A stretch of 64,000 bases of DNA from an uncultured Agrobacterium sp. (GTDB lineage Bacteria > Pseudomonadota > Alphaproteobacteria > Rhizobiales > Rhizobiaceae), in NCBI GenBank assembly GCA_913777615.1, contig CAJYTK010000013.1, positions 186,001 to 250,000 of the forward strand. Direction: 5' to 3'. Every line of letters begins with the position of its first letter. Position 1 is the stretch's first letter. The translations under genes and the position numbers were made by a program. The notes beneath the pieces were generated by a model. It did no database searches. It saw only the letters and a program-made list of their open reading frames with translations, and was not told the DNA's origin. Of the stretch, positions 1 through 64,000 are shown piece by piece.

Positions 1-1046
1 AGGAACTGCAGGCGCTTGGTATTCACCCCGACATTCTGCTCGTCCGTGCAGATCGCGAAATTCCTGAGGCAGAACGTCGCAAGCTTTCGCTGTTTTGCAA
101 CGTGCGTCAGTCCGCCGTCATCCAGGCGCTCGATGTGGCGAACATCTACGACGTACCGACGGCCTATCATAAGGAAGGCCTCGACAACGAGGTTCTGGCC
201 GCCTTTGGTATCGAACCCGCACCGAAGCCACGTCTTGAGCATTGGGAAGAAGTCTGCAACCGTATCCACACGCCTGAGGGCGAGGTGACGATTGCAATTG
301 TTGGCAAATATACCGGCCTCAAGGATGCCTATAAGTCGCTTATCGAAGCGCTGCACCATGGTGGCATCGCCAACCGGGTGAAGGTCAAGCTTGAATGGAT
401 CGAGTCGGAAGTCTTCGAAAAGGAAGATCCGGCGCCCTATCTTGAAAAGGTCAATGCCATTCTGGTTCCGGGCGGCTTCGGCGAACGTGGTTCGGAAGGC
501 AAGATCCGTGCGGCCCAGTTTGCCCGCGAACGCCAGGTTCCGTATTTCGGCATCTGCTTCGGCATGCAGATGGCGGTTGTCGAAGCGGCGCGTCACCTCG
601 CTGGCATCGAGAAGGCCTCCTCGACCGAATTCGGTCCGACACAGGAGCCGGTCGTTGGTCTCATGACCGAGTGGGTCAAGGGCAATGAGCTTGAGAAGCG
701 CAATGCAAGGGGCGATCTCGGTGGTACCATGCGTCTCGGCGCGTACAAGGCGTCGCTGAAGAAGGATACCAAGATTGCGGATATCTACGGCTCGACCGAC
801 ATCTCCGAGCGCCACCGCCACCGTTATGAGGTGAATGTGGAGTACAAGGATCGCCTTGAAAGCTGCGGTCTGGTGTTCTCCGGCATGTCACCGGATGGTC
901 TCCTGCCGGAAACCGTCGAATATCCGGACCATCCTTGGTTCATTGGCGTGCAGTATCACCCGGAACTCAAGAGCCGGCCGCTAGACCCGCATCCGCTCTT
1001 TGCAAGCTTCATCGAAGCGGCACTGGTTCGGAGCCGTCTGGTTTGA
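1..1046 (+). CDS. pyrG: CTP synthase, C-terminal part (5' truncated by window)
   Basis: CTP synthase aminates UTP to CTP with glutamine as nitrogen donor, in the cytoplasm, as the last step of pyrimidine nucleotide synthesis. The reading frame is already open at base 3 and the gene starts outside the window. What remains is the end of the synthase domain ([17 protein letters not shown]) and the complete class I glutamine amidotransferase domain. The nucleophile Cys lies in GICFGMQ, and the His-Glu pair in QYHPELKS near the C-terminus. No neighbour on the left is visible. A hairpin terminator follows 30 bases downstream. Identity is very secure; only the start is missing. Confidence 0.97.
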
Positions 1047-1077
1047 TTGGCCGGAAGAAACAAGATTAAAGATTGAA

Positions 1078-1104
1078 AGGCCGCAGCGATGCGGTCTTTT
1101 GCTT
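1078..1104 (+). terminator. Rho-independent terminator after pyrG
   Basis: A CCGCA / TGCGG stem with a GCGA tetraloop, extended by GC and GU pairs, is followed by TCTTTTGCTTTT. It lies 30 bases after the pyrG stop and before the ribosome binding site of the next gene. Confidence 0.75.
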
Positions 1105-1125
1105 TTATGAAGAGGACTGGCGCGA

Positions 1126-1764
1126 ATGTTGAAGCTGGATCATTTGGCGATTATTGCTCCGTCACTGGAACTCGGCGCCGATTACATACGCGAGAGGCTC
1201 GGTGTTGAAATGCCCAAAGGTGGCAAGCACCCGCAAATGGGCACGCATAATCTTCTACTGCGCCTCGGCGAGGATGTTTTTCTGGAAGTGATTGCCGTCG
1301 ATCCGGAGGCAGAGCCACCGACGCGACGACGCTGGTTCGGGCTCGATGATGCGGCAGCGGTCCAAGCCGCATGGGACGAGGGGCGGCGGCTACGCGCATG
1401 GGTGGCGCGGACCAGCGACTTTACGGGCGTACTCGCAATGCATGGCGATCTGCTGGGACGCCAGGAGCAGGTGTCACGTGGAGATCGTGAGTGGCTGTTT
1501 GCGGTGGCCGATGATGGATCTTTGCCTCTCGGTGGTGTCGCGCCTTCGGTGATGGATTGGGGCGTGAAAGGCAATCCCGCGTCAGCGATGCCGGATATCG
1601 GCTTTCGGCTGAGGAGCTTCCAGGTCGCGCACCCCGAGGTGAGCCGAATTCAGAAACTTTACGCGGACCTCGATGTCGTCGATCCTCCGGCTGTGATGGA
1701 GGGAGAACAATTTCGCTACATCGCCGAAATAGATACGCCCTATGGCGTCAAACTCTTGAATTAG
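1126..1764 (+). CDS. VOC/glyoxalase-like domain protein
   Basis: A 212-residue cytoplasmic protein of the glyoxalase-like (Glyoxalase_3 type) branch of the VOC superfamily. It opens with KLDHLAIIAPSLE, the first beta-alpha unit of the fold with an early His, continues through GTHNLLLRLGEDVFLEVIA, and carries a second half ending in DTPYGVKLLN. VOC proteins use paired beta-alpha-beta-beta-beta modules to bind a metal or a small ligand; the substrate cannot be read from sequence. The ATG has a GAGGA box nine bases upstream. The gene stands alone behind the pyrG terminator, so it probably has its own promoter. Confidence 0.85.
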   Translation: MLKLDHLAIIAPSLELGADYIRERLGVEMPKGGKHPQMGTHNLLLRLGEDVFLEVIAVDPEAEPPTRRRWFGLDDAAAVQAAWDEGRRLRAWVARTSDFTGVLAMHGDLLGRQEQVSRGDREWLFAVADDGSLPLGGVAPSVMDWGVKGNPASAMPDIGFRLRSFQVAHPEVSRIQKLYADLDVVDPPAVMEGEQFRYIAEIDTPYGVKLLN

Positions 1765-1896
1765 GACGCACGGGCTACACGTATTGGCGGTGATGCTCCC
1801 TAAAAAGCAGTTCCTAATGTTAATATCACGTCAGAACAAAAATTCGTGATCCGAGTTTACTGCTGAATTTGAACGCCAGCGCGCGAGATCATCGGC

Positions 1897-3036
1897 ATGC
1901 TCACTCAAGTCCTTCGCATTTATTCGCTTCCCGCACTCTGTCTTGGAGGTGCAGCGCTGGTGTTTTCCAACGTTGCATTCGCGCAGGATGCACCGGCCGT
2001 CCCCGTCACGGTCTACAAGGCCAAGGTCGAAGAGATCGATAAGGTCATCAACGGTATCGGTACAGTGGACCCATTGCAGAGCGTGACCGTCAGACCGCGG
2101 ATCGACGGGCAGGTGACTGGCATTCGTTTCTCCGAAGGGCAGATGGTGGAGAAAGGCAGCGTCTTGCTAACGCTCGACGATCGTGAGCTTTCATCCGCTC
2201 TCACTTCTGCCCAGGCAAAGAAGGCGCAGGACGAAGCGCAGTATAATAGCGCGAAAACCGAAGCACAGCGTTATGCATCGCTGGCCGAAAAAGGGGTTGC
2301 GTCCGCCTCGACGCTTGAACAGAAGAATGCGCTGAGCCAGCAATATGCAGCGGCTGTTCAGTATGACGATGCGATGATCAAGAGTGCCGAGACCCAGCTT
2401 GGTTTTGCCACCGTGATCGCTCCCATTTCGGGCCGCACTGGTTTCAAGCAAGTAGACGTCGGAAGCGTGGTCAGCGCAAGCTCAACAGACGGCATCGTGA
2501 CGATCACACAAATGGACCCGATTGCTGTGTCCTTCGTCGCGCCCGGCGACAGGTTCGGTGAGATCCGTCAGGCTTTGAGCGAAAAGATCGCGGCAGTCAC
2601 CTTGATCACCACTGATGGAAGCCGCGTCCTGTCGAAGGGCCAATTAACGACAATGGACAACTCCGTCGATGCCTCGAATGGCTCCATCCATCTCAAGGCG
2701 ATCTTCGACAATGGCAACGGCGCTCTTTGGCCAGGGCTTCCGGTCGCCACGGTACTGACGGTCGAGCACAGAAACGGCGTGGTCGTTCCCGACAAGGCTT
2801 TGGCGAGAGGGCGCGACGGGCTTTACGCCTATGTCGTCTCCAAAGACAACAAGGTGGAAAAGCGGAACGTGAAGACGGCCTTCGTCACCGGCGCGAGAGC
2901 GCTGGTCACAGACGGCATCAAAGAGGACGAAGAGGTCGTCATGGACGGCCAGTCTCGGATAGGGAATGGTGCGGCTGTCAGCGCCACCCCCTGGACCGGA
3001 TCGCCGACCGGCGAACTCGCCGAGAAGGCGAACTGA
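1897..3036 (+). CDS. RND efflux periplasmic adaptor (MFP/HlyD family)
   Basis: Membrane fusion protein of a tripartite RND drug efflux pump. It bridges the inner-membrane pump and an outer-membrane channel. An N-terminal signal peptide ends near NVAFAQDAP. A biotinyl-lipoyl half-motif (RPRIDGQVTGIRFSEGQ), a helical hairpin rich in Ala/Gln/Lys (about residues 100-160) and the second lipoyl half (FATVIAPISGRTGFKQVDVG) follow in the usual order. Length (379 residues) fits MdtA-type adaptors. The stop codon overlaps the start of the pump gene, so the two are translationally coupled. No outer-membrane TolC-like gene or local regulator is adjacent, which suggests a shared channel. Confidence 0.93.
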   Translation: MLTQVLRIYSLPALCLGGAALVFSNVAFAQDAPAVPVTVYKAKVEEIDKVINGIGTVDPLQSVTVRPRIDGQVTGIRFSEGQMVEKGSVLLTLDDRELSSALTSAQAKKAQDEAQYNSAKTEAQRYASLAEKGVASASTLEQKNALSQQYAAAVQYDDAMIKSAETQLGFATVIAPISGRTGFKQVDVGSVVSASSTDGIVTITQMDPIAVSFVAPGDRFGEIRQALSEKIAAVTLITTDGSRVLSKGQLTTMDNSVDASNGSIHLKAIFDNGNGALWPGLPVATVLTVEHRNGVVVPDKALARGRDGLYAYVVSKDNKVEKRNVKTAFVTGARALVTDGIKEDEEVVMDGQSRIGNGAAVSATPWTGSPTGELAEKAN

Positions 3037-6000
3037 TGATGAAGAACGATCAGGAACAGAACCGCACATCCAGTTTCTTCGATTTTTTCATCCTGCATCC
3101 GGTGGCGACCGGGCTGCTCATGACCGGGATCTTTCTCGTCGGCGCGATCTGCTATCCGTTCATGCCGGTTTCAGCTCTTCCCCAAATCGATTTTCCGACC
3201 ATCCAGATCGGTGCCAGTCTTCCCGGTGCGTCGCCGGAGACTATGGCATCCAGTGTTGCGCAACCGATCGAACAGGCGCTCTCACGCGTCAGCGGCATCA
3301 CCGAGATGACGTCAAACAGTTCGCTCGGAACGACGTCGATTACGGTGCAGTTTGATCTGGACAAGAATATCGAGACCGCAGCAAGCGACGTACAGACAGC
3401 GATCAGTGAAGCGGCGGGTGAACTTCCGAAGGATATGACCTCGCTTCCCACGGTGCATAAGGCAAACCCTGCCGATGCGCCGATTATGCAGCTTTCGGCC
3501 ACCTCCGACACGCTGACCCTGCCGCAACTCGACGAATACATTGAACGCAATGTCGCTTCGAAAATCGGGCAAGTCTCAGGAGTCGCCTTCGTCAATATCG
3601 GCGGGAAGCAGAAGCCAGCCATTCGCATCGCTGTCGATCCTGGTCGTCTCGCCCAGGCCGACGTGACGATGGAAGATGTGCGCACCGCTATCGGCAATCT
3701 CAGTCTCAGCGCGCCGAAGGGCAACATCGACGATCCGACCCGCAGCTTTCCGATCTACACAAACGACCAGATTTCCAGCAGTGCTGAGTGGAACGACGCC
3801 GTCATTGCTTATCGTAATGGCGGGCCCGTACGAATCCGCGATATCGGGCAGGCGACAGACGGTGCGGAAGACAGCAAGATGGCACACTGGACCAACGGAG
3901 AGCGAGGGATTGCGCTCGACGTTTTTCGTCAGCCAGGCGCCAATGTGATCGCGGTCGTCAATGCAGTAAAGGAGCAGCTACCCGCACTTCAGGCTTCGTT
4001 GCCGCGCTCGGTAAAGCTGGAGCTCGTCACCGACCGCACAACGACGATCAGAGCATCCGTCACAGATATTCAGTTCACGCTGATGCTGACCATCGGTCTC
4101 GTTGTTGTCGTCATCTTCCTTTTCTTGCGAAATCTGCGTGCGACACTCATCCCGGTCTTGACGCTCCCGATTGCACTTGCCGGGTCGCTCGCACCCATGT
4201 GGCTCTTGGGCTTCAGTCTGGACAATCTGTCGCTCATGGCACTGGTGGTCGCCGTCGGCTTCGTTGTCGACGATGCTATCGTCATGTTGGAGAACATCAC
4301 CCGCCACATTGAGGATGGTGTCGAGCCGAAACTGGCAGCGCTTCAAGGTACGCGGGAGATCGGTTTTACGATCGTTTCCATTAGTCTCTCCCTGATCGCT
4401 GTCCTAATCCCGATCCTGTTGATGGGTGGCATCATCGGGCGCCTGTTTCGGGAATTTGCCGTAACGCTGACGGTCGCAATTGTCATTTCCGCCATTGTCT
4501 CCTTGACGTTGACGCCGATGCTGGCATCGAAGTTCATCCGGCCCATCGAGAAGGATCAGCGTGGCCGTTTTTATCTGGCGGGAGAGGCATTCTTCGATGG
4601 ATTGACGGCGCTCTATATCCGCAGCCTGAAACCCGTCATTCGACATCGATTTTTGACGCTCATCGTTTTCCTGGCCACCATTGCCGCGACCGGTTACCTG
4701 TTCGTCGTGGCACCCAAAGGCTTTTTCCCGGAGCAGGATACGGGCTTCATTGCCGGTCTCTCGCAGGCGTCCCCAGACATATCCTTCACTGAGATGGCGA
4801 AGCTTCAGGAACGCGTCAGCGAGATCATTATGAAAGATCCCGCCGTCTATAGCGTCTTCATGGATATTGGTGGCGGCAACGGAGGCAACGCGCTGAATCA
4901 GGGCCATGTCAACATCACGCTGAAGCCTCTAGAGGAACGCGATGTCAGCGCCAAACAGGTGATCGACCGATTGGGTACGGCACTGAATGCGCAGCAGGGT
5001 ATCAAGCTCTTCATGCAGTCGGCGCAGGACATCAATATCGGCGCGCGTCCTGCTAAAACCCAATATCAGTTCACGCTTCAGGACGCAGATATCGCCGAAC
5101 TGAGCGACTGGTCGGAAAAGATTACCAACAAGCTCTCAAGCCTGCCGGAACTGCGCGACGTCGGAAGCGATCAGCAGGCCGAGGCTCCCAATCTGACGAT
5201 CAAGATCGACCGTGCGGCGGCAACGCTCTACGGCGTGCTTCCTTCCACTATCGATGAGACGCTTTACGACGCCTTTGGTCAGCGCCAGGTCGCCTCCTTC
5301 TCCAGTCAGACCGACACCTTCCGTGTCATTCTTGAGGTGTTGCCGGATCTGCAGCGAGACATCGCCACGCTTGACCGTCTCTCGGTCAGAGCAAGCAACG
5401 GAACGCTTGTCCCGCTTTCGGTCGTGGCGAAGTGGACGACGGATGGCACCTCGCCGGTATCGATCGCGCATCAAGGTCAATCGCCGGCTGTGACCATCTC
5501 GTTCAACCTGGCGCCCAATGTCGCTCTGGGGAACGCCACTGCCGTCATCGAAAATGCCGTGTCCAACATGCATCCTCCGGGGTCGCTGCAGACATCGTTT
5601 TCCGGCAGCGCGAAGGCTTTCAAGGACTCGCTTGGAACCATCCCTCTGCTCATCCTGGCATCGCTCGTCGTGGTCTACATCATTCTCGGCGTTCTCTACG
5701 AAAGCCTTATCCATCCGCTGACGATCCTGTCGACCTTGCCATCGGCCGGACTCGGCGCACTTCTTGCGTTGCAAGTGGCCGGCTTCGACTTTGGGCTCGT
5801 CGCAATGATTGGGGTCATTCTGTTGATAGGTATCGTCAAGAAGAATGGTATCATGCTCGTCGATTTTGCCATCCAGGCAGAGCGGGAGGAGGGATTGTCG
5901 AGCGAGGAGGCAATCGTCAAAGCCGCCCAGATGCGTTTCAGACCGATCCTGATGACTACCATGGCCGCATTGCTTGGTGGAATACCGCTTGCTCTTGGCC

Positions 6001-6164
6001 ACGGTTCTGGCGCCGAACTACGCCAGCCGCTCGGCTATGCCATCGTTGGCGGCTTGATGGTCAGCCAGGTGCTGACGCTATACACCACTCCCGTCATCTA
6101 CCTTCTGCTAGACAAGCTACGGCGCAGGAAGGACAAGCGTGAGGGCAAACTCGCACCCGCTTGA
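3036..6164 (+). CDS. RND multidrug efflux permease (HAE1, MdtB/MdtC-like)
   Basis: Inner-membrane proton/drug antiporter of 1042 residues, the expected size for the hydrophobe/amphiphile efflux family. The ATG at 3036 overlaps the adaptor stop, and the N-terminus is MMKNDQEQNRT. It shows TM1 (VATGLLMTGIFLVGAICYPF), a first large periplasmic loop, the TM4 proton-relay pair Asp-Asp in GFVVDDAIVMLEN, the second loop and the TM10 Lys in IVKKNGIMLVDFA. These residues mark a functional pump. The gene ends a two-gene operon. The export substrate is not predictable. An in-frame extension upstream to 2727 is only an antisense-free overlap with the adaptor gene and is not the start. Confidence 0.95.
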   Translation: MMKNDQEQNRTSSFFDFFILHPVATGLLMTGIFLVGAICYPFMPVSALPQIDFPTIQIGASLPGASPETMASSVAQPIEQALSRVSGITEMTSNSSLGTTSITVQFDLDKNIETAASDVQTAISEAAGELPKDMTSLPTVHKANPADAPIMQLSATSDTLTLPQLDEYIERNVASKIGQVSGVAFVNIGGKQKPAIRIAVDPGRLAQADVTMEDVRTAIGNLSLSAPKGNIDDPTRSFPIYTNDQISSSAEWNDAVIAYRNGGPVRIRDIGQATDGAEDSKMAHWTNGERGIALDVFRQPGANVIAVVNAVKEQLPALQASLPRSVKLELVTDRTTTIRASVTDIQFTLMLTIGLVVVVIFLFLRNLRATLIPVLTLPIALAGSLAPMWLLGFSLDNLSLMALVVAVGFVVDDAIVMLENITRHIEDGVEPKLAALQGTREIGFTIVSISLSLIAVLIPILLMGGIIGRLFREFAVTLTVAIVISAIVSLTLTPMLASKFIRPIEKDQRGRFYLAGEAFFDGLTALYIRSLKPVIRHRFLTLIVFLATIAATGYLFVVAPKGFFPEQDTGFIAGLSQASPDISFTEMAKLQERVSEIIMKDPAVYSVFMDIGGGNGGNALNQGHVNITLKPLEERDVSAKQVIDRLGTALNAQQGIKLFMQSAQDINIGARPAKTQYQFTLQDADIAELSDWSEKITNKLSSLPELRDVGSDQQAEAPNLTIKIDRAAATLYGVLPSTIDETLYDAFGQRQVASFSSQTDTFRVILEVLPDLQRDIATLDRLSVRASNGTLVPLSVVAKWTTDGTSPVSIAHQGQSPAVTISFNLAPNVALGNATAVIENAVSNMHPPGSLQTSFSGSAKAFKDSLGTIPLLILASLVVVYIILGVLYESLIHPLTILSTLPSAGLGALLALQVAGFDFGLVAMIGVILLIGIVKKNGIMLVDFAIQAEREEGLSSEEAIVKAAQMRFRPILMTTMAALLGGIPLALGHGSGAELRQPLGYAIVGGLMVSQVLTLYTTPVIYLLLDKLRRRKDKREGKLAPA

Positions 6165-6519
6165 TGGTAGGGTGGAGGTCGTCGTGAGTATCCTATGGAG
6201 GGGAGGTTATCTCCCGGCGCTATAATGTAAGCAATCAAGCACTGGCCGTAATGAGGTTGGAATTATAGGTTACGTTCTACCCAAGGGTACGTAAGGCGAT
6301 ACTTCGTGGCTGCCACTAACTAGAATTTTCCTAGCGCCCACAGATGACAAGTGAGGCTAGGCGCTGGCTGTGCGCCGGGCTTTGGTAAGGGGCTAAACTT
6401 ACTGATCCGCGAAATTGTAGCGACGGATATGCTGCAACCGTCCTAAAACTTTAAACACCAGAGAGACAATTGAAGCTTTCAAGCTGTCGCTGTCACTCTG
6501 GCGTCAGCGTTACCGCTGG
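6165..6519. other. 355-base intergenic region without recognisable gene
   Basis: This convergent spacer lies between the RND permease and the FliO-like gene. I see no coding frame. A short GGGAG/CTCCC hairpin near 6200 and an imperfect palindrome TTACGT...ACGTAA near 6270-6294 are present; neither is followed by a convincing T tract. A terminator for the RND operon is likely here but not obvious. Confidence 0.4.
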
Positions 6520-7869
6520 TTATCGATCACGCGTGACCGACATCTCACCGAAGATACGAGACATTTCCTTCTGAACATCCCGCTCAGCAGCGGCAGGGTC
6601 TTCCGAGAATTTCGGTTCAGGCTGCGGATCGGGTGTGGTGGTATCCGGGTTGATTGTCGGTTCGACCGTCGGAGACGGCGAAAAATTAGCTGACGCGATG
6701 TTGTTTTTGGCGATTTCCGCCTCAAGAAAGTTTTCGAAATCGCTGGTCAACTGATCGCCGAAAACTGGACCATTATCGCTTGGCGCCAGAGGTTCTTGCT
6801 TTACGACGACCGGTGTCACAGGAGCTGCGGATGCCGCGGTAACAGGTGGTGCAGCCTGATAAGCGGGAAGAACAAGATCACGTTCTGCGTCGGGGAAATC
6901 GACCGCATTTTTTTCTGTGACAGCTGCCTCATTGTGTTCAACTGGCTCGGGCTTTTCGTCCGACAGGCGATCCACTGCCCATTTAGGCTGTGCGAAGTTC
7001 GTTCCATGGTTGGGAGATGCGACTGGGGAGCCGAAGGTGGAGACGCTGGGTGCTGGTGAAACGACAGGTGCTTCCGGGCCGCCGGACAGTGCCGAGGTCG
7101 CTGTCGCAGCTGGCTTGGGGTCTTCACTTTGCTGCATCACCGCAGCAGCGAGAATGGGTGGTGCTGCAGAAGTGGTGGGGGCTACCGGCTCTCGTGCCAG
7201 CGCCTTGGGTGCTGGTGGCGCGACCGGCTGGGGCCGGTGAGGCGACGGTGCTGAGGCTCCCGCGGTCGAAACCGGGTGGATCACTGGCACTGGTTCAGGC
7301 TTTCGGGGGATGGGCTGTGCTGTCACCGGCGGAGGAGGATTGGTTGGTCTTGTCGCTGCCACAGCGGGCGCAGGCGATGGGGAAGGCGCTGGCTTCGCTG
7401 GTGCGGCGCCCGCCGCTGGCTTCTTTCGTTCGTCCGCAGCCGGGGTCTTCACTTCAGATGCCATATTCGCTGCTGCGGGCCGGATATCGTCTTGCGGCGC
7501 CTGCGCAATGCTCCGTTGGCGGTCGGCGTCGCGTGTAATGAGAGCGTCCTCCTGCGGGTCGCGCACATCCTTCATGAACGGTATGGCACCAATGCCGCTT
7601 TCGATCACGATATCGGTCGGACCACCGATCATGACGAGATGCTCGACATTGTCACGTCGCACAAGAACAAGACGTCTGCGCGCATCTACGGCGGTCGCAT
7701 CCAGCACCTGTAGACGCGGCTGACGATTTCTGCCGCCCCGGATAAAGGGTGCAGAGCCGCTTCTGCGTCGGATGAACCATAGAACGATTGCTAGAAGCAG
7801 CAATGCCGTGCCAACGCCAACCACTGCAATGATCAATCGATTGCCATACGCGCCAATGAAGTCTTCCAT
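6520..7869 (-). CDS. FliO-like membrane protein with long Pro/Ala-rich cytoplasmic tail
   Basis: A roughly 449-residue protein with one N-terminal transmembrane segment (about residues 9-31), an RRRSG positive patch and a FliO/MopB-like beta domain: LQVLDATAVDARRRLVLVRRD and EHLVMIGGPTDIVIESGIG. FliO helps assemble the flagellar type III export gate, and the GGPxDIVIE signature is typical of that family. The remaining 300 residues are low-complexity Pro/Ala/Val and probably disordered. I place the start at MEDFIGAYGNR because a GAAGGGA box lies about eleven bases upstream; an alternative ATG lies eight codons earlier. It diverges from cckA. A true flagellar role is uncertain because no other flagellar gene is near. 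Confidence 0.7.
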   Translation of the reverse strand: MEDFIGAYGNRLIIAVVGVGTALLLLAIVLWFIRRRSGSAPFIRGGRNRQPRLQVLDATAVDARRRLVLVRRDNVEHLVMIGGPTDIVIESGIGAIPFMKDVRDPQEDALITRDADRQRSIAQAPQDDIRPAAANMASEVKTPAADERKKPAAGAAPAKPAPSPSPAPAVAATRPTNPPPPVTAQPIPRKPEPVPVIHPVSTAGASAPSPHRPQPVAPPAPKALAREPVAPTTSAAPPILAAAVMQQSEDPKPAATATSALSGGPEAPVVSPAPSVSTFGSPVASPNHGTNFAQPKWAVDRLSDEKPEPVEHNEAAVTEKNAVDFPDAERDLVLPAYQAAPPVTAASAAPVTPVVVKQEPLAPSDNGPVFGDQLTSDFENFLEAEIAKNNIASANFSPSPTVEPTINPDTTTPDPQPEPKFSEDPAAAERDVQKEMSRIFGEMSVTRDR

Positions 7870-8217
7870 AATGGTGCTGGTCCCTTCAGCCATTTTCTGC
7901 AGCGGAAATGTACCCGCATTACATTTGTTCACATATCGTGACGGGAAAAGACGATTTTTTTTCGCCGCCTACAAGAATTTATCCTGTTCTTCCACGAATT
8001 TGCTGCATGTTTGACGAAATCAGTTCAGTGAAGACGCTCGGCTGTGCGCGCCCATCGGTACGCGATGCCTATTGTTGTGCATGGGCGATGCTTATCGATT
8101 GACGGAGCTTTTTGATATTTATGCAAATTGCTACAAGCAATGTAGAAGCGATTCCGTTCGATGTGACTTTTTCCGGCATGTCGGGAAGGCCAGCAGAACT
8201 GCAAGGGTAAAACCTCG

Positions 8218-10824
8218 ATGACCAAGGTGCGTCAAACCACTGATAATGACTTTCCCTTGGTGGACAGGCGCGGGCGATCGGCCACTGTGCTTCGCATTCT
8301 GCTTCTGGCACTTGTTCTAGTGGCTGCGGCTATTGCCTTCGTTTACTTCAAGGACTCTCTTGAGAACGAGATCGTGCTTGGCATTCTTGGTGTTCTCGCC
8401 ATGCTCGGCATCTTTTTTCTGGTGTCGTCCGCGATCGGCTTCATCGAGGTTATGCCCCAGTCGCAATCCGATGGAATGGCGCGGCGCTTTCTTTCATCTC
8501 ATCCCGAGGGCACGCTGATCACCGATACCAAGGGGCGGCTGGTCTACGCCAACGCAACGTATTGCCAGATGACCGGCGCGTCGCGAGCAACCGAGATACA
8601 GAGCCTTGAGCAGTTGCTTTCGCGGGATATGGAATCGACGGAAGCTCTCTATCGCCTGATCAATGGTTTGCGCGAAGGACGCGACGGATATGAAGAGTTC
8701 CGTCTGCTTAAGCCTCTCAGCCAGTCAGGGGTTACCCCGCCAGGTCCCCGCTGGTTCCGGCTTAAGGCGCGTCTGCTCAAAGATGCGAGCGGTCAGGACC
8801 TGCATGTTTTCCAGATTGCCGACATCACCGCCGAGCGCGAAGACCAGGAGCGCTTCTTCCGCGAGTTGCAGAACGCCATCGATTATCTCGACCATGCGCC
8901 AGCCGGCTTCTTTTCTGCGGGCCGAAAAGGGGAAATTGTCTATCTCAACGCCACGCTCTCCGAATGGCTCGGGATCGATCTGGCGCAGTTCTCCCCAGGC
9001 TCGTTGAATGTATCCGATATCGTGGCAGGCGAGGGGATGGCTCTCATTGAATCGGTGCAGCCGCAAGTGGGTAGCAAGCGCACCGAAATGCTCGATCTCG
9101 ATATGCGCCGTGTCAATGGGCAAAGCATGCCGGCACGGCTCGTTCATCAGGTGACCGCCGCGCGTGACGGTGCACCGGGTGAAAGCCGGACCCTGGTTCT
9201 GATGCGACCCAAGGGACAAGATAGCGCAGAATCGTCGTCGGCAATGCGCTTCACCCGATTTTTCAACAACACGCCGATGGCGATTGCGTCCATCGATGGC
9301 GAAGGACGTATCCTGCGAACCAATGCGCCGTTCCTGAAGCTGTTCTCCGGCGTCGTTGGTCGTGATGACATAGACAATGCCGTTCCACTGGAAACGGTTC
9401 TGCACGACAATGAGAAGGCCAAGCTTGCGCAGGCGATGACGGCTGCGAAGGATCGGCAGGGGGATATTCCGCCATTCGATTCCCGCCATCCAAAGGACGA
9501 AACCCGTCATTTCCGCTTTTACGTCAACGCGGTGATCGATCAGGACGACGAGGCTCCTGAAGAGGTCGCGATCGTCTATGCTATTGAGGTGACCGAGCAG
9601 AAGGCTCTTGAAACCCAGATGGCGCAGACGCAAAAGATGAATGCGGTTGGCACGCTTGCTGGCGGCATCGCCCATGATTTCAACAACGTCCTGACCGCCA
9701 TTCTGTTGTCGTCCGACCATCTGCTTCTTCAGGCTCGGCCAGCGGATGCAAGTTTTGCGGATCTGATGGAAATCAAGCGCAATGCCAATCGTGCGGCGGT
9801 GCTTGTACGACAGTTGCTGGCCTTTTCACGCAAGCAGACGATGCGCCCTGCTGTTCTCAACCTGACCGACGTCATCGGTGACCTGCGCATGCTGGTCGAC
9901 CGGTTGATCTCCGGTACGAACGTTAAGCTCGAAGTGGATTACGGGCGGGATCTCTGGCCGGTCAAGACAGACTTGTCGCAGTTCGAGCAGGTCATGATCA
10001 ATCTTTGCGTCAATGCGCGTGATGCCATGCCTGATGGCGGCAAAATCAAAGTGACGACACGCAATTTGCTGGCCTCAGACGTTGCAGCTTTCGGCAAGAC
10101 CGAACTTCCGGCTGAAGACATGGTCATGGTCGAAGTTGCCGATACCGGAACTGGTATCCCACCCGAGATCATGGACAAGATTTTCGAGCCCTTCTTTACC
10201 ACGAAGGAAGTGGGCAAGGGCACCGGCCTTGGCCTCTCGATGGTTTACGGTATCGTCAAGCAATCCGGCGGTTACATCTATCCGGAGTCCGAGGTCGGTA
10301 AGGGCACCGCTTTCCGTATTCTGCTACCGCGCCATATCGTCGAGCCGGTGCAGGCCTTACCGGCATCCGACGGTGCGGAAACTCAGCGAACCGTCGAGGC
10401 CGTCGTCGCAAAGCCGGAAGCCAAGGACGAACCGCTCGACCTTACTGGCAAGTCGGCTGTGGTGCTGCTTGTGGAGGACGAGGAGGCTGTGCGCCGCGGC
10501 GGCAAACGAATGCTGGAGACGCGCGGTTATACGGTCTATGAGGCCGGCTCCGGTACAGAGGCGCTGGACGTGATGGAGGAGTTGGAGGGCAAGGTCGATA
10601 TCGTCGTTTCCGACGTCGTCATGCCTGAAATGGACGGTCCTTCGTTACTGCGAGAGCTGCGCAAATCCTACCCTGACCTCAAATTCATCTTCGTGTCCGG
10701 TTACGCCGAAGATGCCTTTGCCAAGAACCTTCCAGCCGATGCAAAGTTCGGCTTCCTGCCAAAGCCTTTCTCGCTCAAGCAGCTTGCTGTCTCCGTCCGT
10801 GAAATGCTGGATAGCGACAGTTAA
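8218..10824 (+). CDS. cckA: Cell-cycle hybrid histidine kinase CckA
   Basis: CckA starts the phosphorelay through ChpT to the master regulator CtrA in Alphaproteobacteria. The 868-residue protein has two N-terminal transmembrane helices (about 23-45 and 52-75), several PAS-like modules (about 90-460), a HisKA dimerisation helix with phosphoacceptor His486 in GGIAHDFNN, an HATPase domain ([33 protein letters not shown]) and a C-terminal receiver with phosphoacceptor Asp799 in [11 protein letters not shown]. The fused receiver and the membrane anchor are the CckA hallmarks. It is monocistronic, with about 280 bases of divergent promoter region upstream. Identification is very strong. Confidence 0.95.
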
Positions 10825-11125
10825 GGCACTGTTCGATCTCGCTGCTTCAGGACGCCTCCACAGAAGAGCTTTTCATCTTGGGGATTGAAGGTTCACGCAA
10901 CTTTCGCGCAATTTCGACCCGGTAGCGTGAAAGATGGGCGTTAGGCTCAGCTTTGAGGCTCGCTCCTTCGACGTCTTCCCATTTTTCCAGGATGCAAACG
11001 GATTAGTGATTGCAGTGCAGCGCGAGGGGCTTAAAATCGACGAACTGAAACCTAAATAAGAAGAGGCGAAATTCTTGCTCGCACCCTTCATCGCTTGCGG
11101 GTTTGATTTTGGAGAATAATGAAAA
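10825..11125. other. Intergenic region with possible monooxygenase-like remnant
   Basis: This 301-base gap separates cckA and clpS. On the minus strand (about 10848-11010) one frame reads ILEKWEDVEGASLKAEPNAH, which resembles the C-terminal half of antibiotic-biosynthesis-monooxygenase (ABM) domains. It is cut by a stop on its 5' side and lacks the rest of the domain. If real it is a decayed fragment. The clpS promoter must also lie here, but I cannot fix its boxes. Confidence 0.3.
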
Positions 11126-11479
11126 ATGATCGTTAACTCGATCTACATGCAAGGCGACAGCGAAGGGGAGGACGGCGGAACGAACCGCGGCACGTCTGTT
11201 ATCACCCGCACCAAGCCTAAGACGAAACGACCGAATTTGTACCGTGTTCTTCTTTTGAACGACGACTACACTCCGATGGAGTTCGTCATTCATATTCTGG
11301 AGCGCTTCTTCCAGAAGGACAGGGATGCTGCCACCCGTATCATGTTGCATGTCCATCAGCATGGTGTCGGCGAATGCGGTGTCTTTACTTATGAGGTAGC
11401 AGAGACAAAAGTAAGCCAGGTCATGGATTTCGCCCGACAGCACCAGCATCCGCTACAGTGCGTCATGGAAAAGAAATGA
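11126..11479 (+). CDS. clpS: ATP-dependent Clp protease adaptor ClpS
   Basis: ClpS delivers N-degron substrates to the ClpAP protease. The 117-residue protein has a flexible N-terminal tail (about 35 residues, charged) and the conserved core: [17 protein letters not shown] for N-terminal-residue recognition, the VMLHVHQHG-type helix region and [11 protein letters not shown]. The NDDYTPM motif holds the Asn/Asp residues that contact the substrate alpha-amino group. The ATG has a GGAG box about eleven bases upstream. It sits ten bases upstream of clpA, so the adaptor and its unfoldase are co-transcribed, as in most Proteobacteria. Confidence 0.96.
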
Positions 11480-11489
11480 GGATCGCAAC

Positions 11490-13985
11490 GTGCCAACTTT
11501 TTCCCCAAGTCTCGAGAAGGCGCTGCACCAGGCACTGACCTTTGCCAATGAGCGTCACCACGAATATGCGACGCTTGAGCATCTATTGCTTGCGCTGCTC
11601 GATGACGTCGACGCAGCCGCTGTCATGGGTGCCTGCAATGTCGATCTAGACACGCTTCGCAAGACCGTGATCGACTATGTCGATAACGAACTCTCCAATC
11701 TCGTGACGGGATATGACGAAGATTCCAAGCCGACATCCGGCTTCCAGCGCGTTATCCAGCGTGCAGTCATTCACGTGCAGTCTTCTGGACGCGAAGAGGT
11801 GACTGGCGCAAATGTGCTTGTCGCGATCTTCGCCGAGCGCGAGAGCCACGCCGCTTATTTCCTTCAGGAACAGGAAATGACGCGTTACGACGCAGTGAAC
11901 TATATTTCCCACGGCATCGGCAAGCGTCCAGGCTCTTCGCAGACCCGTACCCCGCGCGGTGCCGATGAAGGCGATAATGAACCTAAGGCTGCGCGCAGCG
12001 GTCCGGAAGACGATGCATCAGGCGCAAAAAAGCAGCAGGATGCTCTGAAGGCCTATTGCGTCAACCTCAACGACAAGGCCAGAAACGGACGCATCGATCC
12101 GCTGATCGGTCGCCACGACGAGGTCAACCGTACCATCCAGGTACTTTGCCGCCGCTCCAAGAACAACCCGCTCTATGTCGGCGATCCAGGCGTCGGCAAA
12201 ACCGCGATTGCCGAAGGACTGGCCAAGCGCATCGTCGAAGGCAAGGTGCCGGAAGCGTTGATCAATGATACGATCTTCTCGCTCGACATGGGAACGCTGC
12301 TGGCCGGTACACGCTACCGCGGTGACTTCGAAGAGCGTTTGAAGCAAGTCGTTAAGGAGCTAGAGGAATTTCCTGGCGCCGTACTGTTTATCGATGAAAT
12401 CCACACCGTGATCGGTGCAGGTGCGACTTCCGGCGGCGCTATGGATGCGTCCAACCTCCTGAAGCCTGCCTTGTCCTCCGGCGCGATCCGCTGCATCGGT
12501 TCGACGACTTACAAGGAATACAGACAGTTCTTCGAAAAGGATCGCGCACTTGTGCGTCGTTTCCAGAAAATCGACGTCAATGAGCCGTCGATCGATGATG
12601 CAATCGAAATCATGAAGGGTCTGAAACCCTACTTCGAGGAATATCACCATCTTCGCTATACCAACGAAGCGATCAAGGCAGCGGTGGAGCTCTCGGCCCG
12701 CTATATCTCTGACCGCAAGCTTCCGGACAAGGCGATCGACGTCATTGATGAGACCGGCGCGGCACAGATGCTGCTTCCGGCATCGAAGCGTCGCAAGCTG
12801 ATCACCGAAAAGGAAATCGAGGTCACCATCGCGACTATGGCTCGCATTCCGCCGAAGACGGTTTCGAAGGATGACGAGATGGTTCTTGCCAATCTTGAGC
12901 AGGAACTGCGCTCGGTGGTTTACGGCCAGGATACGGCAATCGAAGCGCTTTCCACCGCCATCAAACTGGCGCGTGCAGGTCTTCGCGAACCGAACAAGCC
13001 AATCGGCTCCTACGTCTTTTCCGGCCCTACCGGCGTCGGCAAGACAGAGGTTGCCAAGCAGCTTGCGTCGTCACTCGGTGTTGAAATGCTGCGCTTCGAC
13101 ATGTCGGAATATATGGAGCGTCATACGGTTTCGCGCCTTCTTGGGGCTCCTCCCGGCTATGTCGGCTTCGACCAGGGCGGCCTTTTGACCGATGGCGTCG
13201 ATCAGCATCCGCACTCCGTCGTGCTGCTGGACGAAATCGAGAAAGCCCATCCGGATATCTACAACATTTTGTTGCAGGTCATGGATCACGGTTCACTCAC
13301 GGATCACAACGGCAAGAAGATCGACTTCCGCAATGTCATTCTTATCATGACGACCAATGCGGGCGCCTCTGAAATGGCCAAGTCTGCGATCGGCTTTGGT
13401 TCGTCCAAGCGGTCTGGTGAAGACGAAGAGGCATTGAACCGCTTGTTCACGCCGGAATTCCGCAACCGTCTGGATGCGATCATTCCCTTCTCGCCACTGC
13501 CCACCGCGGTCATCCACAAGGTGGTTCAGAAGTTCGTTATGCAGCTTGAAACGCAGTTGTCGGAACGCAACGTCACCTTTGACCTCCATGATGACGCTGT
13601 CGCATGGCTGGCCGAGAAAGGCTATGACGAAAAGATGGGGGCGCGTCCACTTGGCCGCGTCATCCAAGAGCATATCAAGAAGCCTCTGGCGAATGAGATC
13701 CTCTTCGGAAAACTGAAGAAGGGCGGCGTGGTCAGTGTTAGCTTGGACAAGAAGGACGATGGCAAGGACGGCCTGAAGCTCAACGTGTTGCCGGAGACTG
13801 CACCAGTGAAGCCGAAACCCGAGGCTGAGCTGAAAGCTGCAAAGTCTCCCGGCAAGTCCAAGACCAAGGCAGCCAAGGTCGAAGAGACCGCGGATGCGTT
13901 GGTTGTGGATGCGGGCAAAAAGGAGGGCGAATCCGAGCCAAGACGCAAGGGCAACGCCGTGCCGAAGGTGCCAAAGAAAAAATAA
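11490..13985 (+). CDS. clpA: Clp protease ATPase subunit ClpA
   Basis: AAA+ unfoldase that feeds proteins to ClpP. The Clp-N repeat domain (residues 1-150) starts [20 protein letters not shown]. Nucleotide-binding domain 1 has Walker [10 protein letters not shown] (near 232) and Walker [10 protein letters not shown]. Domain 2 has Walker [10 protein letters not shown] (near 512) and Walker [14 protein letters not shown]. The IGF-type ClpP-docking segment appears as [10 protein letters not shown]. At 831 residues it is longer than the E. coli protein: the last 60 or so residues form a Lys/Ala/Pro-rich tail after the D2 small domain, probably disordered. A strong terminator follows. Confidence 0.96.
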
Positions 13986-14020
13986 CTGCTCTATCTCATC
14001 CGTAGATAGATCGTTGACGA

Positions 14021-14052
14021 GCGGCGGAGCCAGTTTCCGCCGCTTTCTTTTT
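14021..14052 (+). terminator. Rho-independent terminator after clpA
   Basis: A perfect eight-pair stem GCGGCGGA / TCCGCCGC with a seven-base loop is followed directly by TTTCTTTTT. It ends the clpS-clpA operon. Confidence 0.88.
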
Positions 14053-14206
14053 CGCGAGTTTTAGGACGATGTTCGCAACGTATCGTCTTCGCAATTTAAG
14101 ACACGCAACAAAAGAAAAGCGTGGTAGACATTCCTCAGCTGATACAAAAGACGAAGGCCAGCCTGAATGAACCAGGCGCCAGTGTTGATCGATTCCGGAA
14201 TGACTG

Positions 14207-14962
14207 ATGTCTGCATATAGTGACACGGATTCTCTTTTCCTCTGGTTCGCCAGGGGTATGAAGGGAATATTCTCGCTTCCCGCTCTTATTCTTATGACGT
14301 CCTTCGTAGGCTTCAGCGCATTTGCGCTTGAATCTGGTGTGCCGCGGGGGGAGGCGGTTTTTATGACGCTCACTATATGGGCGTTACCTGCCAAGATGAT
14401 CCTCATAGGCTCCATGGTCAGTGGTGCTGGATTGGCCGCCTGTTTCCTTGCGGTGACATTGTCGTCGATCCGAATGATGCCAATGGTCGCTTCGATCGTG
14501 CCGGAGATGCGCACGGCTAGAACTCCGACGTGGCTGCTGCTTTTTCTTTCCCACTTTGTCGCCATAACGGCCTGGGTCTATGCTACCCAAAATCTGACAA
14601 GGGTTCCTCGTGAAGCGCGTGTAGCTTGGTTTGCGGGTTTCGGAATCACGCTCACAGCCATCAATGCGGCCATTGTCGGCATCTGTTATGGGGTTGTCGC
14701 AGCCTTTCCGCCGCTTGTGGCCGGCGTGCTTTTCTTCCTGACGCCAGTCTATTTTATTTCATCGATATGGGCATCCGCACGGCATTCCGTCGTCAAGGTT
14801 GCCTTCATCGTCGGTGTTATAGGCGGTCCACTCTTTGCCGTCATCGAGCCGGAGTTCGACATTCTCTACGCCGGTCTCGGTGGTGGAACGCTCGCTTATC
14901 TCATCGACCGATTCTGGTTACGCCGTCGAATCGAGCCCGCTTCCACGGAGGGCGAGCCGTGA
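14207..14962 (+). CDS. AzlC family branched-chain amino acid exporter subunit
   Basis: Large subunit of a two-component AzlCD-type exporter in the inner membrane. The 251-residue protein has several hydrophobic segments, with family features near the start: GMKGIFSLPALILMTSFVGFSAFA, then GEAVFMTLTIWALPAKMI and SSIRMMPMVASIVP (the conserved arginine-rich loop). It overlaps the next gene by four bases (GTGA), and that gene has the small four-helix AzlD shape. The actual substrate is unknown; the family exports branched-chain amino acids or analogues. Confidence 0.88.
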   Translation: MSAYSDTDSLFLWFARGMKGIFSLPALILMTSFVGFSAFALESGVPRGEAVFMTLTIWALPAKMILIGSMVSGAGLAACFLAVTLSSIRMMPMVASIVPEMRTARTPTWLLLFLSHFVAITAWVYATQNLTRVPREARVAWFAGFGITLTAINAAIVGICYGVVAAFPPLVAGVLFFLTPVYFISSIWASARHSVVKVAFIVGVIGGPLFAVIEPEFDILYAGLGGGTLAYLIDRFWLRRRIEPASTEGEP

Positions 14963-15300
14963 CAGATGCCTGGTGGGTACCATACGCATTCATTGCTATC
15001 GCTGGCTGGATCGCCACGGATATCTGGCGGTGGCTGGGCGTCATCGCAGGAAACAAGCTTAAGGAGGACTCGGAAGCTCTGCACTGGGTGAGGGCTGTGG
15101 CCACCGCGCTCGTCATGGCTGTAACAGCTAAGCTCATTGTCTTTCCTACCGGCACGTTGGCGCACTCTCCGGTTGAACTGCGTATCGCAGCTGCCGTTAT
15201 CGGCTTTCTTGCTTTCTTGGTCAGTGGCCAGAAAGTTGTTGTCGGCGTGATAGTCCCGGTGGTCCTACTAGCCGCTGGCCTACTATACATTGGGATATAG
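14959..15300 (+). CDS. AzlD family small exporter subunit
   Basis: A 113-residue inner-membrane protein with three to four hydrophobic helices, partner of the upstream AzlC protein. The start is the GTG at 14959 that overlaps the azlC stop. The frame is open further upstream, but only as overlap with azlC. It begins with TDAWWVPYAFIAIAGWIATD and ends VVPVVLLAAGLLYIGI. Small AzlD subunits are required for export by AzlC. No own promoter or ribosome binding site is needed given the coupling. Confidence 0.85.
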   Translation: MTDAWWVPYAFIAIAGWIATDIWRWLGVIAGNKLKEDSEALHWVRAVATALVMAVTAKLIVFPTGTLAHSPVELRIAAAVIGFLAFLVSGQKVVVGVIVPVVLLAAGLLYIGI

Positions 15301-15506
15301 TCTATTTTGATGTAAATATTTGTAAATCAGCAAAGATGGGGCTGTAAATAGAACGTATTTACAGCTCTCATACTATTCCAGTCAGCCTTGGGCGCGCTCA
15401 ATTTATCTATCGAATGACTCGATTACTCTACCGCACGTGCCTCAGTGCTAAACTTATGGGTTAGCGTATCTTTTCTCGATCAGATGATGCTTCTGCATGA
15501 CCGATT

Positions 15507-15776
15507 CTAATGAACGGTCAAGACATGTGCGCGACTGCTTGCAACCATGAAAGCCTCTCGCGCGGCCTCGAGATCGCAGCGACCGGCTACCGCATCAAGA
15601 CATCGTTTTTTTGCTATCTCGTATTCGGGGCCGTGTTCGCTGGGCCAGCGATAGGTCAATATCTCGAGCGCTGTGAGCGGGCTGTAGATTTCAACAGCAG
15701 GACACATGGGCAAATGAACTGCGACAGGCTTGCACCACTGCGCGTGATGGCAAGGTTCTGATTTATGAATAAGCAT
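15507..15776 (-). CDS. DUF982 domain protein
   Basis: An 89-residue protein of the rhizobial DUF982 family, of unknown function. Family signs are the W-x-PV opening (QWCKPVAVHLP), the helix TALEILTYRWPSEHGPEYEI, the Cys in KRCLDAVAGRCD and the end AREAFMVASSRAHV. The start is fixed by an AGGAGG box five bases before the ATG; the open frame extends further upstream but without a start signal. An EcfG-type promoter lies about 30 bases upstream, so it is probably part of the general stress response. It diverges from the BON-domain gene. Confidence 0.82.
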   Translation of the reverse strand: MLIHKSEPCHHAQWCKPVAVHLPMCPAVEIYSPLTALEILTYRWPSEHGPEYEIAKKRCLDAVAGRCDLEAAREAFMVASSRAHVLTVH

Positions 15777-15805
15777 CTCATCCTCCTTTTTTCCTCGCGC
15801 AAGCG

Positions 15806-15831
15806 AACCTCTCAGATCACGCTGAAGTTCC
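15806..15831 (-). promoter_or_regulatory. EcfG-like (general stress) promoter of the DUF982 gene
   Basis: Read on the minus strand: GGAAC, 17 bases, GGTT. This fits the alphaproteobacterial sigma-EcfG consensus GGAAC-N16/17-CGTT with one change in the -10. The predicted transcript starts about 20 bases before the AGGAGG box of the DUF982 gene. Confidence 0.55.
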
Positions 15832-15870
15832 CGTTCACGAAAAAAGTGAACGGGTCGGGGGTTTCTTTTT
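15831..15870 (+). other. Hairpin with T tract inside a divergent intergenic region
   Basis: A perfect eight-pair stem CCGTTCAC / GTGAACGG with a GAAAAAA loop is followed by GGTCGGGGGTTTCTTTTTT on the plus strand. It looks like an intrinsic terminator but no plus-strand gene ends here. It may end a small RNA or be a regulatory structure. Confidence 0.5.
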
Positions 15871-15911
15871 TGCAAGATGAATGGAAAATGAACAAACACA
15901 TGAACCGGAGA

Positions 15912-15936
15912 TGAACAAAAGAACGCGTGGTGCGTT
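15912..15936 (+). promoter_or_regulatory. Possible EcfG-like promoter of the BON-domain gene
   Basis: TGAAC, 16 bases, CGTT; one mismatch to the sigma-EcfG -35 GGAAC and a perfect -10 core. It lies 31 bases before the start codon of the BON gene, at the correct distance. Confidence 0.4.
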
Positions 15937-15966
15937 ATCACTGCTCTAAATGAAGGAGGCCCGATT

Positions 15967-16215
15967 ATGTTCAATCTGTCTGGAATTCAGGAAAGCTTTT
16001 TCGGCGATCGTATGGCCGGTGTTTGCCAAGCTATCACTTCTGCGCTTGCCTTCGAGTCGGGGCTTGAAAAGTCCAACATTTCGGCCACTGCCGAGAACGA
16101 CGTCATCTATCTGCAGGGGACTGCTGATTCCGTCGAGGCCATCGAAGCTGCCATTAGTCTGGCATCGTCCATTTCAAATTGCCGTATCCTGAGCCACGTC
16201 GAGCCAGTTTACTGA
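15967..16215 (+). CDS. Small BON-like domain protein
   Basis: An 82-residue soluble protein made of one BON-like module: an N-terminal helix, then ISATAENDVIYLQGTADS (beta-turn-beta with the conserved Gly) and a second helix EAIEAAISLASSI. BON domains bind phospholipid or other ligands and occur in stress proteins. An AAGGAGG box lies seven bases before the ATG. A paralogue with the same layout (SVSMENGRVMLTGEVETVAS) is encoded at 37009-37332. It has no signal peptide, unlike OsmY. The strong terminator after it marks a single-gene unit. Confidence 0.75.
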   Translation: MFNLSGIQESFFGDRMAGVCQAITSALAFESGLEKSNISATAENDVIYLQGTADSVEAIEAAISLASSISNCRILSHVEPVY

Positions 16216-16224
16216 CTTTCAAAG

Positions 16225-16247
16225 GCCGGGCCTCCTGCGCCCGGCTT
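16225..16247 (+). terminator. Terminator after the BON-like gene
   Basis: GCCGGGC / GCCCGGC stem, seven-base loop, nine bases after the stop codon. The T tract is poor (TTGAC), so efficiency is uncertain. Confidence 0.6.
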
Positions 16248-16456
16248 GACCCGACACTACGCTACCCGAGCGCATTTTGTTCGTGTGTCGACCCCGCTAC
16301 CCAACAGGAATTGTAAACGTCCTATTCCAAGCGAAGGTCAGAGACCGAAAGTTGATACCGTGCGTAATGATCGTTCGGATATGACCATTCTCAACCCCCT
16401 GATACTCATTTGCACGTCGATATCGCGAAATCGCCGGACATCTCCCGCGGCAAGTA

Positions 16457-16936
16457 TCAGCGCTTGTTGACGTGCTCACTCTTCACTGTATCACCGACAG
16501 ATATCGCGAGCTTCTTCGCGGCTCCTCCGTTCAACTCCAAGACATAACGTACAGGCCCGTTAGAGCTGATGATGTCTTCGGAATGTGGCACAGCGTTAGG
16601 GTGAATGTGAGTGATCTTCCCGGCCTTGGAAATGAACAGCATATCGAGCGGGATGAAGGTGTTCTTCATCCACATCATCACGTCACGGTCCATGGTAAAG
16701 TCGAAGAGCATACCGCGATCTTCGGCCATCGACTTGCGATACATGAGCCCTTGTTGACGCTGCGCATCCGTGTTTGCCAGCTCTACGGTAAAGACGTGTA
16801 TTACGCCTGACGCGCTGACAATCTCAAGCTTCTCGCTCGGGAAGGTTTCCTGCGCCATAGTGACAGAGCCTGACGCTACAAAAAAGAGAAGCGCCGTGCA
16901 GGCGCTTGCAATGGTGCGGATCGCAAACCTGTTCAT
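16457..16936 (-). CDS. DUF192 family exported protein
   Basis: A 159-residue protein with a cleavable signal peptide (ALLFFVASGSVTMAQE) and a DUF192 domain. Family motifs are ELANTDAQRQQGLMYRKSM, GMLFDF, MWMKNTFIPLDMLFI and GKITHIHPNAVPHS. DUF192 proteins are small periplasmic or extracellular beta proteins of unknown function. Its ATG overlaps the stop of the upstream cold-shock gene (ATGA), so the two form an operon. That pairing with a cytoplasmic RNA-binding protein does not reveal its job. Confidence 0.9.
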   Translation of the reverse strand: MNRFAIRTIASACTALLFFVASGSVTMAQETFPSEKLEIVSASGVIHVFTVELANTDAQRQQGLMYRKSMAEDRGMLFDFTMDRDVMMWMKNTFIPLDMLFISKAGKITHIHPNAVPHSEDIISSNGPVRYVLELNGGAAKKLAISVGDTVKSEHVNKR

Positions 16937-17514
16937 CAGTGCGCCATTCCGATTCTGGCTGGATTGTCCGGATGAACTTCCGCAGCCATGAGCCCCTTGT
17001 CGCCATCACCGTATCGTACGAGAACGACTTGACCGGGCCGCAACTCGGCGAGGCCGAAACGACGCAACGTTTCCATGTGAATGAAAATGTCTTCCGTCCC
17101 TTCACCACGCGTCAGGAAACCGAAGCCCTTCGTCCGGTTGAACCATTTGACAATAGCGCGCTCCAGGCCACTCGAAGGCGTTACCTGCACGTGCGTGCGC
17201 ACCGGCGGCATCTGAGAGGGGTGAACGGCTGTAGACTGATCCATGGAGAGGATGCGGAACGCCTGATAGCCACGGTCGCGACGCTGAATCAGTGCGACAA
17301 TGCGTGTACCCTCAAGAATGGTCTGGTAACCATCGCGACGCAGGCACGAAACGTGGAGGAGAACGTCCTGCATGCCGTTGTCCGGCACGATGAACCCGAA
17401 ACCCTTTGCCACGTCGAACCATTTGATCACGCCAGTGATCTCGATCAGGTCAACGGCATCGCCAGAAAACTCTTCGAAATCGGCGACGGTCTTCGACGAT
17501 ATTCTATCAGCCAT
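16936..17514 (-). CDS. Double cold-shock domain protein
   Basis: A 192-residue cytoplasmic protein with two cold-shock (OB-fold) domains. Domain one is ITGVIKWFDVAKGFGFIVPD (RNP1-like KGFGFI) followed by DVLLHVSCLR (RNP2-like). Domain two is AIVKWFNRTKGFGFLTRGEG with DIFIHMETLR. CspA-family domains bind single-stranded RNA or DNA and act as RNA chaperones. Two-domain versions are common in Rhizobiales. The start MADRISSKTV is preferred over a GTG/ATG six codons upstream because it sits after GGGCAATA and matches the usual length. It leads an operon with the DUF192 gene. Confidence 0.92.
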   Translation of the reverse strand: MADRISSKTVADFEEFSGDAVDLIEITGVIKWFDVAKGFGFIVPDNGMQDVLLHVSCLRRDGYQTILEGTRIVALIQRRDRGYQAFRILSMDQSTAVHPSQMPPVRTHVQVTPSSGLERAIVKWFNRTKGFGFLTRGEGTEDIFIHMETLRRFGLAELRPGQVVLVRYGDGDKGLMAAEVHPDNPARIGMAH

Positions 17515-17743
17515 TATTGCCCAGCCCCTCAATACGCACCACTACCGGTCAACTGATTCCCTACCAAGAGATTAACATTGCAGTAACGGTTGTACGCAAG
17601 TGTAGTTTTCAGTTTCCTGGCTGGTTTTTAGGTCCCAGGCCTTACCCAAGGCTGACCGTGTTCGTCTAAAACGTTTCCGTCTGGAGCGAAAACATTTATG
17701 GTCTCGGTCGGAAGCCAAGTGCTACATATGAAAGGAATAATCC

Positions 17744-18184
17744 ATGCGTTATCTGCACACTATGGTCCGCGTCAAAGACCTGAAGGAATCGCTTGCGTTC
17801 TATGTCGACATTTTCGGCTTGCAGGAAATCCGTCGGATCGAGAATGAAAAGGGACGTTTCACCCTGGTCTTTCTTGCGGCGCGTGACGATGTGAAGGCTG
17901 CGACAGAGAATAAGGCGCCATGCCTTGAGTTGACCTATAACTGGGACACCGAAGACTATACGGGCGGACGCAATTTCGGTCATCTGGCTTATGAAGTCGA
18001 CGATATCTATGAGATCTGCGCCAAGCTTCAGGCCGCCGGTGTCATCATCAACCGTCCACCGCGTGACGGGCACATGGCCTTCGTCCGGTCTCCTGATGGC
18101 ATCTCCATCGAGATCTTGCAGAAAGGCGCAAGCCTGGCACCAGCCGAACCGTGGATATCTATGGAGAACACAGGCTCCTGGTAA
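17744..18184 (+). CDS. gloA: Lactoylglutathione lyase (glyoxalase I)
   Basis: Glyoxalase I converts the hemithioacetal of methylglyoxal and glutathione into S-lactoylglutathione. The 146-residue protein carries the four metal ligands expected for the bacterial (Ni-type) enzyme: His5 (MRYLH), Glu62 (CLELTYN), His80 (NFGHLAYEV) and Glu123 (SIEILQK). The substrate-binding Arg/Asn region (LTYNWDT) is present. The gene is monocistronic and diverges from the cold-shock gene. Highly confident. Confidence 0.95.
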
Positions 18185-18322
18185 CGTCTAAAGGCTGACA
18201 GCATATCCTCCGCTCTTTGCCTTGACTGATCCGTGAGCACAACACGCTTGAGAGTTGGCGCCCGCCAACCTGGCGATGCAGCTCTAGGCGCAGTGACGCG
18301 CAAGACGCGGAGGTTTTTCCTT

Positions 18323-19483
18323 TTGAAGACGCAGACGGGGCAGGGGCCACGAGGACTATCGCGCGGCGGGGCGGCTATCGCCCTGTCTGTTTTGATGCTG
18401 TCCGGTTGCGTTTCGGCCAAATCCGACGGCCAGGATGCCGCGGCTGTTCTGGATTCTGCTGCCTTGGCGTCCGAGAAGCAGCCAGCTGGAACGATGCCGC
18501 AGAGTGCCACGGCGGCAGTCGGGCAGGCGGCGCAGCCCGGTTATGTCGATCCAAGAATGGTATCGGCAGCTTCTGCCCGATCGTCGGCGCAGAACACACA
18601 AGGCATTCCGGCCCAGCAAGGCCAGGCAAGCGATAATGCTGCTGGCGCGCCCAAAAGCGGCTATGCCATGCAGCCCACTGGAATAGCTGCCGGCTCCCAA
18701 AGCATTTTCTCCAATGGCGCTGCCGGTGCTGCGCCATCGGAAATGGACAGCGTTCCTGCCTACGCGCCGACGGGCAGAATCATTCCCGCCCTTAAAAGCG
18801 TGTACTCTCCCACTTCGCCCCACGCCCCCGTCGAGCAGCCACAGCCCAAACCGGCTCAGGAACATTCCTCAAACACACCTGACACGTCTTCCGGCGTCTC
18901 AAACGACAATGCACTTGCAAACAGCACGTCGTCGCCGGCACAACCGAACCCCTATGTTCCGCAAAACAACATACCTATGGCGGCAGCATTGTTTGCCGGT
19001 GTGCCAAAGAAGCGCAACGGCATTGACCCGACAGGCAAGGTCACGCCACCCTCCTATGACGAAAGCCATGCCGATGAGGACGACAAACCAACGGGTCTGA
19101 TGAAGCTTGCATCTATGTCTGGAATGACGCGCGTCGCGCCCAACGGCCTCGTTTTGCAGACGAACCAGGTGGATGTCGGATGCCTCAAGCCGGAACTGGT
19201 CCATCGCATCAAACAACTCGAAACGCATTACGGCAAGCGTGCAATCATCACCTCGGGGTATCGTCCACCAAAAGGTGCAACGCATGGCTCGAAGCATTAC
19301 ACCTGCGAAGCCGTCGACATTCAGATCAAAGGTGTCTCCAAATGGGATCTCGCGGAATATCTGCGTTCCGTGCCCGGACGAGGTGGTGTCGGCACCTATT
19401 GTCACACAGAATCGGTCCACATGGATATTGGCGAGACGCGCGACTGGAACTGGCCGTGCCGCCGGTCCGGCACCAACAGTTGA
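18323..19483 (+). CDS. M15-family peptidase lipoprotein (D-Ala-D-Ala carboxypeptidase-like)
   Basis: A lipoprotein whose C-terminal 130 residues form a Peptidase_M15 domain, a zinc enzyme that trims peptidoglycan peptides. Zinc-ligand motifs are seen in SKHYTCEAVDI (His-x6-Asp) and VHMDIG (His). A Gly-Tyr-Arg-Pro core (TSGYRPPKGATHGS) precedes them. I start at the TTG at 18323: it has GGAGG nine bases upstream and gives a proper lipoprotein signal with the lipobox LSGC (SVLMLSGCVSAK). The GTG at 18233 gives a 30-residue longer protein but has no ribosome binding site. The central 200 residues are Pro/Ser/Ala-rich linker. Confidence 0.85.
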   Translation: MKTQTGQGPRGLSRGGAAIALSVLMLSGCVSAKSDGQDAAAVLDSAALASEKQPAGTMPQSATAAVGQAAQPGYVDPRMVSAASARSSAQNTQGIPAQQGQASDNAAGAPKSGYAMQPTGIAAGSQSIFSNGAAGAAPSEMDSVPAYAPTGRIIPALKSVYSPTSPHAPVEQPQPKPAQEHSSNTPDTSSGVSNDNALANSTSSPAQPNPYVPQNNIPMAAALFAGVPKKRNGIDPTGKVTPPSYDESHADEDDKPTGLMKLASMSGMTRVAPNGLVLQTNQVDVGCLKPELVHRIKQLETHYGKRAIITSGYRPPKGATHGSKHYTCEAVDIQIKGVSKWDLAEYLRSVPGRGGVGTYCHTESVHMDIGETRDWNWPCRRSGTNS

Positions 19484-19507
19484 TGCCATTTCAGAAAAGC
19501 TTGCGGT

Positions 19508-20668
19508 TTAGGATGTCGAAGCAGCCTTGTCGGCCAGCATGCCAACAAGCACATCCGACTGCGAGATGATGCCTGCAAGCTTTCCGTTGCTGTCCACCAC
19601 TGGAAGGTAGTGCAATCCCTGTTCAGCGAACATGATGATCGCGTCTTCGATTGCAGTGCTTGGCGATACCGTTTTCACCGGCGAGGTCATGATGTCCTTC
19701 ACCGTATCGTTGGGTGCGGGCTTGCCGGTCGCAATCAGTCGCAGCCGCTGGAAAAAACCGATGTGTGGACGACCATTAGTCCAATGAGCCTTATCGAGGA
19801 AGTCCGTCTGTGTGACGATCCCTACCACTTCTGCCGCGTCGTTGGTGACAGGCAAGGCCTTCACGTGATGGTCTCGCATCACTGCATGGGCATTCTTAAG
19901 GGAATCGTCTGGCGCGACAGCAACGACATCGCGGGACATGATGCTGGCGCAATCGAGGTGGGTTGCACGCCGACGGTATGATCGGAGTTCCGTGCGACGC
20001 AAGATCGTTTCCAGATCGTCGCGGTCAATGTCCAGCACCTCGTCATATTCCTTCAGGACATCATCCAGATCGGTTGATGAAAAGCCGATCCGGTCTATGG
20101 GCGCCGGATCCCTGGTGCCATGGCTTGCCGGTTGCGGCCGGATCGAATGCGGGTAGGGACGTCCCGTCAAATTGTTGTAGATGATAGCGAGTGTGAGAAG
20201 CGCTACGGAGTTGCCGAGCACTGGCCAGAGCACGAATCCGTAGCCGAGATCATGTATGGCCGATCCCCCCAGAACGGATGTCAGCGCCACCGCTCCACTC
20301 GGCGGATGAAGGCACCGGAGGCTGATCATGGCGCCGATCGCGATCGAGACGGCGAGAGCAGCCGCCAGAAACGGTTGCGGCACGAGGATGGCTGTCGTAA
20401 CGCCGATCAGCGCAGCGAGCGTATTGCCACCGAGTATCGACCAGGGCTGCGCCAGGGGGCTTGAAGGGACCGCAAATAGCAAAACAGCAGACGCCCCCAT
20501 AGGTGCGACCAAGGCCGGTAGGGAAAATCCATTACCGATGGCGAGATAGCCGAGCAAGCCGGTCAGCAGAATGCCGATCCATGCACCAAACGCCGCACGA
20601 AACCGCTCTCTGTAGCTAACGGGCGTTGCTTCAGGAATAACAAGTCGCAGCAGTTTCTTCATGCTCAT
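19508..20668 (-). CDS. HPP family membrane protein with two CBS domains
   Basis: A 386-residue inner-membrane protein. The N-terminal 170 residues are an HPP domain with four hydrophobic segments and the family motif CLHPPSGAVALTSVLGG. The C-terminal half has a CBS pair: IMSRDVVAVAPDDSLKNAHA and IMTSPVKTVSPSTAIEDAII, which bind adenine nucleotides as regulatory modules. Some HPP proteins transport nitrite; whether this one does is open. MarC lies upstream in the same orientation, 73 bases away, so co-transcription is possible. It converges on the M15 peptidase gene. Confidence 0.88.
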   Translation of the reverse strand: MSMKKLLRLVIPEATPVSYRERFRAAFGAWIGILLTGLLGYLAIGNGFSLPALVAPMGASAVLLFAVPSSPLAQPWSILGGNTLAALIGVTTAILVPQPFLAAALAVSIAIGAMISLRCLHPPSGAVALTSVLGGSAIHDLGYGFVLWPVLGNSVALLTLAIIYNNLTGRPYPHSIRPQPASHGTRDPAPIDRIGFSSTDLDDVLKEYDEVLDIDRDDLETILRRTELRSYRRRATHLDCASIMSRDVVAVAPDDSLKNAHAVMRDHHVKALPVTNDAAEVVGIVTQTDFLDKAHWTNGRPHIGFFQRLRLIATGKPAPNDTVKDIMTSPVKTVSPSTAIEDAIIMFAEQGLHYLPVVDSNGKLAGIISQSDVLVGMLADKAASTS

Positions 20669-20741
20669 TCCACGTGCAGGTTTCTAGAGGCGGCTTCTAC
20701 CCGGACATCTGTGGTGTGTCTTGGATATGTGACGCTCAAGA

Positions 20742-21371
20742 TCAGCCATTCATGACAGATTTTACGCCGTCTACCACGAACTGAACGGAGAGCGCGGCGA
20801 GTAGAACGCCCAGCAAGCGGGTCAAAATGGCACGGCCGGTATTGCCCAAAAATCTGTCGAGCCTGTCGGCCGCCAAAAGCGCTGCAAAAACGATCACCAT
20901 GCTGAACGCCAACAGCAGGATAAAAAGAGCTTTCTCCAAACTGGTCGCCATGGTGCCCGATATAAGCACGGTCGCAGAAATCGCGCCCGGGCCTGCGATC
21001 AATGGCAATGCCAATGGGAAAACTGCAATATTCTGAATGTGGTCCTGGGTGACTGCGACCTCGGAGGTCTTTTCCTTTCGCTCCTGCCGCTTCTCGAAAA
21101 TCATCTCGAAGGAAATCCAAAACAGCAAAAGACCGCCCGAAATCCGGAATGCTCCAAGCGAAATGCCAAGCAGTTCCAGGATAGAAGCGCCGAAAAGAGC
21201 GAACATGGCGAGAATGCCGAAGCCGATCAGCGATCCGCGCAAAGCCACCTGGGCGCGTTGCGCCCGTGTCATCCCCATGGTCAGCGCCAGGAACACGGGG
21301 GCAAGGCCGGGCGGATCGAGCGTGACGAGCATGGTCGTCAGGGAGTTGATGAAGATTTCTGCGCTCGCCAT
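20742..21371 (-). CDS. MarC family integral membrane protein
   Basis: A 209-residue protein with six hydrophobic segments. Family motifs are VTLDPPGLAPVFLALT near the start, GLLLFWISFEMI, and FPLALPLIAGPGAISATVL. The true start is MASAEIFINS, which has a GGGGAA box; the longer open frame to 21482 adds a non-membrane leader with no start signal. MarC proteins were once linked to multiple antibiotic resistance, but that link has not held and the function is unknown. Confidence 0.9.
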   Translation of the reverse strand: MASAEIFINSLTTMLVTLDPPGLAPVFLALTMGMTRAQRAQVALRGSLIGFGILAMFALFGASILELLGISLGAFRISGGLLLFWISFEMIFEKRQERKEKTSEVAVTQDHIQNIAVFPLALPLIAGPGAISATVLISGTMATSLEKALFILLLAFSMVIVFAALLAADRLDRFLGNTGRAILTRLLGVLLAALSVQFVVDGVKSVMNG

Positions 21372-21633
21372 GGGTTCCCCGCTTGTCACCTCTTCGGTGA
21401 GGTTCGCTTTTGAATATTTACGCCTGCCTTCGGCCTGGTTTTCGAGGATGGTAGGCTGGAGCAAGCGGTGTTGAAACCCCACACACCCGCTTTTGCTTCA
21501 AAGGTGGCAGAAAACTGTGTATCGTCTTGTAAATGACGTAAAAGACTGTTCAAAACCGGCTGAGAAATTGGCGTGCGGACGCCGTTTCCGTTATAAAAAT
21601 CTATCCGATTCTTAACAGAGAATGTGATCCGTT

Positions 21634-24435
21634 TTGACTGACCAGAGCCCCCCAGGCGGCGGAAAGCTTCCGCCAGGCATTGAACCAATTTCCATCATGG
21701 AGGAAATGCAGCGGTCGTATCTCGATTACGCCATGAGCGTTATCGTTTCGCGCGCACTGCCGGACGTCCGTGACGGCCTGAAGCCAGTTCATCGCCGTAT
21801 TCTTTATGGCATGTCCGAACTCGGCATCGACTGGAACAAGAAATACGTCAAATGCGCCCGCGTCACCGGTGACGTGATGGGTAAATACCATCCGCACGGC
21901 AATGCCGCGATCTATGATGCGTTGGCGCGTATGGCGCAGGATTGGTCTTTGCGCCTTCCTCTGATCGACGGCCAGGGCAATTTCGGCTCGATCGATGGCG
22001 ACCCGCCGGCGGCAGAGCGCTACACTGAATGCCGCCTGCAAAAAGCCGCGCATTCCCTGCTCGACGATCTGGACAAGGAAACCGTCGATTTCCGCGATAA
22101 CTATGACGGCACCCTGCAGGAGCCTGTCGTGGTGCCTGCGAAATTCCCGAACCTGCTGGTCAACGGGGCAGGTGGCATCGCCGTCGGTATGGCGACGAAC
22201 ATTCCACCGCACAACCTGTCCGAGGTAATCGAAGGCTGTATCGCCCTGATCGACAAGCCGGAGATCGAACTGCCGGAACTGATGCAGATCATTCCGGGTC
22301 CCGATTTCCCTACGGGCGCCTTCATCATGGGCCGCTCCGGCATACGCTCGGCCTATGAGACAGGCCGCGGCTCTGTCATCATGCGCGGGCGCGCCACTAT
22401 CGAACCTATGCGCGGCGATCGCGAGCAGATCATCATCACCGAAGTTCCCTTCCAGGTGAACAAGGCTTCGATGATCGAAAAGATGGCCGAACTGGTCAAG
22501 GAAAAGCGCATCGAGGGTATTTCCGACCTGCGCGATGAATCCGACCGCCAGGGTTACCGCGTCGTCGTCGAGCTGAAGCGCGATGCCAATGCCGAGGTTA
22601 TTCTCAACCAGCTATACCGCTACACGCCGCTGCAGACCTCATTTGGCTGCAACATGGTGGCGTTGAATGGCGGCAAGCCGGAGCAGATGACGCTTCTCGA
22701 CATGCTGCGTGCTTTCGTGTCGTTCCGCGAGGATGTCGTCAGCCGCCGTACCAAGTATCTGCTGCGCAAGGCGCGTGACCGCGCGCATGTGTTGGTGGGT
22801 CTTGCGATTGCCGTCGCCAACATCGACGAGGTCATTCGCGTGATCCGTCAGGCGCCCGATCCGGCATCTGCCCGTGAACAGCTGATGACGCGCCGTTGGC
22901 CGGCCTCCGAAGTGGAAAGCCTGATCCTTCTGATCGACGATCCGCGCCATCGTATCAACGAGGACGGCACCTATAATCTTTCGGAAGAGCAGGCACGCGC
23001 AATCCTCGAATTGCGTCTTGCGCGCCTCACGGCACTCGGGCGCGATGAAATCGGCGACGAGTTGAACAAGATCGGCGCCGAGATCAGTGAATATCTCGAA
23101 ATCCTATCGTCGCGCATCCGCATTCAGCAGATCGTCAAGGATGAGCTTGCCGCCATTCGCGAAGAGTTTGGCACGCCGCGTCGCTCTGAGATCATCGAAG
23201 GCGGCCCGGATATGGACGATGAAGATCTCATCGCCCGTGAAGACATGGTCGTGACCGTATCGCATCTGGGTTACATCAAGCGCGTGCCGCTGACGACCTA
23301 CAAGGCGCAGCGTCGCGGCGGCAAGGGCCGTTCCGGCATGGCAACGCGCGACGCCGACTTCGTCAACCGTCTCTTCGTTGCCAACACGCACACGCCGGTT
23401 CTGTTCTTCTCCTCGCGTGGCATTGTCTACAAGGAGAAGGTCTGGCGTCTGCCAATCGGTACGCCGCAGTCCAAGGGCAAGGCGCTGATCAATATGCTGC
23501 CGCTGGAAGCCGGCGAGCGTATCACGACCATCATGCCGCTGCCTGAAGACGAGACGACGTGGGAAACGCTGGACGTGATGTTCTCCACGACACGTGGAAC
23601 GGTTCGCCGCAACAAGCTGTCCGATTTCGTTCAGGTCAACCGTAACGGTAAGATCGCCATGAAGCTGGATGAAGAGGGCGACGAAATCCTCTCTGTCGAG
23701 ACCTGTACGGACCGCGACGACGTGTTGCTGACGACGGCGCTTGGTCAATGCATTCGCTTCCCGGTCGATGATGTGCGCGTTTTTGCCGGCCGTAACTCGG
23801 TTGGCGTTCGTGGCATCAATATGGGCGAGGGCGACCGCATTATCTCAATGACCATCGTCAGCAGCAGCGATGCCGAGCCTTGGGAGCGTGCAGCCTATCT
23901 CAAGCGGTCCGCAGCCGAGCGTCGTGCGGCCGGTGTCGATGAGGAAGACATCGCACTCGTCGGCGAAGAGGTGACGGAAGAGGGTGAACTGAGCGAAGCT
24001 CGCTATCAGGAACTCAAGAACCGTGAGCAATTCGTTCTCACCGTTTCGGAGAAGGGTTACGGCAAGCGCTCGTCGTCTTACGATTTCCGCACATCCGGTC
24101 GAGGGGGCAAGGGTATCCGCGCCACCGACACGTCGAAGACGACGGAAATCGGGGCACTCGTCGCGGCCTTCCCGGTCGAAGACGCAGACCAGATCATGCT
24201 GGTTTCCGATGGCGGCCAGCTGATCCGTGTTCCCGTCAATGGCATCCGTATCGCCAGCCGTGCAACGAAGGGTGTTACCATCTTCTCCACCGCCAAGGAT
24301 GAGAAGGTCGTTTCAGTCGAGCGTATCAACGAGCCGGAAGGTGAGGAAGAAGTAGAGGCACTGATCGAAGGTGCTGAAGATGTGGCAACTGGCGAAGCTG
24401 GGGCGGCATCCGAGACTGACGGCTCGGCAGAATAA
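21634..24435 (+). CDS. gyrA: DNA gyrase subunit A
   Basis: GyrA breaks and rejoins DNA in the A2B2 gyrase. The 933-residue protein has the catalytic Tyr130 ([10 protein letters not shown]), the breakage-reunion domain and a C-terminal beta-pinwheel with the GyrA box QRRGGKG. The start is a TTG at 21634; no ATG gives a better alignment. In the quinolone-determining region the residue equal to E. coli Ser83 is Ala91 ([10 protein letters not shown]), and Asp95 equals Asp87. The C-terminal domain has an acidic insertion (about 745-800) and an acidic Ala-rich tail. Preceded by about 150 bases of divergent spacer, followed by a strong terminator. Confidence 0.97.
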
Positions 24436-24564
24436 GGAACAACAGAGCGAGTGGCGTCTACCGCCACTCCGCTTTTCGGGCAAGAGCGCAGTGATTTCAA
24501 CTACGCTCACAGCACCCGAAACAAGGGCTCTGTCCGACTCATGTTGGACGAAGATGTCGACAAA

Positions 24565-24600
24565 AAACCCTGCGAAACGTTTGTTTCGCAGGGTTTCTTT
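24565..24600. terminator. Bidirectional terminator between gyrA and a minus-strand gene
   Basis: A 14-pair stem AAACCCTGCGAAAC / GTTTCGCAGGGTTT with a four-base loop has T tracts on both strands. It stands 130 bases after gyrA and 20 bases after the end of the minus-strand gene, so it can stop both. Confidence 0.9.
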
Positions 24601-24616
24601 TTGAAGGTAGCGTTAT

Positions 24617-24901
24617 TCAGCGCAGACGTAGATGCACCGGAGAGTGACCAAAGCGTCCGTCGATATGAAGATGTATCTTCACTTCCGGCTGGTTGCTGCG
24701 CCAGGCGCGAGCGCCATGGCAAAGCAGGAGATTGACGAGATCGCGTGTCTTGTGTCGAGATTTGTTCAGTCCCAGATCGGCAATTTTCATCGCCGCTTCG
24801 TGGATCGGATGAAGCACCGACGCAGATTGACTTCTGCCCTTGCTCGACGCGATGTCCAAATAGTTTTCATTAATCGCCATCTGTAAAGCCTCGTTACTCA
24901 T
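24617..24901 (-). CDS. Hypothetical protein, 94 residues
   Basis: A short frame starting MSNEALQMAINENYLDIA with amphipathic helices in the first half and a His/Arg-rich end. I recognise no domain. It lies 70 bases downstream of the D,D-carboxypeptidase gene on the same strand and ends just before a terminator active on that strand, which supports transcription. There is no clear ribosome binding site before the ATG, so expression is uncertain. Confidence 0.4.
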   Translation of the reverse strand: MSNEALQMAINENYLDIASSKGRSQSASVLHPIHEAAMKIADLGLNKSRHKTRDLVNLLLCHGARAWRSNQPEVKIHLHIDGRFGHSPVHLRLR

Positions 24902-24971
24902 TACAATTCGAGGAGTGGGGCAGGCCATGGCGCTGACGGCGCCAAGGCCTTTCCCGGAACAGGGTGTAAAC

Positions 24972-26432
24972 CTACTGGAGCGAAGCCCAGCAGCTGACGC
25001 CTTTCTTCTTCAGCGCGTTGCATGCATTGACCGCTTGATTCTGACCGTCAAAACCGCCGAACCGAGCGCGGTACATCTGTGCGCCATCCTTGGTGAAGGC
25101 AACCGTGAATGGCTTGGCGGTGCGCAATGCAGGTCCGCCTTTATCCTGCGCTGCCTGAAGCAGGTTGCGCGCGGAATTCTCATCAGGGGAAGCGCCGATC
25201 TGGATCACCCAACCCGCAGCGGCAGACGATGCAGCCGGGGCCGATGGTGCTGTGGATGCGGTCACGATGTTGTCTACCTTCGTCGAATTGGTAACGACAG
25301 AACGGTCCGGCTTCATGCTGACCGGCGGAACCGGCTTGACAGGCGCCCTAGGACGGGTCGCAACGTCCATGGCAGCAACTGCGGCATTCGCTGTAGAGGG
25401 GGCGAAAGCGGACACTGGAGCCTCTTCGCCGTAACGCTGCTGCGGCACAGGACCGGCGTTGGGAAGGCCCGAGGCCGGCGCAGTTGTCGCAACGACTGCG
25501 ACCGGTTCTTCGATAGGGGCAGAAGGGGTGGCTGCAATAAGGTTGCTGTTACCACCTCGCGACGCTTTCGGCAGATACTCCGCGACGAGCTTGCGCATGG
25601 TCGCATCACGAGCCGCACTTGAGCGCCCTCCAAGCACGACAGCCACGATGGAACGACCATCCAGCTGTGCCGAGGTGGCGAGGTTGCTGCCAGCAGCACG
25701 GGTGTAGCCGGTTTTGATACCGTCGACACCCTTGACCGTGCCAACGAGGCGGTTGTGGTTACCGATCACCTGCTTGCCGAAGGTGAAGGTTCGTGTGCTG
25801 AAATAACCGTAATATTGAGGGAAGTGTTGGCGCAGAGCGATGCCGAGACGGGCCTGATCGCGCGCGGTCGTCATCTGCGCGGTGTTAGGAAGGCCGTTCG
25901 CGTTGCGATATGTGGTGCGTGTCATCCCGAGCGCACGGGCCTTCGCCGTCATCATTCGAGCGAAGCGCTCTTCGGATCCGCCAAGATGCTCGCCGAGAGC
26001 CGTTGCCATATCGTTCGCTGAACGGGTGACGAGAGCGAGGATGGCCTGCTCTACGGTGACAGAACCACCTGCGCGCACGCCGAGCTTGGAAGGAGGCTCC
26101 TTCGCCGCGTTTGCAGAAACCGGAACCTTGGAGTCAAGTGTTATGCGCCCGGCACTCAGTGCTTCGAAAGTGAGATAGAGCGTCATCATCTTCGTCAAGG
26201 ATGCAGGATAACGCAAGCCGTCAGGATCTTCCCCGTAGAGGACCTTACCCGTCTTGGCATCGATCACGATACCAGCATATTTCGGGTCCGCCTTCGCCAC
26301 CTGCGTGGCGGAAACGGTCGTTGTCGCCACAGCCGCCGCGAACAGCAAAGCCTTCACAAAAGAGGTCGCGCCCACAGCGCGACCAAGCGCCTCAGATAGT
26401 TTTTTCAACACAGTTGAACTCTTCAATCGCAT
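24972..26432 (-). CDS. D-alanyl-D-alanine carboxypeptidase with SPOR domain
   Basis: A low-molecular-mass penicillin-binding protein (DacC/DacF type, peptidase S11) that removes the terminal D-Ala of peptidoglycan stems in the periplasm. A signal sequence (about 28-48) precedes the catalytic domain with all three active-site motifs: Ser78-Leu-Thr-Lys81, Ser138-Ala-Asn140 and Lys240-Thr-Gly242. After a Pro/Ala-rich linker, the last 80 residues (GWVIQIGASPDENSARNLL onward) form a SPOR domain, which binds denuded glycan strands at the division septum. This suggests action at the septum or growth pole. 486 residues is usual for the rhizobial SPOR fusion. Confidence 0.94.
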   Translation of the reverse strand: MRLKSSTVLKKLSEALGRAVGATSFVKALLFAAAVATTTVSATQVAKADPKYAGIVIDAKTGKVLYGEDPDGLRYPASLTKMMTLYLTFEALSAGRITLDSKVPVSANAAKEPPSKLGVRAGGSVTVEQAILALVTRSANDMATALGEHLGGSEERFARMMTAKARALGMTRTTYRNANGLPNTAQMTTARDQARLGIALRQHFPQYYGYFSTRTFTFGKQVIGNHNRLVGTVKGVDGIKTGYTRAAGSNLATSAQLDGRSIVAVVLGGRSSAARDATMRKLVAEYLPKASRGGNSNLIAATPSAPIEEPVAVVATTAPASGLPNAGPVPQQRYGEEAPVSAFAPSTANAAVAAMDVATRPRAPVKPVPPVSMKPDRSVVTNSTKVDNIVTASTAPSAPAASSAAAGWVIQIGASPDENSARNLLQAAQDKGGPALRTAKPFTVAFTKDGAQMYRARFGGFDGQNQAVNACNALKKKGVSCWASLQ

Positions 26433-26686
26433 GCCACAGTTCCGTCCGACACGCCCCGCCAGACATTTTCACGTTTCGAACTTTAGTGAGATGACGTTAC
26501 CAAGTGGTTTATGAATGGTATCCACAGCACATAAAATGCGGCATTTCTCGCTCATTCGGAGGAAGCAGATAGAGTCTTTTCAAAATCTTAGGTCGGCTGA
26601 GACGCTTCCTTCGAGGATGTGCGACACGATACTATTGAAACGGTCGTGTTGCGCTGTTACCTGATGCTGGAATAAGAGGATGAAGA

Positions 26687-26950
26687 ATGGCGTCTCGCGA
26701 TCGATACTCCCGTAAGCTCGAATGTTCACGTTGCGGACACAGTGGATTCGCCGAGGCTTCCGAGAAAGACGAGAAGGGGTCCAGGGATGTGGACTTCCGG
26801 ATCGACGAAATGCCGCGTGGGTTCCGGGCCGAGCGTCCATCGACAAACCCAGCAGAATACATGGTCCGCTGCGCTCAATGCGGCAATATCTTCCGCTTTC
26901 AACAAAAGACGGCTTATGCACCGGGCGGCGAGCCGCGCGCATCCCGGTGA
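26687..26950 (+). CDS. Small zinc-ribbon protein
   Basis: An 87-residue protein with two Cys pairs, CSRCGHSG near the start and CAQCGNIFRF near the end, the ligand set of a small zinc ribbon. Spacing and charge suggest a nucleic-acid or protein contact; the function is unknown. GAGG lies seven bases before the ATG. A 31-base gap leads to a small membrane protein gene on the same strand. Confidence 0.75.
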   Translation: MASRDRYSRKLECSRCGHSGFAEASEKDEKGSRDVDFRIDEMPRGFRAERPSTNPAEYMVRCAQCGNIFRFQQKTAYAPGGEPRASR

Positions 26951-26981
26951 TCCCGATCGCAAGACCACAAGAGAGATTGAG

Positions 26982-27230
26982 ATGAGCCTAGACATGCGGA
27001 CGGACAAAAACGAGCCGCCTCGGAAACCGCTGTGGCCGTGGCTCCTATTACTCGTTCTCACCCTTCTTGCAATCTACTCGTACCATTGGTTCAATCGAAT
27101 GGTCGACGACCTGATCGTGAACATGCCGAGTGCTGTTGTGGAGCTACTCGATCAACTGCTGGGTTATGAGGCTCGGCGAGAGCAGCCTCACCCAGATCAG
27201 AACTGGCGCATCGTTTCGCCCACGCAGTAA
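26982..27230 (+). CDS. Small single-pass membrane protein
   Basis: An 82-residue protein with a basic N-terminus, one strong transmembrane helix (PLWPWLLLLVLTLLAIYSYHW, residues about 17-37) and a C-terminal amphipathic helix. No domain is recognised. The start MSLDMRTDKN follows a GAGAG box. The frame is open upstream through the zinc-ribbon gene only by chance. Probably co-transcribed with it. Confidence 0.65.
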   Translation: MSLDMRTDKNEPPRKPLWPWLLLLVLTLLAIYSYHWFNRMVDDLIVNMPSAVVELLDQLLGYEARREQPHPDQNWRIVSPTQ

Positions 27231-27240
27231 AAGCATCACA

Positions 27241-27330
27241 CAAAAAAGCCCCGCGAAACTGGCGGGGCAGGTTGGTCGCTCGGGGAAAGTTGGGCAATGC
27301 CCTTGAGCGATGATCGAGACATATCGCGAA
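27241..27330 (-). ncRNA. Candidate small RNA a (terminator at its 3' end)
   Basis: On the minus strand a perfect GCCCCGC / GCGGGGC stem with a seven-base loop runs into TTTTTTG. Upstream, CGCTC pairs with GAGCG around an inner GGGC-ATT-GCCC hairpin. No protein fits this strand and no minus-strand gene ends here. The 5' end is a guess. Confidence 0.5.
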
Positions 27331-27411
27331 CCGGTATTTGGTGCGAGGCTAGATGGCGTCCAAACGGTACTCCGCTATATAAAAATGTCAGCCTTCCCGA
27401 CCTATTTTCAA

Positions 27412-27475
27412 AAAAATATCCCGCACAAGGCGGGTTTTTAGTCGAGAGGGGAACGAGAGACTGGGAGGTCTCACG
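27412..27475 (-). ncRNA. Candidate small RNA b with CUCCCA loop
   Basis: On the minus strand GAGAC / GTCTC forms a hairpin that displays CTCCCA in its loop. A pyrimidine-rich single strand and a CCCGC / GCGGG hairpin followed by ATATTTTTTT come next. A loop that mirrors a Shine-Dalgarno sequence is typical of AbcR and related rhizobial riboregulators. A TATAAC box lies just upstream. Confidence 0.55.
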
Positions 27476-27640
27476 GTTATAAAACGTGCTAATCACCAAG
27501 AGGTTCCGTGGCTCAAGATCGCTTTTTTAGGCCGTACCGACAGGCGCTTCAAGAGACGTCGCTATCGCTCCGCAAGGACAGAACTTTTGATTTCCGCTCT
27601 TCCTAACCGCAAAACGGTCTCGCGCAGGCACCGCATTCCT

Positions 27641-27735
27641 GAAAGAAAAAAGCCCCACCTTCAAGGCGGGGCGAGGTGTTACCTGATTGGCTCTCAGGAC
27701 TTGGGAGCTCCTCATGGTGAGGAACGCTGACAAAT
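27641..27735 (-). ncRNA. Candidate small RNA c with single-stranded CUCCCA
   Basis: On the minus strand CCTCA-CCA-TGAGG forms one hairpin, then AGCTCCCAAGT stays single-stranded, then CCTGA / TCAGG forms a second hairpin. A GCCCC-type terminator stem with TTTTTT ends it. The exposed CUCCCA is shared with unit b, 180 bases away, in the same orientation. Confidence 0.55.
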
Positions 27736-27940
27736 TAGCGTGCGTGTCACCGGCATAAAAGGTCACTGTGACTATGATCGGTACGCCCAATCAAAAGAAA
27801 TAATGACATGCCCGCTCGATCCACGCGAATGTGGTCTTCGATTTTTTGCGGCATTCATCACCTGTTCAGTGCTGACATGGCACATTCGGATTGCGTTGAG
27901 TGGCCAGCTAAGTGCGCCATCTCACCTGGAGAATATCGCC

Positions 27941-28312
27941 ATGAAGAAAGTTCTTCTTACTGTTATAGCAGCGACGCTTGCGACTGGTACCTTGTTTGCC
28001 AGCGTTCAGACGGCTTCCGCGCAGTATTATGATGGTCCATACAGGTACGAGCGCCGCGGTCCTCCTCCTCCGCCGCCCTATCGCGACCCACCACGCAAAC
28101 ACCGTCATAACGACACGGGCGCCGTGATTGCGGGCGGCATTGCTGCCGGTCTACTGGGCGGGATCATCAGCGGCGCGATCGCCAATGACAGTGGCCCGCG
28201 CTACGTCGAGCCGCCTCCACCTCCACCGCCACGTTGCTGGTTGGAGGACCGCCGGGTGCCGAATTCCTATGATGGTGGCTGGCATATGGAGAGCTTCCGT
28301 GTATGCCAATGA
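27941..28312 (+). CDS. Exported glycine-zipper, proline-rich protein
   Basis: A 123-residue secreted or envelope protein. A signal peptide (KKVLLTVIAATLATGTLFAS, cleavage after ASA) is followed by a Pro-run segment, a glycine-zipper helix (GAVIAGGIAAGLLGGIISGA, with Gly every fourth residue), a second Pro run and a Cys-containing tail (RCWLEDRR, FRVCQ) that could form a disulfide. Glycine zippers insert in or span membranes as oligomers. The ATG has GGAG nine bases upstream; the longer open frame to 27740 is not supported. The function is unknown. Confidence 0.78.
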   Translation: MKKVLLTVIAATLATGTLFASVQTASAQYYDGPYRYERRGPPPPPPYRDPPRKHRHNDTGAVIAGGIAAGLLGGIISGAIANDSGPRYVEPPPPPPPRCWLEDRRVPNSYDGGWHMESFRVCQ

Positions 28313-28424
28313 AGTATCGTGCGTCCTTTTGGACGCACGGTGGCTTTTAACCTACGCATCGCGCTTTGCGACAATCAGGCCTGATGGCAGGCCGCTGCTG
28401 TAGGTTGCCCATAACGAATGTCGC

Positions 28425-28456
28425 AAAAAAAGCCGGCTCATCCGCCGGCTTTTTTC
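28425..28456. terminator. Bidirectional terminator
   Basis: GCCGGC / GCCGGC stem with a six-base loop, A7 on one side and T6 on the other. It serves the plus-strand glycine-zipper gene and the minus-strand receiver gene. Confidence 0.85.
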
Positions 28457-28486
28457 TCGCCTCATAGGTTTTGAGTAGGCGTTTCG

Positions 28487-28888
28487 TCACGCCCGGGCGC
28501 CGGCCCACTTGTCCAGCTTTTCCCGAGTATCGGCGGGATCGGAGATTCTCTCCAGCTCGCCTAGAAGTTTTCCTGGAAGGCATGGCTTCTGACAAAAGGC
28601 GGACGTTGTGTAACGCTGCGCAAGTTGGCGACCATCGGCATGGCCGGAATGGAAGACGAAGGGCACGTCCCGCTCTGCAAGAATATCCGCCACCGGGAAC
28701 ACTTCCCCGTCAATCAGGCGTACGTCAAGTACGGCGCAGGTCGGCGTGTTTTCCTTTAGATAAAGCGTCGATTGCTCGATACTGGCAAATGGCCCTGCAA
28801 CGTCCCAACCAGCCTCTTCGAAGGTCATTTGGAGATCCAGGGCGACGAAAATTTCGTCTTCAACGATGAGTACCGATTTGCGTGTCAT
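28487..28888 (-). CDS. Single-domain response regulator
   Basis: A 133-residue lone receiver domain. It has the acidic pair Glu10-Asp11 (LIVEDEIF), phosphoacceptor Asp55 (AVLDVRLIDG), a Ser/His switch position (FVFHSGH) and Lys101 (FCQKP). There is no output domain, so it works by phosphotransfer or protein contact. Its start lies 29 bases inside the end of the HWE kinase gene, so the kinase is the likely phosphodonor. The rhizobial HWE systems often pair with such lone receivers. The gene ends the LOV operon. Confidence 0.9.
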   Translation of the reverse strand: MTRKSVLIVEDEIFVALDLQMTFEEAGWDVAGPFASIEQSTLYLKENTPTCAVLDVRLIDGEVFPVADILAERDVPFVFHSGHADGRQLAQRYTTSAFCQKPCLPGKLLGELERISDPADTREKLDKWAGARA

Positions 28889-31800
28889 TTAAAACCGAAC
28901 TTGGCAGAGTAAGAATATGAACTAGGTTGGAGCCTTCGAGTTTGGTGTCTATCACTCCTCCCAGTTGCCGTGCGGCACTCGACAGTAGAAGTGTCCCAAA
29001 ACCTTTTTCCCCGAATGCTCCAACGGGCTTTCCAACGCTTTCGTTCCATAACAGATAAATATTTTCGTTATCTTGCTTCCAGCTGACTTTCAGCTTGCCG
29101 TCACTTTGTCCGAGAGCGCCGTATTTCAACGCGTTTGTCGACCATTCGTGCAGTATCAGCGTTAGCGGAGTGATGCATTTCGCCGGAATAGGCAGCGGCT
29201 CCTGCGAAATTTCGATACCACCCTTCCGATCGTATGGAGCGAGGATTGTTTTGACCAGTTCCGCTATCTCCACCGGGACAGTGCGCTTCTGGTTCGACGC
29301 CAGTGAATGAGCGTTACCGAGAGCAAGAATGCGGCCCTCGACATCTGACACCAGATCCTGAACCGTCTCATGTTTGCGGCCAGCCATTCTCAGGATGCCG
29401 CCAATCATGGCGAAGAGGTTCTTCACTCGATGATTCATTTCATTGAGCATCAGCTCCCGCGTCTCCGCAAGCCTGTACTCGGCCGTCACATCGACGGTGA
29501 CACCAATGATACGGGGGGCGTCAACATCGCCAACGTAACGGCCAAACACTTTTATCCAGCGCGGCCCATGCTCTGAGCAAAGCTCCGTAGTCATGTCGAA
29601 ACCGCCCTGATCCCGCTCGGTCTGCCGAATTGCCTCAAGAACCTGCGTGCGATCCTCTTGTCTGATCTTTGCAAGAAACTCGTGTGTACTGAGGTGATCG
29701 GTCGTCGCCTGGAGCAGCTCTTTTGTCGAGCCTCCAAGGATGAACTGCTGTTTTTCCGGCAGGTATTCCCACACACCGATACCAGCAGCCTCGATAGCAA
29801 GCTCGTGGCGGTTCTGTTCACGCTGTAGCTGGCTCTCGACGCTCACGGCGTGTGAAATGTCCGCAAGCACGATCGTGGCGCCCGTGATGGTCCCATCCGA
29901 GGTTCTGTAGGGAAGAATTCTCAGTGTGAATGTCTTGCGCGTTTCCTCTTGCCAGACGGTATCCTGGTATTCCACGCCATCGTCCATGACACTGCGCACG
30001 CGGTTGATGTAATCCACTGTCAGCAAACGCATCGTCACGTCGGAAATAGGACGACCGCGATCGCTTGGCTGCAAGGGGAAGATTTCCGTTGCAGCCCGCG
30101 TGAAGGAGCGTACACGCAGATCACGGTCGAGAACGATGATCGCGAGACTCGTGGAGTCAAAGAAGTTGCGCAGATCGGTATTGGCAATCGTCAATTGCTC
30201 GATCTTGTTCTTGAGCTCATCATTGACAGTGGTGAGCTCTTCGTTTGTCGATTGAAGCTCCTCGTTCATCGACATCATTTCTTCGTTGGAACTCTTCAGT
30301 TCCTCATTCGCCGTTTCGAGCTCCTCCGTCGCAGAGCGTAGGCGATGTTTGGCCGATCTCAGTTCGCGCTCAAGCGCCTCCACATGTCCGTTGCTCGGCT
30401 CAAGCTCGATGAGATCGCTTTCCTCAAGCGGCGTGAACTGCCGACCGTCCTGGAAGACCAGCAAGAACCTGTCATCATCCAAGGGATCGCAAATGATGTC
30501 GGTCGTCAAAGATCCGAATTCGGTGACGACTTCAATCTTGCTGGAGATGACGCGCTTCTTGGCGGTCCGCGCCTGCCGCAGCAGAGGGCCGATCTGTTCT
30601 TTGACGCCGGGGCGCGCCAACGAAGCGGCGCTTGTCTCGTTGGAGCGAGACACTGGAAAATCGAAGAAGGGACTCAATTTCCCAAAGGCAGCCATGATCT
30701 GCCCTTCGTGATCCAGAAGCATGCTGGCGGGCACATATCGTTCAAGCAAACGAGAGACGACGCGTTCATCGTCGTTTCTTGCCGTACCGTTGGGTGCATC
30801 CGAGCCGCTGGTCTTGCGGCCTGGATCCTGGCGGCCGCCGGGAAGAGGAATAGGGTAGGTCGGCAGACCGGGTTGCCGTTCGAAGAGTCTTGCCTTCTGG
30901 TCGATGCTCGAGAACACGTTTTCGAACCGACCGACACTCTCGGAGGGGCCCAAGAACAGATAGCCACCCGGCCGCAATGCATAATGAAACAGCGGCATGA
31001 TTGTTTTCTGCAGCCTGTCGTCGAAATAGATCAGAAGATTTCGGCAAGAGACCAGATCAATCTTGGAAAAAGGCGGGTCCTTGACAAGGCTGTGGCCCGA
31101 AAAACGGATCATATCCCGGATTTGACCGACGAAGTTGAAGCGGTCTTTATGAGGAATAATGTAGTGCTCCTGGAGGGAAAACGGAATATCCGCGAGCGCC
31201 GCATTGGGATAGGATCCCGACCTTGCGATCTGCAGCATGCTTTCGTCGATATCCGTTGCAAATATCTGAACATCGCACATCACCTGCTTCTCACGCGCAG
31301 CCTCGGCAAAGAGCATGGCAATCGAATAGGCTTCCTCACCACTGGAACAGCCTGGCACCCAGACGCGAATATCGCCGTCACGGTCCTTCTGGCTATCCAG
31401 CAGCGGAAGAATCGCCTTCTCACGCAAGACATCGAAAAATTCGCGGTCGCGGAAGAATCGCGTGACGTTGATCAGCAGATCGCGAAAAAGTGCCTCGCAC
31501 TCCTCCTGATCTTTTTGCAGCCGATGAAGGTAGTCTTTAGCGCGCTCTATCCCGAGAACGTGCATCCTGCGCTCGATGCGACGGATGAAAGTCGTTTTTT
31601 TGTAGCCAGAAAAATCGTGGCCGACGGAATTGCGAAGCGTCCTGCACAATTCATCAATGTGCTCTGCAACGAGCGATGGATGTTCATCCGCGAGAACTTT
31701 CGTTCGTCTGAAGAAAAAGCCGGAAATGCAGGCAAGAATCTTTTCGGGCGGCTGAATGAAGTCGACGAGCCCTGTGCCCGCAGCGGCAAGCGGCATCCCG

Positions 31801-32294
31801 TCATACTTGGCGGTCATCGGCTCCTGAGCTACGCACAATCCGCCGTTTTCCTTGACGGCGCGAAGCCCTGTCGATCCATCGGCGCCTGTACCGGACAGGA
31901 TCACACAAGCCGCATTGCCATTTTGGTCGTTTGCGAGCGATATGAAGAAGTCATCGATCGGACGGCGTAGGCCGCGCGGCTGGGCGAAATCGGTCAGTTC
32001 AAGCGTGCCGTTGGAGATCGACAGTCCGTGGCCCGGCGGAATGATGAAAACGGTATCCGGCTGGATACGTTCACCCCCCTGACATTGCTTGACAGAGAGC
32101 GCGGTGTGTCGGCCAATAAGTTCTGCCAGCATGCTTTCATGGTGGGGATCCAGGTGTTGAACCACGACGAAGGCGAGACCCGTCGGCACCTCGGCATTGC
32201 TGAACATCTCACGCAATGCCTCCAGCCCTCCGGCCGATGATCCTATCCCGACAACAGGGACATTCTGAGCTTCTACGCGCTGATCCAAGCTCAA
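28860..32294 (-). CDS. CheB-CheR-PAS-HWE histidine kinase fusion
   Basis: A 1144-residue multidomain signalling protein. In order: a CheB methylesterase domain (about 12-195; Ser20 in GIGSSAGG, His47 in VVQHLDPHH, Asp in SGTGADGS), a CheR methyltransferase domain (about 205-475; VWVPGCSSGEEAYS), a long Glu-rich coiled coil (about 635-710), PAS modules (about 715-940) and an HWE kinase with phosphoacceptor His955 (MNHRVKN) and the HEWSTNALKYGAL box. It starts with a TTG that overlaps the stop of the LOV gene (TTGA). Such fusions lack a CheB receiver and are not in chemotaxis operons. The context suggests light or redox sensing. Confidence 0.92.
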   Translation of the reverse strand: MSLDQRVEAQNVPVVGIGSSAGGLEALREMFSNAEVPTGLAFVVVQHLDPHHESMLAELIGRHTALSVKQCQGGERIQPDTVFIIPPGHGLSISNGTLELTDFAQPRGLRRPIDDFFISLANDQNGNAACVILSGTGADGSTGLRAVKENGGLCVAQEPMTAKYDGMPLAAAGTGLVDFIQPPEKILACISGFFFRRTKVLADEHPSLVAEHIDELCRTLRNSVGHDFSGYKKTTFIRRIERRMHVLGIERAKDYLHRLQKDQEECEALFRDLLINVTRFFRDREFFDVLREKAILPLLDSQKDRDGDIRVWVPGCSSGEEAYSIAMLFAEAAREKQVMCDVQIFATDIDESMLQIARSGSYPNAALADIPFSLQEHYIIPHKDRFNFVGQIRDMIRFSGHSLVKDPPFSKIDLVSCRNLLIYFDDRLQKTIMPLFHYALRPGGYLFLGPSESVGRFENVFSSIDQKARLFERQPGLPTYPIPLPGGRQDPGRKTSGSDAPNGTARNDDERVVSRLLERYVPASMLLDHEGQIMAAFGKLSPFFDFPVSRSNETSAASLARPGVKEQIGPLLRQARTAKKRVISSKIEVVTEFGSLTTDIICDPLDDDRFLLVFQDGRQFTPLEESDLIELEPSNGHVEALERELRSAKHRLRSATEELETANEELKSSNEEMMSMNEELQSTNEELTTVNDELKNKIEQLTIANTDLRNFFDSTSLAIIVLDRDLRVRSFTRAATEIFPLQPSDRGRPISDVTMRLLTVDYINRVRSVMDDGVEYQDTVWQEETRKTFTLRILPYRTSDGTITGATIVLADISHAVSVESQLQREQNRHELAIEAAGIGVWEYLPEKQQFILGGSTKELLQATTDHLSTHEFLAKIRQEDRTQVLEAIRQTERDQGGFDMTTELCSEHGPRWIKVFGRYVGDVDAPRIIGVTVDVTAEYRLAETRELMLNEMNHRVKNLFAMIGGILRMAGRKHETVQDLVSDVEGRILALGNAHSLASNQKRTVPVEIAELVKTILAPYDRKGGIEISQEPLPIPAKCITPLTLILHEWSTNALKYGALGQSDGKLKVSWKQDNENIYLLWNESVGKPVGAFGEKGFGTLLLSSAARQLGGVIDTKLEGSNLVHILTLPSSVLNDTQIGTHR

Positions 32295-32890
32295 TTCCTC
32301 AATGTGTCGCCAGATTGATCCTGGTCGTTCTTTTCAAGCTGAGCCAAAGTCAACTTTGCCTGCGCGATGGTAGTGGCAGAGCTGGCAATGGTCGCAAGAC
32401 TGCCTTCGATGATCACGTTATGGCCTTCCAGCATCGGCTGAATTCCGGCAAGCGTGTTGCCCAACTCGGCGTTGTACTTATCCAGAAGGTCCGGTCTCGT
32501 CCGACTGATATCGAATTGAGACGCGAAGATGTATTTCACGTCACTGGACGACGTCAGCTTCGACATGAACAGCAGGTTGACGAAAGGCTTGCCATCCTTG
32601 CGAAAATTGATGATTGGCGTGCGAACGCTGGCGGCGCCTTGTCGAGACAGAAACAAATGAATCTTCGCCCGCGCATCTTCGTTCAAGGCGCTTTCTCCAG
32701 TCCCGCCATGCTGGAGCATCCGACAGTTCTTCCCGATCACGTCGGCGTCATCGTAACCGGTCAACGTCCGGAACTGCTGGTTCACGAGCACGAGTTCGTT
32801 GTCCCCACCAGCATCGGCAAGCGCCAAAGCAACTGTAGAATTCTCGAAAAAGTCCCGTAAGGACGGCAGAACAAAAGACTTCGGCATCAT
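32291..32890 (-). CDS. Short LOV-domain (blue-light) protein
   Basis: A 199-residue protein with one PAS/LOV domain and a C-terminal helix. It has the photoactive cysteine in GKNCRMLQ (Cys56, canonical NCRFLQ), flavin-contact Asn95 and Asn105 (INFRKDGKPFVN) and the signalling Gln125 (FASQFDIS). All residues needed for the flavin-cysteinyl adduct are present. After the core, a long amphipathic helix (about 130-190) looks like a dimerisation or coupling helix. It has no kinase of its own; the downstream CheB-CheR-HWE kinase overlaps it by four bases and is the likely partner. Confidence 0.88.
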   Translation of the reverse strand: MMPKSFVLPSLRDFFENSTVALALADAGGDNELVLVNQQFRTLTGYDDADVIGKNCRMLQHGGTGESALNEDARAKIHLFLSRQGAASVRTPIINFRKDGKPFVNLLFMSKLTSSSDVKYIFASQFDISRTRPDLLDKYNAELGNTLAGIQPMLEGHNVIIEGSLATIASSATTIAQAKLTLAQLEKNDQDQSGDTLRN

Positions 32891-33034
32891 TTTATCAACT
32901 CAATGTATTTGCTTACTTAACTAAGCGAGATTTTTTGTTTTGATAAGGGCAGGCGGAGATAAAGATCACTCGCCGGCAAAATAGCCCTTACCATTGCGTT
33001 GAAAATCCATAATTGCCGATTTTGTTCTATCTCA

Positions 33035-33868
33035 TCAGGCAAGACGTTCAGCGTGCCACTTCAAATGGTCGTCCATGAAGGTAGAGATAAAATAATAGGA
33101 GTGATCGTAACGCTCATGAAGGCGCAGTGTCAGCGAGATTTCGGTGCCCTTGATGGCATTTTCAAATAGCCAGGGGCGCAGGCCGTTTTCCAGGAAACTG
33201 TCAGCTTTGCCCTGATCGATCAAAAATTCCGGAAAACGATAGCCGTCTTCCACTAGTGCGCAGGCGTCATAAGGCCGCCAGGCTGCCGGATCTTCTCCAA
33301 GATATTTTTCAAGCGCGGGGCGTGACCAGTCGGCAGATGAGGGCGAGACGATTGGTGCGAAGGCGGAGCAACTCTTGAAGCGCTCCGGATTTTTCAGCGC
33401 GATTGTCATGGCGCCATGACCACCCATGGAGTGGCCGAAAATGCCTTGCCTGCTCATATCGGCACGAAAATGCTGAGCGATCAGGTTGGGAAGCTCTTCC
33501 GTGATGTAGCTATACATCTGATAGTGTTCAGCCCATGGCGCCTCTGTCGCATCGAGGTAGAATCCGGCGCCCTTGCCCATCTGCCAGTTGGTCAGCTCAT
33601 CGGCCACATCATTGCCTCGCGGGCTGGTATCAGGACATACGATGATGAGGCCGAGTTCGGAAGCAAGCCGGCGGTACTCGCCTTTTTCCATCACATTGGC
33701 ATGGCTGCACGTCAGGCCAGAGAGATACCAGAGAACGGGGCAGGGCTCGTTGATCGCCTGTGGCGGCACGAAGACGGCGAAGGTCATTTCGCATTTGCAT
33801 GTCTCGGATTGATGAGCGTAGACGCCTTGCATGCCTCCGAAAGCGGTGTTCTGGGAAATAACCTTCAT
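33035..33868 (-). CDS. S-formylglutathione hydrolase
   Basis: Hydrolyses S-formylglutathione to formate and glutathione, the second step of glutathione-dependent formaldehyde detoxification. The 277-residue alpha/beta hydrolase has catalytic Ser147 in GHSMGGHG, Asp223 (DQGKAD) and His256 (YDHSYYF), and the family motifs WYLSGLTCSHANVM and SPRGNDV. The start MKVISQN is chosen since AAGGA lies eight bases upstream; an ATG three codons earlier would sit on that box. The glutathione-dependent formaldehyde dehydrogenase is not in the window. Confidence 0.95.
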   Translation of the reverse strand: MKVISQNTAFGGMQGVYAHQSETCKCEMTFAVFVPPQAINEPCPVLWYLSGLTCSHANVMEKGEYRRLASELGLIIVCPDTSPRGNDVADELTNWQMGKGAGFYLDATEAPWAEHYQMYSYITEELPNLIAQHFRADMSRQGIFGHSMGGHGAMTIALKNPERFKSCSAFAPIVSPSSADWSRPALEKYLGEDPAAWRPYDACALVEDGYRFPEFLIDQGKADSFLENGLRPWLFENAIKGTEISLTLRLHERYDHSYYFISTFMDDHLKWHAERLA

Positions 33869-33894
33869 ATGCTCCATCCTTGATAAGTCGAGTA

Positions 33895-34569
33895 TCAACC
33901 TGCCAGAGAAACCGCGGCATTGACCGCGGCTGCCACAAGCACCGTATTAAAGAAAAACGAGACGATCGAATGCACAAGCGTGACCTTGCGCATAGCCGTT
34001 GTGGTGACGGAAACGTCGGAGGTTTGAGCCGTCATGCCGATGACAACGGAGAAATAGAGAAATTCGTAAATGCCCGGCGCTTCCGTCTGTGGGAAGTCCA
34101 TCCCGCCTTTGGGGGCCTTCTTGCCACCCTCTGCAGAGGGACGCCAAAACAGATGCGCATAATGGACTGCTGCCATGGCATGGATCGTCAACCAGCCAAG
34201 AATGACGGAGGAAAAAGACAGTGCCAGTGATAGTGCGGTCTCACCGGAATGATTGAGCGCCATGAACAGCGACACGATAGCAACGACGACCGCAAACAGG
34301 GTGATGCAAATGATAGCGATTGCAGGTAGGTCATCGCTATCGGCATGCGCCTTGAGATGGGCCGCCGTAAGATAGGGGAGCCGGATCGCGAGCAACGACA
34401 AATAGGTGAGGAAAAACGCTACGCCAGAAGATTCGACCGCAAGCTTGGGGATGGTCGCTAGCGTCGCCGCAAGCACGATGCCTCCCAGCACCGCCGCAAT
34501 CAAAAAAGGTCGATGCCGCGTGTAGAAGGTTATTTTTACCTGTTCTTTCGTCTTCCGCCCTATCGCCAT
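33895..34569 (-). CDS. DUF1345 family membrane protein
   Basis: A 224-residue inner-membrane protein with about five transmembrane segments. Family features are RHRPFLIAAVLGG at the start, the long cytoplasmic loop with HLFWRP, and YEFLYFSVVIGMTAQTSDV, which resembles a two-pore potassium channel signature in other members. Function is unknown. It lies 26 bases upstream of the formylglutathione hydrolase gene and just downstream of the YaiI-like gene on the same strand, so all three may be one transcript. Confidence 0.85.
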   Translation of the reverse strand: MAIGRKTKEQVKITFYTRHRPFLIAAVLGGIVLAATLATIPKLAVESSGVAFFLTYLSLLAIRLPYLTAAHLKAHADSDDLPAIAIICITLFAVVVAIVSLFMALNHSGETALSLALSFSSVILGWLTIHAMAAVHYAHLFWRPSAEGGKKAPKGGMDFPQTEAPGIYEFLYFSVVIGMTAQTSDVSVTTTAMRKVTLVHSIVSFFFNTVLVAAAVNAAVSLAG

Positions 34570-34575
34570 TCTCGA

Positions 34576-35022
34576 TTACTTTTTCGTTCGACGGCACAGC
34601 CGATCGAGGGTCTCAAGAAACTGCGAGCGATCGCGTGCGGAGAAGGCGGCGTTGTAGCCTTTGCTTTCGCCGGTTTCGCGCAGATGCGCGCCGAGATCTC
34701 GCATTGCCGTTGCCATGCCGATGTTGGCCTGATCAAACACACGACCGGTCGGACCGGTTACCATCGCACCTGCGGCCACACAGCGGCCAGCCAGTGGAAC
34801 GTCTGCCGTGATAACGATATCGCCCTCACCGGCGCGCTCCGCGATCCAGTCGTCGGCAGCGTCGAAACCGTTAGAGACGATGACATTCTTCACCTTGGGA
34901 TCCCGAGAAGGCCGCAAGCCGGAATTGGCGACGAAAGTGACATCCAGATCGTGCCTTTCTGCAACCTTCAAAATTTCCGGCTTAACCGGGCAGGCATCAG
35001 CGTCGACATAAATCTGCGGCAT
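34576..35022 (-). CDS. YaiI/YqxD family protein (DUF188)
   Basis: A 148-residue cytoplasmic protein of the YaiI/YqxD family, related to PIN-like nuclease folds. Signature residues are YVDADACPVKPEI at the start and GDIVITADVPLA with clustered Asp. The start MPQIYVDADA matches the family; the open frame to 35061 adds 13 residues with no support. Its substrate is unknown. It ends seven bases before the DUF1345 gene starts, so the two are probably co-transcribed. Confidence 0.88.
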   Translation of the reverse strand: MPQIYVDADACPVKPEILKVAERHDLDVTFVANSGLRPSRDPKVKNVIVSNGFDAADDWIAERAGEGDIVITADVPLAGRCVAAGAMVTGPTGRVFDQANIGMATAMRDLGAHLRETGESKGYNAAFSARDRSQFLETLDRLCRRTKK

Positions 35023-35170
35023 TAAACGTATTCGTCCTTCGTCGGTCTCCGGAACGCCCATTTGAGCTTTTTTACCGTCTCGCGCAACATGTTTGCACTT
35101 GCCTTCGTTTCAAGACGCCTGTCGTCTTCGACAAGTTTCAAGCGATTCCCACCAGAGAGATACGGCAGCT

Positions 35171-36655
35171 ATGACGGATATCGAGCAGTCACCCAAGATC
35201 AACCGGCTTGTCTTGCAACAGGTCATTGCGGGCTTGAGCGACGGCCTGATCCTTGTGGAACCGGATGGCAGTATCTCCTGGGCCAATAGATCCGCGCTTG
35301 AAATGCACAGGGTGCAGACGCTCGAGGATCTAGGGCAAACAGTGGCTGCGTATCGCCAAAACTTCACATTGCGCTATCGCAACAATCATCTGCTGGATGA
35401 GGGCCAATACCCGCTGGAGAGGCTCCTGTCCGGCGAGGAAGTCGACGACGTTACCGTTGAGATATCGCCGGCTTCCGATCTCGACCAGACCTGGGTCCAC
35501 ACCGTGCGCGGTTTGGTAATCGAGGATGCTGGCGCAAAGCCCGATGTGACGATGCTGATTGTTCGCGACGAGACCCCGCTTTACGAGGCGGAGGAGCGCT
35601 TCGAACGAGCTTTCAACGCCAATCCCGCACCTGGCCTCATTTGCCGTCTGGAGGACAAGCGCTTCATTCGCGTCAACCAGGGCTTCATGGAAATGACCGG
35701 TTTCACCCGCGATGAGATCATCGGTCGAAGTGTCGACGAACTCGGGCTTTTCTCAAACTGCGAGACGGGACAGGATGCGCTCGATCGCCTTGACGACGGG
35801 CGCATCATTCGCCACCGGGAGGCTTTGATACCTATTCCCGACGGCGACCGCCTGGTCATCGTTGCCGGTGAAGTGATTGCAGTCGGTGAGGAACCCTGCA
35901 TGCTCTTTACCTTCGCCGATCTCGATGGACGCAGGAAAGCGCAGAATGCATTGCGCCAGAGCGAAGAAAGGTTTTTCAAGTCCTTCCGGCTCTCACCGGC
36001 ACCGACCGCCATTTCCAGGCTTGAGGATTTCGTCTTTACCGAAGTCAATGACGCGTTCCTGGAACTATGTGGTCGCAAAGAACAGGAAGTTGTCGGCAAG
36101 ACAGCAGGCGAAATCAAGTTGTGGGACGATGTGAACGCCCGAAAGGACGTTGAGCGACGTCTGAAAAGCAATGTACCGATCCGTGAGGAATCGCTCAGGA
36201 TGAACCTCAAGGACGGTGGCAGCGCCGAGTGCGTGGTTTCCGCCGAGCGTGTGGAGATCAACGACCAGCAATGTATCATCTGGGCGCTGCAAGACGTGAC
36301 GGAGCGACGCCGTTCGGAGGACGAGTTGATAGAGGCCATTGAAACCGTCATGGCAGATACTTCCTGGTTCAGCCGCACAGTGGTGGAGCGGCTTGCCGGA
36401 CTGCGCCAGACCTCCAAGGGGACAGCCCCGACGGCTTCGCTCAGCGACCTGACAGAGCGCGAGGAAGATATTCTGACCCTCATCTGCGAGGGATGCAGCG
36501 ACAAGGACATGAGCGACAGGTTAAACCTTTCTAAGCACACGATCCGCAACCACATCGCCTCGCTTTACGGAAAGATCGGCGTCAATCGTCGGGCGGCAGC
36601 CGTCATCTGGGCGCGCGAGCGTGGGTTCAGCGGACGCAAATTGCGTAAAGGCTGA
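35171..36655 (+). CDS. PAS-PAS-LuxR transcriptional regulator
   Basis: A 494-residue soluble regulator. Three PAS-type modules (about 15-125, 145-265 and 280-400; e.g. GLSDGLILVEPDGSISWANR, NQGFMEMTGFTRDEIIGRS, VNDAFLELCGRKEQEVVGK) precede a C-terminal LuxR helix-turn-helix (LTEREEDILTLICEGCSDKD, LSKHTIRNHIASLYGKIGV). It lacks a receiver or kinase, so PAS ligands must control DNA binding directly. I start at the ATG 35171; a TTG 26 codons upstream keeps the frame but has no domain support. It stands alone and diverges from the YaiI gene. Confidence 0.85.
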   Translation: MTDIEQSPKINRLVLQQVIAGLSDGLILVEPDGSISWANRSALEMHRVQTLEDLGQTVAAYRQNFTLRYRNNHLLDEGQYPLERLLSGEEVDDVTVEISPASDLDQTWVHTVRGLVIEDAGAKPDVTMLIVRDETPLYEAEERFERAFNANPAPGLICRLEDKRFIRVNQGFMEMTGFTRDEIIGRSVDELGLFSNCETGQDALDRLDDGRIIRHREALIPIPDGDRLVIVAGEVIAVGEEPCMLFTFADLDGRRKAQNALRQSEERFFKSFRLSPAPTAISRLEDFVFTEVNDAFLELCGRKEQEVVGKTAGEIKLWDDVNARKDVERRLKSNVPIREESLRMNLKDGGSAECVVSAERVEINDQQCIIWALQDVTERRRSEDELIEAIETVMADTSWFSRTVVERLAGLRQTSKGTAPTASLSDLTEREEDILTLICEGCSDKDMSDRLNLSKHTIRNHIASLYGKIGVNRRAAAVIWARERGFSGRKLRKG

Positions 36656-36803
36656 AATTTTTGCTGATTTCATTGAAGAAAGGCCAGTTTGTACCAGTTC
36701 GATTAGTAGTTTTCTCTCTGCAATAGGCGCTTTCAAGGCTCTATCTTTTCATCATGCCGCCAATGACGGCGACATAAACGATGAGAAGGAAGGAGTTCTA
36801 GAA

Positions 36804-36983
36804 ATGGATAACAACCGCATCGAAGGCGCAGTTCGCCAAGCAAAGGGCTCGATCAAGGAAGCTGTTGGCAAGATCACCGGCAATGTCGGAATGCAGGCTG
36901 AAGGCCGCGCCGAAAAGGTCGCTGGAGAGGTCCAAAGCAAGTACGGCCAGTCCAAGGACGCCGTCAAGAAATCGTTCAAGTAA
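36804..36983 (+). CDS. CsbD family stress protein
   Basis: A 59-residue hydrophilic protein with the CsbD pattern: DNNRIEGAVRQAKGSIKEAVG then GNVGMQAEGRAEKVAGEVQ. CsbD proteins are abundant under general stress in many bacteria; their biochemical role is unknown. An AAGGAG box lies eight bases before the ATG. It starts a three-gene stress cluster with a BON-like and a DUF992 protein. Confidence 0.9.
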   Translation: MDNNRIEGAVRQAKGSIKEAVGKITGNVGMQAEGRAEKVAGEVQSKYGQSKDAVKKSFK

Positions 36984-37008
36984 AGCCGTCGGACAGGAGT
37001 TGATCGAG

Positions 37009-37332
37009 ATGATGATTTCATCCGACGAGGCATTGGCGCCCGCCGCAAACCCCCAGGAGTGCAGCCTTTGCGCAGCACTGCAGGCCATCATCGCCTATGC
37101 GGACGGCCAGGAAGGCAGCCGCATCTCGGTGTCCATGGAAAATGGCCGGGTGATGCTGACGGGTGAGGTGGAAACGGTCGCCTCACTCGAATGCGCGGTC
37201 TTCATCGCGGAGTGCTTTGCCTCGCGCCCAATCATCGCCGATCTCGCTATCCGACCCCAAATTCATTCGATTGCGCCGCGCCACACGGCCAGACGCAACC
37301 TATATCTCAATGATAACAGGAGTTCACTATGA
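37009..37332 (+). CDS. Small BON-like domain protein, second copy
   Basis: A 107-residue protein with one BON-like module: ISVSMENGRVMLTGEVETVA followed by a helix with Cys residues (LECAVFIAECFAS). The layout matches the protein at 15967-16215, but this copy has longer tails. AGGAG lies ten bases before the ATG at 37009; a second ATG follows directly. It lies 25 bases after the CsbD gene and its stop overlaps the start of the DUF992 gene (ATGA). Function unknown. Confidence 0.65.
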   Translation: MMISSDEALAPAANPQECSLCAALQAIIAYADGQEGSRISVSMENGRVMLTGEVETVASLECAVFIAECFASRPIIADLAIRPQIHSIAPRHTARRNLYLNDNRSSL

Positions 37333-37832
37333 AGAAGCTCATCCTCGCTACCGCCATCGCTGCCCTTGCCGTTGCGCCTATGGCATCCGCAGAGACAAAG
37401 CGCTCCCACAAGCAGATGGAGACAGCTCAGAAACAGCGTGTCGGCACTCTCTCTTGTGAAATCGACGGCGGCATCGGCCTCGTCATCGGCTCCAGCAAGG
37501 CAGTTTCCTGCGAGTTTCGTCAGCGCTCGGGCCAGGTAGAACGCTACACCGGCAAGATCGGTAAGATCGGCCTCGATGTCGGCGTTACGGGCAAGCAGTA
37601 TCTGAGCTGGATCGTTTTCAACACGGCGCAGTCTCGAGTTGGTGACGGCGCGTTGAGCGGCACCTATGTCGGCGCATCGGCGTCAGCCGCGGTTGGCGTC
37701 GGTCTTGGTGCCAATGCACTGGTCGGCGGTAACGCCAAGAATTTCGCGCTGCAGCCGCTGAGCGCCCAGGCCGGCACAGGTGTAAACCTCGCTGCAGGTA
37801 TCGCCAGCCTTCAGTTGAAGTCTGCCGGTTAA
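37329..37832 (+). CDS. DUF992 family exported protein
   Basis: A 167-residue periplasmic protein with a signal peptide (AIAALAVAPMASAET) and a DUF992 domain: VGTLSCEIDGGIGLVIGSSK, a Cys pair, then GLDVGVTGKQYLSWIVFN and a Gly/Ala-rich end. The family is nearly confined to Rhizobiales and has no assigned function. Its ATG overlaps the previous stop, so it is coupled to the BON-like gene. Confidence 0.9.
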   Translation: MKKLILATAIAALAVAPMASAETKRSHKQMETAQKQRVGTLSCEIDGGIGLVIGSSKAVSCEFRQRSGQVERYTGKIGKIGLDVGVTGKQYLSWIVFNTAQSRVGDGALSGTYVGASASAAVGVGLGANALVGGNAKNFALQPLSAQAGTGVNLAAGIASLQLKSAG

Positions 37833-37928
37833 TCCTTCGCGTTGATGAGCTAGTAACAGCGTAAAGCGCACAATATCTGTACGGGGTGGTGGGATATGCA
37901 CCACCCCGTTTCTGTTGCAGTCGGCTCA

Positions 37929-39782
37929 TCATCGCCCGCAGTGCTCCGCAAGCCGTCTGTGCCAAGCTGTAGCTGCCTCGCCAGCCAAGTTGCGCATCTC
38001 CCGTAAAGCCGAAAGATCGGCTTCGTTGAGGCGATGGCGACGGTAACGCAGCCCGCCAAGGTCATGCAGCGCAACTTCGACGTCAATGCTCGCCAAACCT
38101 GCCGCACGTTGCGCCGAACGGACCTCCAGGACCGGCCTTCCGGCTGTTACGCGTTCCAGATAAATAAGATTCGCCTCCCGGCCTTTGGCAATCAGTCGAT
38201 GAAGCGGTGGGCCGAAATCGGGCCACAGAACGAGGACAGCAAGCAGCGCTGCGACACTGCCAAGGAGGTTGTCGATTACTCTCGTAACGGCAGTGCTGGC
38301 TCCAGGATGAATGATATCGGTCACGATGATGAAGAGCATTGTCAGGAAGACGACAAAGACCGAATAATTGACAGCTCTCAGAGAGATCGTCACGCTCGCG
38401 AGCAGGATCGCCAGCAGGCACAAGATCACAGGGCTCTGCGTGAAGGCGAGAACGGCCAGAGCGAGAATGCCGCCTAGCAGGGAGCCGAGTATGCGTTCAA
38501 ACGATCTTGCCCATGTCACCCGCGCGCCGCCCTGTAGGCACACAATCAGCGCCATCGTTGCCCAGTAGGGATAGCCCAGTTTGAAAATGACGGCGGTGTA
38601 GTACACGCCGATAACGCCCGCAGCCTGGAGTAGACCCAGTCGTAGAGCACCCTTCGCGCGGCCTTCCCAGCTCGGGAAGACCTGATCCGTTGGTGTTGCC
38701 AAAGCCTCGTCGGATTGCTCGGTTTTTTCAAGCATATTCAATGCGTTCTGTAGAGCCAATATGCAGCCGAGCATGACCTCATCTGTCAGATTTTTACTCG
38801 TCCTTTCCAGCCTCCCAATGCCCCGGCGCAAAAAAGCGGTATTTCGCTTATCGGGATGCAACGTCAGACGGACGCCAAGCAGGGCGGTGGCAAATGCGCG
38901 CGCGGTCGCCGCTCGCTCGGCTGCGGGAGCCAGCTTGTGGATATAGGCATGATCCAGAGCCACCAGAGCGCCGAAGATGATCTCCATCGCGTTGAGTGCG
39001 TTGTGATATTGAGGCGCGTCCGCAGTGTGGCGTACCAACACCGCTCTCAGCCGCTCTATCGACATACGTACCGAACGCCTGTGTTCGGCGTGATCGTTGT
39101 GCCATTGGATATCCCGATGATCTCTATCGCCGGTCCGAAGCAGATCTGTCGCCATGTCCGATAGGCGCGCAATGACAGCGCCCGTGTTTCGGTTGAGCGC
39201 CGCCGACGGATCGATCCGCCAAAACAAATTGATGAGCAGAAACGCCCAGCTTCCGCCAGCCAGGAAGTTTAACGCCTGCGCTGCCGCGGTAGACGGAGGG
39301 TGCGGAAAGCCGACAGCAACGACGGCGACGACAGCAAGTAGGGTTCCGAGCAGTCGATCCAGAGAAAAAGCCGCCCCTGCCATGACGGAGAAGAAGACGA
39401 GGGCAGGGCCGATGGCAAGTGCTGCTTCCAATCCTGCCGAAGCACCCCATGAACCGATAAAGGCGATGGCGGTGCCGATCAGAACGAAAAGGCCAAGTGT
39501 TCGGCGGCGCATCGCGTGCGGGCCTGACCCATCGCACAGGCACGTCCAAAACGCCGAAAAAACTGCCCAGCCGACTGAGGGCTGGCCTGTCATCAGCGCA
39601 AGACACAATGGCGCTCCGACAGCGAGTGCTGCACGCGCTCCTTCATCGCCGCGGAATTGCTCGGGGAGGAGCCCGACAGCTCGCAGCTCCAATCGACGGC
39701 CTGCCCGTCGAAGGGAATAGACAGCGCTTCTGTTTTTCACCCGGATCTTGGCACGACGCCTTTGCAGGTCATGTTTAGCCAT
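37929..39782 (-). CDS. FUSC family (fusaric-acid/aromatic acid exporter-like) membrane protein
   Basis: A 617-residue protein with two sets of about five transmembrane segments separated by a 200-residue cytoplasmic region, as in AaeB/FusC. Repeated hydrophobic blocks are ALAVGAPLCLALMTGQPSVG and GVYYTAVIFKLGYPYWATMA. The start MAKHDLQRRR overlaps the end of the upstream FUSC-like gene by eight bases. A 30-residue longer frame is possible but enters that gene. FUSC pumps export aromatic carboxylates with an adaptor, and none is present here. Confidence 0.85.
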   Translation of the reverse strand: MAKHDLQRRRAKIRVKNRSAVYSLRRAGRRLELRAVGLLPEQFRGDEGARAALAVGAPLCLALMTGQPSVGWAVFSAFWTCLCDGSGPHAMRRRTLGLFVLIGTAIAFIGSWGASAGLEAALAIGPALVFFSVMAGAAFSLDRLLGTLLAVVAVVAVGFPHPPSTAAAQALNFLAGGSWAFLLINLFWRIDPSAALNRNTGAVIARLSDMATDLLRTGDRDHRDIQWHNDHAEHRRSVRMSIERLRAVLVRHTADAPQYHNALNAMEIIFGALVALDHAYIHKLAPAAERAATARAFATALLGVRLTLHPDKRNTAFLRRGIGRLERTSKNLTDEVMLGCILALQNALNMLEKTEQSDEALATPTDQVFPSWEGRAKGALRLGLLQAAGVIGVYYTAVIFKLGYPYWATMALIVCLQGGARVTWARSFERILGSLLGGILALAVLAFTQSPVILCLLAILLASVTISLRAVNYSVFVVFLTMLFIIVTDIIHPGASTAVTRVIDNLLGSVAALLAVLVLWPDFGPPLHRLIAKGREANLIYLERVTAGRPVLEVRSAQRAAGLASIDVEVALHDLGGLRYRRHRLNEADLSALREMRNLAGEAATAWHRRLAEHCGR

Positions 39783-40254
39783 AGCGCACCCGGATAATCC
39801 GTTCTGAGAACGCGTGCAGCGCTGCACCGACAACGCTGCCAAGCAGAACCTCCGCACCTCGATACATCCCAACTTCCCACAAAGGCGTTTGTGCTGTGCT
39901 CGTCAGGAATACGATGGGGCATGTCCACATGCAGACCTTCAGCGACGGACAGCGCCGGACAATCGTTGCCGCCAGGCCTACCGCAACGGCAATTTCGGCG
40001 ACCGGTCCTGCGGCACAGTATTGTAATGCCGTGCCTACGATGACGGCAATAATGACGCCCAGCAGGGCACCGACAAACCGGCCAATGGTGGTCTTACGCG
40101 TATCGCCAAGTTTTTCCTGCCCCACAATGATACCGGACATCGCCGCCCACACGGGATGTGGAAGCCCGGAGGCTTGCGAAAGCACAAAAGGCAGCGTCGC
40201 AGCCCTTGAGCACCGCAAAACGAAAGCCAGATCGCGGAAGCGCGGCTCTTTCAC
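39775..40254 (-). CDS. Short FUSC-like membrane protein
   Basis: A 159-residue protein with about four transmembrane helices. SGLPHPVWAAMSGIIVGQEK and GRFVGALLGVIIAVIVGTAL match one half of a FUSC domain. It starts with a GTG that has AAAGGA eight bases upstream. It overlaps the full-size FUSC gene downstream, and poxB lies 12 bases upstream, so the three form one transcript. It may be a partner subunit or half transporter. Confidence 0.7.
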   Translation of the reverse strand: MKEPRFRDLAFVLRCSRAATLPFVLSQASGLPHPVWAAMSGIIVGQEKLGDTRKTTIGRFVGALLGVIIAVIVGTALQYCAAGPVAEIAVAVGLAATIVRRCPSLKVCMWTCPIVFLTSTAQTPLWEVGMYRGAEVLLGSVVGAALHAFSERIIRVRYG

Positions 40255-40266
40255 GGTTTTTTTCCT

Positions 40267-41990
40267 TTACCTCATCAGGTTCGTGCGCGCGAGTTCGACC
40301 ACCTCATCGCCTCGGCCATTGATGATGGCTTTCAGCATATAGAGGCTAAAGCCCTTGGCTTGTTCCGCCTTGATCTTCGGTGGCATGACGAGTTCCTGTT
40401 TTGCGGTGACGACATCGACCAGCGCCGGTCCTGGATGATCGAAGGCTGAACGCAGCGCCTCGTCGACATCGGCGGAGTTTTCCACGCGTATCCCTTTGAT
40501 GCCCATCGCGTTCGCCATGGCGGCAAAATTTGGATTCTCGAGATCTGTGCCGGTATCGAGATAACCGCCGGCTTTCATTTCCATCGCTACGAAGCCGAGC
40601 GAGCCGTTGTTGAAAACGAAGATCTTGACCGGCAGATTCAGTTGCGAAAGCGTAATGAAATCGCCCATCATCATGGTGAAGCCGCCGTCGCCAGAAAGAG
40701 ACACGACTTGCCGGTGCGGTTCTGCCGCCTGGGCGCCGATCGCTTGAAGCATGGCATTCGCCATCGAACCGTGGTTGAAGGAGCCAAGCGGCGCCGCTTG
40801 CCATTCATACCAAGATAACGTGCCGCCCAGACGGTTGGAGTCCCGACATCCGCTGTAAAGATTGCATCTTCAGCAGCAAGTTGGCTGATCTGCTGTGCCA
40901 GATACTGCGGATGGATCGGCCTGCCAGCGGCGGAAGGTTTCGCCAGATCGTCCAGTCCTTCGCGCGCTTTGACATAGTTGGCGCGGGCGGCGTCGAGAAA
41001 ATCCGTGCCAGAGCGTGGTTTCAGGAGAGGGAGCAGGGCAGCAATCGTTTCCCCAACATCGCCAACCAGCCCCTGTGCCAGCGATGCCCGCTTTCCAAGC
41101 GCGCCCGGATCACGGTCGACCTGGATAATCCGTGCCTTAGCAGGATAGAATGCGCGATAGGGGAAATCAGTGCCAAGCATCACCAGCGTGTCGGCATTCT
41201 CCATCGCATGGTAGCCTGATGAAAAGCCGATAAGCCCCGTCATGCCCACATCGAAGGGATTATCCCACTCAACATGTTCCTTGCCGCGAAGTGCATGCAC
41301 CACCGGCGCCTTCAACGCATCCGCCAGCGCTACGACCGAATCGTGCTGGCCAGCGCAGCCGCTGCCCGCCAGGATCGTGATAGCTTTGCTCTCGTTCAAG
41401 AGCGCCGCAAGGCGCTTGATTTCGGTTTCGTGAGGAAGGATGCGGGGAAGGGAGGCAATCGCTTGATGGGGTGCGGAAGACATCGGCGCGTCAGCAAGGG
41501 CGACATCGCCTGGAATGACAAGCACAGAAACACCATTCTGACCGATCGCCGTGTTCAACGCGCGATTGAGGACGCCGGGCATCTGTGCAGGGTTGGACAC
41601 CAGCTCGACAAAGTCCGAGCATTCGCGAAACAGGTCCTGCGGATGGGTTTCCTGGAAATAGCCAAGACCGATTTCGGAAGAAGGGATATGGGCTGCAATC
41701 GCCAAAACCGGGACGTGATTGCGCTTGCAATCGAACAGGCCGTTGATCAAATGCAGATTGCCCGGGCCGCAGCTTCCGGCGCAGACGCCAAGTCGACCTG
41801 TTACGGCGGCTTCGGCACCCGCGGCGAAAGCGGCTGTTTCCTCATGGCGCACATGCATCCACTCTATTTTTCCAAGCCGCCTCAAGCTGTCGTTCAGCCC
41901 GTTCAGGCTGTCGCCTGTGACGCCCCAAATGCGCTCTACACCGATATTGGCAAGACTTTCTGCCAGCATATCAGCGACGGTCTTGGTCAT
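40267..41990 (-). pseudogene. poxB: Pyruvate oxidase/dehydrogenase (quinone), frameshifted
   Basis: PoxB oxidises pyruvate to acetate and CO2 and passes electrons to ubiquinone. It uses thiamine diphosphate and FAD. The N-terminal frame matches the enzyme closely ([51 protein letters not shown]) up to MNGKRR. The C-terminal frame continues [12 protein letters not shown] and holds the thiamine motif [12 protein letters not shown]. The frames part near 40789: restoring one base in a CTG codon gives the expected Leu-Leu-Gly-Ser-Phe run and about 574 residues. Either a recent inactivation or a base-call error. AAGGAG precedes the ATG. It diverges from a LysR remnant. Confidence 0.9.
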
Positions 41991-42053
41991 GGGATGTCTC
42001 CTTGGTTACGTCGTTGTTCTCCCTTGAAAACTAAAGACATTCCGTTCTAGTTT

Positions 42054-42092
42054 CCAATATATGAAAAGAGGCTTTTTCATATATGATATTGG
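42054..42092. promoter_or_regulatory. Long palindrome between poxB and the LysR gene
   Basis: CCAATAT ... ATATTGG encloses ATATATGAAAA / TTTTCATATAT with a six-base centre. It lies in the divergent promoter region and covers the LysR start codon. Such inverted repeats are typical operators for autoregulated LysR proteins. Confidence 0.6.
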
Positions 42093-42442
42093 ATGACATC
42101 GATATTCGCAGGCTTCGCTACTTTCTCACGATTGCAGAGGAGAAGCACTTCACGCGCGCGGCAGACAAGATCGGTATTCGGCAGCCGCCCCTCAGCATCC
42201 AGATCCGCCAGCTTGAGGACACAGTCGGTGCGCGGCTCTTCACCCGACATGCAAAAGGCGTTGAACTGACGGCTGCCGGAATTGTTTTTCAGGAGACGGC
42301 ACGAGACATCGTTGCACGCTTCGAGGACGCTGTCACTCAGGTCAGACGGTCTACCGACCAATTGCCGGAAAATCGCCTCGTGCGCCTATCGCGATCGCAA
42401 CCCGGAGCGAGGATCATGCCAAACTTGTCACATCCTTCGTGA
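42083..42442 (+). pseudogene. LysR-type regulator, truncated after the DNA-binding region
   Basis: A 119-residue frame that keeps the LysR winged helix-turn-helix (RRLRYFLTIAEEKHFTRAAD, PPLSIQIRQLEDTVGARLF, LTAAGIVFQE) and the linker helix, then runs into unrelated sequence after VTQVRRSTDQLPENRL. The 200-residue ligand-binding domain is absent in every frame downstream. It is therefore a remnant; it might still bind DNA as a dimer. It diverges from poxB over a palindrome and was probably its regulator. Confidence 0.75.
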
Positions 42443-42598
42443 TGAGTGCCATTCAAACCGCGCGCCGATAAATCAACAGCTTCACCTTAGGTGTGGGGAC
42501 AGGCTAACGCTTTCACGAGGCTTGCAAAGGTTGTTTAGCAAAGGCGGTTCAACTATTGATGCCGGGCTTGTGATTAAAAAAAACACGCGAAGGCCATC

Positions 42599-43702
42599 AT
42601 GACTCTTCCCGACGTAAAGCTTCCCGCACGCCCGTTGAGACTGAAGCGCGGCGTTCTGTCCGTTCCTTTCGCTTACTACTTCTCGCCGCCGATCCTGCTT
42701 GCAATCGCGATCTTCATGTTTGTCGCGGAAGGGCCAGGGATTATACGGGATTACAAAATCAGCCAGAACCCGGTCGAAATCGAAAACGGCGATCTCAATG
42801 GCAGTTGCAAAACCCGCAAAGGTATCTTCACCACCTGCACGGCCAAGCTCGCTTATGACTATGAAGGCAAGCATTATATCAGCGACGTGGAGGTGATGTT
42901 CATCGACATTCACTCAGGTGATTATGAGGCTGGCCTTGTCATTTCCGGCTCCGACCCAGCCCTTGCGACGATCTCGCTCGGTCTCGATATGTTGTGGAAC
43001 AGAATCATCACGCTCGCGGTCCTCACCGTACTTCTCGGCTTCGGCGGTCTCGCGCTACTGATGGCACTCGTTCGATATTTCCGCGCAAGAGCCAAGCTCG
43101 GTGAAGCTCAGCCGCTCATACTGTTGCCGGTTGCCCTGACCAACGCCACCAAAAAGCGCGGCGGCGTTCTCCTCACTTATTCCGACACGATCCGGGAGGA
43201 TAAAACGAAGCGTCAGTCATTCTCGCTTATGCGCAAGGATGAGGTCCCGCTGATTATCGCTCAGTCTGAAAAACACGATATCGCGCTTGCCACCTGGCAA
43301 AAAGACAGCCCTCTGCCCGTACTTCTGGACGACCGCCTGGAGCGGATCGAGATTACAGAAGCAGAAAGGGCGCAGGCGTTGTCTGCCTTCACGTCCGACG
43401 AAGTGTCGCCGGGTGCCCCACAGACCGACCTAGCACAGGCAAACAAAACCGTTGGCGCCTCTGCGCTGCAGGGCATTAAGGCATTCGGAATCATCATCCT
43501 GCTGATGATTGTTGGAATTGGAGGGTACTGGTTGTGGTATGTCACCGCCGCTCCATCACAGTTCACATCCCCTGCCATGGACATCAATAACCTAATGCCA
43601 GGTCCGATCAACAAATGGGGCTGTGCTCAGTTGCAGAAAAGGTTCGGAGAGCAAAATGCGCCATTCGGTTGCGCGTCGAGTGATTACACAAGCTGGAAGT
43701 AG
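42599..43702 (+). CDS. Hypothetical membrane protein, 367 residues
   Basis: No family is recognised. The protein has three hydrophobic segments: YYFSPPILLAIAIFMFVAEG (about 26-45), IITLAVLTVLLGFGGLALLM (about 138-157) and IKAFGIIILLMIVGIGGYWL (about 293-312). Between the first two is an extracytoplasmic loop with four Cys (SCKTRKGIFTTCTA). The C-terminal tail is periplasmic and has a Cys pair (KWGCAQLQKRF, FGCASSD). The spaced Cys suggest disulfides. The ATG follows AAGG. It stands alone between the LysR remnant and a hairpin. Confidence 0.75.
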   Translation: MTLPDVKLPARPLRLKRGVLSVPFAYYFSPPILLAIAIFMFVAEGPGIIRDYKISQNPVEIENGDLNGSCKTRKGIFTTCTAKLAYDYEGKHYISDVEVMFIDIHSGDYEAGLVISGSDPALATISLGLDMLWNRIITLAVLTVLLGFGGLALLMALVRYFRARAKLGEAQPLILLPVALTNATKKRGGVLLTYSDTIREDKTKRQSFSLMRKDEVPLIIAQSEKHDIALATWQKDSPLPVLLDDRLERIEITEAERAQALSAFTSDEVSPGAPQTDLAQANKTVGASALQGIKAFGIIILLMIVGIGGYWLWYVTAAPSQFTSPAMDINNLMPGPINKWGCAQLQKRFGEQNAPFGCASSDYTSWK

Positions 43703-43753
43703 TCGGCGCGTCTGCTAGTAATGCCGAACCCGGTTTTAGTTGCAGACTTCAAG

Positions 43754-43787
43754 CAAATGCAGGTCGCATCGCGGCGACCTGCATTTG
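43754..43787 (+). terminator. Strong hairpin after the hypothetical membrane protein gene
   Basis: A perfect 14-pair stem CAAATGCAGGTCGC / GCGACCTGCATTTG with a six-base loop, 50 bases after the stop. There is little T after it, but on both strands it could stop convergent transcription. Confidence 0.65.
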
Positions 43788-43844
43788 TGTAGCGGAGCTG
43801 TCACCCAAAGCCTGGCTGTCTTAGGCTGCGAATGTATTTGCAAT

Positions 43845-44084
43845 CTATCGGACGATCACGCCGTACTGTTGAACGCCACCGTAGACAGGAGGCCTATGGC
43901 GGTGGTGGTAACGGCGGTCTCGCCAATCCCGCCGGTCATAGTTGCGGTAATAACGATCTCTCTCATAGGTCCGGTAGTAGACGCCCGTCGAATAGTACCC
44001 GCCACTCCGGTAGCCACGATCGTCAACGCATCCACTCAAGATACCAACGGAAATCAGGCAAATTGCTGCACTCAAAAGCTTCAT
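43845..44084 (-). CDS. Small Tyr/Arg-rich lipoprotein
   Basis: A 79-residue lipoprotein. The signal KLLSAAICLISVGILSGC ends in the lipobox LSGC; the mature part is unusually rich in Tyr, Arg and Asp (YYRTYERDRYYRNYDRRDW). No domain is recognised. The start is set by GGAGAGAG before the ATG; the frame is open 17 codons upstream without support. An EcfG-type promoter with the exact consensus lies directly upstream, so it is probably induced under general stress. Confidence 0.75.
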   Translation of the reverse strand: MKLLSAAICLISVGILSGCVDDRGYRSGGYYSTGVYYRTYERDRYYRNYDRRDWRDRRYHHRHRPPVYGGVQQYGVIVR

Positions 44085-44108
44085 GATCTCTCTCCAATGA
44101 CGCATCTT

Positions 44109-44133
44109 AACGTCTGCTCTTGCGCAAGGTTCC
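44109..44133 (-). promoter_or_regulatory. EcfG-type general stress promoter of the lipoprotein gene
   Basis: Read on the minus strand: GGAAC, 16 bases, CGTT, a full match to the sigma-EcfG consensus of Alphaproteobacteria. The -10 is 24 bases before the start codon. Confidence 0.7.
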
Positions 44134-44183
44134 AACCGGCGTGAAGCAAGCCACTGGACAAGATGAAGAAGCGATGATGGGTG

Positions 44184-44363
44184 TTACATCTCTGAGCCAT
44201 TCCGCGGGCGACGAAGCGCCGAGTCGACGGGCTGAACACGCTCAAGAGGGACAGCCGCGAAGTCGAAGCGACCCAATTCCGGCGACCGATTTTCTATTTC
44301 TTGTAGCCGCTCACGTGAAAAGAAATCAAAGACACCGAAAGTCTGGCCTCTCCGGTAAACCAT
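44184..44363 (-). CDS. Possible small protein, 59 residues
   Basis: An open frame MVYRRGQTFGVFDFFSRERL ... with balanced composition, at the junction of chromosome and prophage. No clear ribosome binding site and no family recognised. It may instead be the end of a gene cut by the prophage. Confidence 0.3.
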   Translation of the reverse strand: MVYRRGQTFGVFDFFSRERLQEIENRSPELGRFDFAAVPLERVQPVDSALRRPRNGSEM

Positions 44364-44468
44364 GAAAACTCAATGATTTTTAGGAGACGTGGCGGATGGG
44401 GTGTCTGTCACAATGCTGTGGAAAAGGCCTTGTTTTTTGGGGTCATTTAGGCCTTCTCTTTGTTCCGA

Positions 44469-44489
44469 TACCCGCAATCGTACCCGCAA
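44469..44489. repeat. Short direct repeats near the left edge of the prophage
   Basis: TACCCGCAA occurs twice, starting at 44469 and 44481. They lie in the 140-base non-coding strip between the chromosome side and the AlpA gene, together with an AAGGCCT / AGGCCTT hairpin at 44424-44455. This is where an attachment site should be, but the other end is outside the window, so no core can be proven. Confidence 0.35.
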
Positions 44490-44503
44490 ATTTGTAGCGA
44501 ATT

Positions 44504-44731
44504 TCAGCCTGTTTTTTTCAGAGTGGGTTCGCTCTCTCGGGCGTCCTGCCATACCTTGAAGTCGGAGACGCGCCACCTGGTGCAGTTCTCGCCCAGCTTC
44601 ACAGGTCGAGGGAATTTACCTTCGTCCATCCAGCGATAAAGGGTAGACGTCGCAACCTTCATGATGGACGTGATCTCCCTAAGCGTGAGATAGCTGTCGA
44701 GCGATATGAAATTTGTGGGATTGTCGGACAT
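44504..44731 (-). CDS. AlpA-type helix-turn-helix regulator (excisionase-like)
   Basis: A 75-residue MerR-like/AlpA DNA-binding protein: YLTLREITSIMKVATSTLYR (winged helix-turn-helix) then WMDEGKFPRPVKLGENCTRW and VSDFKVWQDAR. AlpA proteins control prophage integrase or excision genes. The start MSDNPTNF has GGAG six bases upstream; an open frame to 44821 adds 30 unsupported residues. Adjacent sequence on its downstream side is probably the attachment region. No integrase gene is visible in this window, so it should lie beyond the right edge. Confidence 0.8.
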   Translation of the reverse strand: MSDNPTNFISLDSYLTLREITSIMKVATSTLYRWMDEGKFPRPVKLGENCTRWRVSDFKVWQDARESEPTLKKTG

Positions 44732-44906
44732 TGGCAACTCCAAACAGGATGAGGGAAGCCGGCGCATGGCCGGTTTCTGTCCGCTTGGGAAAGTATGCGT
44801 AGATATAGGAAAGAATGTCAATATTTTTTAGCCTGCGTTCTCCCCGCTTGCAACTATATTCAACCACCCGTAAAAAGCGAAATCGCATTATAGGCAGGGG
44901 GCTAAA

Positions 44907-47357
44907 TTGATCGACGATATTATGGAAGAAGCGATAAACGACATCGCTGGTGGAGCCGCAATTTGCCTAGTTGGTGCGGGATTCTCGTGGGGCGCAAAAG
45001 ACGCTACCGGACTGTCTGTGCCAAGCGTGGAAGTCCTGTGCGAGGAGATATGCAGACTAGCTAAGTTAAACTACGCTGATGGTTATTCACTGTCTGATCT
45101 GGCCGAGTTTTGTAACGACGATCCAAATCTGAAAGAAAAACTGCGCACTCTGTTGATCCGGCGCCTTACCCTTTGCGTCCCGAGTGGCGCGCATAAAGCA
45201 ATTATGCAGATGCCATGGCGTGCAGTGTTTACAACTAATTTTGATGATGTGGCCGAGCGATCGATTCTCCCCGGTCCGTTACAGGTTGTGACGCCATTAT
45301 CTGACGCCAGAGAACTAAGGGCCGGGACCCGTCCGCTATACTATCTACACGGGAGAGCGCTCGATTTTCACACTATTAATCGCGACCCCGGTCTAGTTCT
45401 TTCTGAGACGAACTATCTTGAGCTTCGAGAGAAAAATCGGCTCGTCTACGATGCTCTTGTGAACGAAACTCACGCGGCAAGCCGTGTGTTTTTTATTGGC
45501 TATTCTCTTCGGGACGCAGAGATAGCAACAAGGCTCTTTAGCATTGAAGGGCTTAAAGAAAAATCTGTTGTCATTTGCGGTCCAGATGAGAAGCCTGTCA
45601 CTCTCAACCGGCTTAAGAAGTTTGGCGCAACATATCCTATCGGCGTAGATTCTTTTGCTTCAACATTGCCTGAACCCTCAAGCATACCATCCAAGTCGGA
45701 CGATATAGGCCTTCTGGGATACGTGGGAGTGAAGAAGAAAGAGGGAGCAAAGCAAGACCTTACCAATGAGGACGTTGAAGCTCTCCTCATAGCAGGTAAG
45801 TTTGATTATTCTGCTTATGCATCGCAGCAGAGAGCGCTCGACGACGAAACATTGTACTGCGTTCCTCGAGAGCAACATCTCAAAAAACTTTTCCAGTCTG
45901 GTGCAAGCCGTTTTATCGTCACATCGGACCTCGGTAACGGAAAGTCGGTGTTTCTCGAGCAATTGACCTTCGAAGCGCATAGGTTAGGGTATGAGGTTTT
46001 CTCTGTTCACACTCAACTACCCGAGGCGCTGACGGAACTAGATTTGCTCCTGGCTAGTAACAAAAAGCGCATTTACCTGGTTGACGGGTTCGTCCGTTAC
46101 AGAAAGGCCGTCAAGCATATTGGGTCACGATTGCCTCCTAACAGTATCCTCGTTGTGGCGACCAACGAAATCGGGGACGATAACTTCCACTACAGCGTAT
46201 CGGAGGAAATGGGTGGTGCCGCGCGAGAGATAGACCTTAACGTTTTAGATAATTCTGAAATTTTGGCTTGGGACCGGCTGCTGGAGCGGTGGGGGTTTTG
46301 GCAAGATCGGATCGAGGATGAGCAGAAAGAACGATTGTCCTTTCTTAGAGATGATTGTTCATCCGAAAACAGATCGATTATGCTCGCGCTGTTTAAGAAA
46401 TCCAAGCTAAGTGCCACTATCGAGCGAACGGTTAGCTTCTTTGTCCAGCAATATCCTGAGCATCAGAGTTCTTTTATTGCTGTCCTGATCAATGCCCTCT
46501 GCCAAAATCATGTCGAGTGGTCGAGAATCGTCGGTTGGCTTAATATCGATACGACTGAGTTGAAACGAGCAATCCTGTCCTCTCCTATTGGAGAGATTAT
46601 GAAAGGACGCAGAGAGTGGCATAAGTTCACCTCGACCGAGCTTGCATCCTACATTCTCAACAATTTCAGTTTTGATTTTGATGAGATAATCAAGACATAC
46701 ACAAAAATTGTTCGTGAGACTGCTTACAGTAGCGACGATTACAGAGGTGGCTTCGATTCGAGAGAGAATTTGAAAGAGCTAATGCGTTACAGATTTTTGA
46801 CGCGTCTGTTCACTGACAAAGAGATCGGACTAAGCTCAATCAATGCCGTGTATCAGCAACTCTCCAAAGTTCCTCGCATCAGGAACAATGATCAGTTCTG
46901 GCTACAATTCGCTATGGCTCGAATGGAAGTGGGTGATCTCGACGGTGCTGAGGGTTACCTAAGTACAGCGCTTGGTCTTGCTGGGAAGAAAGGTGAGGAA
47001 TATTCCAAACGCCAGATATTGGATCAGCAAGCACGTCTGATATTTAGAAAAGCATCACAACCAAAGGCTAGGATTGTGAAATCCGACATTTTGCAGGCAA
47101 TTCAGAATTTGAATGAGGTGCTTGCTGATAAAAAATCACTAGCAATTTATCCTTTGCGATCATCGAAGTATTTATTGAATTTTTTGGAGGAAAAGGCGGA
47201 TAAACTGGACGCCTCTATGGTCGAAGCCCTATTGCAGGTTTGGGAGAGTATGGACAAGAGAATTTCTGGTGAGAGGATTGAGAAATCGAAGAAAGGTGAA
47301 ACCGCTGTAATACGAAAGCAATTGCGCGAAATAAAGTTGATCCTCAGCAGCCTGTAG
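44907..47357 (+). CDS. SIR2-like NADase plus P-loop NTPase protein (putative anti-phage defence)
   Basis: An 816-residue protein with an N-terminal SIR2-like domain: NAD-binding GAGFS (residues 23-27), TTNFDD (109-114), the catalytic-type His148 in YYLHGR, and FFIGYSLRD (195-203). A second domain has a P-loop SDLGNGKS (340-347) and a Walker-B-like strand RIYLVDGF (388-395). The C-terminal 400 residues are helical and look like a repeat sensor domain, as in STAND NTPases. SIR2-STAND proteins (e.g. Avs5 class) kill infected cells by NAD depletion. TTG start with AGGGGG five bases upstream; TTGCAA-17-TAAAAA promoter. The gene is clearly AT-richer than neighbours, which indicates transfer. Confidence 0.82.
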   Translation: MIDDIMEEAINDIAGGAAICLVGAGFSWGAKDATGLSVPSVEVLCEEICRLAKLNYADGYSLSDLAEFCNDDPNLKEKLRTLLIRRLTLCVPSGAHKAIMQMPWRAVFTTNFDDVAERSILPGPLQVVTPLSDARELRAGTRPLYYLHGRALDFHTINRDPGLVLSETNYLELREKNRLVYDALVNETHAASRVFFIGYSLRDAEIATRLFSIEGLKEKSVVICGPDEKPVTLNRLKKFGATYPIGVDSFASTLPEPSSIPSKSDDIGLLGYVGVKKKEGAKQDLTNEDVEALLIAGKFDYSAYASQQRALDDETLYCVPREQHLKKLFQSGASRFIVTSDLGNGKSVFLEQLTFEAHRLGYEVFSVHTQLPEALTELDLLLASNKKRIYLVDGFVRYRKAVKHIGSRLPPNSILVVATNEIGDDNFHYSVSEEMGGAAREIDLNVLDNSEILAWDRLLERWGFWQDRIEDEQKERLSFLRDDCSSENRSIMLALFKKSKLSATIERTVSFFVQQYPEHQSSFIAVLINALCQNHVEWSRIVGWLNIDTTELKRAILSSPIGEIMKGRREWHKFTSTELASYILNNFSFDFDEIIKTYTKIVRETAYSSDDYRGGFDSRENLKELMRYRFLTRLFTDKEIGLSSINAVYQQLSKVPRIRNNDQFWLQFAMARMEVGDLDGAEGYLSTALGLAGKKGEEYSKRQILDQQARLIFRKASQPKARIVKSDILQAIQNLNEVLADKKSLAIYPLRSSKYLLNFLEEKADKLDASMVEALLQVWESMDKRISGERIEKSKKGETAVIRKQLREIKLILSSL

Positions 47358-47360
47358 TTA

Positions 47361-47788
47361 TCACACCTCCAATATTGGCGGAGTTTTTGCTTTCGGGCAT
47401 CCGCTTTCCTGCAAGCGATCCACGTCAGCTTTCTTAAAGAACTGATATTGATCGAGGTGCAGCTTTGCGGAATGCCCATCGCTGAACATCTCGTCGCAGT
47501 GAAAGCAGCGCCATTCCTTCGCTGCAGGTACCGGGGTCTGGACGCCACGGCAAGGGCGTGGCGTCCGCCGTCGGCCTGAAGGCCATCTATGCTATTCTTG
47601 CAGTCCGATGCAGTCGGGACATCGACGTGTGGGAGGCGCGCGAACTTGCGCATACGTTCGCACCAGATCGAATAGTCCTGTGCGGACATAAATCGTCGAT
47701 TATTCCACTCGCATTCTTGTGCGAGCGCTTCGACTTGGCCGTCTGTCTCAATGGGCCATGTGCGGGCCAAGGATGTTTGTGTCGTCAT
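47361..47788 (-). pseudogene. Phage C2H2-like zinc-finger protein, apparent frameshift
   Basis: The gene starts MTTQTSLARTWPIETDGQ with AGGAG eight bases upstream. Its frame runs on without a stop into the antisense of the SIR2 gene. The neighbouring frame reads KEWRCFHCDEMFSDGHSAKLH, a Cys-x2-Cys ... His zinc-finger pattern common in phage proteins, and ends at 47361, but has no start codon. One extra C in the C-run at 47533-47536 would join them into about 142 residues. So either a one-base loss or a sequence error. Last gene of the left operon. Confidence 0.6.
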
Positions 47789-48078
47789 TGAGCGTTCTCC
47801 TGATCCAGCTCTTTGAACTTGATCCGTTCCAGTGCTCCTTCGGCCGCATGAAGGTACTTCGCGGGGTCTGGCTGTCTGCCGCTTGCCATGGCTCCGCTGC
47901 CCGCCACAATCCACCCGACTTCCAGCAGTATGCCCGCCACCAGCGACGTAGCTTCATCGGGTTTCTGCCCGGCGTTGATGAACTCGTCGGATTGGTCAAA
48001 GGCCCATTGCTTGACCGTGTCGCGTAGCGTGGGGAAGATCCGACGAGAAGCGTCGGTGACCGAAAATTCATTGCTCAT
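47785..48078 (-). CDS. Phage hypothetical protein, 97 residues
   Basis: MSNEFSVTDASRRIFPTLRD onward; an all-helical cytoplasmic protein with a Gly/Ala-rich middle helix (LVAGILLEVGWIVAGSGAMA). AAGGGAC precedes the ATG. Start and stop overlap the neighbouring genes by one and four bases. No family is recognised; operon membership is the main evidence. Confidence 0.65.
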   Translation of the reverse strand: MSNEFSVTDASRRIFPTLRDTVKQWAFDQSDEFINAGQKPDEATSLVAGILLEVGWIVAGSGAMASGRQPDPAKYLHAAEGALERIKFKELDQENAQ

Positions 48079-48725
48079 CACTTGTCCCTTTCGCGATAGA
48101 GCTTCAGCAGCTGCTCGCCGGCCTCGGCATCGATGCGATCGAGCTGGCGTAGCGCCCAATTCAGGCCCTCGGCGAATCCGCTGCGGCTGCCTTTGTGAAA
48201 CTCGTCGATGTTGCGCTGGGCAGCCTTTCGCTCGCGATCGTCAATGATGGTCTTGACGGTAACGGTGAACGCACCGCGGGAATGCGGTTCCGCATTGTGG
48301 TAGGAGCTGTGGCCGGGTTCGCCTGAGACGGGGACAACTCGCCACCACTCATGTCGCACCACATCGACGTTGCCGAGACTGCGCGCTTCGGCGTTCACAT
48401 AGCGTTGGTCGTAATAGTGGTCAGCGCCGGTATGCTGATTGACCGCCGACGCGAAGGCGTACCGCTCGAGATGACCTTTGGCCCAATACCCCATCAAGCC
48501 GCCGCCGTCGCAGCCCGTCTCGCGAAGGTCGATGATTTCGATCGAGGGGCGCGGAGCGCCAACGAACGATTTCAGGTGCTCTGCGGCGACGCGCACCGCG
48601 GCTTCGTCGGCGTCGCTCAGATCGGCCTTGCCAGGCAGGCTTCCATCAGTCTCGATCGTGAGGACCTGTTTACCATTAATTCGGACCTCGACGGCCCAAT
48701 GAGGCTTATCAACTGTCACGGTCAT
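48078..48725 (-). CDS. Phage hypothetical protein, 215 residues
   Basis: A charged cytoplasmic protein. The first third (WAVEVRINGKQVLTIETDG) is beta-rich, the middle holds RYAFASAVNQHTGADHYYDQ and the end is helical (GFAEGLNWALRQLDRIDAEA). No recognised domain. It overlaps the upstream gene by four bases and the downstream gene by one, in the left prophage operon. Confidence 0.65.
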   Translation of the reverse strand: MTVTVDKPHWAVEVRINGKQVLTIETDGSLPGKADLSDADEAAVRVAAEHLKSFVGAPRPSIEIIDLRETGCDGGGLMGYWAKGHLERYAFASAVNQHTGADHYYDQRYVNAEARSLGNVDVVRHEWWRVVPVSGEPGHSSYHNAEPHSRGAFTVTVKTIIDDRERKAAQRNIDEFHKGSRSGFAEGLNWALRQLDRIDAEAGEQLLKLYRERDK

Positions 48726-49302
48726 TGCTGCATGCCCTTCTGCTCTCGCAACACACTCGGATGAAGGATTTCGCCATTCATCGCGCGGTATGTGAGTGAC
48801 CCATTTTCATGATTGAGCGTGCCGTCGATAAACAGTTCGCTGCCGTTAGCTATGAAGCGGTCGGTTTGCTCCGGGTGGGCAGCCAGGACGGGAACGATCT
48901 GCCCGGCAAGCTCCATCGCAGGTTCTTCCGCTTGGAACCCCACAGCCGTTGTCACCTCAGCGACTCGACGAAGAAAAATGTTTACCGCGGGCGTACCGCT
49001 CTCAATCGCCTTGTTGCGCTGGGCGTAAGCGTCGGCAAGCATGTCCTCCGCCTCATAGGCTCGCTCTTTCCATGTGACGCGGCGCATGGCCGTCTTGCAG
49101 TTTGGCAAGGATCCGGTTGCTCGTCTCGAGCGGACACGCTGCCGTCATGAGCATTGAGGGTCCTCTGGTAGAGGCCGAACTTACACTTGTCGCAGACCCA
49201 TTGGCCGGGGACGTATTGTTCTCGATCCAAGCGCTCAAGCTCGCGCAGTGCTGTGCCGGGCTTCAGGATGATCTTATCGAAGTTCCATTTTGTCTCACTC
49301 AA
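48722..49302 (-). pseudogene. Phage zinc-ribbon protein split by an apparent frameshift
   Basis: Two overlapping frames make one known phage protein. The first (from MSETKWNFDKIILKPG) runs through GQWVCDKCKFGLYQRTL with a Cys pair and DEQPDPC. The second carries on PNCKTAMRRVTWKERAYEAE and ends at 48722. Joined after Asp-Pro-Cys they restore a second pair, Cys-Pro-Asn-Cys. One C is missing in the run at 49104-49105. Full length would be about 193 residues. It belongs to the left operon and overlaps both neighbours. Confidence 0.75.
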
Positions 49303-49627
49303 GCCCGTTCTCCTTTAAAAAGTCCTCGAGGCCGACCGGGGGTTCGTTGGGGGATGTGAAATATTGGGTGATGTCGCCGTTCAGCCGGTTCCAAGCGCTC
49401 TCGATACGATCGACGATGCGGTTCCAAGTGACAGGACCTGTCTGGCGCTTCTGCATAGCGCGATGAATCTTGCGCCAGCGAGCGTTGAGCTGCTTCCAAC
49501 GGTGCCGCGTTCGCTCTGGCAGCGCCTTCCAGCATTTTCCGCAGATGATCCAGTCAGATCCGGGGTGTTTGTCCGGTGCCGCGGTGCGTCGGCATGTGGG
49601 GTTTATGCAGGGGATATGTTCGACCAT
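49295..49627 (-). CDS. Phage zinc-ribbon hypothetical protein
   Basis: A 110-residue protein: MVEHIPCINPTCRR then ICGKCWKALPERTRHRWKQL gives two Cys pairs as a zinc ribbon, followed by basic helices. AGGAA lies eight bases before the ATG. It overlaps the genes on both sides by 8-25 bases. Function unknown; the basic helices suggest nucleic-acid binding. Confidence 0.65.
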   Translation of the reverse strand: MVEHIPCINPTCRRTAAPDKHPGSDWIICGKCWKALPERTRHRWKQLNARWRKIHRAMQKRQTGPVTWNRIVDRIESAWNRLNGDITQYFTSPNEPPVGLEDFLKENGLE

Positions 49628-49863
49628 GCCAGCGCTTCCTGTGACCCGCCTATGTGGAAATTCTTGTTCTCGCAGTAAGTCTTCCAAAGGTCGTTGGCGG
49701 TGCTTTCACCATCGTGGCATTTGACCCTGATGAGGCGAACGATACAGCGGCACTTCCTCTGGTTTCCCCCCTGAACACGGTTCAGGTATTCGAGGTAGGC
49801 GACGAAGTTCTGATATGCCGTGCGACGCGGACGGAAGCGGTAGTCAAGCTGGGGGCAGGTCAT
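49603..49863 (-). CDS. Phage hypothetical protein, 86 residues
   Basis: MTCPQLDYRFRPRRTAYQNF onward; basic N-terminus, Cys-x-Cys (RKCRCIVRLI) and further Cys/His. It overlaps both neighbours (by 25 and 4 bases) in the left operon. No family is recognised. Confidence 0.55.
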   Translation of the reverse strand: MTCPQLDYRFRPRRTAYQNFVAYLEYLNRVQGGNQRKCRCIVRLIRVKCHDGESTANDLWKTYCENKNFHIGGSQEALAWSNISPA

Positions 49864-50777
49864 GAGAGCGCCTCTGGAAATTGCAGATATTCGTCGCCGT
49901 AGATTTTCCGGCCGGCAGTCTTCTTGCCGACGCGGACCATAGTGACGGTGCCGATGTTGGTGATTGAGAAGGGCTTGTCGTCGTTGCGCAAATCCAACGA
50001 CGGGTAAGCCTCAACAGGCTTTGCAAGGTCCAACAAGCGCGCGACGTCGTGCGGCACCCACTCGCCCCATTGCTTGAAGAGGAGCGGTACCGGCTTGCGG
50101 GGGTGCTGACGCAGCGTGCATGCGTTTTTGATGTCGTCGAGCCATTCCGGGTGCATCGGTCTGGCCTTGGTGCCGCTCTCGCCGCCGACAATCACCCAAT
50201 CGATATGATCCAGCCATTCCGCCTTCAGCCGCACGCGCCCGAGAAGAGGCTCGAGGCTCAGGCCGATCCACGGTAGGCCAAGACGATTCTTAAAGTCGAT
50301 GAGGCGAGGAATGTCTCGATCGGCTTCGCGCTGGTTGGTGATGGAGAACATGAGGCCGATGTGTTTCGGCCATGCGTCCAGCCAGGCAGGCGGCACCATT
50401 TTAGGTACATTTGCCCCGCGCTTCGTCAGCAGAATGATCTTCACCCAGCGAGCTTCCTTCGCCTCGGCGAACAGCTCGGCCCGCCAGTCGTCGGAAACCT
50501 CGTTATCGAAGGTGTCTGACATCGACTGCATGAACACGCGGATGGAGCGGTTGTGTTCGTTGAAGAAGGTGAGGGCGGATCTGCGGTTCAGCATGCGCAG
50601 CAGCGAGACCGCGCCTTTGATCTTCCGACGAGGCGCGTTCGGTCCCCACTCGCCGGTGCCGCGGAAAGCGTTCAGGGTTTCGGCATAGCAATGATCGCAG
50701 CCGGGAGAGACCTTGGTGCAGCCCCACCAGAAGTTCACCGTGGCGTCGCACCACTCGATCGCGGAGGTTTCAGCCAT
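49860..50777 (-). CDS. DUF5131 (phage Gp37/Gp68) family protein
   Basis: A 305-residue protein found in many phages. It opens AETSAIEWCDATVNFWWGCT and has the Cys cluster GCTKVSPGCDHCYAET, like a radical-SAM iron-sulfur site, then WVKIILLTKR and WVIVGGESGTKARPMHPEW. The reaction is unknown. The ATG has AAGGAG seven bases upstream; the frame upstream to 51011 overlaps the next genes and is rejected. It overlaps its neighbours by four and eight bases. Confidence 0.88.
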   Translation of the reverse strand: MAETSAIEWCDATVNFWWGCTKVSPGCDHCYAETLNAFRGTGEWGPNAPRRKIKGAVSLLRMLNRRSALTFFNEHNRSIRVFMQSMSDTFDNEVSDDWRAELFAEAKEARWVKIILLTKRGANVPKMVPPAWLDAWPKHIGLMFSITNQREADRDIPRLIDFKNRLGLPWIGLSLEPLLGRVRLKAEWLDHIDWVIVGGESGTKARPMHPEWLDDIKNACTLRQHPRKPVPLLFKQWGEWVPHDVARLLDLAKPVEAYPSLDLRNDDKPFSITNIGTVTMVRVGKKTAGRKIYGDEYLQFPEALS

Positions 50778-50946
50778 GGGGCTGCTCCTTATTCGGGCTG
50801 GCAACGACGATGCCTTTGGTCGCTCCGCAGTTTGGGCACGCAGCGCGTTTGGCAAGCGCTGCTGCCTTACCCAACTCCATAGGGAGCTTCGCGACGAGGA
50901 AAACGTGGCCGCTGGGGCATTTTCCGTAAAGACGGTTTTCAGCCAT
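50770..50946 (-). CDS. Small phage zinc-ribbon-like protein
   Basis: A 58-residue protein MAENRLYGKCPSGHVFLVAK with Cys-x3-His and ACPNCGATKG, enough for one zinc site. It overlaps the DUF5131 gene by eight bases and the HD gene by eight. Its own ribosome binding site is weak (GGGGC). Probably translated by coupling. Confidence 0.6.
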   Translation of the reverse strand: MAENRLYGKCPSGHVFLVAKLPMELGKAAALAKRAACPNCGATKGIVVASPNKEQPHG

Positions 50947-51544
50947 GGGACTGCCCCACGATCTCGTCGTAACGATTGATAAACGCGAGAGCTGCACTGT
51001 CGGGAGACCATGGGATGATTTCGAAGCAGTAAGGATCGACGCCCTTGCCGATGCTCCAGTCTTCACCATTCCAAGGCAACAGATCGCGGCGTTCTGTCGC
51101 GAGCATACGAACGTCCGCTTTCTTGATCTCCAGCGGGTCGGTGATCGTGACGCCGAAACGCTTTAAGATGGCAGCTTCGCACCGCTTCTCGATCGCTTTG
51201 TAATCCGGAATCATCGATTTGAGCGGCGCGGTCATGTCGCCACACACGGCTTCTCCCACCTCGTGCATCAATGCCTCGAGGGCGAGGTGTGGCGGCACAA
51301 CGTGGCTCATCCGGACGCAATGCTCTGCAACTGAATAGAACACCCTGCGCTTGAGGCGCTTGCTGTAGCACTGACCAGAGCACCGCCCTTCGAAGGCGAG
51401 ACCGTAAGCAACGTCCTCGATCGTGATGGAGCTGCTCTCCGGATCCTCAAAATCGAAGTACGTGCCAGAACCGAGAAGGATGGTAGGGCCGACGGCTTTG
51501 CGAATGGTGCTTTCGTGGAGCTTCTGTATCTCGACTTCGCTCAT
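50939..51544 (-). CDS. HD-domain phosphohydrolase-like phage protein
   Basis: A 201-residue HD-fold protein, like the YfbR-type nucleotidases carried by phages. Metal-ligand segments are AEHCVRMSHVV (His) and LEALMHEVGEAVCGDMTAPLK. The usual His-Asp pair is here His-Glu, which may change the metal site. A TTG/ATG pair is available; I use the ATG 51544, which follows the previous stop after two bases. Phage HD proteins often adjust deoxynucleotide pools. Confidence 0.75.
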   Translation of the reverse strand: MSEVEIQKLHESTIRKAVGPTILLGSGTYFDFEDPESSSITIEDVAYGLAFEGRCSGQCYSKRLKRRVFYSVAEHCVRMSHVVPPHLALEALMHEVGEAVCGDMTAPLKSMIPDYKAIEKRCEAAILKRFGVTITDPLEIKKADVRMLATERRDLLPWNGEDWSIGKGVDPYCFEIIPWSPDSAALAFINRYDEIVGQSHG

Positions 51545-51546
51545 GA

Positions 51547-52233
51547 TCAATAGTCCCCATACTCGAGGGACGGATCGAGATCGTCCATGATGAGCTTGGA
51601 GCCGCAGGCGTAAGCCGAGAAGATCATCTTCTGGTAGGATCTGTACGGCGCTACGCCTACGACCTTCGTCACATCGCGGCGGTTCACGGTCAGGCTTGAA
51701 ATCTTACCATCAGGGTCGACATAGAACTGAGTGTCGCACTCGTATCTCTTCTTGATGCCGCTGTCGTGATCGAGACCGACATGGTAGGCGCCGTCGATGT
51801 ACTCACTTCCCTCGACGATGATGGAGACAGAGCCCCAGCTCTTGCTTTCCTTGGCGTCTTCGATGACGGATTCGACGACCTGCGAGAATTTCAGCTCTTT
51901 TGGCGAGATCTTCAGCAGCTCGTCCATATCAGCGGCAAGCTTCTTGTTGAGCAGTTCGCTTACATTTGCTTCCAGCCTATCGCGAAGCAATGCCATGACC
52001 ATGACGCCATAGGCGGGGATGTCGAGCCTGCCCCCAACTTGGAGCGCTCCGCTGACCGCTTCCGTTATCTGCTTCTTGAGGTTGCCCCCGTATCGAAACT
52101 CGTCATCCACCGCACCTTGGATCACTTCGTCGAGTTTCTTGTCGATCAGCTGACGGATGTGGTCTTCCGACGTCTTCGCCGCGACCTGCGCCAGAACGTA
52201 TTCTTGCAGGTTTGCCGGTGCCGTTTCAGTCAT
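51547..52233 (-). CDS. Phage hypothetical protein, 228 residues
   Basis: MTETAPANLQEYVLAQVAAK onward. The first 120 residues are helical with a heptad pattern (RDRLEANVSELLNKKLAADM), the rest is beta-rich (IIVEGSEYIDGAYHVGLD) and has two Cys. No family recognised. GAGGACC lies before the ATG; an open frame to 52515 overlaps the DUF7694 gene and is rejected. Confidence 0.65.
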   Translation of the reverse strand: MTETAPANLQEYVLAQVAAKTSEDHIRQLIDKKLDEVIQGAVDDEFRYGGNLKKQITEAVSGALQVGGRLDIPAYGVMVMALLRDRLEANVSELLNKKLAADMDELLKISPKELKFSQVVESVIEDAKESKSWGSVSIIVEGSEYIDGAYHVGLDHDSGIKKRYECDTQFYVDPDGKISSLTVNRRDVTKVVGVAPYRSYQKMIFSAYACGSKLIMDDLDPSLEYGDY

Positions 52234-52654
52234 GTTTGGTCCTCGGATAAAGAGAAAAGGGAAGGGGCGCGGGCAGCACCCACAGGTGATACATGTCAGC
52301 GGCATCGATGATTTCGGCTTGTGGTGGGTAGACCTCGACCGCCGTGGCATCGGGACCGGCCAGCTCGTCCTTGATGCGTTGCATCTCGGTCCATGTCGGT
52401 CGGACGCCGGAAAGCGCCGTAATGCCGAGGTGGCGTGTGCCATCTGGTAGGGTCCGATCGAGGACGCTAAACACGCCGTTGCGGTGCGCCGTGGTGAACT
52501 CGGCGCTCCATCCATGAGTAGAGACGCTGCCGCGGGGAAACGTTACGGTTTCCCATGCCTTCCACTTGCCGGATCTGCGGGCGATCGCTTCATCGCGCAG
52601 GATCAGGCGACGGTTGCGGCGGGGCAGGGTGTCGAAGTGGGCTTGTGCCTTCAT
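52226..52654 (-). CDS. DUF7694-like phage protein
   Basis: A 142-residue protein with the pattern WKAWETVTFPRGS ... GVFSVLDRTLPDGTRHLGIT and GVRPTWTEMQRIKDELAGPD seen in many phage and prophage proteins of Rhizobiales. AGGTGG precedes the ATG. It overlaps both neighbours by four to eight bases. Function unknown. Confidence 0.7.
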   Translation of the reverse strand: MKAQAHFDTLPRRNRRLILRDEAIARRSGKWKAWETVTFPRGSVSTHGWSAEFTTAHRNGVFSVLDRTLPDGTRHLGITALSGVRPTWTEMQRIKDELAGPDATAVEVYPPQAEIIDAADMYHLWVLPAPLPFSLYPRTKHD

Positions 52655-53358
52655 GCCGCCACCTGGTCGATGTTGGCGTTGACGGTGACGAACGTGTAGG
52701 CGATGATCCATGGGTTCTTTTCCCAAGGCGTCTTCACGTTGATGCCGTCCCAAAGCCATTCGAACACTTGCCGAGGGTTGTGCGAGGCGAGGCCGAAATA
52801 CTGATCGCCCTGATCCACGACGTAGCGTCCGGTGGCGCGGAGCTTCTGCAAGCCTTCCGCTATGGCGTCGTCAGCGCTGATGTCTTGAAGGCGCTCTATC
52901 CGAACGTCCTTCACTTCCAACGTCATGCGCGAGTGCTTCCGGAACATGAAGCGCCCCGTGCGGCGGTGCCACGCCGGCTTATACGGGTCAGCGTTGTGCA
53001 TGCCCTTGCGGAAGATCAAGGGTGTCTCGAACACGACGTCTGCCGAGTCCTCGACGAAGTGCCATTTCTGCTTTCCAAGAGGCGTCTTGGCGTCGCCCTT
53101 CGGCTCCCAATGTCCGTAGCGATAGTGGCTCTCGCAGACATAGAAGCGATCGCCTTTGACCGCGGGAACGCGCACGGTGAACCATTCCGCCGACGGCACC
53201 TCATTTGGGGTGAAGCCGTAGAGCGGCGCGTCGTACCAGCAGTGCCGGTCATAGCCCTCGGGAGGCTGTTGCGGCAGCAGGCGACGCGTCTGGGTCTTGC
53301 GGCCCGCCAGCAGGGCGGTGACCATTGAGCGGCTGAAAAGGATGGGGCGGCTATTCAT
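52651..53358 (-). CDS. ASCH-domain phage protein ('morphogenetic protein' type)
   Basis: A 235-residue protein beginning MNSRPILFSRSMVTALLAGR then KTQTRRLLPQ, the start of the ASCH-type phage family annotated as morphogenetic protein. ASCH folds resemble PUA RNA-binding domains; a YqfB-like amidohydrolase activity is known for some. The middle has GDRFYVCESH and ISADDAIAEGLQ, also family features. Coupled to its neighbours by overlaps. Confidence 0.8.
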   Translation of the reverse strand: MNSRPILFSRSMVTALLAGRKTQTRRLLPQQPPEGYDRHCWYDAPLYGFTPNEVPSAEWFTVRVPAVKGDRFYVCESHYRYGHWEPKGDAKTPLGKQKWHFVEDSADVVFETPLIFRKGMHNADPYKPAWHRRTGRFMFRKHSRMTLEVKDVRIERLQDISADDAIAEGLQKLRATGRYVVDQGDQYFGLASHNPRQVFEWLWDGINVKTPWEKNPWIIAYTFVTVNANIDQVAA

Positions 53359-53749
53359 AGACGACCACCATCTTGTCATCAGGCTTGCCGCCCGCAGCGA
53401 TATGCTCGTCGAACCAAGCTTTCAGCGCTTCCGGATTCGAGGGGCTTTCATCGTCGGAATTGACGAACATTTCCGGGTTGTCGATGAGGTCCTGATAAGC
53501 GGGTGCGCACTGAAGGCACAGAGGCGTGACAGCAGCGTGATACCGGTCGCCGGGGAAGATTGGCGCAGCGCACTGCTCGCAAAGGATCGCGTCCTGCTTC
53601 TGGCACTCTTCGACCACGTTCTGGAAGGCCGTCTGTGCCTCAAGCCATTCCTGCTGGGTCGGCTCGAGCAGCTTGTAGCGCTTTTGGTCGAGCAGCTCGA
53701 CGCGCTCATTGGCAGCCGCCCAGCGCTGTTTGAGATCGTCGTGGCTCAA
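53351..53749 (-). CDS. Phage zinc-ribbon hypothetical protein, 132 residues
   Basis: A coiled-coil first half (RVELLDQKRYKLLEPTQQEW) is followed by CEQCAAPIFPGDRYHAA and PLCLQCAP, two Cys pairs of a zinc ribbon, and an acidic end. It overlaps the genes at both ends. Function unknown. Confidence 0.65.
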   Translation of the reverse strand: MSHDDLKQRWAAANERVELLDQKRYKLLEPTQQEWLEAQTAFQNVVEECQKQDAILCEQCAAPIFPGDRYHAAVTPLCLQCAPAYQDLIDNPEMFVNSDDESPSNPEALKAWFDEHIAAGGKPDDKMVVVYE

Positions 53750-54300
53750 GCCTCACCGCCTTCCGGTCCGTTCTCCGGCGCAGGCTCGTCGAGCAAGGTC
53801 ACATCTTCGATAGCGACATTGACGCCGATGAGAACGGACCCAGCTTTGAGTGATACCGGACGATCTTCAAAATCATCAGGCAGGATGCAAACTTCTGCCT
53901 TCGACCGGATAAGGTCCTTTATCGTTCCCGCCGCGATCGCGACCTTCGGAGCGCTAACACGATCGCCGATCGAGAATGGCGTCTTCACGCCATGGTAGGT
54001 CACCCAAGCAGCCACGACATCTGCATGGGATCTGAAGAGATCAAGCTCAGAAAGGGTATCGACGAGTGAGGCGTTCGGTTCCCATCCATGCCGCTGCTCT
54101 AAATTGCGCGCGAAGATGTAGCCATTCATATCCATGCACTGGAGCAGAACGTTTTTCAGGTCCTTCTGACCAAATTGATCGTTCTCGTCAGCCCAATCTT
54201 TGACTCGAGGCAAGATGCGCTCGATCGCCTTTTCGCGCACGATCTGATCGTGGTACCTTGGACGTGGGGGGATAGCCACCGCTGGCATAGTATCGGTCAT
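53746..54300 (-). CDS. Phage hypothetical protein, 184 residues
   Basis: MTDTMPAVAIPPRPRYHDQI onward; soluble, mixed alpha/beta. GGAGA lies seven bases before the ATG at 54300; another ATG four codons upstream is less well placed. No domain recognised. Overlaps the zinc-ribbon gene by four bases. Confidence 0.6.
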   Translation of the reverse strand: MTDTMPAVAIPPRPRYHDQIVREKAIERILPRVKDWADENDQFGQKDLKNVLLQCMDMNGYIFARNLEQRHGWEPNASLVDTLSELDLFRSHADVVAAWVTYHGVKTPFSIGDRVSAPKVAIAAGTIKDLIRSKAEVCILPDDFEDRPVSLKAGSVLIGVNVAIEDVTLLDEPAPENGPEGGEA

Positions 54301-54362
54301 ATCGTTCTCCATCAGACCTGTTCGGGAAACCCCGCCCCGAAAGGCGGAGAAACCAGAGCGGG

Positions 54363-54533
54363 TCAGCGTTTGCCGAGCCAGAGGGAAAGTTTGAGAAGCC
54401 CCAGCAGGCAGATGCAGATCAGGAAGTCGATGATTGGTCCTGTCAGCATCATCAGCAGGACAAGCGCGATCGCCGCCGTAACCACGATTGCTTCCGCCCG
54501 CTGCCGCACCCACGCTTTCGCCTGGGCGATCAA
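54363..54533 (-). CDS. Small membrane protein, 56 residues
   Basis: A short frame starting with TTG that overlaps the stop of the TAXI-protein gene (TTGA). It has a basic, amphipathic N-terminal helix (AQAKAWVRQRAEA) and two hydrophobic segments (TAAIALVLLMMLTGPII and FLICICLLGLLKLSLWLG). Two close helices separated by Thr-Gly-Pro suggest a hairpin in the inner membrane. The coupling points to a shared role with the periplasmic protein; a small holin-like protein is the alternative. Confidence 0.6.
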   Translation of the reverse strand: MIAQAKAWVRQRAEAIVVTAAIALVLLMMLTGPIIDFLICICLLGLLKLSLWLGKR

Positions 54534-55411
54534 TTGCCGTACTCCGCCTTGATGCCTTGCGCAGCGCGTGCCGCTGCCTGGACGAAGCCGGGAAGCGCCT
54601 TGGCGTCGATGCGGTCAGTGTTCACGAAGACAGCGGCGGGCCATGAAATCGTCTTGCGGGAGGCAAACCAGCCCGATTGCAGCGACTTCGGGTAAGTGCC
54701 CTTCGGGATGTCGCGATACTCATAGAGCGGATCGCCCTTGATATCGGTTGCATCGTCGAAGTCGCGATCGTTGGCGCCGGCTAGAATGACGGTATCGCCA
54801 TAGGTCTGATCAGCTTCGGTGACGGTGCCGTTTCGCAGGCCTGCCGGGACGAGCATGCACGTTGCTTCGCCGCTCGACACCGCCGAGAGGGCGAGAACGC
54901 CACCCTCATTGCGAACCGGCACCTTCCCGTAGGAATCGTCCTCGGCAATGATGTTCTGCCAGATCAGCCAGGCGCCGCTGCCGGGCTCGCCGATCGCGAC
55001 TGAGTATTTGGCCGGATCGTCGGGCAGGTCGGACAGATCATCGACGCCGGATTTCTTGCCGCACAGGACGTGCAGATATTCCCGGTGCAGCGTTGCGACC
55101 TGACGCAGCTTCTTCACCTTGGCCGGGGAAGAGCGACCGACATAGACCGGGCCGTCTGGCTGGCCGATCATGGCGTCGCAGGCCTCCGGGTTGGCCGGGT
55201 CGAGGTCGAGGACGCGCTCGAGGTTGTCGATCGTGCCTTCGGTCGGCACGTTGACCACACTGACGCTTTTCCCGGCCATCTTGGCGATGGCATCGCCCGC
55301 GGCGAAGTAAACACCGCTCTCGGATCCGGTGCAGAGGCGGATCGGTGCCGCCTTTGCCTCAGAACTGATCGCGATAACGGCTATTGCCGCCATTAAAAAC
55401 AATGGCTTCAT
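54530..55411 (-). CDS. TAXI-family periplasmic solute-binding protein in prophage
   Basis: A 293-residue exported protein. A signal peptide (MKPLFLMAAIAVIAISSEAKA) is followed by the TAXI/NMT1-like fold: RLCTGSESGVYFAAGDAIAK near the start, VATLHREYLHVLCGKKSGV and VAIGEPGSGAWLIWQNI (the ligand-proximal loop). TAXI proteins normally feed TRAP transporters, but no DctM-type permease is present. It sits in the middle of the phage left operon and overlaps the gene of a tiny membrane protein. A changed role, such as superinfection exclusion, is possible but unproven. Confidence 0.8.
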   Translation of the reverse strand: MKPLFLMAAIAVIAISSEAKAAPIRLCTGSESGVYFAAGDAIAKMAGKSVSVVNVPTEGTIDNLERVLDLDPANPEACDAMIGQPDGPVYVGRSSPAKVKKLRQVATLHREYLHVLCGKKSGVDDLSDLPDDPAKYSVAIGEPGSGAWLIWQNIIAEDDSYGKVPVRNEGGVLALSAVSSGEATCMLVPAGLRNGTVTEADQTYGDTVILAGANDRDFDDATDIKGDPLYEYRDIPKGTYPKSLQSGWFASRKTISWPAAVFVNTDRIDAKALPGFVQAAARAAQGIKAEYGN

Positions 55412-55432
55412 ATGAAGTCCTCAAGTTGAAGG

Positions 55433-55855
55433 TTAAATTTCGTCGCTGACAGTTCGGTTGGCGACAAGTTCGATTACGGTAAGAAGCTTCCGACGGGCAT
55501 CGCTGTCGCCGATCTTCAGCCACGCCTTGGCTAACTTCTGCCCGTCCGCACGCTGCATGAACTCAGTCAGCACGTCTTCGCCTTCGCCGCTGAACTTCGC
55601 GACGCCATGGCTTGGCGCGTTCTCGAAGAAGAAGGCCGGGGAAACCGACAGAACCTCGGCGATATGATGCAGTCGGCTTGCGCCGACGCGGTTCGTCCCT
55701 TTCTCGTATTTCTGGATTTGCTGGAAGGTGATCCCGAGCGCTTCCCCCAGCTTCTCCTGAGACAAGCCGATGGCGTTGCGACGGGTGCGGATGCGACCAC
55801 CGACATAGACATCGACCGGGTTCGGTATTCTGGCGTGTTGCGCGATATCAAGCAT
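55433..55855 (-). CDS. XRE-family transcriptional regulator
   Basis: A 140-residue protein with an N-terminal helix-turn-helix: IRTRRNAIGLSQEKLGEALG and ITFQQIQKYEKGTNRVGASR, as in rhizobial PraR-like regulators, plus a C-terminal helical domain (about 85-140). It is distinct from the CI-like repressor at 58589. It lies in the left operon, 21 bases upstream of the TAXI gene, and could control it. Confidence 0.88.
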   Translation of the reverse strand: MLDIAQHARIPNPVDVYVGGRIRTRRNAIGLSQEKLGEALGITFQQIQKYEKGTNRVGASRLHHIAEVLSVSPAFFFENAPSHGVAKFSGEGEDVLTEFMQRADGQKLAKAWLKIGDSDARRKLLTVIELVANRTVSDEI

Positions 55856-56096
55856 TGCATTCTCCTTCTCGGGTTAAGCCCATCCGGGCGCGATAATCAC
55901 GTTCCGCCTCAGCCATCATGGCGTCGTGGCGGGCGATGCTGTTGTGGATCTCGGCAATCTGGCGCTCAGTGCGCCGGCGCTCTGCCTCGCGGGACAAATG
56001 CCCAAGAGCGACGCCGATGGCGTACATCACGCCGGTGATGACGACGCCGCAGAGCATTGCCAGCGGCAAGGGAAGGTTGGTCGGATCATGCGGCAC
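55848..56096 (-). CDS. Small single-pass membrane protein with coiled coil
   Basis: An 82-residue protein: one transmembrane segment (PLAMLCGVVITGVMYAIGVA) and a charged helix (REAERRRTERQIAEIHNSIA) that should form a coiled coil. It resembles small phage lysis or membrane-spanin-like proteins in shape only. Overlaps both neighbours. Confidence 0.6.
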   Translation of the reverse strand: MPHDPTNLPLPLAMLCGVVITGVMYAIGVALGHLSREAERRRTERQIAEIHNSIARHDAMMAEAERDYRARMGLTREGECNA

Positions 56097-56667
56097 GCTC
56101 GATCTCCGGATATTCGATTTCAGGGCGAGAAAGCTTGCGGATGCGGCGCTTGTCGATGGTCTGCATCACGTGCATTACCGGGCCGCGCCGATGCTGCTGG
56201 TGGAACCGGTACCAGGCGAAATTGTCCTTGCTGTCGTGTTCGCTTGAGCTGAACCAGCGAACACGCCCGATAGGGACAATGTCGGAGCACATCGACATGA
56301 AGTGCGCGCTTTCGAGGTTGAAGGCGAAGTCGCTCTCGAGCAGCAGCCATGTCGGCGCGATCGAGATAAACCGGCGAAGCATCGCCTCGAGGAGCTTCCA
56401 TGTGTAGGGCGGGTTGGTGATGATCGCATCGACGCGGTTGAGCAGCAGCCACGGATCAATAAGAGCATCAATGCCGAGCTGGATGTCGCCGCTATGAACG
56501 CAGGTCGGGCCGAAGCTCTCAATCCAGCGGATCAGGCGACCATTCGCGCAGCACGGTTCCGAGAACGTGCCCACACCTTGCAGGAAAGGCCGCAACGGTA
56601 ATGCAGCCTCGTAAGGGGAGAGATAGCAATCGTGCTTGTTGCGGGCGAAGGAAGAGTGCTTGCTCAC
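56086..56667 (-). CDS. Phage SAM-dependent DNA methyltransferase-like protein
   Basis: A 193-residue protein with motif I-like TFSEPCCANGRLIRWIE and the catalytic motif NPPY (AIITNPPYTW), as in N6-adenine or N4-cytosine methyltransferases. It is short and lacks a clear target-recognition domain. I start at the GTG 56667: AAAGGG lies nine bases upstream and it leaves only one base after the previous stop. An ATG seven codons earlier overlaps that gene. It has no restriction partner. Confidence 0.7.
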   Translation of the reverse strand: MSKHSSFARNKHDCYLSPYEAALPLRPFLQGVGTFSEPCCANGRLIRWIESFGPTCVHSGDIQLGIDALIDPWLLLNRVDAIITNPPYTWKLLEAMLRRFISIAPTWLLLESDFAFNLESAHFMSMCSDIVPIGRVRWFSSSEHDSKDNFAWYRFHQQHRRGPVMHVMQTIDKRRIRKLSRPEIEYPEIERAA

Positions 56668-56668
56668 G

Positions 56669-56950
56669 TCAGAGCGCCCTTTCGCCATAGGTAGGCGCAA
56701 CCAGCGCGCCGATGACGTGATCCACTTCCACATCACCAAATATGCCAACGCCGTGGAACAGTGCCGACATGCCTTCAGCGAGGTTTGGAGCAGGGAAGGC
56801 TAGCACAAAGCCGAGCAACGCGCCGCTTTCGTCCGGGTATAGCGCCCGCATGGCGCGGAACGCGATGTGCTTGACCGTATCCGGTGCCGGGGCGATGTCG
56901 GCCGCCGCGGCGAGAGCTGCCAGCCCCATGTCTTTGAGCGTCTTTTTCAT
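56669..56950 (-). CDS. Phage hypothetical protein, 93 residues
   Basis: MKKTLKDMGLAALAAAADIA onward; Ala-rich N-terminal helix, a short hydrophobic stretch (GALLGFVLAFPAPNLAEG) and a C-terminal hydrophobic segment. No domain recognised. Overlaps its upstream neighbour by four bases. Confidence 0.55.
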   Translation of the reverse strand: MKKTLKDMGLAALAAAADIAPAPDTVKHIAFRAMRALYPDESGALLGFVLAFPAPNLAEGMSALFHGVGIFGDVEVDHVIGALVAPTYGERAL

Positions 56951-57189
56951 GCCGCTACCCTCTTGGGTAGGACTTCGACATACTCGATCTCGCCGGGCTG
57001 GACGCGAACTGTTTCAGTGCTCCACCCGGTTTCGTGTGCCCAGAGGTCACAGGGCAGGTCAGCTGCATCGACAGGCATATGCCTTTGCGCCCGAAGCTTG
57101 CGGCTACGTCGATCAATGATGACCGTCCCCGGCGCAATCGCCGTGCGACGGTCGTGCAAAATCAGGACGGGGAGCTTTGCCTTCGTCAT
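56947..57189 (-). CDS. Phage hypothetical protein, 80 residues
   Basis: MTKAKLPVLILHDRRTAIAP onward; a beta-rich basic protein with no recognised family. Overlaps by four bases at both ends in the left operon. Confidence 0.55.
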   Translation of the reverse strand: MTKAKLPVLILHDRRTAIAPGTVIIDRRSRKLRAQRHMPVDAADLPCDLWAHETGWSTETVRVQPGEIEYVEVLPKRVAA

Positions 57190-57491
57190 GCCGCCGCTCC
57201 GAAGACGACCTGCATCATCGCGATACGGTTCTGCAGGAGCAGATCGGCGATCATGTCAGTGTCGTACGTCGATTTCGGTGCGCGCTCCTGCCAGAGGATC
57301 ACGTTGGCCTCCGCATCGCCTTCGGCTGCCGCATTCAGCAGGTCAAAGTCATCAGTGACGCGGGGTTCGTTCCGCCCGTGTGTTGTGCGGCCATCGTCGC
57401 AAATCATCGCACTGCCGCAGGTCGAGCAGGCGTCAGGATAGATGTTGAGCTGTTCCACGTTGCCGCAGTTGATGCAGGTCCATCTTCTCAT
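57186..57491 (-). CDS. Phage zinc-ribbon hypothetical protein, 101 residues
   Basis: The N-terminus holds a zinc ribbon, RRWTCINCGNVEQL and ACSTCGSAMICDDGR, followed by a helical half (DFDLLNAAAEGDAEANV). At least five proteins of this operon have similar Cys-pair ribbons. Function unknown. Confidence 0.65.
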   Translation of the reverse strand: MRRWTCINCGNVEQLNIYPDACSTCGSAMICDDGRTTHGRNEPRVTDDFDLLNAAAEGDAEANVILWQERAPKSTYDTDMIADLLLQNRIAMMQVVFGAAA

Positions 57492-57500
57492 CGCAGCACC

Positions 57501-57629
57501 TCAACGGTTCAGGGTGCTGTGGCACGTCGTGAACGACGCAGCCTTCGTGCAACGGGCATACCCGTCGTCGGTGATGCTGAAAAACAGGACGAGCGAAATC
57601 GTCCCCGCTATGGCAAGCAGGCTCCGCAT
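57501..57629 (-). CDS. Tiny exported protein, 42 residues, first gene of the left operon
   Basis: MRSLLAIAGTISLVLFFSIT is a signal-type segment followed by a mature part of about 20 residues with two Cys (RCTKAASFTTCH) that could form a disulfide. GGAGA lies five bases before the ATG. It is the first frame after promoter pL, about 50 bases from the likely transcript start. Confidence 0.6.
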   Translation of the reverse strand: MRSLLAIAGTISLVLFFSITDDGYARCTKAASFTTCHSTLNR

Positions 57630-57684
57630 ATGTCTTCTCCATCGGTGAAATCAGGTTGCGGCGGAGCAACCTTCGATGGAGGCT

Positions 57685-57712
57685 AAAATATCCTCTATTG
57701 AGGATATGTCAA
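57685..57712 (-). promoter_or_regulatory. Promoter pL of the left operon
   Basis: On the minus strand TTGACA, 16 bases, TATTTT: near-consensus sigma-70 boxes. Operator O1 fills the spacer, so a bound repressor must block polymerase. Confidence 0.75.
57688..57707. promoter_or_regulatory. Operator O1 (phage repressor site)
   Basis: ATATCCTCTATTGAGGATAT, a ten-base-arm palindrome; first of four sites with the consensus TATCCTC-TATA-GAGGATA. Confidence 0.75.
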
Positions 57713-57718
57713 TATATG

Positions 57719-57736
57719 TATTCTCTATAGAGGATA
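57719..57736. promoter_or_regulatory. Operator O2 (phage repressor site)
   Basis: TATTCTCTATAGAGGATA, one mismatch to the consensus, centred 30 bases (about three helical turns) from O1, upstream of the pL -35. It begins three bases from the stop of the ClpP-like gene. Confidence 0.72.
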
Positions 57737-57738
57737 AA

Positions 57739-58434
57739 TTACCCGCGGCAAGCAGGGTACAAGCCCAGCGGATCGCTGTTCACGTAAGACTCTGGGAAGG
57801 GGCATCCTTCCCGCTTCGCGCCATGAGGCAGCACCGGAGGGCGGGCAGGTAAGGGTGATTGACCCGTCAACTTGAAACGCTCGAGAAGCTCTTGTGGAAA
57901 TACTTTCATATCGTCAGGCGGCGTATCCATGATCAGCGTGAGTGCCTCGGGGTCGATCCCGAGCGCAAGGAAATGACGGAGAACTGCCGAAGACATGCTC
58001 TGCGATATCTGTGTAGCCTGAGCGCTGTTGGGAGCTTCCCCCTCCGGCCAGTAAAATTGATGTGAGCCGAGCTGGCCTTTCTCGGAAACGACGCGTACTT
58101 CGCCGCCGATGAAAGCGAGGATGCAAGCAGACAAGCATCGAGAGCCGTTGGGGACAATTGTCGCGGCATTACTGCGCCTGATATCCCTGCCCATTTCCAT
58201 GGCTTCAGTAACGGAACCACCTAAAGAGTTGAAAACAACGACGGTTGTTTTGCCAGGGCTTGCGAGTAGCTTTCGCAGCGTCTGCGCATCTCCGCCGTTG
58301 ATCGTGCCACTGGCGCTGACGAAACGCTGGGAAGAAGAGGTTTCACCGACCTTCCAATCGAGTGAAAGGGCCGTCTGTGGAAGGCTTTGCAACAGAAGAA
58401 GGGTGGTGAGTACAATCCTTGGTAGCTTAATCAT
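57739..58434 (-). CDS. Exported ClpP-fold (COG3904-like) protein in the immunity region
   Basis: A 231-residue protein with a signal peptide (RIVLTTLLLLQSLPQTALSL) and a ClpP/crotonase-type core: VVVFNSLGGSVTEAMEMGRD, then GSRCLSACILAFIGGEVRVV (Ser in SACILAF as the nucleophile position) and GQLGSHQFYWPEG (His). A Cys-containing tail follows. These are the marks of a periplasmic ClpP-like serine hydrolase. It is transcribed with the CI-like repressor, so it should be made in lysogens and act outside the cytoplasm. Confidence 0.8.
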   Translation of the reverse strand: MIKLPRIVLTTLLLLQSLPQTALSLDWKVGETSSSQRFVSASGTINGGDAQTLRKLLASPGKTTVVVFNSLGGSVTEAMEMGRDIRRSNAATIVPNGSRCLSACILAFIGGEVRVVSEKGQLGSHQFYWPEGEAPNSAQATQISQSMSSAVLRHFLALGIDPEALTLIMDTPPDDMKVFPQELLERFKLTGQSPLPARPPVLPHGAKREGCPFPESYVNSDPLGLYPACRG

Positions 58435-58588
58435 GTGTTAATAGTCACCCCTTCGCTACTTGTCTTTGTTCCCTCTATGTTCCATGATCTTCTAAGGTTG
58501 AGGGATGGATTGTTTATGCGCGTATCCATGTTGGTTGAGACATTGAATTCGCTTACGGATGAAGAAAAAAGGGCATGCCTTTTGAAGT

Positions 58589-58891
58589 TTACGAGCGAGA
58601 ATTTCGAAGGATCTTCAAAATCCCTTCGCGAGTGTCAGGAGAGCCCTCGATCAGCGCCAATATCTCTGCCGTCTCGGGAGACATCTCGATCCCGTAGACG
58701 ACTTCGGCCAACGTCACGTTGAGGACTTTGCAGACAGCGATCAGGTTGTCCACAGTCGGGTCTTTGCCCTCCTTGAGAATCGAGTGCACATAGCCCTGGC
58801 CCTTACCAGCAGCTAACGACACCTCACGCGCAGACATGCCGCGCCGTTCCATAGCGTCGCGAAGACGCGATCTCCAATCCGCATTACCCAT
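58589..58891 (-). CDS. CI-like prophage repressor
   Basis: A 100-residue protein with an XRE helix-turn-helix: LRDAMERRGMSAREVSLAAG and GQGYVHSILKEGKDPTVDNL, and a short C-terminal helical part. It lacks the peptidase domain of lambda CI, so induction is not by RecA-type self-cleavage. The start MGNADWRSRL is 100 codons before the stop and has GAGGATAG upstream, inside operator O3. It diverges from the Cro-like gene. It probably binds O1-O4. Confidence 0.85.
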   Translation of the reverse strand: MGNADWRSRLRDAMERRGMSAREVSLAAGKGQGYVHSILKEGKDPTVDNLIAVCKVLNVTLAEVVYGIEMSPETAEILALIEGSPDTREGILKILRNSRS

Positions 58892-58899
58892 ACGGCGAC

Positions 58900-58917
58900 T
58901 ATCCTCTATTTCGGATA
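58900..58917. promoter_or_regulatory. Operator O3 (imperfect)
   Basis: TATCCTC-TATT-TCGGATA, two mismatches in one arm. It overlaps the ribosome binding site of the repressor gene, so it could mediate autorepression. Confidence 0.6.
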
Positions 58918-58944
58918 TTTTCGCACGTCCTTCATAGCGAGCGG

Positions 58945-58972
58945 TTGACGTGTCCTCTATAGAGGATATATT
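58945..58972 (+). promoter_or_regulatory. Promoter pR of the right operon
   Basis: TTGACG, 16 bases, TATATT. Operator O4 fills the spacer. The -10 ends nine bases before the Cro-like start codon, so the transcript would be leaderless. Confidence 0.75.
58951..58968. promoter_or_regulatory. Operator O4 (phage repressor site)
   Basis: TGTCCTCTATAGAGGATA, one mismatch to the consensus, centred 51 bases from O3, inside pR. Confidence 0.72.
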
Positions 58973-58981
58973 GCTTTCATC

Positions 58982-59218
58982 ATGACTGAACAAAGCGCCG
59001 ATCTCCTCTCGAAAATTGATAAGTTCCTTTCCGATACCGGCATGGGGGCGTCGTACTTCGGCAAGCGCGCCGTTGGTAACTCCGAGCTGGTCGGTCGCTT
59101 GCGTAGCGGCGGGCAGGTCTATCTCGACACCGGCGCGAAGGTCGACGAGTTCATCGAGAGAGAACGGAAGCGCCGCAATGTCCCAGAACAGACTTCTGAA
59201 AAGGAGGTAGCGCTGTGA
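58982..59218 (+). CDS. Cro-like small DNA-binding protein
   Basis: A 78-residue protein with a helix-turn-helix-like segment (GMGASYFGKRAVGNSELVGR) and a basic C-terminus (DEFIERERKRRNVPEQ). It is the first gene of the right operon, divergent from the repressor, as Cro is in lambda. There is no ribosome binding site: the ATG lies about three bases after the predicted transcript start. Confidence 0.7.
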   Translation: MTEQSADLLSKIDKFLSDTGMGASYFGKRAVGNSELVGRLRSGGQVYLDTGAKVDEFIERERKRRNVPEQTSEKEVAL

Positions 59219-59463
59219 CATGTGTGACCGGCGACGACCTCCCAGAGCTGTTCCAGCAGAAGCACGATGATCTCGTGCGCGAGCTGAGCGCCCGCGCAAT
59301 TGCTGACTGCATCGTGCCGGTGCCGCTGGAACACGCGAACCGCTTTTGGCCTGCGTCCGACATGGACGCCTTGGCCCAGCACGAACTCGAAGGCCGCTGC
59401 CGCCATCATCCACACCGCGTGTTCGACCGGAACCGCTATGCAAAGTCGGAGACGCACCCATGA
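59215..59463 (+). CDS. Phage hypothetical protein, 82 residues
   Basis: Starts with a GTG overlapping the previous stop (GTGA). GDDLPELFQQKHDDLVRELS onward, helical, with a His/Arg-rich end. No family recognised. Confidence 0.6.
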   Translation: MTCVTGDDLPELFQQKHDDLVRELSARAIADCIVPVPLEHANRFWPASDMDALAQHELEGRCRHHPHRVFDRNRYAKSETHP

Positions 59464-60095
59464 CCGTCATCCCGTTCCCATCCTCGCTAGCACTCCCGCC
59501 GAGTGTTGGCCGTGGTCCCGAGGCATCAGGTAGTGCGTCCGCCTCGGGCAATTCCCTCCTTTCACAGTTCCTGCGGAACATACGACAGGCCATGATCGCG
59601 GTTTCTGTCCGCAACAACCCTTGCCGCCTGATTGCCCTGTCGTCGCTCCGCACCGCCTCTACCCCTCTTGATCAGGTCGTCTTCGGTTTCGCCGAAGAAG
59701 AACCTCTACGTTTCGACATTGCATCGAAACGTAGCGGCGGTTCCGCAGGAAAAATCCCGCAGATATGCGGGTATGGCCCCGCAACGCAGTTCGACGTTGA
59801 AGGCCTTATAGCCTGGCTCAGACGCACGTTCCCTCGAGCCACGACGCATCACGTCGAGGCAAAGACGGGCATTCCCGCAGCCAGCGTTGAGAATTGGCTG
59901 CACCGGCGCTCTCAGCCGTCGGTGCATCATTTTTCCCTTCTGATTTCTGTCTTCGGCCCATCACTCCTGGAATCGTGTTTCGAAACGCCTCCGGTCTGGG
60001 TGAGTGACGCCGTGACGTTGGAACGTCGCCGAGAAATCGACGACCAGATAATGCGCCTTCAGCGTGAGCGCGCCAAATTTGGCGAGGTCGCGTGA
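59460..60095 (+). CDS. Phage helix-turn-helix protein, 211 residues
   Basis: The middle and end look like a DNA-binding protein: THHVEAKTGIPAASVENWLH then SQPSVHHFSLLISVFGP (XRE-like turn), followed by a coiled coil (LERRREIDDQIMRLQRERAK). The N-terminal 90 residues are Ser/Pro-rich. The start ATG overlaps the previous stop by four bases. Confidence 0.65.
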   Translation: MTVIPFPSSLALPPSVGRGPEASGSASASGNSLLSQFLRNIRQAMIAVSVRNNPCRLIALSSLRTASTPLDQVVFGFAEEEPLRFDIASKRSGGSAGKIPQICGYGPATQFDVEGLIAWLRRTFPRATTHHVEAKTGIPAASVENWLHRRSQPSVHHFSLLISVFGPSLLESCFETPPVWVSDAVTLERRREIDDQIMRLQRERAKFGEVA

Positions 60096-60382
60096 TGGCA
60101 GGGCAATCGACTTCAGTCAGTTCATTGATCCGCGAAGCGGAAGAACGTCAGCTGCAGGAGGTGGTGGCAGGGGCTCGCACACCATCCCTCAGTGTAGAGC
60201 AGATCCGGCAACGGCTGGACGAAATGATCCGAAGCAAGAGCGGCTGGATACAGCGCTTTTCTGAGGGTCGTAGCAAACGTCCCGATCATGAGATCGTCAA
60301 GGCACGCGCTCAACTCGCCGCACTGGTGCAGGCCAAAGACCTTCTCAAGGGGGACCAAAATGCACCAGACCGCGGAGGATGA
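60092..60382 (+). CDS. Phage hypothetical protein, 96 residues
   Basis: GTG start that overlaps the previous stop, with an ATG next. All-helical, charged: SSLIREAEERQLQEVVAGAR and LSVEQIRQRLDEMIRSKSGW. No domain recognised. Confidence 0.55.
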   Translation: MMAGQSTSVSSLIREAEERQLQEVVAGARTPSLSVEQIRQRLDEMIRSKSGWIQRFSEGRSKRPDHEIVKARAQLAALVQAKDLLKGDQNAPDRGG

Positions 60383-60776
60383 CCGGCAAAAGGTCAGCTA
60401 CCACGCCGTTGCGCGTTACGTGCAACGCATACTGCTCATTGATCTGACACAGGAGTTCACGACCGAGAAAGCGAAGGCTCAGGCCTTTGCGGAGGCGGCT
60501 GGGATAACTGTGGCCGACATCAGGAGCCTTATTTGGACGAAGGGCATGGCTGCCGCGTCTGCCCTCGGACTTGAGACTTTCGGAAACCGTGATTTCTCGG
60601 CCCGGATAGCTCAGCCCGAAGGTGTCGTCGTGACGGTCTATCTGCCAAGGCCAAGGCCGTTTGGCAGGCTCAGGATCCTTTCAGAAACAGAGCTGAAGCA
60701 CAGGACGAGCCGCATCGCTCGCCGTGAAAAAGCACGTCTCGCAACAAGGCAAAGTCTCGAAGAGGTCGAACAGTGA
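60360..60776 (+). CDS. Phage hypothetical protein, 138 residues
   Basis: [20 protein letters not shown] onward, with AAGGGGG before the ATG. Contains a predicted helical first half ([20 protein letters not shown]) and a basic tail ([14 protein letters not shown]). It overlaps the previous gene by 23 bases. Function unknown. Confidence 0.55.
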
Positions 60777-61168
60777 CGAACACCGTAACACTCACGCTTG
60801 AGAAGGGGCACGCCCCGATATTGAAGGACGCGGCGCGGCGATTGACCGCCGATGCAATGGGTAAGGCCCACAAGCCACGTGATCCTCTTCAGACAGAGGC
60901 ATTCGACCGTGACGAGACCGGAGAGACGACGGTTGAAACTGTCGCGGCTGCCGAGCTGCGCCAGATCATTGAGCGCGTCGAGCGTCTGGAAGAAGAGAAG
61001 TCCGCCATCAGCGACGACATCAAGGACGTGATGGGTGAGGCGAAGGGCCGGGGCTACGACACGAAAGCCATCCGCACCATCATCCGCATCCGCAAGAAGG
61101 ATGCCAATGAGCGCATCGAGGAGGAGACCATTCTCCAAACCTACATGGCCGCGCTGGGTATGGAGTGA
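60773..61168 (+). CDS. GapR-like nucleoid-associated protein (DUF2312), phage copy
   Basis: A 131-residue protein. The last 75 residues match the GapR/DUF2312 family: [58 protein letters not shown]. GapR tetramers clamp overtwisted DNA and support replication in Alphaproteobacteria. The first 55 residues are an unrelated extension ([20 protein letters not shown]), not found in host GapR. The start is a GTG overlapping the previous stop. Confidence 0.88.
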
Positions 61169-61171
61169 GCC

Positions 61172-61780
61172 ATGCCAGCCCATTGGACCGATATGACATC
61201 CGCCGAGCGATGCGTTGCCATCGTCGAGATTTACCCCTCAACCAAGGGGACTGGCAGGACGATCGCTGAAGCTCTCACTGCCCGGTTCAACGTGCAGATT
61301 ACGCGCAGCTCTGTGATCTCGATGTACGCCCGTCATGCCGAAAAGCTGAAGACGGTTCCCCTGACAGGGCCATCAAAGGCAGCAGCTGGCAGCGTTCCAG
61401 TCAAAGCCAAACCCGCTGAAAAGAAGATACGACGGCCTTCGGCGCTGATGGTCGCCAGCGGCATGCAGTTCATCACGCCAAAGCCCAAGCCGGCGCCCAA
61501 GCGTGTTGATCAATCTGTGCCTGTTCGCCGTGCGGTCCAGTCAGAGGCTCCTGAGTTCGCTTCGTTGCTGGTGACGGCGCCGGTGCCGAAGAACCGAGAG
61601 CTTTACCAGCTCGAGCGGTGCGACTGCCGTTGGCCGGTCAGCGGCGACAGGGAGAATACGCTCTTCTGCGCGCATGCGACGCGGCTCGAGTCTCCTTACT
61701 GCGATTACCACGCGAATTTGTCCGTCGGCCTTGGTTCAAGGGCAGAGCGATCAGCTGTGCCAGCGAGGTTGATGCGATGA
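61172..61780 (+). CDS. GcrA-like cell-cycle regulator, phage copy
   Basis: A 202-residue protein. The N-terminal 65 residues form a helix-turn-helix-type region (TIAEALTARFNVQITRSSVI), the middle is a Pro/Lys-rich linker, and the end CDCRWPVSGDRENTLFCAHA with SPYCDYHANL matches the Cys/His signature of GcrA. Host GcrA works with sigma-70 at CcrM-methylated promoters. The stop overlaps the start of the methyltransferase gene (ATGA), which hints at a shared function. Confidence 0.78.
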   Translation: MPAHWTDMTSAERCVAIVEIYPSTKGTGRTIAEALTARFNVQITRSSVISMYARHAEKLKTVPLTGPSKAAAGSVPVKAKPAEKKIRRPSALMVASGMQFITPKPKPAPKRVDQSVPVRRAVQSEAPEFASLLVTAPVPKNRELYQLERCDCRWPVSGDRENTLFCAHATRLESPYCDYHANLSVGLGSRAERSAVPARLMR

Positions 61781-63771
61781 ATGCACCTCTGCGCTCAAAT
61801 TTCTTCGACCTCGACAATCGTATGACCGTCGTGTTGTTCGCCGGCATGGGTGGTGGCTGTGACGGACTGGAGCAAGCCGGTTTTCACGTTCACCTCGCCA
61901 TCAACCATGACAAGATCGCCGTGGCGGTCCACGAAAAGCGGCACCCACACACGCGGCACCTTCGTTGCGATGTCTTCGAGGTGTGCCCGAAGGAAGCGAC
62001 GAAGGGCAGGGGTGTTCGCATTCTGCACGCCTCACCCGACTGCACGCACTTCAGCGTTGCCAAAGGCGGCAAGCCGGTCTCGAAGCGTCGGCGGTCTCTG
62101 GCTTGGGTTGTCTGCCGTTGGGCCGGTACCGTTCGCCCCGAAATCATCACGCTCGAGAACGTGAAGGAAATTCAGTCGTGGGGCCCGCTGATCGCAAAGC
62201 GCTGCGCAACGACAGGACGCGTGATGAAGCTTGACGGCACCGTAGCGGCGCGTGGCGAACGCGTCCCGGTTCAGCAGCAATGGCTTATTCCTGATCCACG
62301 CCACAAGGGGCGGATATGGAAGGCCTGGCTGAAACACATGGCTGGCCTGCGCTATAACTTCGAAGGGCGAGAGCTGGTGTGCGCCGACTTCGGCATTCAC
62401 ACCATCCGCACACGGTTTTTTGGAGTAGCGAAAGCCGACGGCTCACCGATCGCATGGCCGGAGCGGACCCATGCACCTCGCAAGTTGGCGAAGAAGCTTG
62501 GCCTAAAGCCGTGGCGCGGTGTCCATGAAGTAATCGATTGGACGCTGCCGGTAAAATCCATCTTCGGGCGCAAGAAGGATCTTGCAGAAGCGACCTTGCG
62601 GCGGACCGCCCGCGGCGTCATGCGTTACGTCGTCAACGCTGCAAAGCCGTTCATCGTGCCGATCACTCATTCCGGCAATAACGACCGGGTCCACTCGATC
62701 GACGAACCGCTGCGCACCATCACGACCGCGCACCGCGGTGAGTTGAGCGTGATGGTGCCATCCGTTACCAAGTTCCGCACAGGATCGGTGGGTAGCGACA
62801 TTCTCGATCCTCTGCCTACGTTCACCGCCAACAGCTATCACAAGCGGCCGGGCGGCGCGGTGCCCTTGGGTATCGTGTCAGCCACGATGATCCAGTCGGG
62901 CTATGGCGAAAGGGAAGGGCAAAATCCCCGCGTTGTTGACATCAATGACCCTGTGCCGACGCAGGTGTCGGGAGGTGCCAAGCACGCTGTCATCGCGGCG
63001 AGCCTACAGCGCCAGTTCGGTCAAAGCACCGGTGCCGATGTAAAAGAGCCGCTGCCGGTATTCACGCCGGACGGGCAAGGTAAAACCGCGCTCGTCGCTG
63101 CCGCTATCCAAGCATACTACGGTGGAGAGCAAGGCCTCCGACGAGGCGGGGATGTTGAGGAGCCGCTTCAAACCTTTGTCACGGAACCTCGCCACGCCGT
63201 GGTTTCGGCCTTCCTCGCTCAGCATAACGACGGCCCGCGCGCCGGCGCCAATGTGCGGTCGGCGGAAGAGCCTGCATCGACGATCACGACCAGCGGTTCG
63301 CAACAGGGCGTCGTCGCTGCTTCCATGCTGGCGCTCCGCGGCACGAACAAGGATGGCCGTGACATCGAAGAGCCAAGCGCAACCATCACCGCGGGCGGGA
63401 ACCATGCCGGGTTAATCCTCGGATTCCTGCAGGCCTACTACTCTGGCAGCGGCGGGTATGAGCAAACGCTTGGCGACCCTATCGGCGCTTTGACGCAAAA
63501 GGCGCGGCATGGCCTCGTCGTGGTCAAAGTCAAAGGCACTGAATACGTGCTCACCGACATCGCAATGCGCATGCTCGAGCCAGAAGAAGGCGCGGCGTCT
63601 CACGGTTTCCCGCCGGGATCACTGCCAGACACAATCATGCTGGACGGAATCGAGAAGCGCCTCACCAAGACGCAGAAGTACGAGCTCGTCGGCAACAGCG
63701 TGCCGCCGAAGATGATCAGACTTTTAGCAGAGCACAATGCGCGCCACGCTTTTGCGGAGGCAGCGGAGTGA
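61777..63771 (+). CDS. Phage DNA cytosine-C5 methyltransferase with repeat-rich insert
   Basis: A 664-residue enzyme. Motif I is LFAGMGGGCDGLEQAG (20-35), the catalytic Cys89 is in SPDCTHFS, motif VI is LENVKE (126-131) and motif X is GNSVPPKMIRLL (639-650). Between about residues 305 and 585, where the target-recognition region lies, a short unit of the form (D/E)P-x2-T-x-T ... H-x-V occurs eight times, every 33-45 residues. Start ATG 61777 overlaps the GcrA-like stop. No endonuclease partner. Confidence 0.88.
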   Translation: MNAPLRSNFFDLDNRMTVVLFAGMGGGCDGLEQAGFHVHLAINHDKIAVAVHEKRHPHTRHLRCDVFEVCPKEATKGRGVRILHASPDCTHFSVAKGGKPVSKRRRSLAWVVCRWAGTVRPEIITLENVKEIQSWGPLIAKRCATTGRVMKLDGTVAARGERVPVQQQWLIPDPRHKGRIWKAWLKHMAGLRYNFEGRELVCADFGIHTIRTRFFGVAKADGSPIAWPERTHAPRKLAKKLGLKPWRGVHEVIDWTLPVKSIFGRKKDLAEATLRRTARGVMRYVVNAAKPFIVPITHSGNNDRVHSIDEPLRTITTAHRGELSVMVPSVTKFRTGSVGSDILDPLPTFTANSYHKRPGGAVPLGIVSATMIQSGYGEREGQNPRVVDINDPVPTQVSGGAKHAVIAASLQRQFGQSTGADVKEPLPVFTPDGQGKTALVAAAIQAYYGGEQGLRRGGDVEEPLQTFVTEPRHAVVSAFLAQHNDGPRAGANVRSAEEPASTITTSGSQQGVVAASMLALRGTNKDGRDIEEPSATITAGGNHAGLILGFLQAYYSGSGGYEQTLGDPIGALTQKARHGLVVVKVKGTEYVLTDIAMRMLEPEEGAASHGFPPGSLPDTIMLDGIEKRLTKTQKYELVGNSVPPKMIRLLAEHNARHAFAEAAE

Positions 63772-64000
63772 GCAGCAAGCCCGCAAACATTTTTCGGAAG
63801 GCGAAGAAGCGCACGACGATGGCGCGCCGAAACGCCAAGCGAGACGCCTCAGAGCCAGAGATCGTTAAAGCCCTCGAAGCCCTCGGCATGTCCGTTTTCC
63901 TGTTGCATGAGCCTACCGATGCACTCGTCGGCTTTCGTGGCATCACACATGTCGTCGAGTTTAAGTCCGGCCGCACTGGCTATGGCAAGGGGCTTAACGA
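63768..64000 (+). CDS. PD-(D/E)xK nuclease-like phage protein, cut by window end
   Basis: GTG start overlapping the previous stop. The visible 77 residues are basic at first (ANIFRKAKKRTTMARRNAKR), then ASEPEIVKALEALGMSVFLL and the likely active-site strand THVVEFKSGR (Glu-x-Lys) after an Asp in PTDALVGF. This is the layout of VRR-NUC or small phage Holliday-junction type nucleases. The rest lies beyond the window. Confidence 0.65.
   Translation, partial: MSSKPANIFRKAKKRTTMARRNAKRDASEPEIVKALEALGMSVFLLHEPTDALVGFRGITHVVEFKSGRTGYGKGLN

What the first reader, a model, noticed from the sequence alone, without database searches (positions are those of the whole stretch)
44907..47357. SIR2 plus P-loop NTPase gene at the prophage edge: candidate anti-phage system
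Seen: an 816-residue protein with SIR2 motifs (GAGFS, TTNFDD, YYLHGR), a P-loop GNGKS and a 400-residue helical C-terminus; AT-rich; its own promoter; divergent from the AlpA gene and convergent with the left operon. Known: SIR2-STAND proteins such as Avs5 deplete NAD on phage recognition. Inferred: this is a cargo defence gene whose C-terminal sensor may be new, as I do not recognise it.
Basis: partly seen in the sequence, partly recalled or inferred. Interest (0 to 1): 0.82.

Follow-up and report, generated by a model that had tools for sequence, protein, structure and literature searches.

The report
Divergent Avs5 defence gene in prophage
A virus dormant in a bacterial chromosome carries a lone gene that looks like a distant cousin of a known bacterial immune protein, one that senses invading phages and destroys the cell's NAD; it is a new branch of a known kind, not a new kind.

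The parts
44389..44403 (.). left attachment repeat of the prophage (15 bases, identical to the 3' end of tRNA-Ser(TGA) at G000:C13:290548-290562, outside the window)
   Evidence: E 0.011 for the repeat alone; match to sister genome G009 ends at 43710, 678 bases to the left
44504..44821 (-). AlpA-type excisionase/regulator, divergent neighbour; 50% identical to a protein of phage Atu_ph08
   Evidence: phrog_66 and phrog_2790 'excisionase and transcriptional regulator', E 1.7e-11 and 9.6e-7
44907..47357 (+). Avs5-type SIR2-STAND gene, 816 aa, TTG start
44907..45686 (+). SIR2 NADase domain, residues 1-260 (boundary approximate)
   Evidence: PF13289 45.5 bits at 106-218; fold matches ThsA, DSR2, KomC at about 3 A over roughly 240 residues
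44973..44987 (+). GAGFS motif, residues 23-27
   Evidence: G23 and G25 in 48 of 48 rows
45231..45245 (+). TTNFD motif, residues 109-113 (Asn111, Asp113)
   Evidence: N and D in 48 of 48 rows
45348..45353 (+). HG motif, residues 148-149 (H in 16, N in 32 of 48 rows)
45687..46346 (+). linker and STAND-type P-loop NTPase, residues 261-480
   Evidence: nSTAND_NTPase5 21.8 bits, below its cut-off 34, but hit at E 0.01 or better by 46 of 48 family members
45933..45947 (+). P-loop GNGKS, residues 343-347
   Evidence: G345 and K346 in 48 of 48 rows
46347..47354 (+). helical-repeat C-terminal domain (putative sensor), residues 481-816
46851..46907 (+). Tyr649 ... Trp665-x-Gln667, counterpart of the conserved Tyr/Trp/Gln of Avs5 repeat domains
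   Evidence: Y 42, W 47, Q 48 of 48 rows; published pattern in PMC12931631
47785..48159 (-). probable end of the leftward phage early operon, convergent with the gene; weakly like Atu_ph08
   Evidence: 34% identity, E 8e-7

Best explanation
A single-gene, prophage-borne anti-phage protein of the Avs5 (AVAST type 5, SIR2-STAND) kind. In the resting cell the C-terminal helical-repeat domain folds over the NTPase and keeps the protein off. A component of an incoming phage binds that domain, the P-loop NTPase binds ATP and switches, the proteins assemble (filaments, as in EfAvs5), and the SIR2 domains hydrolyse NAD+, stopping the infection and sparing the resident prophage and the other cells. Shown here: gene, domain order, conserved catalytic and P-loop residues, full-length homology to EfAvs5, C-terminal fold match, prophage position, lack of a recurrent partner. 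Inferred from published Avs5 work: every functional step.
Against: Identity to EfAvs5 is only about 20% (161 of 799 aligned residues of the EfAvs5-like L038). NCBIfam Avs5 gives the window protein 33 bits on the SIR2 domain alone, against a cut-off of 1000. PADLOC's Avs5 model is not listed for it at E 1 or better, though it is not listed for the EfAvs5-like L038 at E 0.001 either. 9nc9 is not among the sequence hits up to E 1; whether that copy holds it is unknown. Both Pfam NTPase matches are below their cut-offs. Whole-model rmsd to 9jap and 9nc9 is large (24.9 and 31.4 A), so domain placement differs or is unsure; only domain-level fits are tight. No activity was tested.
Confidence: 0.85

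Rival explanations
1. A Thoeris-like effector: the SIR2 domain is switched on by a signalling nucleotide made by another protein rather than by direct sensing.
For: The SIR2 domain scores best with ThsA among PADLOC models (E 7e-10; 39 of 48 family members) and fits ThsA at 3.0 A over 245 residues.
Against: ThsA carries a SLOG domain; this protein has a P-loop NTPase and Avs5-type helical repeats, and Pfam lists no SLOG family for it at E 1. No partner gene recurs in 89 loci.
Confidence: 0.04
2. A DSR2-type protein: SIR2 followed by a long helical body that binds tail-tube or similar proteins, without ATP-driven switching.
Against: The DSR2 fits cover either the SIR2 domain at about 3 A or 330-359 residues at 14-21 A rmsd. 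The P-loop Lys is in 48 of 48 rows. NCBIfam Dsr2 gives 24.8 bits against 1400.
Confidence: 0.04
3. The gene serves the prophage itself (for example stability of the integrated element, or exclusion of plasmids or related phages only) rather than general phage defence.
For: It sits beside the attachment site and the AlpA gene and occupies the stretch where Atu_ph08 has small genes without counterpart here. Relatives also occur on plasmids (20 of 72,556 records).
Against: The five relatives of its own clade lie as lone low-G+C genes in flanks where I recognised no phage genes by eye within 6 kb (one neighbour confirmed as UvrB). Avs5 relatives with this architecture stop lytic phages (PMC12931631).
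Confidence: 0.07

Closest known systems
EfAvs5 (Escherichia fergusonii Avs5, PDB 9jap, 'Helical structure of EfAvs5(SIR2-STAND)')
   Same: Domain order, catalytic Asn/Asp, P-loop GNGKS, C-terminal repeat fold (323 of 337 residues at 3.9 A), Tyr-Trp-x-Gln mark
   Different: About 20% identity; HG where the EfAvs5-like L038 has NG; separate clade; last ~100 residues not matched by the clade's own profile
AVAST5 of PDB 9nc9; NCBIfam NF041814; PADLOC PDLC02170
   Same: Same architecture; second Avs5 fold match for the whole model and for the C-terminal half
   Different: Fails the NCBIfam cut-off by far (33 of 1000 bits) and is not listed by the PADLOC model. That these models and 9nc9 stand for one and the same type is my assumption
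PaAvs5-1 to -3 (PMC12931631)
   Same: SIR2, nSTAND, repeats; 18-21% identity between its own clades is the level seen here; conserved Tyr, Trp, invariant Gln in the repeat domain; HG/NG mix
   Different: Sequences not held here, so no direct alignment; which of the paper's four clades, if any, holds this protein is unknown
ThsA, DSR2, KomC
   Same: SIR2 domain fold and motifs
   Different: Different rest of the protein

Membership tests
Avs5 in the broad sense (SIR2-STAND, as in PMC12931631) | N-terminal SIR2-like domain PF13289 with GxGxS and TTNxD | tested here: met
   45.5 bits, cut-off 24.5; motifs
Avs5 in the broad sense (SIR2-STAND, as in PMC12931631) | central STAND NTPase with Walker A | tested here: met
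   GNGKS, Gly345 and Lys346 in 48 of 48 rows; full-length alignment to EfAvs5 runs through this part. Caveat: Pfam nSTAND3 16.9 of 27.2 bits and nSTAND_NTPase5 21.8 of 34 for this protein alone
Avs5 in the broad sense (SIR2-STAND, as in PMC12931631) | C-terminal helical-repeat sensor with conserved Tyr, Trp and invariant Gln | tested here: met
Avs5 in the broad sense (SIR2-STAND, as in PMC12931631) | acts as a single gene | tested here: met
   no recurrent partner in 89 of 90 loci, neighbours within 7 kb where the contig allows; genomic test only
Avs5 in the broad sense (SIR2-STAND, as in PMC12931631) | filament assembly, NAD hydrolysis, phage protection | not testable with these tools
   bench only
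NCBIfam NF041814 'Avs5' (narrow equivalog) | score of 1000 bits or more | tested here: not met
   33.1 bits. Of five other relatives, four, L036 (960 bits to 9jap) among them, reach E 0.01 for no NCBIfam family; L034 hits Avs5 at 15 bits
PADLOC PDLC02170 'Avs5' | a match | tested here: not met
   not listed at E 1 or better; the EfAvs5-like L038 is not hit at E 0.001 either; 11 of 48 family members are, best 2e-9
Thoeris ThsA | SIR2 plus SLOG effector with a separate sensor protein | tested here: not met
   match confined to residues 4-210; Pfam lists SIR2_2 and two STAND NTPases only, no SLOG, at E 1; no recurrent partner. SIR2-SLOG and the ThsB sensor are as in the abstract of PMC11204291 (listing)
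DSR2 | NCBIfam Dsr2 cut-off 1400 bits (model of 1215 positions) | tested here: not met
   24.8 bits over residues 90-119; 816 residues

The most novel reading that the evidence does not exclude
The window protein and its five alphaproteobacterial relatives are an undescribed Avs5 clade with a sensor of its own. The C-terminal half is the most conserved part within the clade (mean pairwise identity 44% against 41% in SIR2 and 36% in the NTPase) yet the least like the other 42 rows (18% against 25% and 20.5%), with 28 clade-only invariant residues against 11 and 8. They would recognise one conserved phage ligand, different from JADA, shared by phages of several alphaproteobacterial orders, and a temperate phage has picked the gene up as a shield against competitors.
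Probability: 0.4. Interest if true: 0.55.

Novelty: new member of a known kind. Interest (0 to 1): 0.36.

Why it matters
It shows that the SIR2-STAND kind reaches beyond the current Avs5 models: EfAvs5 has a solved structure, yet a plasmid protein matching it end to end (L038) is not hit by the PADLOC Avs5 model. Relatives are widespread: 179 candidate stretches in species genomes encode one at tblastn E 0.001, and most of the 89 loci with a clear gene hold a protein of about 790-860 residues. The window protein marks a clade whose sensor is unusually well conserved. That makes the ligand question testable: one conserved sensor across several alphaproteobacterial orders suggests one conserved phage target. 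It also adds a placed example of a defence gene between the attachment module and the early operon of an Atu_ph08-like temperate phage.

Tried and rejected
Relatives by the window protein's own peptide patterns: none confirmed in genome contigs (16 stretches) or found in viral contigs; tblastn against phage records gave no match at E 1e-5. The family alignment did find them.

Avs5 reference proteins by family model: NF041814 over its cut-off in 0 of 299 genomes and at E 0.001 in 3, the window's own among them; PADLOC Avs5 in 1 of 6 genomes, weakly, and in 0 of 298 genomes of the genus of G491, where no control rang either. That says nothing about absence, and I could not build a tree with the published Avs5 clades.

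Equivalent slot in a same-genus prophage: the portal gene was found in 3 of 247 genomes at E 1e-100, own included; G020 has it at 86%, but its contig ends before the slot. Defence-island enrichment: nearest neighbours of relatives (113 of 160 listed ORFs given) match 3 integrases and scattered defence models (only the first 25 families are shown, of which one, mad8, is hit by two neighbours). No control set was run, so I make no claim. Naming the host: no 16S gene found in the assembly; plasmid matches are mostly to alphaproteobacterial, largely rhizobial, records at about 70-83%.

Literature: '9JAP' in 0 papers; 'SIR2-STAND' in one; SIR2 with nSTAND, phage and NADase in one, the same; Avs5 with prophage and Alphaproteobacteria in one, a jumbo-phage review (listing only). 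I found no paper on this clade in those searches; that is not proof of absence.

Full report
Observation. Window 44907-47357 + is one open frame of 816 codons starting with TTG, with an ATG five codons further. The start chosen for the closest relative (L107, Kordiimonas) falls at nearly the same place, which favours the TTG. His148 is H in 16 and N in 32 of the 48. The gene has 46.8% G+C against 56.5% in the window, and the five lowest windows of its size in a 100-base scan overlap it.

How far it is from known members. The narrow database models miss it: NCBIfam Avs5 33 bits of 1000, PADLOC Avs5 not listed. They also miss a near-copy and a close relative of EfAvs5 (L038 in PADLOC; L036, 960 bits to 9jap, in NCBIfam), so the miss is a limit of the models. 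Across the 48 rows, 16 hit NCBIfam Avs5 (best 1.7e-16) and 11 hit PADLOC Avs5 (best 2e-9), both at E 0.01. Both Pfam NTPase models stay below their cut-offs for this protein, though nSTAND_NTPase5 matches 46 of 48 rows at E 0.01 or better. Identity to L038 is 161 of 799 aligned residues, about the 18-21% that the paper gives between Avs5 clades. In a tree of 65 proteins the window protein falls with Kordiimonas, Devosia, Brevundimonas, Sphingomonas and a Rhodobacteraceae bacterium on a long branch (SH-aLRT 100, length 1.31; quick search, no bootstrap, several long rows elsewhere). Within these six, mean pairwise identity is 41% in SIR2, 36% in the NTPase and 44% in the C-terminal half. Against the other 42 rows the window protein has 25, 20.5 and 18%. 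One pair of the six is closer (66% in the C-terminal half) and lifts the means, and alignment errors would lower the outside figure. A sensor that is the best-conserved part inside the clade and the most different outside it is what one expects of a clade with one shared ligand; this is inference.

Distribution. The alignment-based scan found 179 relative-encoding stretches in species genomes, of which the best 80 were kept as 79 loci, and 11 in viral contigs. The rows of the tree reach Pseudomonadota, Bacteroidota, Bacillota, Chloroflexota, Verrucomicrobiota and others. Among whole genomes, 7 of 101 relatives and 22 of 398 of the phylum have any match at E 0.001, the window's own counted in both and many of them to the SIR2 domain only. 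Twenty of 72,556 plasmid records carry relatives; of 50,697 phage records none at E 1e-5. No partner gene recurs: in 89 of 90 loci (several on short contigs) the only neighbour clusters seen in four or more loci look like ABC proteins (10 loci), response regulators (6) and LysR regulators (5), these three names read from sequence by eye. The five other clade members have 43-49% G+C in flanks of 55-68%; their neighbours look like ordinary chromosomal genes by eye, one confirmed as UvrB.

Setting. The gene is inside a prophage. A 15-base repeat at 44389-44403 is identical to the 3' end of a tRNA-Ser(TGA) at G000:C13:290548-290562, giving an element of about 60.2 kb (the repeat alone has E 0.011 in that comparison, but it lies exactly on the tRNA end). 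In the same-genus genome G009 the left flank (matching up to window 43710) begins about 105 bases from that tRNA, and the right flank is separated from it by a different island of about 6 kb. Window 43711-44388 has no match in that stretch of G009, so this junction is not seen base by base. An integrase lies just inside the right end. Terminase, portal, tail fibre and endolysin matches confirm a phage. The portal is 80% identical to Agrobacterium phage Atu_ph08 and 71% to Sinorhizobium phage PBC5, and the element is largely collinear with Atu_ph08 in the two parts compared (1-9500 and 28000-58966). The AlpA-integrase module is inverted relative to Atu_ph08. The SIR2 gene sits between this module and the end of the leftward operon, where Atu_ph08 has small genes without counterpart in the comparison.

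Mechanism. Most likely an Avs5-type abortive-infection protein. Published: Avs5 hydrolyses NAD+ on sensing a phage protein, and needs the SIR2 catalytic residues, the P-loop and the C-terminal repeats (PMC12931631). Avs5 filaments are built from homodimers and filament formation appears needed for activity, as told in passages of PMC12700824; the original paper (Wang et al. 2025) was not held, and that 9jap belongs to it is my inference. None of these steps was shown for the window protein.

Verdict. A real, well-placed, divergent member of a known kind of defence system. What remains open and worth a test is the ligand of this clade.

Noticed in passing
G000:C22:62932-63588 (locus L031): A second SIR2 gene in the same genome, about 2 kb from an integrase at C22:60725-61117; its best PADLOC match is ThsA at 54.9 bits, over the SIR2 part only.
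   Followed up: partly
L010/L030 (G482) against L009 (G484): A relative split at about residue 198 by an insertion that carries a transposase-like gene, beside a near-identical intact copy in another genome. The transposase label is my reading of the sequence.
   Followed up: partly
L002 (G050:C31): A 44% identical relative with an internal stop near the start of a contig, so probably inactive; left as it is.
   Followed up: no
L155:10962-17023 (G009): A different island of about 6 kb in the same tRNA-Ser, with a damaged tRNA-like copy at its other end: the site is used repeatedly.
   Followed up: partly
44504-44821 and the integrase, against Atu_ph08 42199-44105: The AlpA-attachment-integrase module is inverted between this prophage and Atu_ph08, while the flanking operons keep their orientation.
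   Followed up: partly
L055:8654-9946: In the Rhodobacteraceae relative the gene follows a gene that looks like nicotinate phosphoribosyltransferase (NAD salvage; label recalled, from no call), on the same strand. Seen once, perhaps chance.
   Followed up: no
window 61618-63771: The prophage carries a large DNA methyltransferase gene (phrog_116), also in Atu_ph08 (76% identity).
   Followed up: no
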